Shown: one piece after another, positions 1-35,523 of the stretch
How the letters are laid out: each line of letters opens with the position of its first letter
Numbering within the stretch: the first letter of the stretch is position 1
Source of the DNA: Rhodocyclales bacterium
GTDB lineage: Bacteria > Pseudomonadota > Gammaproteobacteria > Burkholderiales > Rhodocyclaceae
Assembly: GCA_016235805.1 (NCBI GenBank)
Contig: JACRIY010000045.1
Coordinates: 1-35,523, forward strand
Direction of reading: 5' to 3'
DNA: 35,523 nt
The notes under the pieces: model-generated
Database searches by the model: none
The model's input: only the letters and a program-made list of their open reading frames with translations
What the model was told of the DNA's origin: nothing
Translations under genes and position numbers: made by a program

Positions 1-503
1 TCGGCGACTTCCAGTGCCTTGAGTTCCTGTGGCGCGCGCTTGGAGAGGTCGTGGTCGCAGCGCTGCACCATGTCGTTGATCATGCCCTGCAGGCCCATCT
101 TCTGGCCGTCCTCGACCGAGTACAGGTGGGCCACGCCGTAGTCGTGCAGTTCCTTCATCTCGGCCGGCACGATGACGCCACCGCCGCCGCCGAAGACCTT
201 GATGTTCTCGCCACCCCGGCTCTTCAGCAGGTCGATCATGTACTTGAAGAACTCGACGTGGCCGCCCTGGTAGGACGACACCGCGATGCCCTGGGCATCT
301 TCCTGCAGCGCCGCGTTGACGATTTCTTCCACCGAGCGGTTGTGGCCGAGGTGGATCACCTCGGCGCCGGTCGCCTGCAGGATGCGCCGCATGATGTTGA
401 TCGAGGCATCGTGGCCGTCGAACAACGAGGTGGCGGTGACGAAGCGAACCTTGTGCTTGGGCTTGTAGGGCACCAGCTTGGCGGCAATGCTGAGATCGGT
501 CAT
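1..503 (-). CDS. icmF: Isobutyryl-CoA mutase fused IcmF, N-terminal B12-binding part (partial)
   Basis: The minus strand is open from an ATG at 503 to the left window edge (167 codons seen). The start has a GGAG-like ribosome site. The product begins [14 protein letters not shown] and carries an adenosylcobalamin-binding Rossmann domain from about residue 18: the DxH motif is D29-G30-H31, with Ser34 where the classical DxHxxG has Gly, followed by NIMRRIL, then a GQGGHVEF-like block (SYQGGHVEF) and a glycine-rich [10 protein letters not shown] segment. This combination at the very N terminus, before a G-protein chaperone and mutase domain, is characteristic of IcmF, which interconverts isobutyryl-CoA and n-butyryl-CoA and carries its own MeaB-type GTPase. 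The later domains lie outside the window, so a stand-alone B12 subunit is not excluded. It is divergent from the AraC-type regulator at 604, a possible but unproven regulator. Confidence 0.8.
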
Positions 504-603
504 GGCATGGCTCCACGGATTGACGGCAGACCTCGCATGATAGGGAAAGCGCTTGCGCACCGCCATGGCACAAAACGACGATAAGTATGCATAATCTGCC
601 ATC

Positions 604-1710
604 ATGGTCAGTACTGAAAACCGCAGCCACAAGCCGGCAGGAAGCTCGCCGACAGTCTCAATGGGCTTTGTTACCGGGATTCTGTCGGGAGTCGCGCGTG
701 CCGGACTGAACCCCGCTGGACTGCTGGAACATGCAGAAATTGCCAGCAACCTCCTGCATCAGCGCGAGGCGCGCATCCCGGTCGCGCGTTATGCGGCGCT
801 CTATCGCCTGATCAACGACAGCCTCGACGACGAGGGCTTCGCGCTGTTCTCGCGTCCGCTGCGCCGCGGCAGCTTCGAGTTCCTGTGCCGCGCCGCACTC
901 TCGGCCGCAAGCCTGGAGGAAGCCCTGGAACGCATCGCGCGCTTCCTCCACGTCGTGCTCGACGACCTTTCCGTCGAGGTCGAGAAGAGCGGGCGCGCCG
1001 CGGTCATCGTCATCGGCGAGGAGCAGGCGCCGCCGGTCGGTGCCGCCGGCCGCGTCTTCGCCTACGAATGGCTGCTGCGCATGATTCACGGCCTCGCCGC
1101 GTGGCTGGTGGCGCATCCCCTGCCGCTCGACGAGGTCGCCTTCCCCTACCCGCCGCCGCTGCACGTGGCCGACTACGAACTGGTCTTCGCCCCGCGCCAC
1201 ACCTTCGACGCGCCGCGACTCGAGGCACGCTTTCCCGTCGAGTGGCTGGCCTTGCCGGTACGCCGCGACGAGGCTGCGCTGACGATCTTCCTCGCCGACG
1301 CGCCGGCCAGCATCACCACGCTCTACCGCCGCGACCGCGCACTGGCGCAGCGCGTGCGCGAACACCTGCGCGCCGCACTGCCCGAACACCTCGCGCTGCC
1401 GGCGCTGGCCAAACGCCTGTTCCTTTCGCCGCGCACCCTGCACCGCCGGCTGGAGGACGAGGGCACCAGTTTCCGCGCCATCAAGGACGGCCTGAGGCGC
1501 GAGCTGGCCATCGAATGGCTGTCGAAGACATCGCGACCGCTCAACCGCATCGGCACCGACCTCGGCTTTGCCGATGCCGCGGCTTTCTATCGCGCCTTCG
1601 CCGCCTGGACCGGCAGCGGGCCGCGCGAATACCGGAGACGCTTCGGCGGGACCGATTTTCGCGGAAGAAGTGATACTCTCGCCCACCCATCCTGGATGCC
1701 GCCAACGTGA
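604..1710 (+). CDS. AraC-family transcriptional regulator (Arabinose_bd-type N-terminal domain)
   Basis: This 368-residue protein has the two-part layout of the OruR/ArgR-like AraC subgroup: an N-terminal ligand-sensing domain (about residues 20-210, beginning [15 protein letters not shown]) and a C-terminal double helix-turn-helix (about 255-350). The first HTH is seen as [21 protein letters not shown] and the second as [22 protein letters not shown] with the family's PREYR ending. It is a cytoplasmic DNA-binding activator or repressor; no ligand can be read from the sequence. It lies divergent from icmF with about 100 bp between, suggesting control of that acyl-CoA mutase, which is inference. 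Its stop overlaps the GTG start of the hemerythrin gene (GTGA, 1707-1710), so the two are probably translationally coupled. The extra tail after residue 350 is unremarkable. Confidence 0.85.
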
Positions 1711-2138
1711 CGCCACCGCCCGCCAACACCCTGCCCGCCAACTTCGAGATCGGCATCGCCGAACTCGATGCCCAGCACAAGCGCCTGCACGCGCTTCTGC
1801 TGCGACTGCGCGACGCCGTGGGCAAGCAATACGGCTACGCGACGAATGCCATCCTCGACGAACTGGCGATCGAAACGCGCATCCATTTCGCGGTCGAGGA
1901 AAGCCTGATGCGCATGCTGTCCTTTCCCGACGTCGAGGCCCATGTCGACGAGCACGCGGACCTCACCCAGCAACTGGAAAAATTTCGCAAACGCGCCCAG
2001 GACTTTGAGGTCGCCGACGAACTGGCGGCCTTCACCCTGCAATGGCTGAACGATCACGTCGATCGATTCGACCGCGAATTCGTCGACCACTTCCTGCGCG
2101 CCGGCGTCAAGGCCACGGCCACGTCCCGCCAACCCTGA
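1707..2138 (+). CDS. Bacteriohemerythrin
   Basis: A 143-residue single-domain hemerythrin, starting with GTG inside the stop region of the AraC gene. All seven di-iron ligands of the family can be placed: His24 (DAQHKRL), His60 and Glu64 (HFAVEE), His79 and His83 (HVDEH), His117 and Asp122 (HVDRFD). The length and the four-helix pattern match soluble bacteriohemerythrins, which bind O2 reversibly at a non-haem di-iron centre and are thought to store or deliver oxygen or act as oxygen/NO sensors. The 4-bp overlap with the upstream regulator implies coupled translation, an unusual partnership; whether oxygen is linked to that regulator's targets is inference. No signal peptide, so cytoplasmic. 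Confidence 0.93.
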   Translation: MTPPPANTLPANFEIGIAELDAQHKRLHALLLRLRDAVGKQYGYATNAILDELAIETRIHFAVEESLMRMLSFPDVEAHVDEHADLTQQLEKFRKRAQDFEVADELAAFTLQWLNDHVDRFDREFVDHFLRAGVKATATSRQP

Positions 2139-2157
2139 CCGGACGCAAGGGCGGCGC

Positions 2158-2427
2158 TCAGACCGGGCGCTTGCCCGGATCCTGCACAATCGCATCCTCG
2201 TGATCGTGGACGGCCACCTCGTTTGTTTCGTCGAATTCACCGGACCGGGATTCTTCCTGGTGACATCCCGCCGCGCCGCCCGCGAGCTTGCGCACGCCGC
2301 AGGTTCCGCTTTTGCAACTGCCGGGGGCGGCGATTTCCACGCCATCGTTACCCATGCTCTTCAATATGAAATAGATGGCGCCGACCGAGGCGATCAGCAG
2401 GGCGATGGCTACCAGCGCAATAAACAT
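2158..2427 (-). CDS. Small single-span membrane protein with Cys motif, unknown function
   Basis: An 89-residue reading frame. Residues 1-23 form one strongly hydrophobic segment (MFIALVAIALLIASVGAIYF) that could be a membrane anchor or uncleaved signal. A short region follows with Cys38-KSGT-Cys43 and Cys55-His56, then an acidic, His-containing tail (VHDHEDAI). The ribosome site is weak. The hydrophobic N terminus and Cys spacing argue for a real gene, but I do not recognise a family and assign no function. It lies 90 bp downstream of the MATE gene on the same strand and could be the last gene of that operon; it converges with the hemerythrin gene. A spurious frame in GC-rich DNA remains possible. 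Confidence 0.5.
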   Translation of the reverse strand: MFIALVAIALLIASVGAIYFILKSMGNDGVEIAAPGSCKSGTCGVRKLAGGAAGCHQEESRSGEFDETNEVAVHDHEDAIVQDPGKRPV

Positions 2428-2517
2428 GATTCCGGCTCGCGAACGTTTGGAGCGGCAACTATAGCCCAGGCGGGAGCCCGTCGCGCCACGAGTCCGGCGC
2501 TTGCCGCGGCGCAGGAC

Positions 2518-3882
2518 TCAGGCGCGCACCCAGGTTCCGAGGCGGATGGCGCCCGCGATCATCACCGCGTAGATCACGAAGCCGGCGGCGATCACCATGA
2601 AGAATCCGCTGGCCGGCACCTGCCACACATGCACCGCGAGCCAGCCGCCGAGCGCGACCACGACCAGGCGGGCGACGCTGCCGGCCAGCGGCCAGAACAT
2701 GCGGCCCGCGCCTTGCGAGGCGAAGAACAGGGCCAGGCCGAGGCCGAACAGGCTGTAGCAGACACCAACGATCCGCAGGTAAGTGGAGCCGATGGCGAGC
2801 ACCGCCGGATCGGTGCTGAACAGGTCCATCCACAGGCCGGGCGCGATCGCCGCGACGATGCCGATGATGCCGGTGAGGATGGCCACCACCGCGCCGCCGG
2901 TCCAGGTGGCGCGCAGTGCGCGTTCGTGCTGGCCGGCGCCCATGTTGGTGGCGACCATCGTGGTCAGCGCCGTGCCGAAGCCGAAGGCGATCGGGATCAT
3001 GATGTATTCGAGGCGCGCGGCAACGCCGTAGCCGGCCAGCGCCGCGGTGCCGTAGCTGCCGATCAGCGCGGTGGCCGCGGCGATTGAGCCGTTGCTGAGT
3101 ATCGGGCTGAGGGAGGCCGGCGCGCCGACGCGCAGGATCGCGCGCAGGAATTCCCGGCGCAGTTCCCAGCGCACGCGCAGCAAGTGCACCGCCGCCCTGC
3201 CGTTCGACAGGTAGGCGAGCAGCACCGCCGTCGCGACCAGGTTGGCGCACAGCGTGCTGAGCGCCGCGCCGGCCAGACCCAGCCCGGCCAGCGGCCCCCA
3301 ACCGAAGACCAGCAGCGGGCACAGGAGCAGATGGAGCACGGCCGTTCCGGTCAGCATCGCCGAGGGCAGCACCATGTTGCCGGCCCCGCGCACGATGGCG
3401 GCGAGTATGTTGGCCAGGCAGATCAGCAGCGCGCCGCCGAACAGCACGGTCGAGTAGCTCAGCGCCGCAGCCAGCGCGGCGTCGCGCCCGCCCATGGCGC
3501 GATAGATGCCGCCGCCGAAGCCGAGCATGATCAGCATGAAGCTCGCCGCCAGCAAGGCCGCAATCAGCAGCGCATGCTGCGCGATCCGGTCGGCATCTTC
3601 GGCCCGCCCGCCGCCCAGCGCACGCGCCACGCCGGCCGTGACGGCGCCGCCGATGCCGCCCGCGGAAATCTGCAGCATCAGCATCGACAGCGGAAAGACC
3701 AGCGCCACGCCGGCCAGCGCATCCGCACCCAGCCGGCCTAGGATGTAGCCGTCGTAGCCGATGACGACGGTCGTGGCGAAGAGGCCGATCACGTTCGGCG
3801 TCGCCAGCCGGAACAGCGTCGGCAGCAGGGGCGCCTGCAGCAGGTCGCGGGTGCGGCTTGCCGCCGCGGCCATCGCCGTCAT
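2518..3882 (-). CDS. MATE-family multidrug/cation antiporter
   Basis: A 454-residue, very hydrophobic protein with about twelve transmembrane segments in two pseudo-symmetrical halves, the N half starting PLLPTLFRLATPNVIGLFATTVVIG-like and the C half near residue 240 with RVGAPASLSPIL. This is the MATE (MatE/NorM/DinF) pattern: export of cationic drugs, dyes or metabolites across the inner membrane using Na+ or H+ gradients. Length and topology are normal. The start at 3882 follows the cupin stop by four bases and has no strong ribosome site, consistent with translational coupling; Met4 at 3873 is an alternative. Its place third in a marR-cupin-MATE operon suggests efflux of a compound sensed by the MarR regulator. 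Confidence 0.88.
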   Translation of the reverse strand: MTAMAAAASRTRDLLQAPLLPTLFRLATPNVIGLFATTVVIGYDGYILGRLGADALAGVALVFPLSMLMLQISAGGIGGAVTAGVARALGGGRAEDADRIAQHALLIAALLAASFMLIMLGFGGGIYRAMGGRDAALAAALSYSTVLFGGALLICLANILAAIVRGAGNMVLPSAMLTGTAVLHLLLCPLLVFGWGPLAGLGLAGAALSTLCANLVATAVLLAYLSNGRAAVHLLRVRWELRREFLRAILRVGAPASLSPILSNGSIAAATALIGSYGTAALAGYGVAARLEYIMIPIAFGFGTALTTMVATNMGAGQHERALRATWTGGAVVAILTGIIGIVAAIAPGLWMDLFSTDPAVLAIGSTYLRIVGVCYSLFGLGLALFFASQGAGRMFWPLAGSVARLVVVALGGWLAVHVWQVPASGFFMVIAAGFVIYAVMIAGAIRLGTWVRA

Positions 3883-3886
3883 CGCG

Positions 3887-4345
3887 TCAGGCCGGCCAGG
3901 CGACCTTGCGCTGAACGGTCACGCCATCCTCGGTGCCGGGCGACGTCAGCCCGTCCTGCGGCGCCTGGATCACCAGGTAGTAAAGGTCTTCCTGCGAGTT
4001 GTTGCGCCAGGTGCGCTCGCCGGCCGGCGCCACGCGCAGCACGGTGCCGTCGCGGATTTCGATGACCTCGCCATCGACCTGGAACTGGCCGCGGCCCTTG
4101 AGGAAGACATAGAGCTCCTCGTGCTCGCGATGCGTGTGATAGAAGGGTACCTTCATTCCCGCCGGCAGGCAGTTCACCGACACTTCCATGCCGGTCAGCC
4201 CCAGCAGCGGATGCAGGAAGAACTTGCCGGGAATCGTGACGCCGGGCAGCGAGGCCACTTCGGCGGTGTAGCCCTTCCAGGCTTCGGCGGCGCCGAGGTC
4301 GGCGGCAGTGTAATTCCTGCCCTGAAGCGTTGCGGTCGGATTCAT
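3887..4345 (-). CDS. Cupin-domain protein
   Basis: A 152-residue single-domain cupin. Motif 1 is clear: His70-x-His72-x3-Glu76 (HTHREHEELYVFLKGRG). Motif 2 is recognisable as DGTVLRVAPAGERTWRN, but the canonical metal-ligand His of PxGxxH is Thr112, so the usual fourth metal ligand is missing. The start at 4345 is preceded by GAGGAGCTTCC-like purine-rich sequence, 20 bp after the marR stop; frames extending further upstream overlap marR and are rejected. Cupins of this size next to MarR and efflux genes are often small-molecule isomerases, dioxygenases or binding proteins; the substrate is unknown. The missing His may mean altered metal binding. Confidence 0.85.
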   Translation of the reverse strand: MNPTATLQGRNYTAADLGAAEAWKGYTAEVASLPGVTIPGKFFLHPLLGLTGMEVSVNCLPAGMKVPFYHTHREHEELYVFLKGRGQFQVDGEVIEIRDGTVLRVAPAGERTWRNNSQEDLYYLVIQAPQDGLTSPGTEDGVTVQRKVAWPA

Positions 4346-4365
4346 GGAAGCTCCTCGGAATGGGT

Positions 4366-4818
4366 TCAAGCGGACTCGACGCTCTCGGCCTGCAACGCGG
4401 CGGTGCACTCGTCGAGCAACAGGTGCAGGGCGGCGACGCGCTCCGTGCCGAGCAGCGCATTCACCTGCTGCTGCGCCGCCTTCCAGCACCGTTGCGCCTC
4501 GGCCTGCTTGTCGCGCCCGGCGGTGGTGATGGCGATCGAGCGGCTGCGCGCATCGGCGCCGGCCTCCTGCACCAGCCATCCCGCCGCCAGCAGCGGCTGC
4601 AGGTTGCGCGTCAGGGTCGAGGCATCGAGCCCCATGTGCCGCGCCAACTCCCCCGGCGCCAGGGGCCCCAGGCGCAGCACGTGGGTCAGCAGCGAATACT
4701 GCGTGGTCTTGAGGCCGACGCCCGCCAGTTCCGCGTCGTAGTGGCGCGACAGCAGGCGCGACAGCTGGCGCGTCTTGAAGTTGGTGCAGCCTTTGGGGGC
4801 GGCGATCGCTGGACTCAT
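4366..4818 (-). CDS. MarR-family transcriptional regulator
   Basis: A 150-residue winged-helix regulator. The N-terminal dimerisation helix carries Cys11 in CTNFKTRQLSRLLSRHYD, a position common in this MarR subgroup and possibly redox-sensitive. The recognition region is LAPGELARHMGLDASTLTRNLQPLL, followed by the wing with DARSRSIAITTAGR. The start is placed at the ATG at 4818, because the preceding stretch is unlike MarR sequence and contains the promoter. It heads a marR-cupin-MATE operon and very probably represses it through the palindrome at 4833-4851, which overlaps its promoter. The -10 box ends about seven bases from the ATG and no ribosome site is visible, so translation may be leaderless. 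Confidence 0.88.
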   Translation of the reverse strand: MSPAIAAPKGCTNFKTRQLSRLLSRHYDAELAGVGLKTTQYSLLTHVLRLGPLAPGELARHMGLDASTLTRNLQPLLAAGWLVQEAGADARSRSIAITTAGRDKQAEAQRCWKAAQQQVNALLGTERVAALHLLLDECTAALQAESVESA

Positions 4819-4824
4819 GCGATC

Positions 4825-4852
4825 ATTGTACCTGCAACTGTTGTAGTTGCAA
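4825..4852 (-). promoter_or_regulatory. Sigma-70-type promoter of the marR operon
   Basis: On the minus strand a -35 box TTGCAA (4852-4847) and a -10 box TACAAT (4830-4825) are separated by 16 bp. The expected transcription start falls close to or at the A of the marR ATG (4818), so the message may lack a leader. Confidence 0.65.
4833..4851. promoter_or_regulatory. Palindromic operator, probable MarR site
   Basis: A palindrome with 7-bp arms, TGCAACT and AGTTGCA, and a 5-bp spacer. It lies within the -35/-10 spacer of the marR promoter and overlaps the -35 box, the position expected for an autorepressor operator. The size fits MarR dimer sites. Confidence 0.65.
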
Positions 4853-4878
4853 GTATTAATTTGCCGGCCGAATCTCCA

Positions 4879-4899
4879 ACCAGATCTGCCAGATCTGGT
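4879..4899. repeat. Perfect 21-bp palindrome
   Basis: The arms ACCAGATCTG and CAGATCTGGT are separated by one central base. It can also be read as two 8-bp palindromes CAGATCTG spaced by one base. It lies upstream of the marR promoter and downstream of the cytochrome operon hairpin, in otherwise non-coding DNA; a second regulator-binding site is the likeliest role. Confidence 0.55.
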
Positions 4900-4947
4900 G
4901 CGGGGCGACGATGCTGGAACAGCCAGGCCACGCCGGGGCGGCGTTGG

Positions 4948-4981
4948 CAAGAGCAAGGCGCGAGACCACGCCTTGCTCTTG
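4948..4981 (-). terminator. Hairpin after the cytochrome/molybdoenzyme operon
   Basis: Perfect 13-bp arms (4948-4960 and 4969-4981) with an 8-nt loop begin seven bases after the cytochrome c stop codon. The stem is GC-rich and well placed for termination or mRNA 3'-end protection of the five-gene operon, but no T-run follows on the minus strand, so efficiency is uncertain. Confidence 0.6.
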
Positions 4982-4987
4982 TGGCAT

Positions 4988-5308
4988 TTACTTCAAACTA
5001 AGTACGTAATCCACCAGTGTCTTGACGTCCACGTCCTTGACGGTCGCGTTCGGCGGCATCGGGATCTGCCCCCAGACTCCCTTCGATCCCTTCTTGACCT
5101 TGACCGCCAGGTGCTCGGCGGCCGCAGAATCATTGGCATATTTGCGACCGACGTCCTTCCATGCCGGCCCCACCATTTTCTTGTCCAGCGTATGGCAGGC
5201 GAGGCAACCGTTCTTCTTTGCCAAATCCATCGCCTCCGCTTCGGTTGCTGCGAAAACCGGCCCGGCAAACAGTCCGCCGAGAACAAGGATTATCAGTTTC
5301 GACTTCAT
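4988..5308 (-). CDS. Small periplasmic class I cytochrome c (c551/c552 type)
   Basis: A 106-residue protein with a Sec signal peptide (about residues 1-21, cleavage after VFA-A). One haem site is present, Cys35-LA-Cys38-His39, with Met84 (in IPMPPN) as the probable sixth ligand. Length and the MVGPAW motif match small soluble c551/c552-type electron carriers. It is the last gene of the five-gene operon, 14 bp after the molybdenum subunit, with a good AGGAAAGGGA ribosome site. In aio operons a cytochrome c gene also follows the catalytic subunit; here it would shuttle electrons between the respiratory chain and the Rieske/Mo enzyme or the dihaem peroxidases. The direction of electron flow is inference. 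Confidence 0.92.
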   Translation of the reverse strand: MKSKLIILVLGGLFAGPVFAATEAEAMDLAKKNGCLACHTLDKKMVGPAWKDVGRKYANDSAAAEHLAVKVKKGSKGVWGQIPMPPNATVKDVDVKTLVDYVLSLK

Positions 5309-5322
5309 GGCTTCCCTTTCCT

Positions 5323-7998
5323 TTAGACGATGTGGCGCGGCTTGAGGCTCATGCGGGTCAGGTCGGTCTTGTATTCCGACTCGCCCACCTTGGTCAGCGT
5401 GCCGCGTCCCAGCTTGTAGCGATAGTTGTTGGTCATCGGATCGGGCACGGCGGAGACAACGGCGTTGGCCATCGATTTCGGTGTATTGAAATTCGACTTG
5501 GCAACCCCTTCCTTGATCTCGTCCGAGACGATGGCGACGGCCTTGAACTTGCCGACCGTGGTCTTGATGTGGCCGTCCTTCATCAACTGGTTGAAGGTCA
5601 AGTCGGCATCGAGCACGCCCTGCGGCTGGCCGGTCTGAACGTATACAGCATCATTGACGATCTCGACCCAGTCGCCCGATTCGATGCCGCGCTTCTTGGC
5701 ATCGTTGGGGTGGATGATGATGAAGTTATCCGGCCAGCGCTGGTGCAGATGTGGCTTGCGACGGTCATCGAATGCGGACTGCCAGGTCTCGTTGATGCGG
5801 CCATTGGTGACCCAAATTTCATTCTTCTCGGCGCGCGGCTTGACGGCCTCGAAGAACTGATACCAGCCCGGATACTTCCACGGACTCTTGAGCAGGATCG
5901 CCTTGCCGGTGAAGGTATTGAAGGAATACAGGAAATGCCGCTGAACTTCGCTGTCTTCCATTTCGCCCCAGTTGTTGCTCGGATCGTGCAAGCGCTTGGT
6001 GCCGACCAGCTTGCCGTCCTTGACGCGGATCGGAGTCTGGATGCCGGTGGTGCCCATGGTGCGCAGCAGTTCGTGGCCCTTGATGCCCATGTCCTTGGCC
6101 TTGGCGACGAGCGGCTGGTAGTTGAGCACGCCGCCGCGGCCGAAGCGCGCCGCTTCCTCGAAGATGTCGTTTGACGACTTCCAGTTGTAACTTCCGTCCG
6201 CCGTGTAACCCATTTTCTCGGCGAACTTCATCACCGCCCACCAGTCGGGCTTGGACTCGCCCGGCGCGTCATAGAACTTGGCGTAAAGCCGCAGGCGGCG
6301 TTCTGAATTGCAGCGCGTGAAGTCGTCCTCACCCCAGGTCGCGGCGGGCAGCACGAAGTCGGCGAACTCCGTGCCGACCGGCTCGCAGGGATAGATGTCG
6401 GAGTCGACCATCACCATGCCGCCGGCGTCGACCCGATTCTTCAGCGTTTCGAAGATCGCCGCGCGATCGAGGCTCATGATCTGGTGCGGGCTGCCGTTGG
6501 TCAGTTCCTTCATGCGCGCGCCGAGGGCATCGGAGGCCATCATTGCCGCCACCCAGGTGGTGCCGAAAACCCAGGCGAACTTCACTTCGCCGGCCATCAC
6601 CCAGCGATCCAGGTTGAAGCTCTTTTTACGCCGCCCCGGATGCTTTTCGGGATTGAGCCAACCGGAGCCGCCGCCTGCGCCCATCCAGCCGCGCTGGTGG
6701 CCACCGCCGCGCGAGATCATGCGACCCGGCCGGTTGCCGGCGCCACAGATCAGGCCCAGTGCCGCAAAGGACGTGGTGTTCATGTAGTTGTTGGTCCAGT
6801 AGTTGCCCTTCTCGCACATGAACGAGGTCTTCGGCGTCTGGCCCTTGACCGGCTTGGCAATCCACTCGGCGGCCTTGCGGATGTCCGCTTCCGGGATCCC
6901 GGTAATCTTGCTGGCCACGTCGAGCTTGGACTCTTCAGCGCCAAGGATGAACTTCTTGTAGTCCTCCCAATCGCTCTGCCAGGTGCCCCAGGTGGTGCGC
7001 CACTGCCAGCCCGTATTTCGCGTGCCGCGGCCGTAGCCGGAATCGACTTCCCAGGGCTTTGCGATCCACTGGTCGATGAAGGCCTGATCCTGCCAGCCGT
7101 TCTCGATGATGATTCTTGCCAGCGCGTTGTGCAGCACACTGTCGGTGCCGATGTTGATCGGCAACCACAGGCCGCGATCGTTGGCGACTGCCCAGGCCAC
7201 GCCCATGGTCTTGTGCGGCGTGACGAAGATCATCTTGGCGCTGCCCGGCATCATCCACTGGGTGAACAGCGTGGTCTTGGTTTCGTAGGGATCGACGCCC
7301 GAAAGGAAGGCCACGTCGGCCAGTTGCCAGTCCTCGTAACAGGACGAGAACGAGTCGATGCCCGCATCGTCGAGACCGGTGGCGTCGTTGGTGCCGGAGG
7401 CCTTGTCATGTGGCGCCACGGCCGGCGTGCCGACACTGGTCATGGCCAGTTTGGTGATCGCGTAGGTATTCTCGAAATACTGGTAGGAGTACATCTTCAC
7501 CGCCCAGCTGTGCTCGCCATACTTCGCCAGCACGTATTTCGAAATATCGGCCATCGCCTCGGTCGCCAGATCCCAACTCACCGGCGTCAGCTTGCCGTTG
7601 ACGCGAATCATCGGCTGCTGAAGTCGCTCGCGGGTCTTGGTCTTCGGGTTGTAGCACTTCTGGCCGAGCGTACCGCCGCGGATCGAATGGTTGCCGCCGA
7701 CATTGACCACGGTTGCGTCCTTGTCCGGCACGATGATGACATTGTGCGGCTTGCCCTTGTGGCTGACGACGTTGTGCTGAGCCGGGCTCACCCAAGCGGT
7801 CATCATGTTCTGGTGCGGGAAGTCGGCCTTCAGAGCATTCTGGCTTGCTGCCGGACCGCCCTCCTTCCCTACTGGCCAGCGATACACCTTGTAGCCGCAG
7901 GCCACGGTGCAGTAGTCGCAAGCCGTGGTGAAGACTTCGGCATCCTTCGGCGGCAGCGGCACGCGATCGGCGGCGATGTAGCGTTCGTTCTTGCTCAT
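5323..7998 (-). CDS. idrA: Molybdopterin oxidoreductase, AioA/IdrA family (iodate reductase-like catalytic subunit)
   Basis: I start it at the ATG at 7998 (891 residues), preceded by GAGGAGA; the frame extends six codons further to 8016 but would then overlap the Rieske gene. The N terminus has C27-x2-C30-x3-C34 in CDYCTVACGYKVYRW, the Fe-S motif of arsenite-oxidase-type subunits, then IRGGTLGQKC. Conserved MGD-binding blocks and the YEDWQLADV and SRGGGHQRGW segments follow. From a recalled alignment with the Alcaligenes AioA, the pocket Arg and His (here Arg430, His434) are kept, but the other two pocket residues (His and Glu) are not. No signal peptide: it is probably exported with the Tat-tagged Rieske partner. 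Two dihaem peroxidase genes in the same operon match the iodate reductase set IdrABP1P2, so IdrA or a relative is preferred over arsenite oxidase. A Trp-rich segment (about residues 316-344) looks like an insertion relative to AioA. Confidence 0.72.
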   Translation of the reverse strand: MSKNERYIAADRVPLPPKDAEVFTTACDYCTVACGYKVYRWPVGKEGGPAASQNALKADFPHQNMMTAWVSPAQHNVVSHKGKPHNVIIVPDKDATVVNVGGNHSIRGGTLGQKCYNPKTKTRERLQQPMIRVNGKLTPVSWDLATEAMADISKYVLAKYGEHSWAVKMYSYQYFENTYAITKLAMTSVGTPAVAPHDKASGTNDATGLDDAGIDSFSSCYEDWQLADVAFLSGVDPYETKTTLFTQWMMPGSAKMIFVTPHKTMGVAWAVANDRGLWLPINIGTDSVLHNALARIIIENGWQDQAFIDQWIAKPWEVDSGYGRGTRNTGWQWRTTWGTWQSDWEDYKKFILGAEESKLDVASKITGIPEADIRKAAEWIAKPVKGQTPKTSFMCEKGNYWTNNYMNTTSFAALGLICGAGNRPGRMISRGGGHQRGWMGAGGGSGWLNPEKHPGRRKKSFNLDRWVMAGEVKFAWVFGTTWVAAMMASDALGARMKELTNGSPHQIMSLDRAAIFETLKNRVDAGGMVMVDSDIYPCEPVGTEFADFVLPAATWGEDDFTRCNSERRLRLYAKFYDAPGESKPDWWAVMKFAEKMGYTADGSYNWKSSNDIFEEAARFGRGGVLNYQPLVAKAKDMGIKGHELLRTMGTTGIQTPIRVKDGKLVGTKRLHDPSNNWGEMEDSEVQRHFLYSFNTFTGKAILLKSPWKYPGWYQFFEAVKPRAEKNEIWVTNGRINETWQSAFDDRRKPHLHQRWPDNFIIIHPNDAKKRGIESGDWVEIVNDAVYVQTGQPQGVLDADLTFNQLMKDGHIKTTVGKFKAVAIVSDEIKEGVAKSNFNTPKSMANAVVSAVPDPMTNNYRYKLGRGTLTKVGESEYKTDLTRMSLKPRHIV

Positions 7999-8008
7999 GT
8001 TTTTCTCC

Positions 8009-8569
8009 TCAGGCACGCTTGGCAGTCATGGCGCTGTAGCCATACACCAGGCCTTGCACGCCAACGGCGTAGATGTCATCACCCTGCACCTCGAGCACGA
8101 TCTGCGGCAGGCTCTCGGTGGCATGGCCCGATATCACCATGCCGTGGCGGGTCAGGTCGAAGGTGGTCAGGTGCAGCGGACACGGGCCAAGTGCCTGATA
8201 GGCATCCTTGTAGGTCCCCTGCAGCGGACCGCCCATGTGCGGGCATTGCTGGTTGAAAGCCACCACGTCCATCGTGGGCCCGACGCCCCCGCCGGCTTTG
8301 GTGCCGAGCTTGACGAGGATGTTCTGCACGTTCGGGTAGGGGTAGGCGAACTCGACCGGCATGCCCTTCTTGAGTGCCGAAAGGCTGGCGATTTTCGTGC
8401 GTGAATAGCTGGCCTTCAGCGCGTGCATGGGCGCGGCTTCGGCTTCGCCAGGCAGGCCGATCGCGGCCAGGGTGACCATCGCGCCACCGGCGAGGAGGAA
8501 TTGCCGCCGGCTCATGCAGACAGGGTCGTCTTCATGATCGGCATGCACGGGTATGGTTTTTTCAGTCAT
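8009..8569 (-). CDS. idrB: Rieske [2Fe-2S] subunit, AioB/IdrB family, Tat-exported
   Basis: A 186-residue protein with a twin-arginine signal (SRRQFLLAGG at residues 20-29, then a hydrophobic stretch and an AEA-A cleavage site near 45). The Rieske cluster ligands are Cys109-x-His111 (CPHMGG) and Cys130-x2-His133 (CPLH). The two extra cysteines that form the disulphide in many Rieske proteins are Gly and Leu here, as in some arsenite oxidase small subunits. It would carry one electron at a time between the molybdenum subunit and periplasmic cytochrome c, and take the signal-less catalytic subunit through the Tat pore. AAGGAG lies just before the ATG; its stop is 10 bp before the catalytic gene's start. 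IdrB and AioB are closely related, so the name depends on the operon context. Confidence 0.78.
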   Translation of the reverse strand: MTEKTIPVHADHEDDPVCMSRRQFLLAGGAMVTLAAIGLPGEAEAAPMHALKASYSRTKIASLSALKKGMPVEFAYPYPNVQNILVKLGTKAGGGVGPTMDVVAFNQQCPHMGGPLQGTYKDAYQALGPCPLHLTTFDLTRHGMVISGHATESLPQIVLEVQGDDIYAVGVQGLVYGYSAMTAKRA

Positions 8570-8580
8570 GTCGGATCTCC

Positions 8581-9717
8581 TTATTTCACGGCCATCACTG
8601 GCGCGGGCAGGGGCTGGTAGTCGCCGGGCAGCTTGGGATCGTCGTGGATCAGCGGCTCATCCATCGACAGGGCTTCGAGGAATGCGACGAGGTCCTTCTT
8701 CTCCTGCACCGTGAGCTTGAGCGGCTTGAGCAGCGGCGTCTTGTTTTGCGCCGTGCCGCCACCCTGGTCATAGAACTCGACCACGTCGGCCAGCGTCGCC
8801 AGCATGCCGTTGTGCATGTAGGGCGCCGTGTATTTCAGCTCGCGCAGGGAGGGCACGCGCCACTTGCCGATGTCCTTGGGGTTCTTGGTGATGTAGAACA
8901 GCCCGTGGTCGTCGGCGCCGGTGCGGTAATACTGTTCCGGCACGCCCTTCTGGTAGAGCTCCCAGCGATGCGTCACCTGGCCGATAGGATCGTCCTTGAA
9001 GTTCGGATGCGCCGGCACGCCGGTGGCATAGAAGCGCTGGTTGGAAGCGAGCGGGCCGTTGTGGCACTGGATGCAGCCGGCCTTGCCGTTGTAAAGTGCC
9101 AGGCCCTTCTTCTGCGAATCGCCGAGCGCCTTCTTGTCACCCATCGCATAACGATCGGCAGGCACTTTCTTCGCCTCGGAATTCAGCGTGCGCTGATACG
9201 CTGAGATGGCACGCCAGGCATCATTGACGCGCGGCCATTCGGTGCCGAACACTTTCTTGAACTCGGCGACGTACTCCGGGATGAAGCGCAGGCGCATTTC
9301 CATCACCGAGTCGTCGCCATTGCCGGCCACGCCACCGCCGGCAGCGGCCGGCGCCTGGGCTTCGAGGCTGGTGACGGATCCTTCCCAGAACAGCTTGTTG
9401 TAGTAGGCGGAATTCAGCACGGTCTGCGAGTTGCGCCAGTGCTTGGTTCCCGGATAGCCGCGCGAAATCTGGCCGCCGTCGCCCCAGCCCAGCGCAGGCA
9501 GGTGACAGGAGACGCAGGGCATCGAGTTGTCCCCGGACAGCCGGCTTTCCCAGAACAGCTTTTTACCCAGCGCCACCTTCTCCGGCGTGTTCGGGTTGTC
9601 CTTCGGGATCGGTGGTGGGGGCAAGGGGCCGAGCTTGGGATACTTGTCGGCGGCGAGCGCCGAGAATGCCAGTGCCAGCACGCTGGCGGCAAGGGTGATT
9701 CGTAGTGTGAGTTTCAT
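8581..9717 (-). CDS. Periplasmic dihaem cytochrome c peroxidase (CcpA/MauG family; IdrP1/IdrP2-like)
   Basis: A 378-residue secreted protein (Sec signal about 1-22, cleavage near ALA-A). Two haem c motifs are visible, Cys68-VS-Cys71-His72 and Cys215-IQ-Cys218-His219, and the family block YMHNGMLATLADVVEFYDQGG lies near residues 310-330. Length and motif spacing are those of bacterial dihaem peroxidases, which reduce H2O2 to water with electrons from small cytochromes. In iodate reductase clusters two such proteins (IdrP1, IdrP2) accompany IdrAB and are proposed to remove H2O2 or other reactive by-products. It is second in the operon, with a GAGGAGA ribosome site and 11 bp before the Rieske gene. 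Which of P1 or P2 it corresponds to cannot be told. Proline-rich segment PPPPIP follows the signal. Confidence 0.85.
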   Translation of the reverse strand: MKLTLRITLAASVLALAFSALAADKYPKLGPLPPPPIPKDNPNTPEKVALGKKLFWESRLSGDNSMPCVSCHLPALGWGDGGQISRGYPGTKHWRNSQTVLNSAYYNKLFWEGSVTSLEAQAPAAAGGGVAGNGDDSVMEMRLRFIPEYVAEFKKVFGTEWPRVNDAWRAISAYQRTLNSEAKKVPADRYAMGDKKALGDSQKKGLALYNGKAGCIQCHNGPLASNQRFYATGVPAHPNFKDDPIGQVTHRWELYQKGVPEQYYRTGADDHGLFYITKNPKDIGKWRVPSLRELKYTAPYMHNGMLATLADVVEFYDQGGGTAQNKTPLLKPLKLTVQEKKDLVAFLEALSMDEPLIHDDPKLPGDYQPLPAPVMAVK

Positions 9718-9729
9718 CGCGCGATCTCC

Positions 9730-10815
9730 TCAGTTCTTGCCGTAGGCGGTCCAGACCTTCATGTCGGGCTGGCCGGGATCCTTGACGATGACAGGGTCGC
9801 CCGAGAGCGAGAGCAGGAAGGACTTCAGCGCCTGCTTTTCGGGGGCGGACAGATTGAGCGGCTTCAGCACCGAACCCGCGCCAGCACCCTTGTCATAGAA
9901 GTCGATGACCTCGTCGAGCGTGGCGAACACGCCGTTGTGCATGTAAGGCGCCGTGTACTTGAGGTCACGCAGCTGGGCGGTGCGGAACTTGCCCATGTCG
10001 CGCTTGTCCTTGGTGATCGCATAGGCACCGACATCGGTACGCGCGTTCATGTAGTTCGGCATGCCGGAGGTCGAGTAGTGCCGCAGCATGGTGATGGTGC
10101 GCAGCGGATTCTTCAGCACCTCGGGATGCTCGGGCACACCGGTCCTGTGCAGGTTGCCGTCGGAGCCGATCGGGCCGTTGTGGCAGGCCACGCAACCCGC
10201 CTTGCCCTTGAACAGCTCGTAACCCTGCTTCTGTTCAGCGGTCAGCGCGTTCGCATCGCCCTGCTTGAACTTGTCGAAGGGCGCGTTGGTGGTGCGTATC
10301 GTCTTGATGAACTCCCCGATGACGTTATAGACGCGCATGCCGTTGATGTCGTCCTTGCGCCACTTCGCCCACAGCGCGTTGTATTCGGGCACCTGCTTCA
10401 GGCGTTCCTGCATCAGTCGCGAATCCATGTTCATGGTGTGCGTCTCGGTGATCATGTCGCGCACCAGCGTGCCGGCGTCGGAGCCGTCGAGGCGGCCGTC
10501 CCACAGGTAACGCTTCTGGTGGGCACTGTTGATGACCGTGGGCGCGTTGCGGAAGTACTCCATCGACGGATACCCGGTCGACAGGGCTTGCCCGTCTCCC
10601 CAACCCTTTTGCGGGTTATGGCAGGTTGCGCAGGAAACGCCCCAGTCACCAGATATCCGGTTGTCGAAGAAGAAGTACTTGCCCAGTTCGATCATCGCCG
10701 CATTGCCGGGCTTGACCTCCGGCATCGGCGCAAGATCGGGGCCGGCCTGAGCCATGACCCCGGTCATTCCCGCGACCAGCGCGAGGCCGACGAGTTGCTT
10801 TCTGAGTGTTCGCAT
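9730..10815 (-). CDS. Periplasmic dihaem cytochrome c peroxidase, second paralogue (IdrP1/IdrP2-like)
   Basis: A 361-residue secreted protein (signal about 1-23), first gene of the operon. Haem motifs are Cys62-AT-Cys65-His66 and Cys208-VA-Cys211-His212; the C-terminal block YMHNGVFATLDEVIDFYDKG matches its neighbour. Both share GWGDG just after haem 1 and a (L/F)W(D/E)G motif. The two copies are clearly diverged, so they are old paralogues, not a recent duplication. The ATG at 10815 has a strong AAGGGGGAA ribosome site and lies about 66 bp from a sigma-54-type promoter. Expected role: peroxide or reactive-intermediate reduction in the periplasm, fed by the operon's cytochrome c; a MauG-like oxidase function is the alternative. 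Confidence 0.85.
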   Translation of the reverse strand: MRTLRKQLVGLALVAGMTGVMAQAGPDLAPMPEVKPGNAAMIELGKYFFFDNRISGDWGVSCATCHNPQKGWGDGQALSTGYPSMEYFRNAPTVINSAHQKRYLWDGRLDGSDAGTLVRDMITETHTMNMDSRLMQERLKQVPEYNALWAKWRKDDINGMRVYNVIGEFIKTIRTTNAPFDKFKQGDANALTAEQKQGYELFKGKAGCVACHNGPIGSDGNLHRTGVPEHPEVLKNPLRTITMLRHYSTSGMPNYMNARTDVGAYAITKDKRDMGKFRTAQLRDLKYTAPYMHNGVFATLDEVIDFYDKGAGAGSVLKPLNLSAPEKQALKSFLLSLSGDPVIVKDPGQPDMKVWTAYGKN

Positions 10816-10880
10816 GTGTTCCCCCTTGCGGTGGCAATTGCGCGTCGGCGGGACAATCCCGCTTCGCTACAGGGGATAAC

Positions 10881-10895
10881 GCAGGCTTCGTGCCA
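10881..10895 (-). promoter_or_regulatory. Sigma-54 (-24/-12) promoter of the five-gene operon
   Basis: On the minus strand TGGCACG-AAGC-CTGC (10895 down to 10881) gives the essential GG at -24 and GC at -12 separated by exactly 10 bp, with the -24 element a full match to the TGGCAC consensus. The predicted start is near 10870, leaving a leader of about 55 nt. The adjacent gene pair encodes a sigma-54 activator, which strengthens the call. Confidence 0.78.
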
Positions 10896-11001
10896 AGGTC
10901 CGAATTCGGGCACTGCGTGCCAACAGCCGGCTGATGGTGGCGCCAGGCACGACTGCACCCGCGATCACTGGTTAGAAATCGCCCGCCACGTCGAAAATCG
11001 C

Positions 11002-11020
11002 CCGGTCGAAATTCGACCGG
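11002..11020. promoter_or_regulatory. Perfect 19-bp palindrome, probable enhancer site of the response regulator
   Basis: The arms CCGGTCGAA and TTCGACCGG are separated by one base. It lies about 130-150 bp upstream of the predicted sigma-54 transcription start, the usual place for an NtrC-type upstream activating site, and abuts the response regulator's stop codon (11021-11023). A related half-site GTCGAAAATCG occurs just beside it (about 10990-11000). A terminator for the regulator gene is the alternative, but no T-run follows the stem. Confidence 0.6.
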
Positions 11021-12391
11021 TCAAGGCGAATCGGGCTCGCCGATTTCCTTGAGTTTGCTGCGCAGGGTGGCGCGCGTGATGCCGAGTATTTCGGCGGCGC
11101 GCGTCTTGTTGCCGGCGCACTGCGCCAGCACAAAACGGATATGCGCCGCCTCGGCGACCGCTAGGGTCAGGCGTGTCGTGTCGACCGAAGCAAGCGCAAG
11201 AGTCGGCGCTGGTGCCACGGCGTTTGCGATCTCCAGCGGCAGCTGAGCAGCTTCTATCACACCACGATCAGCCAGGATTACGGCGCGCTCCAGAACGTTG
11301 CGCAGTTCGCGAATGTTCCCCGGCCAGGCGTAATTGACCAGCAGATACTCGATATCCGGAGTCAGCGCGACCGGGCCTGTCCCCGTCGCGCGCACTGCCT
11401 CGGCGACGAAATGGCGCGCCAGGTCGGGGATGTCCTCGCGCCGCTCGCGCAAGGCCGGCACATCGATACTGCCGACATTGAGGCGATAGTAAAGATCCTC
11501 GCGAAAGCTGCCGACACGCACCATCTCCGGCAGCTTGCGATGGGTCGCGGCGACGAAGCGCACATCGACCTGGATTTCCCGACTGCCGCCAAGGCGACGG
11601 AAACTCTGCGTCTCCAGCACGCGCAGCAATTTGGGCTGCAAGGCAAGCGAGAGGTCACCGATCTCATCAAGGAACAGCGTGCCGCCGTCGGCGAGTTCCA
11701 GCAGGCCGCGCTTCTGCTGCTTGGCATCGGTGAAGGCACCCTTTTCGTGGCCGAAGAGTTCCGACTCCATCAAGCCTTCGGGCAGGGCCGAGCAGTTCAG
11801 CGTCACCCAGGGGCCGCCGCTGCGCGGCGACTGGCAATGAATCGCGCGCGCCACGCGTTCCTTGCCCGACCCGGATTCGCCATGGATCAGCACCGGCACA
11901 TGGGGCGCGGCTGCTATCCGCTGCGTAACGCGCAACAACTCGCGAAACGCCGCGCTGTCACCCACCAGGCCATCGAGTTCGCAGACATTCGATTGCGCTC
12001 GGCGCCATGCCACTTCGCGGCGCAAGGATCGAGTCTCGGTAGCACGGTCGATCAAGCCCGCTAGGTCTTCGAGGTCGAAGGGCTTGTTGATGTAATCGTA
12101 GGCGCCGGCCTTGAGCGCGGCCACCGCTGTTCGCACCTCCGGGTAGGCGGTCATGGTGATGACCAGCACCTCGTCGTCGATTTCCCGCAGGCCGGCGATG
12201 ATCTCCAGGCCATTGATGTCCGGCAGGCGAATATCCAGCAGGACGATCTCGTGACGGCGCTCGCGGGCATGAGCCAGCCCCCGCTGGCCGTTTTCCGCTA
12301 GATCGACTTCGAAGCCCTGGCGGCGCAGGAAGTTGCCCAGCGTCAGGCGCAGGGTGTCGTCGTCCTCGATGATCAGGATATGGCTTGCCAT
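11021..12391 (-). CDS. NtrC-family sigma-54-dependent response regulator
   Basis: A 456-residue three-domain activator. Receiver: residues 1-115, acidic pocket EDD near 9-11, phosphoacceptor Asp53 (LLDIRLP), Thr/Ala and Lys103 (NKPF). AAA+ domain: about 140-385, Walker A GESGSGKE (171-178), Walker B LFLDEI (239-244); the sigma-54-contacting loop is GAFTDA (218-223) instead of GAFTGA. C-terminal Fis-type HTH: about 415-450 (NKTRAAEILGITRATLRSKL). It activates sigma-54 RNA polymerase from an enhancer after phosphorylation, presumably by the kinase encoded four bases upstream. The neighbouring operon has a -24/-12 promoter and an enhancer-like palindrome, so that operon is the likely target. AioR, regulator of arsenite oxidase, has the same architecture. 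Confidence 0.92.
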   Translation of the reverse strand: MASHILIIEDDDTLRLTLGNFLRRQGFEVDLAENGQRGLAHARERRHEIVLLDIRLPDINGLEIIAGLREIDDEVLVITMTAYPEVRTAVAALKAGAYDYINKPFDLEDLAGLIDRATETRSLRREVAWRRAQSNVCELDGLVGDSAAFRELLRVTQRIAAAPHVPVLIHGESGSGKERVARAIHCQSPRSGGPWVTLNCSALPEGLMESELFGHEKGAFTDAKQQKRGLLELADGGTLFLDEIGDLSLALQPKLLRVLETQSFRRLGGSREIQVDVRFVAATHRKLPEMVRVGSFREDLYYRLNVGSIDVPALRERREDIPDLARHFVAEAVRATGTGPVALTPDIEYLLVNYAWPGNIRELRNVLERAVILADRGVIEAAQLPLEIANAVAPAPTLALASVDTTRLTLAVAEAAHIRFVLAQCAGNKTRAAEILGITRATLRSKLKEIGEPDSP

Positions 12392-12395
12392 GGTG

Positions 12396-14381
12396 TCAGG
12401 TGAATGCGGGCCAGGTAAGCGTTATGCAGGTTCCGTGCCCTTGCCGGCTATCGACCACGATTTCTGCGCCGTGTTCGCGCAGGATCTTGGCGGTGATGGC
12501 GAGGCCCAGGCCTGAACCGCCCTGGCGGGTGGTAAAGAAGGGATCGAAAATGCGCGGCAGCACCTCCGGCGCTATACCGGCTCCGGAGTCCTCGATGCGT
12601 ATCCGCAAGCGGCCTCCTTCAGCCGCCGCTGAAATCGCTATCCGACCCTTGCCGGGAATGGCATGGATCGCATTCACCACCAGGTTCAGCAGCACCTGCT
12701 TGATTTGCGCCGGATCGGCACGCAGGGCCGGCAAATCGACGGCGATGTCAGTCTCGATCTCGATTCCACTCGACCTTGCTTCCTTGCGCGTCCAGAACAG
12801 CACGTCGTCCACCGCCTCGGCAAGCTTGCAGGGTTTCGGGTCAGGCGGCGCGACGACCGAGAATCCGTGAAAGCTGCGCAGGAAATCCGAAAGGCGATCG
12901 ACTTCCGACTCGAAGCGATGCATTGCTTCGCGAATGCCTGGCGGCAGATCCTCTTCGAACTGGATCGCTTGCGCCACCGCTTTCATTCCGGCCAGCGGAT
13001 TGCCGATCTCGTGGGCGATGCCCATGGCCAATTCGCCGAGGGTGGCCATCTTGTCCATCAGGAACATCTGGCGGTCCAGTTCGCGCCGGGTCTCCTGCTC
13101 CTGTTCGAGTTCGGCGGTGCGCGCCCGGACCTCCTGCTCAAGGCGATCTCGGTGGCTGGCGAGCGAGTTCACAAGCTGTTCGATATGGCCCGCCATGGCA
13201 TTGAACTTCTCCCCCAGCGCGGCAATCTCGTCGCGACCGTGAATCTCGACACGCCGCGAAAAATCGCCGGCCACGATGGCCTCTGTCTCGCGGCTCAGCG
13301 CATCGAGTGGCCCCAGCAAATGGCGCGATATCGCGAAGCCGCCGATCGCCGTAGCCAGCAGACTGACGGCTAGGACGGCGTACAGCACATACAGGTTGAA
13401 AACCGACATCAGCAGAATCTTTTCGGGGAACCCGACCGCGATGACCCAATGCGCTCCCTCGGTGCTGGGGTAAGCCGCGCCGAAGCGGATCGCGGCATGG
13501 GCAAAGATGTTGCCGGCCACAGTACGCGTGCCTTCCGCCTGGCCCAGGATCTGTGCCAGCACCTCGGCTCCAAAGCGATCGGCAAGTTTGCCGGTCGGCT
13601 GCATCGCAAACTGCTCGCTGGATTCCGAGGTACGCGCCAGGTAATGCCCGGAGCGGTCGAAGAGATAGGCCGTGCCTGACTGCGCCCGCGCCATTTGCTC
13701 GATCTGTTCAAGCAGGAATCCGGCATGCAGGTTGATGATCAGCACGCCTTCGTTGCCACCCGCACCGCTGCCAATGGGAGTGGCCACCCGGATCACCGGC
13801 CTTTCGGGCTTTTCGATGCGGCCGAACTCGACGTTCAGATCCAGGGGCGAAACATAAAGCTCGCCGGGACGCCGCTTCATCGCTTCGACAAAATAGTAGC
13901 GGTCCGCCTTGTCCTGCAAGCGGTGGTCCGGGATGACTTCGACCTTGCCATCCTTCTTGTCCACCCTGACCAGTTCCCGGCCTTGCGCCGACAAATAGCG
14001 AATCTGGTAAATGTGGGGATAGGTAGTCGCCAGGGTGGCGTAATCGTTCGCCAGTCGCGTCGTGGCGGCGCGAAGACGATGAATGTCGCCCCTGGCGCCA
14101 GCGGCACGCACCTCTTCCAGTTCAGGAGCAGCCGCCAGATAGATCAGCTCCGCCGACAACTGGTCGAAAAAGCGACTGATCCCCTGCGCGCGAACAACGA
14201 CCTCCTGCTGCAAATGGTTCAGCGTTGCCGTCCGCAATGTGTGCAATGAAACGTAGACGCCAATCAGGCCGGCAATGGCAGTCGGAATCACCGCCACCAG
14301 CAGGAAGGCGATATAGATCCGCCGCGCCAGGCCGCGCGCTTGTCCAGTATCGAAAGTTCTCTCGTTCTGCATCAGGGGCAA
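12396..14381 (-). CDS. Membrane sensor histidine kinase (dCache-HAMP-HisKA-HATPase)
   Basis: A 661-residue kinase. A transmembrane helix at about 22-46 and a second at about 325-352 bracket a periplasmic double-Cache-like sensor domain (about 50-320, with YQIRYL and DRYYFVEAMK typical of dCache). HAMP follows (about 352-405), a coiled coil, then HisKA with the phosphoacceptor His457 (GIAHEIGNPLAGM) and the HATPase with N box Asn570, G1 DSGAGI (598-603), F box DPFFTTR and G2 GGSGLGLAI. The frame begins with TTG at 14381; the ATG at 14372 is an alternative. It precedes the response regulator by four bases, so they form a pair. The periplasmic sensor suggests detection of a small extracellular ligand; its identity is unknown. 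It follows the cus operon on the same strand and could receive read-through from it. Confidence 0.92.
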   Translation of the reverse strand: MPLMQNERTFDTGQARGLARRIYIAFLLVAVIPTAIAGLIGVYVSLHTLRTATLNHLQQEVVVRAQGISRFFDQLSAELIYLAAAPELEEVRAAGARGDIHRLRAATTRLANDYATLATTYPHIYQIRYLSAQGRELVRVDKKDGKVEVIPDHRLQDKADRYYFVEAMKRRPGELYVSPLDLNVEFGRIEKPERPVIRVATPIGSGAGGNEGVLIINLHAGFLLEQIEQMARAQSGTAYLFDRSGHYLARTSESSEQFAMQPTGKLADRFGAEVLAQILGQAEGTRTVAGNIFAHAAIRFGAAYPSTEGAHWVIAVGFPEKILLMSVFNLYVLYAVLAVSLLATAIGGFAISRHLLGPLDALSRETEAIVAGDFSRRVEIHGRDEIAALGEKFNAMAGHIEQLVNSLASHRDRLEQEVRARTAELEQEQETRRELDRQMFLMDKMATLGELAMGIAHEIGNPLAGMKAVAQAIQFEEDLPPGIREAMHRFESEVDRLSDFLRSFHGFSVVAPPDPKPCKLAEAVDDVLFWTRKEARSSGIEIETDIAVDLPALRADPAQIKQVLLNLVVNAIHAIPGKGRIAISAAAEGGRLRIRIEDSGAGIAPEVLPRIFDPFFTTRQGGSGLGLAITAKILREHGAEIVVDSRQGHGTCITLTWPAFT

Positions 14382-14429
14382 TCTTAGGCTAACGGAGTAC
14401 GATCCCCAAACTCCAGCTCCGTCGTCGCT

Positions 14430-15059
14430 TCAGCCGGGCTGCCGGCGCAGACGACCGTGCGCGACATAGCCCATACCAAGTTGCGTCGATTCGACCTCGA
14501 ACCCATCGCAGGATCCGGCAACAATGTCCCAGGGGTTCCAGAGTTCGCCAGCCTTCGCGTTGTATGGCCGGTTCTTCAGCCAGGCCAGCAAATTCAGCGG
14601 CCCCGTCCACCACGGGAAGAACTTCATACCGGCCACTGCGATCCGCGCCCCCGGCTTGGACTGGCGCAGGATGTTGGACACCGCCTGCGGCGTGCGCGTG
14701 ATGTCATGCACGTAATTGAACAGCACGGCATCGGCGGGTTCGGGCAACTCGACGGTTTCCGCAGGCGCGTTGCAATGCCAGACGTTGGTCCAGGCGTGGC
14801 GATTCACCCGCGCCTGCGCGTGCCCGAACATCTCCGGACTCTGCTCGACGGCAAGCACCCGGCCAGCCGCGCCGACGCCGGCGAGCAGCAGTTCGTAACT
14901 CAGTCCGGTGCCGGCACCCACATCGAGCACCACATCGCCTGGCCGCAGGTCCAGCAGTGCCACGGCGCGACGGCGCAGCGGCATGGTGCGACGCGCCGAG
15001 GCATCGTAGCCGGCGGCATGGCGACTATAGCGATCGACCGATTGGCGATCCGGACTCAT
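14430..15059 (-). CDS. Class I SAM-dependent methyltransferase
   Basis: A 209-residue protein starting at the ATG at 15059, which overlaps the cusA stop in an ATGA junction (15056-15059). The same frame runs far upstream, but that extension is only the shadow of cusA. A Rossmann SAM-binding motif I is seen as VLDVGAGTGLSYELLL (about residues 42-57), motif II around VLAVEQSPEM and a motif-IV-like DAVLFNYVHD near 110-120; the overall pattern resembles UbiE/PMT-type small-molecule methyltransferases (for example phosphatidylethanolamine or quinone methylation). Substrate unknown. Translational coupling to the copper efflux pump suggests co-expression with metal stress, possibly for membrane-lipid modification; that is inference. 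Confidence 0.85.
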   Translation of the reverse strand: MSPDRQSVDRYSRHAAGYDASARRTMPLRRRAVALLDLRPGDVVLDVGAGTGLSYELLLAGVGAAGRVLAVEQSPEMFGHAQARVNRHAWTNVWHCNAPAETVELPEPADAVLFNYVHDITRTPQAVSNILRQSKPGARIAVAGMKFFPWWTGPLNLLAWLKNRPYNAKAGELWNPWDIVAGSCDGFEVESTQLGMGYVAHGRLRRQPG

Positions 15060-18000
15060 CCCGGCTTGCGGCCGAGCTGCCACTGCTTCACCAGCGCATA
15101 GATCGCCGGGATCACCATCAGCGTCAGCACGGTCGAGGAGATCATGCCGCCCACCATGGGCGCGGCGATGCGGCTCATGACTTCCGAGCCGGTACCCGTG
15201 CTCCACATGATCGGCAAGAGGCCCGCCATGATCGCCACCACCGTCATCAGCTTGGGCCGCACCCGTTCCACCGCGCCTTCCATCACCGCGGCGTACAAGT
15301 CGGCGCTGGCGACACGGCGATTTTCGGCCTTGCAACGCGCCTGCGCCGCCTCCCAGGCGTGGTCGAGGTAGATCAGCATCACCACGCCGGTCTCGGCCGC
15401 GACGCCGGCCAGGGCGATGAAGCCGACCGCCACCGCCACCGACAGGTTGTAGCCGAGCAGCCACATCAGCCAGACGCCGCCGACCAGGGCGAAGGGCACC
15501 GAGAGCATCACGATCAGGGTCTCGGTCATGCGCCGGAAGTTGAGGTAGAGCAGCAGGAAGATGATCAGCAGCGTCAGCGGCACGACGATCTTCAGCTTCT
15601 CGATGGCGCGTTCCATGTACTCGAACTGGCCGCTCCAGGTGATGTAGTAGCCGGGCGGGAACTTGACCTTCTCGTTGACCGCCTGGCGCGCCGCGGCGAC
15701 GTAGGAGCCGATATCGCGCTCGCGGATGTCGACGTAGATGTAGGCCGAGAGCAGCGCGTTCTCGGTACGGATCGCCGGCGCGCCCTTGACGATAGAAATC
15801 TTCGCCACCTGTCCCAGCGGCACCATCGCCGGCGGCGCGTCCGACTCCATGCCGGAGCCATAGACCGGCACCAGCACCTCGCGCGCGATGGCCTGCGGGT
15901 CGGAGCGCAGCTCGCGCGGATAGCGCACGATGACGCCGAAGCGCTCGCGGCCTTCGACCGTGGTCGTCACCATCTCGCCGCCGAGCGCCGTGCCAATGGT
16001 GTCCTGCAGTTCGCCGACCGAGAGTCCATAGCGCGCCAGAGCCGCGCGGTCGGGCTCGATGTCGAGGTAGAAACCGCCGGTGATGCGCTCGGCGTAGGCG
16101 CTGGTGGTGCCGGGCACCGCCTTCACCACACCCTCGATCTCGCGCGCCAGCCGCTCCATCTCGTCGAGGTTCTTGCCGAAGACCTTGATCCCGATCGGCG
16201 TGCGGATGCCGGTGGACAGCATGTCGATGCGCGCCTTGATCGGCATGGTCCAGGAGTTGGCCACGCCGGGGAACTGCAGGGCTTTGTCGAGCTCGGCGAT
16301 CAGCTTGTCGATGTTCATGCCGGGTCGCCATTGCGACTCGGGCTTGAGGTTGATCACGGTCTCGAACATCTCGGTCGGCGCCGGGTCGGTCGCGGTATTG
16401 GCGCGGCCGGCCTTGCCGATCACCGAGGCGACTTCGGGGAAGCTCTTGATGATCTTGTCCTGCGTCTGCAGAAGTTCGCCGGCCTTGGTGATGGACATGC
16501 CGGGCAAGGACGTCGGCATGTAGAACAACGTGCCCTCGTTGAGCGTGGGCATGAACTCGCTGCCCAGGCGCGAGGCCGGATACACGGTCACCGCCATGGC
16601 GACCAGGGCGAGGACGATGGTGCTGCCCTTGAAGCGCATCACCGCGGCGATGACCGGCCGGTAGAGCCAGATCAGCACGCGGTTCACCGGGTTCTTCGCC
16701 TCCGGCATGATCCTGCCGCGGATGAAGAACAGCATCAGCACCGGCACCAGCGTCACCGAGAGCATGGCGGCGCCGGCCATGGCGAAGGTCTTGGTGTAGG
16801 CCAGCGGCGAGAACAGGCGGCCTTCCTGCGCTTCCAGCGTGAACACCGGCAGGAAGGAGACGGTGATGATCAGCAGCGAGAAGAACAGCGCCGGGCCGAC
16901 CTCGCGACAGGCGGCGATAATGGCCTCGGCACGCTCGGCGTCGGTATGGCCGTCCTTGAGCCGCTCGATGTGCTTGTGCGCGTTCTCGATCATGACGATG
17001 GCGGCATCGACCATGGCGCCGATGGCGATCGCCACCCCGCCCAGGCTCATGATGTTCGAGTTCATGCCCAGCGCGCGCATGGCGATGAAGGCGATCAGCA
17101 CGCCGACCGGCAGCATCAGGATCGCCACCAGGGCGCTCCTCGCGTGCATCAGGAACACCAGGCAGACCAGCGCGACGATGATGCTTTCCTCGATCAGCGT
17201 GGTCTTCAGCGTGGCGATGGCGCGCTCGATGAGTTCGGAGCGGTCGTAGACGGTCGCGATGCTGACGCCGGCCGGCAGGCCGGGCGCGATCTCGGCCAGC
17301 TTTTCCTTGACGTTGCGGATCACCTCCAGCGCGTTCTGCCCGTAGCGCGCCGTGGCGATGCCGGACACCACCTCGCCTTCGCCATTGAGTTCGGCAATGC
17401 CGCGCCGCTCGTCGGGACCCAGTTCGACGCGCGCGATGTCGCGCACCAGCACCGGCGTGCCACGCTCGGCCTTCACCACCAGGCCTTCGATGTCGGCTTT
17501 GCCGCGCAGGTAGCCGCGGCCGCGCACCATGTACTCGGTCTCGGCCATCTCGACCACGCGGCCGCCGACGTCGCGATTCGAATCGCGGATCGCCTGCACC
17601 ACCTTCATCAGCGGCACGCCGTAGGAGCGCAGCTTCACGGGATCGACGATCACCTGGTACTGCTGGACGAAGCCGCCGATGCTGGCCACCTCGGCCACGC
17701 CCGGCGCCTTGGTCAGCTGGTAGCGCACGAACCAGTCCTGCAGCGTGCGCAATTCGGCCAGCGACTTGTCCTTGGCCTGCAGCACGTACTGGTACACCCA
17801 GCCCACGCCGGTGGCGTCCGGCCCGAGCTGCGGCGTGATGCCGCGCGGCAGGCGGCCGGAGGCGAAGTTGAGGTACTCCAGCACCCGCGAACGCGCCCAG
17901 TAGATGTCGGTACCGTCCTCGAAGATCACATAGACGAAGGAGGCGCCGAAGAAGGAGAAGCCGCGCACCACCTTCGACTTCGGCACCGAGAGCATGGCCG

Positions 18001-18211
18001 TGGTCAGCGGATAGGTGACCTGGTCCTCGACCACCTGCGGCGCCTGTCCCGGCACCTCGGTGTAGATGATGACCTGCACGTCGGAGAGGTCGGGCAGCGC
18101 GTCGAGCGGCGTCTTCAGCACGGCATGGATGCCGGCCAGGGTGATGAAGACCGTCATGATGACGACGAGGAACTTGTTCCGCGCCGACCATCCGATCAGG
18201 GCATTGAGCAT
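15056..18211 (-). CDS. cusA: Cu(I)/Ag(I) efflux RND pump CusA
   Basis: A 1051-residue heavy-metal RND (HME) inner-membrane pump with the usual twelve transmembrane segments and two large periplasmic loops. The three periplasmic methionines that bind Cu(I)/Ag(I) in E. coli CusA (573, 623, 672) are all present: Met565 (FYMPTS), Met615 (PTEMFE) and Met664 (RIDMLST). The proton-relay Asp lies in GAMVDAA (Asp402). This marks copper/silver rather than zinc/cobalt/cadmium (CzcA) specificity. It works with CusB and CusC, whose genes directly precede it (cusB ends two bases before), to expel metal from the periplasm. Length is typical. Its stop overlaps the methyltransferase start. Confidence 0.95.
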   Translation of the reverse strand: MLNALIGWSARNKFLVVIMTVFITLAGIHAVLKTPLDALPDLSDVQVIIYTEVPGQAPQVVEDQVTYPLTTAMLSVPKSKVVRGFSFFGASFVYVIFEDGTDIYWARSRVLEYLNFASGRLPRGITPQLGPDATGVGWVYQYVLQAKDKSLAELRTLQDWFVRYQLTKAPGVAEVASIGGFVQQYQVIVDPVKLRSYGVPLMKVVQAIRDSNRDVGGRVVEMAETEYMVRGRGYLRGKADIEGLVVKAERGTPVLVRDIARVELGPDERRGIAELNGEGEVVSGIATARYGQNALEVIRNVKEKLAEIAPGLPAGVSIATVYDRSELIERAIATLKTTLIEESIIVALVCLVFLMHARSALVAILMLPVGVLIAFIAMRALGMNSNIMSLGGVAIAIGAMVDAAIVMIENAHKHIERLKDGHTDAERAEAIIAACREVGPALFFSLLIITVSFLPVFTLEAQEGRLFSPLAYTKTFAMAGAAMLSVTLVPVLMLFFIRGRIMPEAKNPVNRVLIWLYRPVIAAVMRFKGSTIVLALVAMAVTVYPASRLGSEFMPTLNEGTLFYMPTSLPGMSITKAGELLQTQDKIIKSFPEVASVIGKAGRANTATDPAPTEMFETVINLKPESQWRPGMNIDKLIAELDKALQFPGVANSWTMPIKARIDMLSTGIRTPIGIKVFGKNLDEMERLAREIEGVVKAVPGTTSAYAERITGGFYLDIEPDRAALARYGLSVGELQDTIGTALGGEMVTTTVEGRERFGVIVRYPRELRSDPQAIAREVLVPVYGSGMESDAPPAMVPLGQVAKISIVKGAPAIRTENALLSAYIYVDIRERDIGSYVAAARQAVNEKVKFPPGYYITWSGQFEYMERAIEKLKIVVPLTLLIIFLLLYLNFRRMTETLIVMLSVPFALVGGVWLMWLLGYNLSVAVAVGFIALAGVAAETGVVMLIYLDHAWEAAQARCKAENRRVASADLYAAVMEGAVERVRPKLMTVVAIMAGLLPIMWSTGTGSEVMSRIAAPMVGGMISSTVLTLMVIPAIYALVKQWQLGRKPG

Positions 18212-18212
18212 G

Positions 18213-19811
18213 TCAGTGCCCCTTGTGCGCGGCGGCGGGCGCGGCGTTCGCTGCGGCGGCGCCCTTCGCCTCCATCTTGGTGATCACCCATTCGCCCGGT
18301 CCGCGTTCGACGAACTCGATGGCGACCGGGCTGCCGGCCTTGAGCTTGTCCACCAGCCCCGGGTTGGCGAGGATGAAGTCCATCGTCATCGCCGGCCAGG
18401 AAAGGCTGGCCACCGGGCCGTGCGTCATGGTGACGATGCCGCCCTTGAGGTCGATGGCCTCCAGGGTGCCGGTGGCCACATGGCTGACCTTGCCCGTGCC
18501 GGCCTTGGCGCCGCCCGCGTCGGGCGCCGCCGTGAGGCCGGAAAGCGCGGCCTTGAGGTTGCTCTCGGCATCGATCAGGAAGTTGGCGGCGACCACCACG
18601 GCGTCGCCTTCGGCGATGCCTGCGCGCACCTCGACGTACTCGTCGCTGCGCTGGCCGAGCTTGACCTCGCGCGGCTCGAAGCGACCCGCCGCCTTCTGCA
18701 CCAGCACGACCTGCCGCGTGCCGCTGTCGATCACCGCCGACAACGGGACCGTCAGCACACGCGCGGCGGCGCCGACGGCAAACTCGACATTGGCATACAT
18801 GGCGGGCTTCAGCAGGCCGCCGGGATTGGCCAGCTCGACGCGCACCGGGATCGTTCGCGTGTCGGCCTTGAGCGTGGGGTAGATGTAGGCGATGGTGCCG
18901 CTGAAGCTCTTGTCGGGGTAGGCGTTGATCGCCACCTTGACCTTCTGCCCGGGCTTCACCTGCGCGATGTCGCGCTCGAACACGTCCGCCAGCACCCACA
19001 CCGCCGACACGTCGGCGATCTGGTAGAGCATTTCTCCGGGCATGAAGCGCATGCCGGCCACGGCCTTCTTTTCCAGCACGACGCCACCTGCCGGCGACAG
19101 GAAGCTCAGCGTGCGCTTCGCCTCGCCGCCCGCCGCCAGGGCCTTGACCTGCTCCTCGGAAATGTCCCAGTTGCGCAAGCGCGCGAGGCCGGCATCGGCC
19201 AGCTGCTTCATGCCCGACTGCGTTTCCGGGCTGGCATCCTTGAGCGACGCGATGCCCCTGGCCGCCAAGGCATACTCGCGCTGCGCCGACACCAGTTCGG
19301 GGCTATACACCTCGAACAGCGGCTGGCCCTTGCCCACCGGCTGGCCAGTGGCGTTGACGTGCAGGCGCTCGATCCAACCCTCGAACTTTGCACTGACGGT
19401 ATGCACCCGGCGTTCGTCGATTTCGACCCGGCCCGCCGCCGTGACCTGGCGCGCGAGTTCGCGCAGGGTCGCCGGCTCGGTCTTGACCCCCAGCTTCTGC
19501 ACCTTCTCGGTACTGATCTTCAGCTCGCCGGCGGCCGAAGGCTCGTCCTCGCCTTCATAGACCGCGATGTAGTCCATGCCCATCGAATCCTTCTTCGGCA
19601 CCGGCGAGGTGTCGGGCAGGCCCATCGGGTTGCGGTAGTAGAGCAGCTTGCGCGGCTTCTGCGCCGTGGCGTCCGCGCCGGCGGCGGCCATCGTGGCCGG
19701 CGCGTCCATTTTCGCCGTGTCGCCAGCGCCGACTTTTGACTTTCCGGCCCAGTAACCGGCGCCAAGCGCCAGCAAAACGGCCGGCAGTACGATCAGGCCC
19801 GTGTTCTTCAT
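18213..19811 (-). CDS. cusB: Periplasmic adaptor CusB with fused C-terminal CusF-like domain
   Basis: A 532-residue membrane-fusion protein, longer than E. coli CusB (about 400). In order: N-terminal membrane anchor/signal (1-22); a heavy-metal-binding segment of HMBD type (YYRNPMGLP...KKDSMGMDY, about 58-82); the barrel, lipoyl and hairpin adaptor domains; and, from about residue 430, an additional CusF-like domain with the copper site THGPVASLSWPAMTM, in which His, Trp and both Met of CusF are conserved. It links the CusA pump to the CusC channel, and the fused domain could hand Cu(I) straight to the pump. Its start overlaps the cusC stop by four bases (19808-19811). The fusion is seen in many proteobacterial HME adaptors. 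Confidence 0.94.
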   Translation of the reverse strand: MKNTGLIVLPAVLLALGAGYWAGKSKVGAGDTAKMDAPATMAAAGADATAQKPRKLLYYRNPMGLPDTSPVPKKDSMGMDYIAVYEGEDEPSAAGELKISTEKVQKLGVKTEPATLRELARQVTAAGRVEIDERRVHTVSAKFEGWIERLHVNATGQPVGKGQPLFEVYSPELVSAQREYALAARGIASLKDASPETQSGMKQLADAGLARLRNWDISEEQVKALAAGGEAKRTLSFLSPAGGVVLEKKAVAGMRFMPGEMLYQIADVSAVWVLADVFERDIAQVKPGQKVKVAINAYPDKSFSGTIAYIYPTLKADTRTIPVRVELANPGGLLKPAMYANVEFAVGAAARVLTVPLSAVIDSGTRQVVLVQKAAGRFEPREVKLGQRSDEYVEVRAGIAEGDAVVVAANFLIDAESNLKAALSGLTAAPDAGGAKAGTGKVSHVATGTLEAIDLKGGIVTMTHGPVASLSWPAMTMDFILANPGLVDKLKAGSPVAIEFVERGPGEWVITKMEAKGAAAANAAPAAAHKGH

Positions 19812-21073
19812 AGCTCTTCTCCCACCATCTTTTCGATCTCGGCCAGGCGCATCTGCTGGTCGCCACGTGCCTTGACCAGCTCGGTGCGGGCGCGCCGCAA
19901 CTGGCGCTGCGCATCGAGCACCATGACGAACTCGGCCCGGCCGTTTTCGTAGGCGGCCAGCACCGCGTTGAGGCTCAGCTCCGCCTGCGGCAGCAGGCCG
20001 CCGCTCACCAGCGATTCAAGGCGTTGCGCCACCTGCAGCCCGGCGACGCTTTCGGCCAGCGCCGACAGGACCTGGTTCGAGGCATCGATGCGGCGCAGGC
20101 GCGCGGCCTCGAGGCGCAGTTCGGCCTCGCGCTCCTGGGCGCGGCGGCTGTCCTGCTGCAGCGGGATGTTGATCTCGAACATCAGCTCCCATTGCGAGAC
20201 CCGGTTGCGCGTCTGGGTCGGCGAAATGCCCAGCGTGACATCGGGATAATTGTTGAGTTCCACCAGCTCGCGATTCTTCTCGGCGCCGGCGATGCGTGCA
20301 TCGCTGGCCGCCAGCTGCGCATTGTTGGCGCGCAGGCGATCTTCCAGCGCGGGCAGCGCCAGCTTCGCCACCGGCGGCAGCGGGCGCAGTTCCTCGGGCG
20401 GGCGCAGCTTGACGTTTTCCGGCCGGCCCAGCAGCGCGCGCATGCGGGCGCTGGCCTGCGCGCTCTCGCCTTCAAGCATCGCCAGGTCGGTCTCCATGGC
20501 GACGATCTCGGTCTGCGCCCGCAGGGCATCCTGCTGGCTGCCGAAGCCGCTGGCATAGCGCGTGCGCGCGATGTCAGCGACGCGGCGCATCAGGTCGAGG
20601 TTCTCCTTGGTGTAGCGGATGGTCAGCAGGTGCACGTGATGCTGGGCGTAGGTCAGCTTGATCTTCGTCGCCAGTTCCAGCCAGCCGGCGCGCGCCAGCG
20701 CCTTCGCCTCCTCGGCGCCGGCACCGGCGACCTCGCGCCGCAGGTCGCGCTTGCCGGCCCAGGGCAGCGACTGGCTGAAGGTATAGCGCGCGCCGCCGAT
20801 GCGTGGCGGCAGGATGTTGGCGCTGGCGTCGAGGCCCTCGTTGGTGACGTCGCGCAACTCGGTGCGCAGCACCGGGTCGGGCAAGGCGCCCGCCGGCTCG
20901 ATGCGCGCGGCCGCCGACTCTGCGTCGGCACGCAGCGCGGCGAACTCGGGATGGCGCTCGCGCGCGAATTCGAGCAGGCTCTCGACGCGGCCGCCGATCA
21001 GCTGCTCCGCCGCCTGCGCGTGCAGGCTCGCCGCGGTGGCCAGGGCCGCCAGCAGCACTAGACGGGAGGCCAC
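19808..21073 (-). CDS. cusC: Outer-membrane efflux channel CusC (TolC family)
   Basis: A 421-residue TolC-family protein: signal peptide about 1-21 (SLHAQA-AE), then two tandem repeats of long alpha-helical hairpins with the family's alternating heptads (for example PALEDRLRANNAQLAASDARI) and the conserved NNYPDVTLGIS strand. It forms the trimeric outer-membrane duct for the CusBA pump. No lipobox cysteine is visible after the signal, unlike E. coli CusC, which is a lipoprotein. It sits between cusF (4 bp upstream) and cusB (4-bp overlap), so its partners are clear from context. Confidence 0.9.
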   Translation of the reverse strand: MASRLVLLAALATAASLHAQAAEQLIGGRVESLLEFARERHPEFAALRADAESAAARIEPAGALPDPVLRTELRDVTNEGLDASANILPPRIGGARYTFSQSLPWAGKRDLRREVAGAGAEEAKALARAGWLELATKIKLTYAQHHVHLLTIRYTKENLDLMRRVADIARTRYASGFGSQQDALRAQTEIVAMETDLAMLEGESAQASARMRALLGRPENVKLRPPEELRPLPPVAKLALPALEDRLRANNAQLAASDARIAGAEKNRELVELNNYPDVTLGISPTQTRNRVSQWELMFEINIPLQQDSRRAQEREAELRLEAARLRRIDASNQVLSALAESVAGLQVAQRLESLVSGGLLPQAELSLNAVLAAYENGRAEFVMVLDAQRQLRRARTELVKARGDQQMRLAEIEKMVGEEL

Positions 21074-21077
21074 GGCC

Positions 21078-21389
21078 CTACTTCGCGGCTTCGATGCTGA
21101 CGACGGTCAGGTCGCCCTTGACCTCGGCGGCGCGAAAGCGGACCTTGTCGCCCTCCTTCCAGCCTTTCAGCACCTCGGGATTCTTGGCCTTGAAGGTCAT
21201 GGTCATGGGCGGCATCTTGAGGTTGGCGATCTCGCCGTGGGCGATGGAGACCTTGCCGGCGGCGGCGTCGATCTTCTTGATCACGCCGTCGGATTGCGGC
21301 AGGTGGCCATCATGGGCCTGGGCATGGATGGAAAGGGAAACGAAGGACAGGCTTGCCAGCACGGCAAGGAAACGAACACGGCTTTTCAT
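21078..21389 (-). CDS. cusF: Periplasmic copper-binding protein CusF
   Basis: A 103-residue protein with a signal peptide (about 1-25, cleaved at AQA-H) and a small beta-barrel CusF domain. The metal-site region reads HGEIANLKMPPMTM: His51, Met62 and Met64 match the His36, Met47 and Met49 ligands of E. coli CusF, but the Trp44 that caps the copper ion by a cation-pi contact is Met59 here. CusF delivers Cu(I)/Ag(I) to CusB. An added HDGH stretch after the signal may bind metal too. First of the cusFCBA block, 4 bp before cusC. Confidence 0.9.
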   Translation of the reverse strand: MKSRVRFLAVLASLSFVSLSIHAQAHDGHLPQSDGVIKKIDAAAGKVSIAHGEIANLKMPPMTMTFKAKNPEVLKGWKEGDKVRFRAAEVKGDLTVVSIEAAK

Positions 21390-21455
21390 GAAAAACTCCC
21401 GAATGACGACACGACGAGGCGCGCGGGCAAGGCCCGGGCGCCAACCTGAAGGAAA

Positions 21456-21824
21456 TCAGGCCGTGTGCCGGGGAGGGTGTTGCGGGGGTTCGGCGATGTG
21501 GCTCGGCGGCGCAACGATCGCCGGCAGCGCATAGCTGCTTTGCGCGGGAAGCAGGCCGGCGGGCAGGGCGGCGCTGGGCATGAAGCCGGCGCTGGCCAGG
21601 TGGCAGATCTCGCAGTTATCGCAACCGTCCTGGTGCAGCGGAGCGTCGTCGGCCATGGCTTCATGGCAGGGCATGGCCCCTTCCGCCGCGTCCTGCATGG
21701 CAGCGACACCGCCCTCGTGTTCCTGCATGTGCATGCAGACGGACACGGAAAGCCCGGCCATGGTCTGCACGGGCAGCCAGAGCGCGGCGAACAGCAGCAG
21801 GAAACGGACGAAACGTTTGTTCAC
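21456..21824 (-). CDS. Exported Cys/His/Met-rich small protein (DUF2946-like)
   Basis: A 122-residue protein if started at the GTG at 21824 (MNKRFVRFLLLFAALWLPVQTMA is a clear signal peptide); the longer frame up to 21953 has no signal and overlaps the EF-G-like gene. After the signal come metal-ligand-rich runs: C30-MHM, H36, C53-H54, H64 and Cys68-x2-Cys71-x2-Cys74-His75. The last part includes a CxxCH, but a haem role is doubtful given the overlapping Cys. It resembles the small DUF2946 proteins often found beside copper genes. Its position 66 bp upstream of cusF suggests periplasmic copper or silver binding; function is inferred from composition and context only. Confidence 0.65.
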   Translation of the reverse strand: MNKRFVRFLLLFAALWLPVQTMAGLSVSVCMHMQEHEGGVAAMQDAAEGAMPCHEAMADDAPLHQDGCDNCEICHLASAGFMPSAALPAGLLPAQSSYALPAIVAPPSHIAEPPQHPPRHTA

Positions 21825-21873
21825 GGCGCGCAGGTTACGCCCGGCCGCGCGCCAATGCAAGCTGGGGAAGCGC

Positions 21874-23925
21874 TCACTCTTCCTCTTCCCTTGGCCGGAA
21901 GGCCGCAGCGAGTTTCTGCTGGATCTGTGGCGGGACCTGGGCGTGGCGCGCAAACTCGATGTTGTAGGCGCCCTGCCCGCCGGTCAGAGACTTCAGGCGC
22001 GAGGCATAGTCGGTGATCTCGGCCAGCGGTACTTCGCCAGTGATCGCCGCCGTGTTGCCCGGGCGCGGATTGGTGCCGGTGATGTGGCCGCGCCGGCTGG
22101 AGAGGTCGCCGGTGAGGTCGCCGATCGCCGCCTCGGGAGCGACGATCTCGATGGTCACGATGGGCTCCAACACGATGGGGTTGGCGGCACGGATGGCCTC
22201 GATGGTGGCCTTGCGGCCGGCCGTGACGAAAGCCACGTCCTTGCCGTCCACCGCATGGGTCTTGCCGTCGTAGACGGTGACGCGGATGTCCTGCGCCGGA
22301 AAGCCGGCGATCACGCCATCGGCCAGCGCCTGGCGCACGCCCTTTTCGACCGAGCTCATGAACACGCCGGGAATCGCGCCGCCCTTGACGTGGTCGACGA
22401 ACTCAAAGCCGGCGCCGCGCTCCAGCGGCTCGATCTTCAGGAACACCTCGCCGAACTGGCCGGCGCCGCCCGACTGCTTCTTGTGCCGGCAATGGCCCTC
22501 GGCGTTGCCGGTAATGGTCTCGCGATAGGGAATCAGCGGCGGCCGGGTGTCGAGTTCCAGCTTGAACTGCGTCGCCATCTTTTCCAGCTTGTAGCGCAAG
22601 TGCATTTCGCCGAGGCCGCGGATCACGGTCTCGTGGGTGGTCGGATGGCGCTCGACGGCGAAGCAGGGATCTTCCAGTTCCAGCTTGTGCAGGATGTCGA
22701 ACAGGCGCTGCTCGTCGCCCTTGCGCCGGGTCTCGACGGCCAGGCCCTGCATCGGCCGGGGAAATTCGAGCGGCTTGAGGTGGATGTGGTCCTCGTCGTG
22801 CGAGTCGTGCAGCACGGCGTCGAAATCGATTTCCTCGACCTTGGCCACGGCGCCGATGTCGCCCGGCAGCAGCTCGTCGACCTCGACGTAGTCCTTGCCC
22901 TGCAACTGGTAGAGGTGGGCCACCTTGAAGGGCTTCTTGCCGTCGCCGACGAAAAGCTGCGCATCCTTCTTCACCGTGCCCTGGTGCACGCGGAAGACGC
23001 CGACCTTGCCCATGTAGGGATCGACGATGACCTTGAACACATGCGCCAGCACGTGCTTCGTCGCATCGGGAGCGGCGTCGAAAGCTTCGGTCGAATCGCC
23101 GGGCTCACCCTTGTAGAAGGGCGGAGGATTGCCTTCGGCCGGGTTGGGCGCGAGGGAGGCCAGCACGTGCAGCAGTTCGCCGATGCCGGCGCCGCTGCGT
23201 GCGGACGTAAACAGGATGGGGATCAGGTGGCCGGAGCGCAATGCCTTCTCGAAGGGCGCGTGGAGGTCGGCGGCACTCGGATCCTTGCCCTCTTCGAGGT
23301 AGCGGGCCAGCAGCGATTCGTCTTCCTCGACCAGTTGGTCGATCAACTCGCGATGCGCGTGGGCGACCGAATCGAAATCCGCGTCGCCGGCGTCATGTTC
23401 CAGCACCTCGACCACATCCTTGCTGCCGTGCGCCGGCAGGTCGAGCAGCAGGCACTGCTTGCCGAAGCGCTCGCGGATCTCATTGACCAGTGCCGGCAGG
23501 TCGACGTTGTCGGCATCGATCTTGTTGATCACGATCATGCGCGCCAGGCCGCGCGCCGCTGCGGCGCGCATCATGCGTTCGGTCGACAGTTCGATGCCGG
23601 TCTGAGCGTTGATGACGACGATCGCGGTCTCCACCCCGGCCAGCGCCGCCACCGCCTGGCCGGCGAAGTCCGGGTAGCCCGGGGTGTCGATCAGATGCAC
23701 ATGCACGCCCTCGGCGGCGAAATTCACCAGCGCCGAATTCAGCGAATGTCCGGCGGACTTTTCCTGCGCGTCGAAATCGCAGACGGTGCTGCCCTTCTCC
23801 ACGGCCCCCTTGGCCGGGATGGCGCCGGCCTTGAACAGCAGCGCCTCGGCAAGCGAGGTCTTGCCGGCGCCGCCGTGGCCCACGAGGGCAACGGCGCGGA
23901 TGGATTCGGTGGTGTATTTGGCCAT
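21874..23925 (-). CDS. Elongation factor G-like GTPase (EF-G2/FusA-like)
   Basis: A 683-residue translational GTPase. The GTPase domain has G1 GHGGAGKT (16-23), G3 DTPGY and G4 NKID; then EF-G domains II-V follow, ending RKxA-like AFRPREEEE. The sequence is the divergent EF-G-like paralogue (Ala-rich GTPase domain, KSAGHSLNSAL switch region), not the housekeeping fusA, which would be in a str operon. Such paralogues bind ribosomes, but their specific role is poorly known. A TACAAT-like -10 lies about 25 bp upstream of the ATG, and a GGGAG ribosome site is present. It precedes the small Cys/His-rich protein and cus operon on the same strand, with no obvious functional tie. Confidence 0.88.
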   Translation of the reverse strand: MAKYTTESIRAVALVGHGGAGKTSLAEALLFKAGAIPAKGAVEKGSTVCDFDAQEKSAGHSLNSALVNFAAEGVHVHLIDTPGYPDFAGQAVAALAGVETAIVVINAQTGIELSTERMMRAAAARGLARMIVINKIDADNVDLPALVNEIRERFGKQCLLLDLPAHGSKDVVEVLEHDAGDADFDSVAHAHRELIDQLVEEDESLLARYLEEGKDPSAADLHAPFEKALRSGHLIPILFTSARSGAGIGELLHVLASLAPNPAEGNPPPFYKGEPGDSTEAFDAAPDATKHVLAHVFKVIVDPYMGKVGVFRVHQGTVKKDAQLFVGDGKKPFKVAHLYQLQGKDYVEVDELLPGDIGAVAKVEEIDFDAVLHDSHDEDHIHLKPLEFPRPMQGLAVETRRKGDEQRLFDILHKLELEDPCFAVERHPTTHETVIRGLGEMHLRYKLEKMATQFKLELDTRPPLIPYRETITGNAEGHCRHKKQSGGAGQFGEVFLKIEPLERGAGFEFVDHVKGGAIPGVFMSSVEKGVRQALADGVIAGFPAQDIRVTVYDGKTHAVDGKDVAFVTAGRKATIEAIRAANPIVLEPIVTIEIVAPEAAIGDLTGDLSSRRGHITGTNPRPGNTAAITGEVPLAEITDYASRLKSLTGGQGAYNIEFARHAQVPPQIQQKLAAAFRPREEEE

Positions 23926-23963
23926 GATGCGGACTCCCTTGACTTATTGTATTGGCGCAAATT

Positions 23964-24407
23964 TTACCCCTGCCGGCGCGGCCGGTCGCGCGAGGGAATG
24001 CGCCACAACCAGATCGCCGTCGACACGCCGATCACGGCCAGCAGCGCCTGCAGCCAGGCCTTGCCGGAAAAGCTCCAGATCGAGACGCAGATGGTCAGAC
24101 TCATCAGCGTGATGGCGAGCCACTTGATGCGGTGGGGAATGCTGTGGTGGCGACGCCACTCGATGATCAGCGGGCCGAAGGTGGGGTTATGCACCAGCCA
24201 GCGGTAAAAGCGTTCGGAAGCGCGAGCATAGCAGGCCGCCGCGACCAGGACGAAGGGCGTGGTGGGCAAGCCCGGCACGACGATGCCGATGATGCCCAGC
24301 AGCAGCGCGATGCTGCCGCAGATCCAGAGCACGACGCGCACCAGCAGCGACGGATGCAGTTCGGCTTCCGGGATATCCCACTCGGGTTCCGGCTCGGCCT
24401 CGCTCAT
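23964..24407 (-). CDS. DUF454 (YbaN-type) inner-membrane protein
   Basis: A 147-residue protein starting at the ATG at 24407, which overlaps the radical SAM stop (ATGA, 24404-24407). It has three or four hydrophobic helices (VVLWICGSIALLLGIIGIVVPGLP; FVLVAAACYA; WLAITLMSLTICVSI; ALLAVIGVSTAIW), and the DUF454 signature PGLPTTPF followed by CYARASERFYRWL. The family, including E. coli YbaN, has no established function. The overlap with the radical SAM gene suggests co-translation. A much longer frame through this region belongs to the antisense/shadow of the radical SAM gene and is not used. Confidence 0.88.
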   Translation of the reverse strand: MSEAEPEPEWDIPEAELHPSLLVRVVLWICGSIALLLGIIGIVVPGLPTTPFVLVAAACYARASERFYRWLVHNPTFGPLIIEWRRHHSIPHRIKWLAITLMSLTICVSIWSFSGKAWLQALLAVIGVSTAIWLWRIPSRDRPRRQG

Positions 24408-26317
24408 CGGCGCAGCGCCCGTTCGACGAAGTGACGCGACACCGTGCTCTTCGGCACGCGACCGGTGAACCAGCCGCGCACGTCCTGGTCCAGGCCTAGC
24501 CCGTGCATGTAGTTGTAGAGCGCCTTGTTCAGTGCCTGGCCCAGCGCATCGTGGTCGACGCCGGTGGGGTCGATGAAGCCGACGTCGTTCTTCGCGAAGC
24601 CGCCGGGCGGCAGCGCCTTCAGCGTCACGCCATAACGTTCCGGATGCAGGCCCACCGGCGCATGCACGCTGCAGGCGAAGCGGTGGAAGAAGCCGGACTG
24701 GATGCAACCGGCGGCGAACAGCTGGCGCACGTATTCCAGCGCGTCGACCGTGTCCTGCACGGTCTGCGTCGGGAAGCCGTACATCAGGTAGGCATGGACC
24801 AGGATGCCGGCCTCGGCGAAGCCGCGCGTGACGCGCGCCACCTGCGCCACCGAGACGCCTTTCTGCATCAACTGCAGCAGGCGATCGGACGCCACCTCGA
24901 GGCCGCCGGACACGGCAATGCAACCGGCATCGGCCAGTTCGGCGCAAAGCTCCGGCGTGAACGACTTCTCGAAGCGGATGTTGGTCCACCACGAGATCGC
25001 GCGATTGCGCCGGTGCAGTTCGCCGGCCAGCGCCTTGAGCGCCTTGGGCGGGGCGGCCTCGTCCACAAAATGAAAACCGGTCTGCCCGGTCTCGGCGACG
25101 ATGGCCTCGATGCGATCGACCAGGGTAGACGCCGCGAGTGCTTCGTAGCGCGAGATGTAATCGAGCGAGACATCGCAGAAGCTGCATTTCTTCCAGTAGC
25201 AACCGTGCGCCACTGTGAGCTTGTTCCAGCGCGCATCCGACCACAGGCGATGCATCGGATTGAGCATGTCCAGCAGCGAGAGGTAGCGGTCCAGCGGCAG
25301 GCCGTCCCAGGTCGGGGTGCCGGCCTCGGCGAAGGGAATGTCGCCATCGTCAGGATGGCCGGCATCGACGTAGCGCACCGCGCCATCGACGCGCAGGAAG
25401 GTCCGCACCAGGCGCTCGCGCGGGCGTTCGCCACGCAGGTGTTCGAGCAGGGCCAGCAGGGGACGTTCGCCGTCGTCCAGCGTGACGTAGTCGAAATTGT
25501 CGAACACGCGCGGTTCGGAAAGCTCCCTCAGCTCGGTGTTGGCGAAGCCGCCGCCCAGCACCGTGACGATAGTCGAATCCCGCGCCTTGATTGTTTGCGC
25601 GATGCGGAAGGCGCCATAGACGTTGCCGGGAAACGGCGCGGAGAGCAGCACGACCCGCGGCGCATGACGCGCCAGCGCATCCTCGGTCAGCCCGCGCAGC
25701 GTGCGGTCGACCAGGTTTTCCGGCGCAGCCAGCGCCTGTGCCAGCGGGTCGAAGCTGGCCTGGCTCTGCGCCAGCGATTCGGCATAGCGGACGAATTCGA
25801 AGCGCGCATCGACGGACTCGCGCAAGACATCGGCAATGTCATCCAGATACAGTGTGGCGAAATGCCGCGCGCGATCCGTCACGCCGAGCGCGCCGAAGGC
25901 CCAGGCCAGCGGGTCGCCGCCCTCGTCATCGACGTAGGCGTCGAGTGCCCCGAAGTGCGAGCCTTCCGGAAGGAAGTTGCGCCCGGCAATGCGATGGGCG
26001 ATCGACGGATCGCGTCCCTGGAGGAAGGCCACGGCCGGCGCCACGGTCGCCAGGTAGCGCTCGAACTGGCTATCGAATGCCTGCACCCGCGGCGAACGCC
26101 GCTTCGCCGGCAAGGCCTCGATGCATGCGCGCATTTCCTTCAGCCCCTCGGGAGAGAACAGCCGCAGGACCAGGGTCAGCGCCAGATCCTCCTGTACGGC
26201 GGCGAAGCCGCGCGAGCGCAGGAAACCGGTCAGGTAGGCGGTGGACGGATAAGGCGTGTTGAGCTGCGTCATCGGTGGGATGACGGCGAGGATCCGCAAA
26301 GCCTCAGTGGGATTCAA
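24404..26317 (-). CDS. B12-binding-domain radical SAM protein, unknown substrate
   Basis: About 637 residues. I prefer a TTG start at 26317, because AAGGAA lies five bases before it; an ATG at 26344 would add nine residues but has a weak ribosome site. The N-terminal part starts with the Rossmann-type strand LRILAVIPPMTQLNTPYPS and resembles cobalamin-binding domains, though no DxHxxG is evident. The radical SAM core has an unusual cluster motif, Cys-x4-Cys-x2-Cys in HGCYWKKCSFCD (25175-25201), instead of Cys-x3-Cys-x2-Cys, then SGGLEVASDRLL and YGFPTQT blocks. It should cleave SAM to a 5'-deoxyadenosyl radical for methylation or rearrangement of an unknown substrate. Coupled to DUF454. A related RiPP-type or lipid-modifying role is possible, but no peptide precursor is seen nearby. 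Confidence 0.83.
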   Translation of the reverse strand: MNPTEALRILAVIPPMTQLNTPYPSTAYLTGFLRSRGFAAVQEDLALTLVLRLFSPEGLKEMRACIEALPAKRRSPRVQAFDSQFERYLATVAPAVAFLQGRDPSIAHRIAGRNFLPEGSHFGALDAYVDDEGGDPLAWAFGALGVTDRARHFATLYLDDIADVLRESVDARFEFVRYAESLAQSQASFDPLAQALAAPENLVDRTLRGLTEDALARHAPRVVLLSAPFPGNVYGAFRIAQTIKARDSTIVTVLGGGFANTELRELSEPRVFDNFDYVTLDDGERPLLALLEHLRGERPRERLVRTFLRVDGAVRYVDAGHPDDGDIPFAEAGTPTWDGLPLDRYLSLLDMLNPMHRLWSDARWNKLTVAHGCYWKKCSFCDVSLDYISRYEALAASTLVDRIEAIVAETGQTGFHFVDEAAPPKALKALAGELHRRNRAISWWTNIRFEKSFTPELCAELADAGCIAVSGGLEVASDRLLQLMQKGVSVAQVARVTRGFAEAGILVHAYLMYGFPTQTVQDTVDALEYVRQLFAAGCIQSGFFHRFACSVHAPVGLHPERYGVTLKALPPGGFAKNDVGFIDPTGVDHDALGQALNKALYNYMHGLGLDQDVRGWFTGRVPKSTVSRHFVERALRR

Positions 26318-26359
26318 TGAGTTCCTTCCCTTCGTTGCGCGCATTGCTGACCACCGGAC

Positions 26360-26590
26360 TCACCGGCTGTGGTCATGGATCGGCGCCATCACTTCATTCA
26401 CCGCCGTGGTGATGACGCAGGCACTGACGATGTCCTGCCCCTCGGGCGACCGCCACGCCGCCGGCAGCCCGGCCATCGCGAAGATATCTCCATCCCGAGC
26501 CGGATGCAGGCGCCACGCTTGCTTGCGCGGCCTGCCGTCCGCGGTCACCGCCTGGCAATCGCAGAAGACGTTGGCCGGGTGGTTAAGCAT
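26360..26590 (-). pseudogene. Remnant of an SRAP (YedK/HMCES-type) DNA-protein crosslink protein
   Basis: A 76-codon frame carries the middle of an SRAP domain: AVTADGRPRKQAWRLHP, FAMAGLPAAWRSPEGQDIVSACVITT, and NEVMAPIHD, matching the family's FAFAGLWExW...SCTIITT...IHDRMP pattern. The N-terminal catalytic Cys2 region is absent (only 83 bp separate it from the chemoreceptor gene). At the C side the sequence after IHD can be restored to RMPV by adding one base, after which the domain is still missing. So both ends are lost and a frameshift is likely. SRAP proteins crosslink to abasic sites in single-stranded DNA. Alternative: a short expressed fragment, which would lack activity. Confidence 0.65.
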
Positions 26591-26673
26591 CCGGGCAAAA
26601 GCCTAGCGTAACCGATCGCCCGATCCCGCGCACCCACCCTGCCGACGAAAAAGGCCAGTGCGGGTCAGCTACC

Positions 26674-28287
26674 TCAGTAGCGCTCGAAGTCGCCTTCGAC
26701 CGCGGCCACCGTTGCCTTGCGCGCCGCACGCGGGGCCGGCGCGGCGGCAGGGGCGGTGCTGCGGGCACGCTTCGCCGTGGCGCCGGCGCCGACTCTTGAA
26801 TTGCCCTGCTCGATCTTGAAGAACTCCATCAATTCCTGGAGCTGGGCGGCCTGACCACCCATTTCCTCTGCGGTGGCGGCGAGCTCTTCGGAAGCCGAGG
26901 CGTTCTGTTGCGTGGCCTTGTTCAGCTGCCCCATGGCGCCGTTGATCTGGCCCACGCCGGCACTCTGTTCCTGGCTGGCGGCGGCGATCTCCTGTACGAG
27001 GTCGGAGGTCTTCCTGATGCTGGGCACCATCTCGTCGAGCAGTTTGCCGGCCTGTTCGGCCATCTTCACGCTGGAGCCGGCCAGCTCCCCGATCTCCTGC
27101 GCGGCAACTTGCGAGCGTTCGGCCAGTTTGCGCACTTCGGCGGCGACCACCGCGAAGCCCTTGCCGTGCTCGCCGGCGCGCGCCGCTTCGATCGCGGCGT
27201 TCAAGGCAAGCAGGTTGGTCTGGTAGGCGATGTCGTCGATGATGCCGATCTTGCCGGCGATCGACTTCATGGCGTCCACCGTGTCCTTCACCGCCTTGCC
27301 GCCCTGTTCGGCTTCGCCGGAGGACTTGGTGGCCATGTTGTCGGTGACCTTGGCGTTCTCGGTGTTCTGGGTGATGCTGGCGGTCATCTGCTCGATGCTG
27401 GCGGTGGTCTCCTCGACCGAGGCGGCCTGCTCGCTGGAGGACTGCGACAGCGACTGAGCGGTGGCCGAGACCTGGCCGGAAGCATTGGCCAGCGCGTCGG
27501 CGGCCCCCTTCACTTCGCCGATGATCTGGTTCAGCCTGGCGATCAGGTTCTGCTGGGCCGCCAGCATCTCGCCGATCTCGTCCTTGCTGACGTCGTCGAT
27601 GCGCACCGTCAGGTCGCCGTCGGCCAGGCGTCGCATGCCTTCTTTCGCCGTCAGCAGGGGCTTCATGATCGAGCGGACGAGCAAAAAGGTGATCGTCAGC
27701 AGCAGCGCGGATACGACCGAGCTGATCACTACCGTGGCCAGCAGCGTAGTGCTGCGCACCTGATCGAATTCCCGGTCGGCCAACGTTGCCTCGCTGGCCA
27801 TGCTGGTCGCGACCTTGCCCAAGTGTTCTCGGACTTTCGCCGCCTCGGCATCGATCTCGCTGTCGATCGCGATGATTTCCTCGGCAACCTTGTTGGCGGG
27901 AGTGAGCAGCGGCAGCAGACGCTTGTCGTACATTTCGATAAGACGATCCAGGGCCTTGCGCGCTTCGGCGACGGATGCCTTTTCTTCCGCGGTGTCGGCC
28001 TGTTCGGCCAGGCGCGCCATATCCTTGGCGGCTTCCGTACGCAGGGTTTCAAACTGCTTGCGGTTTTCCGCCAGATTCCGGTTGATGATCGCATCCGCGT
28101 ATATCTGGTAAAGCTGCGCACCCAGCCATTGTCCTTCGGCAGCGGCCGCCTGGGTCTGGGTCTTGCCGAATCCGTCGTCCTGCAGCGCCGCGAGGCGGCT
28201 CAGCGAAACATAGAAGATCAGGCTGACAATCACCAGCGCACCGACGGCCAGCGCGGCGATCGCAAAGAGGCGGAGCTTTACGGACAT
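26674..28287 (-). CDS. Methyl-accepting chemotaxis protein (four-helix-bundle sensor)
   Basis: A 537-residue transducer. TM1 about 8-31, a periplasmic four-helix-bundle type sensor (about 32-185; mostly helical, charge-rich), TM2 about 187-208, HAMP (about 210-262) and the cytoplasmic signalling hairpin with the conserved tip [25 protein letters not shown]. The C-terminal tail (after about 495) is Ala/Pro/Arg-rich and ends EGDFERY rather than the CheR-docking NWETF. It senses an unidentified ligand and signals through CheA/CheW, which are not in this window. The signalling half is nearly identical to that of the next gene, from which it is separated by about 500 bp. Confidence 0.92.
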
Positions 28288-28462
28288 GCGAGCTTCCTTT
28301 CATCTGAAGACACTGGTTGGTGAATTCCGGATCGAGCTGAGACGCCTGCTATTTCGTACAAAGGACAAAACATTGCGACAGGGCTTCCTTCCGCAAGGCG
28401 AAAAGTCGGCGGGGGCGGCACGACGCCGCCCGCGCCCGATACCGGCCGTGCCCAACAAGTAG

Positions 28463-28490
28463 CCACACCAAATGCGCATTTGCGGTGTGG
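28463..28490. repeat. Inverted repeat between the two chemoreceptor genes
   Basis: The arms CCACACC and GGTGTGG flank the 12-bp palindrome AAATGCGCATTT, with two extra bases on one side, giving a near-perfect 28-bp dyad. It lies about 175 bp upstream of the chemoreceptor start at 28287 and could be an operator or a transcript hairpin. The rest of the 28288-28793 gap shows no gene or flagellar-type (sigma-28) promoter that I can defend. Confidence 0.4.
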
Positions 28491-28720
28491 CACGAAGACT
28501 GGATACGGCATGCATAGCCCATGCGGGTAGTTTATGCCTAAAGTATGACTCTTGTTGGATGCTTATGCGCTGCGTATGTTCCGAAAACGGCTGCGGAAAC
28601 TACGTAGGCGCAAATTTGGCGGTCGGGCGCGGAAAACCCATGATTTGGGAATAGTTATTCGGGATGGCCGGATACCCGGGGGCGACCCGCCGGGCCCCGA
28701 CATTTCCGATCAGGGCGCTC

Positions 28721-28749
28721 GGAAATTGGCCACCGCCAGGCCAATTCCC
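28721..28749 (-). terminator. Hairpin downstream of the second chemoreceptor gene
   Basis: The 8-bp arms AATTGGCC/GGCCAATT (28724-28731 and 28739-28746) with a 7-nt loop, extended by imperfect GGA/TCC pairs, lie about 48 bp past the chemoreceptor stop at 28794. No T-run follows, so this is a candidate terminator only. Confidence 0.4.
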
Positions 28750-28793
28750 GGTAGATGCGCCAGCGACCGAAGGAAGTCCCTGTGGGGCGTCGA

Positions 28794-30347
28794 CTACCGG
28801 CTGGCTTCGATCTTGAAGAACTGGATGAGCTCGTGCAGTTGAGTGGCCTGGCCGCCCAACTCTTCCGCCGTCGCGGCCAGTTGCTCGGAGGCAGCGGCGT
28901 TCTGTTGCGTGGCCTTGTTCAGTTGGCCCATGGCGCCGTTGATGTGGCCCACGCCGGCGCTCTGTTCCTGGCTGGCGGCGGCGATCTCCTGGACGAGATC
29001 AGAGGTCTTCTTGGTGCTGGGCACCATCGCGTCGAGCAATTCTCCGGCGTGCTCGGCCATCTTCACGGAGGAACCGGCCAGTTCCCCGATTTCCTGCGCG
29101 GCGACCTGGCTGCGTTCGGCGAGCTTCCGCACTTCCGCGGCGACGACCGCGAAGCCCTTGCCGTGTTCGCCGGCCCGTGCCGCTTCGATCGCGGCATTCA
29201 GCGCCAGCAGGTTGGTCTGGTAGGCGATGTCGTCGATGATGCCGATCTTGCCGGCGATGGACTTCATCGCCTCGACGGTGTCCTTGACGGCTGCTCCGCC
29301 CTTGACGGCTTCGGCGGACGAACGGGTGGCGACATCGTCGGTGACGCGGGCGTTCTCTGAGTTCCGGGTAATCGACAATGTCATTTTTTCCATCGACGCC
29401 GTGGTTTCGTCGACCGCGGCCGCCTGCTCGGACGTGCCCTGCGACAATGTCTGCGCGGTCAATGACACCTGATCCGCGGCACCGTTGAGAGACTCCGACG
29501 CCGCGCTGACCTCGCCGATGACGTGAGTAAGCCTTCCCACCATCCGGCTGACCGCCGCCAGCACGCTGGTCTGATCGTTTGGCTTCAGCGCCAAGGTCAC
29601 CGTCAGGTCGCCTTCGGCCACCTTGTGCACGGTATCCCTGACCGTCGCGGGCTCGCCGCCCAGCTGGTTCAGGATGCTGCGCTGGATCAGGAGACCGAAA
29701 GCAATGGCCAGCAGTATGGCGACGATTCCGGTGCCAAGTATCCCTAGCCGGGCCGACGCATAGGCGGCGGCCGTCTTCTGGTTGCGCTGGACGGTTTCCT
29801 GGTCGAAATAATGCGCCAACTCCGCCGCAGCCTTGTTGAACGCGTTTTGCCGAGGATTGAGATCCTTCAGCAACCTGAGGTTCACATCGCGAAATTCGCT
29901 CCTGTGCAGTGCGGCCTGCACTGGCTTGATGCCATCCTCGACCAGCGCCTTGCGTGCCTCCGATACCGCGGCCAGCAATCGCGTCTCGTCAGGGGTCTCG
30001 GCCTTGAAGGTCAGGAACCGCGTCCAGGCCGTGTCCGCATCGGCGAGGCGCTTGGCGATGGCGTCGACATGCATCGCGTTGGGGTGGTCGTGCATCGCCA
30101 GAAACGGGCTGTCCGGCGCGTGCTGCAGGCTCAGCAGCACCTGGCTGCGCAGTTCGGCGTACTGATTCTGGACTTCCGCGAGTTGCGCCTTCGGCATGAA
30201 GTTGTTGTCGTAGGCATCCTGGTTCTGGCTCACCAGCGACGACAGGTTGCCCAGGCCGATGGCAGCGATTGCGCACATCAGCGCGATGACGGAGGCCAGC
30301 AACGCCGTGAGACGGGCGCTGACACTGGCCTTTTCAAGCCAAGTCAT
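28794..30347 (-). CDS. Methyl-accepting chemotaxis protein, second paralogue
   Basis: A 517-residue transducer: TM1 about 11-33, periplasmic helical sensor (about 34-200), TM2 about 202-222, HAMP beginning QLGGEPATV (about 228-280), then the signalling domain with the same tip, [25 protein letters not shown]. From about 300 onward it is almost identical to the 26674-28287 gene, while the periplasmic sensors share little similarity, so the two share signalling partners but probably sense different ligands. It ends EASR and lacks the long Ala/Pro tail of its neighbour. A good AAGGGGAACC ribosome site precedes the ATG. A tandem duplication with sensor divergence or replacement is the simplest history. 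Confidence 0.92.
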
Positions 30348-30461
30348 GGTGGTTCCCCTTATTTGAATCCGATCAGAAACGTCTAGTCGACGCTGTTTTC
30401 TGCTTCATGTTTGAAGCAATGGTAGCGTCGCGCGCAGGACTTTTCGATACGTAAATCCCGA

Positions 30462-30511
30462 GGACCGCTGCGGAGAATACTTACCGGAAAACCGGTAGGC
30501 GCCTGCGGTCC
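30462..30511 (-). other. Possible structured RNA/leader element upstream of a chemoreceptor gene
   Basis: On the minus strand an outer 7-bp stem GGACCGC/GCGGTCC encloses an inner perfect hairpin TACCGG-TTTT-CCGGTA (30497-30482), with internal loops between. It lies about 115 bp before the chemoreceptor start at 30347, so it may be in its leader. It does not match the c-di-GMP (GEMM) riboswitch consensus. The remaining intergenic sequence 30348-30555 shows no other clear feature. Confidence 0.35.
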
Positions 30512-30555
30512 GCGCGTCAATCGCGGCTCCACGCCCGGGCGCGGACGCCCTTCCG

Positions 30556-31352
30556 TCAGGGACAGGCCGGCTCGCGGTTCAGGTCGGCCAGCGGCACGGC
30601 AAGGCAACAGATGCTTATGTCATCATTGTACTGCACACCGTGATCCACGCCGCCATTGGCGTACATGCCCCAGTGTGCTGTGCGCAGCCGGGTCCCGGGA
30701 TTGTCGGCGAGCGCGGCGACCTCGGCGCGCAGCATGGGCACGCCGTCCTGCCAGAACTGGACCTGGCCTGACGTACCGGCGTAATGGATATAGGCCGTCA
30801 GGCGCACCCAGCGCCGCCGCGGAAACTCGGGCAGTGGCCGGGGCCGATGTATTCCCCGTGGAACGGTGCGGTATGCGCGAACTCGAGCTTGCGATCGCGT
30901 ACCGCCAAGGTATGCAGCGCCAAGCGTCCGGTCGCGGCAATCGCATCATGGTTGCCCAAGGTAGCGAAGTGAATCCCGTCTTCGGAACGTAGCCGACCAT
31001 AATCGGCATCGAGGCAAACCATGAAGCTGTTGACCAGCGGGGTCGGAATGTGGACGTGGATGCCGGGATAGGCGCGATGGTTTTCATCGGACGCGCGCGG
31101 GATCCAGCCCTTGCAGGCGTGTCGGCCGGAATACAGCGGCTCACCTGATTCGCGATCGACGATGGTCCGCGCTGAAGACCGCCCCGCCGGCGGTGCCCCG
31201 TCGGGCACATAGGGGCCGCGGTCGTAGTTCAACCACTCGTCGCCGGGGAAGCCGTTTTCGAACCCGCTTTGCCAGGCCGGCTGACCGGCGCAACCCACCA
31301 ATTCCAGATCCGCGATTGCCGGAACGATCGTCCCCGACGCCGGCCTCGGCAA
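30556..31352 (-). pseudogene. Frameshifted lectin/polysaccharide-lyase-like protein
   Basis: Two frames join near 30828-30837. The first (from a TTG at 31352, AGGA nine bases earlier, directly after the glmS stop) reads GFENGFPGDEWLNYD, then HVHIPTPLVNSFM, DGIHFATLGNHDA and EFAHTAPFHGEYIGPGH before running to a stop. The second continues PEFPRRRWVRLTAYIHYAGTSGQVQFWQDG and ends NREPACP. Adding one base (CACTGCC to CACCTGCC) would join them into one protein of about 265 residues. The W...Y...G.VQFWQDG pattern and beta-strand spacing resemble concanavalin-type lectin/polysaccharide lyase domains. No convincing signal peptide is visible, so the N terminus may also be lost. It may also be a sequencing error. 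Confidence 0.55.
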
Positions 31353-31362
31353 TTGCGTCGTC

Positions 31363-33192
31363 CTATTCGACCGTGACGCTCTTGGCGAGGTTGCGCGGCT
31401 TGTCGACGTCGGTGCCCTTGACCAGCGCGGCGTGATACGAGAGCAGTTGCAGCGGCACGACGTGCAGCACGGGCGAGAGCAGGCCGTAGTGTTCCGGCAG
31501 GCGCAGCACATGCACGCCATCTTCCGCGTCGACCGCCGAATCGGCGTCGGCGAAGACATAGAGTTCCCCGCCGCGCGCGGCGACTTCCTTGAGGTTGGAT
31601 TTGAGCTTTTCGAGCAGGGCGTCGTTGGGCGCGATGCTGATCACCGGCATGTTCCTGTCCACCAGCGCCAGCGGGCCATGCTTGAGCTCGCCGGCGGGAT
31701 AGCCCTCGGCGTGGATGTAGGAGATTTCCTTGAGCTTCAAGGCGCCTTCCAGCGCGATCGGGTAGTGGTGGCCGCGGCCGAGGAACAAGGCATGCTGCTT
31801 GTCCGCGAAGCGCGTGGCCCAGACCTTGATCTCCGGCTCCAACGCCAGCACCTTGCCCACGGCCACCGGCAGGTGGCGCAGCGCCTTGAGGTGGACGCCC
31901 TCCTGTTCGGCAGACAAGCGCCCGGCCTGCTTGGCAAGGGTCGCGGCGAGCAGGAACAACGCGGCGAGTTGGGTGGTGAAGGCCTTGGTCGATGCGACGC
32001 CGATCTCGGGGCCGGCGCGGGTCAGGAAGCGCAATGCGCATTCGCGCACGATCGCCGACTCGGCGACGTTGCAGATCGCCAGCGTGCGGCCCATGCCCAG
32101 CGCCTTGGCGTGCTTGACCGAAGCCAGCGTGTCGGCGGTTTCGCCGGACTGGGATATCGCCACGACGAGTTGCTCGGGGTTGGGCACGGAGATGCGATAG
32201 CGGTACTCGCTGGCGATTTCCACGCTGCACGGAATCCCGGCGAGTTGTTCGATCCAGTAGCGGGCGACGAGGCCGGAGTGGTAGCTGGTACCGCAGGCGA
32301 GGATCAGAACCGACTTGACGTCGCGCAGCATCTCGGGCGCGGCGACGCCGAACAGGTTGGGGCTCAGGGTCTGCGCGCCGCCGATCATCTCCAGCGTCGC
32401 CGCCAGCGCCTGCGGCTGCTCGAAGATTTCCTTCTGCATGTAATGCCGGTACTCGCCCAGTTCGACGTCGTCCGCCGACAAGGTGCTTTGGTGCACCGGG
32501 CGGTCTGCCGGCACACTGGCCGCCGAGCCGTCAGCGCCGACTATTCGCACGCCGTCGCGGCGCAGTTCGGCGACGTCGCCGTCTTCGAGGTAGATCATGC
32601 GCCGCGTCACCTGCAACAGGGCCGACGCGTCGGACGCGGCATAGTTGCCGTCGTCGCCGAGGCCCAACAACAAGGGCGCGCCATGGCGGGCGACGACGAT
32701 TCGATCGTCCCACTCCTGCAAGACGGCGATCGCGTAGGCGCCGATCAGGCGCGCCTTGGCCAGGCGCACCGCCTCGAACAGGTCGGGCGTCGACTTGAGG
32801 GTGTGCCGGATCAGGTGGGCGATCACCTCGGTATCCGTGTCCGAGGCGAAGACGTAGCCTTGCGCCGCGAGTTCGTGCTTGAGCTCGGCGTAGTTCTCGA
32901 TGATCCCGTTATGCACCACGGCCAGGCCGGCGGATACGTGCGGATGGGCATTGCGCTCGGAGGGCACGCCGTGCGTGGCCCAGCGCGTGTGGGCGATGCC
33001 ATGGTGCGCCACCTGGCCTTCAGCCTGGGCGGCGAGTTCGGCGACGCGACCGACGCTGCGCAGGCGCGTCAGCGTCGGGTTGAGCAGTGCGAGGCCCGCC
33101 GAATCATAGCCGCGATATTCCAGCTTCATCAGGCCTTCGATCAGTACCGGAACGATATTGCGTTCGGCGACCGCAGCGACGATTCCGCACAT
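31363..33192 (-). CDS. glmS: Glutamine--fructose-6-phosphate aminotransferase (isomerizing)
   Basis: A 609-residue enzyme of standard length. The N-terminal class II amidotransferase begins MCGIVAA, with the catalytic Cys2 exposed after Met removal; the glutamine-site motifs [13 protein letters not shown] and [10 protein letters not shown] follow. Two SIS domains (about 285-425 and 455-600) carry [18 protein letters not shown] and the C-terminal ...KSVTVE. It makes glucosamine-6-phosphate from fructose-6-phosphate and glutamine, the first step to UDP-GlcNAc for peptidoglycan and LPS. It lies 3 bp after glmU with AAGGACTGAAGC before the ATG. No glmS ribozyme or small-RNA site is evident. Confidence 0.97.
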
Positions 33193-33195
33193 GCT

Positions 33196-34557
33196 TCAGT
33201 CCTTTTTCTTCTTGACCGGCCGCTTCCAGCCGGGAATCGAGACTTGCCTGGCGCGAGAAACGGTGAGCTGATCGGGTGGCGCGTCGCGTGTCAGCGTGGT
33301 GCCCGCGCCCAGCGTGGCGCCGCGCCCGACGGTGACCGGCGCCACCAGCTGCGTATCGGATCCGATGAAGGCATCGTCCTCGATCACGGTGCGGAACTTG
33401 TTGGCGCCGTCGTAATTGCAGGTGATCGTGCCGGCGCCGACGTTGACACGACTGCCTATGGTGGCGTCGCCGATGTAGGCGAGGTGGTTGGCCTTGGAGT
33501 GATCGGCGATGGTGGAGTTCTTGACCTCGACGAAGTTGCCGACATGCACGTCGCGGCCGAGTTCGGCGCCGGGACGCAGGCGCGCATAGGGACCGATCGC
33601 GCACTCCGGACCGACCGTCGCGTCATCGACATGGCAGAAGGGGGCAAGGCGCGCGCCGCTGCCGATGCGGCAGTTCTTCAGGACGCAATTGGCGCCGATC
33701 GAAACGCCATCGGCAAGCTCGACGCGGCCCTCGAAGACGCAATTGACGTCGATGCTCACGTCACGGCCGCAGACCAGTTCTCCGCGCACGTCGATGCGAG
33801 CCGGGTCGGCCAGCATCACGCCGTCCTCCATTAGTCGATCGGCGACGTTGCGCTGATGCACGCGTTCCAGCGCGGCAAGTTGCAGCTTGCTGTTCACGCC
33901 TTCGGTTTCCCAGGCCGCGTCGGGATGGGCGGTCGCCACGGGCATGCCCTCCGCCACCGCCATGGCGACGATGTCGGTCAGGTAGTACTCGCCCTGCGCG
34001 TTGCGATTGCCCAGCGTCGGCAGCCAGCGGGCCAGTGCGGCAGTGGGAGCGACGAGGATGCCGGTGTTGATTTCATTGATCGCGCGTTCGGCGTCGTCGG
34101 CATCCTTTTCCTCGACGATGCGCTTGACCTCGCCATCGACGCGCACGATGCGGCCGTAGCCGCGCGGCTGGTCGAGGTAGGCGGTCAGCAGCGCCAGCGA
34201 CCCGTCGGTGGCGGCCTCTATCAGGCGGCGCAGGGTAGTCGCGCGAATCAGCGGCACGTCGCCATACAAAACAAGAGTCGGCGCTGACGCCACGGCGCCC
34301 GGCATCGCCTGCAGCACCGCATGGCCGGTTCCGAGTTGCGGTTCCTGCCGGGCCCAGCTCAAGTCGGGCGCGGCCAGTGCCTCGCGCACCTGTTCGCCGC
34401 CATGGCCATAGACGACGCAGATGCGTCCGGCGCCAAGTTCGCGCGCGGTGTCGATTACGTGCGCCAGCAAGGCCTTCCCGGCCAACGGATGCAGGACCTT
34501 GGGCAGGTCGGAGCGCATCCGCTTGCCCTGACCGGCGGCAAGGATGACGACGTTCAT
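33196..34557 (-). CDS. glmU: Bifunctional GlcNAc-1-P uridyltransferase / GlcN-1-P acetyltransferase
   Basis: A 453-residue enzyme. The N-terminal pyrophosphorylase domain (to about 228) starts [20 protein letters not shown], with LYGDVPLI and EINTGI metal/sugar-binding blocks. The C-terminal left-handed beta-helix has many hexapeptide repeats (for example [26 protein letters not shown]-like [25 protein letters not shown]) and the C-terminal lysine-rich tail VKKKKD. It makes UDP-GlcNAc from GlcN-1-P. It lies between gltD (7 bp upstream) and glmS (3 bp downstream), so glutamate synthesis and amino-sugar formation are probably co-expressed. Confidence 0.97.
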
Positions 34558-34564
34558 CGCCGAA

Positions 34565-35523
34565 CTACCTCGGCAGGGTGCTCGAACCCATCAGGAACTG
34601 GTCAACGCTGCGCGCGCACTGGCGGCCTTCGCGGATGGCCCAGACCACCAGCGACTGGCCGCGGCGCATGTCGCCGGCGGCGAACACGCCCTTGACGCTG
34701 GTGGCGTAAGACGTGCCGCCCTCGGTATCGGCGCGGGCATTGCCGCGATTGTCCTTGTCGATGCCGAAAGCATCGAGCACACCGCCCACCGGGCTGACGA
34801 AGCCCATGGCGAGGAACACGTAGTCGGCCGGAATCTCGAATTCGGAACCGGCGATCTCGCTCATCCTGCCGTCCTTCCATTCCAGGCGCACGGCCTTGAC
34901 CGCCTTGAGCACGCCATTTTCACCAATGAATTCCTTGGTACCGATCGCCCAGTCGCGCGCGCAGCCTTCGTCGTGCGAAGACGAAGTGCGCATCTTCAGC
35001 GGCCAGTAGGGCCAGGTCAGGTCACCGTTCTCCTGTTCGGGCGGACGCGGCAGCAGCTCGATCTGGGTGATGCTGGCGGCGCCGTGGCGATTCGAGGTGC
35101 CGACGCAGTCGGAACCGGTGTCGCCGCCGCCGATGACGAGCACATGCTTGCCCTTGACGCTGATCGGATTGGGCCGGTCGCCGGCGACCTGCTTGTTTTG
35201 CGGGATGAGGAACTCGAGCGCGAAATGCACACCCTTGAGTTCGCGCCCCGGCACCGGCAGGTCACGCGGATTTTCCGCACCGCCGGACAGAACCACGGCA
35301 TCGAAATCCTTTTGCAGTTGCTCGGCGCTGACTGTCTTCTTCGCGTCATTGACGATGCCCTTGGGCAATGCGGCGCCGGTGACCATGGTCCCGGTGACGA
35401 ACTTGACGCCTTCGGCCTTCATCTGCGCCATGCGCCAGTCGATCAGGCGCTTGTCCAGCTTGAAATCGGGGATGCCGTAGCGCAGCAGGCCGCCGATGCG
35501 GTCGTTCTTCTCGAACACCGTCA
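34565..35523 (-). CDS. gltD: Glutamate synthase (NADPH) small subunit, partial
   Basis: The frame is open to the right window edge, giving about 319 C-terminal residues of a protein usually near 480. The FAD/NADPH fold is seen: [32 protein letters not shown], the NADPH-binding [22 protein letters not shown], and the C-terminal [22 protein letters not shown]. GltD passes electrons from NADPH to the GltB subunit, which makes two glutamates from glutamine and 2-oxoglutarate. The N-terminal Fe-S region lies beyond the window. It directly precedes glmU. Confidence 0.95.

Follow-up and report, generated by a model that had tools for sequence, protein, structure and literature searches.

Described iodate reductase systems

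The described systems closest to the locus analysed here are the dissimilatory iodate reductases (Idr), which are summarized from the available portions of the published accounts. Azoarcus sp. DN11 grows on iodate and expresses idrA at levels 59- to 104-fold above those seen with oxygen or nitrate; its Idr proteins are characterized by the motif CX2CX3CX70S in IdrA, a Tat motif and CXHX18CX2H in IdrB, and two CX2CH motifs in IdrP (PMC10149662). In Denitromonas sp. IR-12, deletion of idrA abolished growth on iodate (PMC8692401). The organization idrP2, P1, B, A is given for Pseudomonas SCT, Denitromonas IR-12 and Methylomirabilis iodofontis (PMC10989891), and the available text of a wider survey states that idrP1P2 always precedes idrAB and records a two-component system and cytochrome c551 as accessory genes of iodate-reduction islands (PMC8801600).

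Here we describe a locus within a stretch of 35,523 nucleotides, analysed whole and hereafter called the window, whose host is taken as a Sulfuritalea-type bacterium. The standard gene order, the placement of IdrA and the presence of recorded accessory genes lead us to regard it as very probably a canonical dissimilatory iodate reductase operon, idrP2-P1-B-A, furnished with its own c-type cytochrome and a dedicated two-component system.

Operon composition and gene order

The operon consists of five open reading frames arranged head to tail on the minus strand between positions 10815 and 4988:

9730-10815, minus strand: idrP2, the first operon gene, encoding a di-haem cytochrome c peroxidase/MauG-type protein (PF03150, E 1.4e-35)
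8581-9717, minus strand: idrP1, encoding the second di-haem peroxidase (PF03150, E 1.3e-37)
8009-8569, minus strand: idrB, encoding a Rieske [2Fe-2S] subunit with a Tat motif (PF00355, E 1.1e-5)
5323-8016, minus strand: idrA, encoding the molybdopterin catalytic subunit, with an alternative ATG at 7998 (PF18465, Rieske_3; PF00384, Molybdopterin; PF01568, Molydop_binding)
4988-5308, minus strand: gene for a c551-like cytochrome c with one CXXCH (PF00034, E 1e-8)

Three of the intergenic gaps measure 12, 11 and 14 bp, while idrB and idrA overlap by 8 bp if the GTG start of idrA is used and lie 10 bp apart if translation begins at the in-frame ATG (M7, base 7998). The initial annotation, which described a tight five-gene operon in the order P-P-B-A-cytochrome c with gaps of 10-14 bp, thus holds for the genes, their families and their order, and for the gaps given the ATG start. 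It also equated the component set with IdrA, IdrB, IdrP1 and IdrP2, an equation that families, motifs and the IdrA tree all bear out. The CXXCH motifs fall at residues 62 and 208 of IdrP2 and at 68 and 215 of IdrP1; IdrB combines SRRQFL (Tat) with CXHX18CX2H; and CX2CX3C at residues 33-40 of IdrA, taken together with the invariant Ser at 111, yields the IdrA motif CX2CX3CX70S. The motifs of IdrA, IdrB and IdrP are therefore those given for the DN11 proteins, and two di-haem peroxidase genes adjoin idrAB. Identities to DN11 are 77% for IdrA, 73% for IdrB, 70% for IdrP1 (against the second P gene), 80% for IdrP2 (against the first P gene, locus L144), 68% for the response regulator and 59 and 65% for pieces of the histidine kinase; IdrP2 is also 81% identical to its counterpart in Azonexus (L021).

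The initial annotation further held that the gene order differs from that of known iodate reducers. This claim arose from mistaking the name idrABP1P2 for a gene order: idrABP1P2 is a list of names, and the transcribed order is idrP2-P1-B-A, as both the literature and the surveyed loci attest. Among 101 distinct IdrA-clade rows, 18 with less than 3.3 kb of sequence upstream of idrA were set aside and 83 were scored; P2-P1-B-A was found exactly in 78 and with split or extra matches in two more (L062, L139), giving 80/83 with the window counted, while the order A-B-P1-P2 occurred in none of the 83. Of the three exceptions, L059 has only A, L064 has P-A, and L102 has P-B-A followed by P. The contig scan retained the best 80 idr loci and represents a sample, not a census. 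With 80 of 83 loci, from several phyla according to the record titles, carrying P2-P1-B-A, chance is of no concern for the gene set. A few members of the clade depart from the common composition. Two loci from Dehalococcoidia and Chloroflexi assemblies (L060, L064) carry IdrA-clade genes with no detectable IdrB and with one peroxidase gene directly before idrA, the first of these having only 3 kb of upstream sequence, and in a Planctomycetaceae locus (L059) idrA has no detectable companion idr gene, IdrB included, for 10 kb to either side.

The fifth gene is a less frequent companion. Of the 101 IdrA-clade loci, 9, the window counted, have a cytochrome homologue no more than 5 kb downstream of idrA; loci with 1.2 kb or less of downstream sequence were scored as lacking one. 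The c551-like cytochrome c of the window is the likely electron donor.

Placement of the catalytic subunit

The resemblance of the B-A-cytochrome portion to aio operons, pointed out in the initial annotation and confirmed by the NT-26 aio operon, which shares this order, is the argument for placing the locus in a divergent lineage that lies between arsenite oxidase and iodate reductase and has a gene order of its own. The order, however, is standard for idr, and the tree of AioA and IdrA proteins proposed in the initial annotation as a check does not bear out an intermediate position. The tree comprises 107 rows (LG+G4, with SH-aLRT as the sole support measure). The window protein pairs with that of a same-genus locus (L030, genome G022; SH-aLRT 100) inside a 5-row set (100), and the window, DN11 and Azonexus fall together in a 10-row IdrA clade (98). 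A 23-row set (99) also holds L148, which is probably Denitromonas IR-12, although the order inside this set is partly unresolved. The terminal branch of the window is short (0.067). Its protein occupies a terminal position among the IdrA sequences, in one clade with DN11, and the six AioA form the opposite side. The root within IdrA is unsure because of long branches among the AioA and deep IdrA rows. The tree omits L040 (too short), four duplicates, and L037-L039, L135, L149 and L150 (too short, or repeating or fragmentary copies of loci whose genomes were already represented), and none of SCT, TC-10 and Roseovarius azorensis, whose iodate reduction is confirmed, appears in it under its name.

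Pairwise identities give the same picture. The window IdrA is 91% identical to the L030 protein, 87% to that of G164, 77% to those of DN11 (G295) and of an Azonexus hydrophilus plasmid, and 74-91% to the closer members of its family, as against 28-31% to six plasmid-encoded AioA; other IdrA copies in the same genus are more distant, at 57-66%. Taken together, these results make a divergent lineage between the two enzymes highly improbable.

An arsenite oxidase accompanied by accessory peroxidases would, for its part, account for the scores of two NCBIfam arsenite-oxidase models, since TIGR02693 matches IdrA, and TIGR02694 matches IdrB (113.1 bits, cut-off 95.65), above their cut-offs. We mapped the window residues onto what we take to be the His, Arg, His and Glu positions of the AioA substrate pocket, and in the alignment H203, R436 and H440 of the window protein keep the His, Arg and His. 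The pocket Glu, by contrast, is present in 6/6 AioA rows and is replaced by Asp in the window (across 101 Idr rows, this position is Asp in 49, Ser in 46, Ala in 4 and Glu in 2), and the six AioA rows carry GGHQE where the window has GGHQR. The tree moreover places the catalytic subunit outside AioA, and the window encodes two peroxidases, whereas the available literature describes aio neighbourhoods without cytochrome c peroxidase genes. No aioX-like gene was found among the 30 window proteins scanned. We accordingly give this alternative almost no weight, even less than the divergent lineage. The same model matches mean that automatic annotation can hide idr under arsenic names; in the Azonexus record, for instance, the idr genes are annotated as arsenate reductase (azurin) (L021 12013-14691).

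Residue 206 varies among the 101 IdrA rows (Pro 70, Cys 27, Ala 3, Asn 1). It is Ala in the window, and the other two Ala rows are DN11 and L148; because DN11 also has Ala206, the residue does not point to the window enzyme doing anything different. Residue 206 was considered as a possible molybdenum ligand and discarded; the Cys of a Cys-type molybdopterin enzyme from the same genome aligns at 207, the neighbouring position.

Two-component system and control region

Two further genes, linked upstream and read in the same direction, lie outside the interval 4988-10815 that the initial annotation covered, and two candidate control elements precede idrP2:

12396-14381, minus strand: histidine kinase with a dCache sensor domain (PF02743, PF00672, PF00512, PF02518)
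11021-12391, minus strand: sigma-54-dependent response regulator (PF00072, PF00158, PF02954)
11002-11020, no strand assigned: palindrome CCGGTCGAATTTCGACCGG, candidate enhancer site of the response regulator
10880-10895, minus strand: promoter of the sigma-54 (-24/-12) type, TGGCACGAAGCCTGCG, 80 bp before idrP2

Regulators immediately before idrP2 in 11 further distinct loci are 61-94% identical to that of the window, and kinase homologues are found upstream of RR-P2-P1-B-A in the two-component-linked loci. The kinase is a possible iodate sensor.

The control regions were compared across 86 distinct upstream regions of at least 200 bp, of which 12 are linked, meaning that a regulator at least 60% identical to that of the window stands directly before idrP2, and 74 are not; one of the latter (L094) does have an adjacent regulator, but this is only 35% identical. 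The promoter pattern TGGCAC-N6-TGC occurs in all 12 linked loci, in 0/74 of the others and in 9/8600 base shuffles, and in the linked loci it is situated 73-109 bp before the idrP2 start, with starts placed by alignment. The palindrome, allowing up to two mismatches to CCGGTYA-N5-TRACCGG, is likewise found in 12/12 linked loci, 0/74 others and 32/8600 base shuffles, counts that should be read with the knowledge that the consensus was drawn from the same loci later counted and that the 12 loci are related. Measured from the promoter, the start of the palindrome, which is close to CCGGTCA-N5-TGACCGG, lies 91-176 bp further upstream in these loci. On balance, we favour the view that a dedicated iodate-sensing two-component system moves together with idr and that the palindrome and the sigma-54 promoter jointly serve as its operator. 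A literature search found no description of an iodate-responsive promoter, and the available part of the DN11 paper names only the regulator gene (PMC10149662).

On its own, the palindrome carries little weight. With up to one mismatch it occurs at two places in the window, where 0.52 would be expected, and two or more turn up in 9 of 100 shuffles. Exact copies are found at six places in the host genome, the window included. A wider palindrome regulon in this genome was considered and rejected: with up to one mismatch there are 70 places per strand vs 272 for a reversed-pattern control, and the genome-wide search is therefore uninformative. The only other exact place with an AT-rich middle (C24) was also discarded, being inside a predicted ORF that, on reading its sequence, resembles a hydrolase.

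Distribution and mobility

An IdrA match at E 1e-150 or better is present in 17 of 297 genomes of the family drawn from a larger group, the host's own included. Window positions 1-20000 were compared with 31 genomes of the genus, again including its own, and the distances given here are those among the matches listed. The flank on the side of the AraC-type gene (window 1-1646 or 1-2108) and that on the cus side (window 14455 or 15075 onwards) are ~1.1 kb apart in G006, G030 and G011 and ~5.7 kb apart in G002; none of these four genomes, nor G018, has an IdrA match. In G006, which also lacks the MATE-cupin-MarR stretch, 166 bp separate a match to window 4872-4942 from the sequence matching window 14455 onwards. 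In G018 the gap between window 2517-4857 and window 14445 onwards is 265 bp and holds a stray copy of window 15077-15310; from this junction it follows that G018 lacks the cytochrome-to-kinase block of ~9.6 kb. The idr block of G022 occupies the same spot as in the window (G000), and in G008 idr adjoins cus in reversed orientation, and DNA matching the regulator gene at ~71% lies ~12 kb further on. The cytochrome-to-kinase block appears mobile and stands here beside the cus efflux operon. Its variable site, found in occupied and empty forms, lends itself to the study of island movement.

Several features of the surroundings can be recorded alongside. The variable spot, window 4858-14445 (L156-L161), is located in Sulfuritalea between an AraC-type gene and methyltransferase/cus genes, and published iodate-reduction islands, in the available text, also have cus genes nearby (PMC8801600). 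Next to the cytochrome gene, and not within any ORF accepted as a gene, lies a stretch of ~72 bases (window 4872-4943) of which G006 and G030 have a copy close to the cus operon; in G018 it turns up at a different place on the contig. G022 carries two idr loci, L030 and L034, whose IdrA proteins are 91% and 66% identical to that of the window; within the stretches compared, a linked two-component system is found at L030 only. Finally, GlmS-like and GlmU-like genes lie at window 31363-34557, ~17 kb beyond the kinase gene.

Predicted function and significance

As judged from sequence, every test made fits idr, the optional moaA excepted. What the DNA itself shows is the set of genes with their motifs and order, their placement in the family, and the conserved promoter elements, and from these we strongly infer that the organism would reduce iodate. 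Both optional accessories, the two-component system and the c551-like cytochrome, are present. Tblastn with the Azonexus MoaA gave no match in the window; moaA is linked to idr in Azonexus and Thiothrix, and the available survey text reports it missing in 5/10 genomes of the known clade (PMC8801600). No match to the chlorite dismutase family was found in the host assembly (80% complete, 130 contigs), and the literature, as available, describes this enzyme as absent from all but two of 145 predicted iodate reducers.

An Idr-family enzyme could instead serve mainly for another oxyanion in the cell, such as bromate, chlorate or selenate, as substrate is not readable from sequence. Against this stand the 77% IdrA identity and the operon and two-component layout shared with DN11, an iodate respirer, the induction of idrA on iodate in that strain by 59- to 104-fold (PMC10149662), and the fact that a freshwater iodate respirer with idr is already known (PMC8801600), both from the available text. 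A different main substrate, also raised in the initial annotation, is accordingly very unlikely, though less so than the two arsenite-related readings.

Under the iodate reductase reading, the dCache domain of the kinase would detect iodate, its presumed ligand, and the kinase would phosphorylate the sigma-54 response regulator. The phosphorylated regulator would then bind the CCGGTCA-N5-TGACCGG-like palindrome and activate the -24/-12 promoter ahead of idrP2. Exported jointly with the Tat subunit IdrB, IdrA would reduce periplasmic iodate to hypoiodous acid, which would disproportionate to iodide and iodate, both steps following the published IR-12 model. In the same model, electrons would pass from the quinone pool through bc1 to cytochrome c551, here probably the encoded one, and the two di-haem peroxidases may remove oxidising by-products, as proposed in the available DN11 account (PMC10149662).

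With this locus, a Sulfuritalea-type host joins the organisms likely to reduce iodate, and an easy misreading of idrABP1P2, which denotes names, not gene order, is put right. The conserved promoter and palindrome offer a directly testable model of how iodate switches on idr and, if the operator reading is true, would amount to a defined promoter that responds to iodate and could serve as a biosensor for it.

Comparison with known systems

Among the systems compared, the arsenite oxidase AioBA of NT-26 (L024) resembles the window in its Rieske and molybdopterin subunits, in its B-A-cytochrome order and in having a response regulator upstream, 37% identical to that of the window; it differs in its 29% identity, the absence of peroxidase matches, the presence of AioX and its position on the opposite side of the tree. 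Denitromonas sp. IR-12 (probably L148) shares the arrangement HK-RR-P2-P1-B-A-cytochrome c and the same kind of promoter and palindrome, whereas its IdrA is 74% identical and its host came from marine sediment, according to the available source (PMC8692401). The plasmid of Azonexus hydrophilus NCP973 (NZ_CP151407.1) likewise carries HK-RR-P2-P1-B-A-cytochrome c, with IdrA at 77%, but has moaA after the cytochrome gene and Tn7-like genes nearby; beside its idr cluster (L021 17317-26688) are TnsA- and TnsD-type genes and an IS21 element. A literature search found no phenotype for this strain. The cluster of Azoarcus sp. DN11 is without a cytochrome c gene, unlike that of the window, and the DN11 locus analysed here lacks both cytochrome c and moaA, in agreement with the available published text (PMC10149662). 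In its other features DN11 matches the window: it has the order HK-RR(sigma-54)-P2-P1-B-A and the same motifs (PMC10149662), an IdrA of 77% identity, and the same kind of promoter and palindrome.
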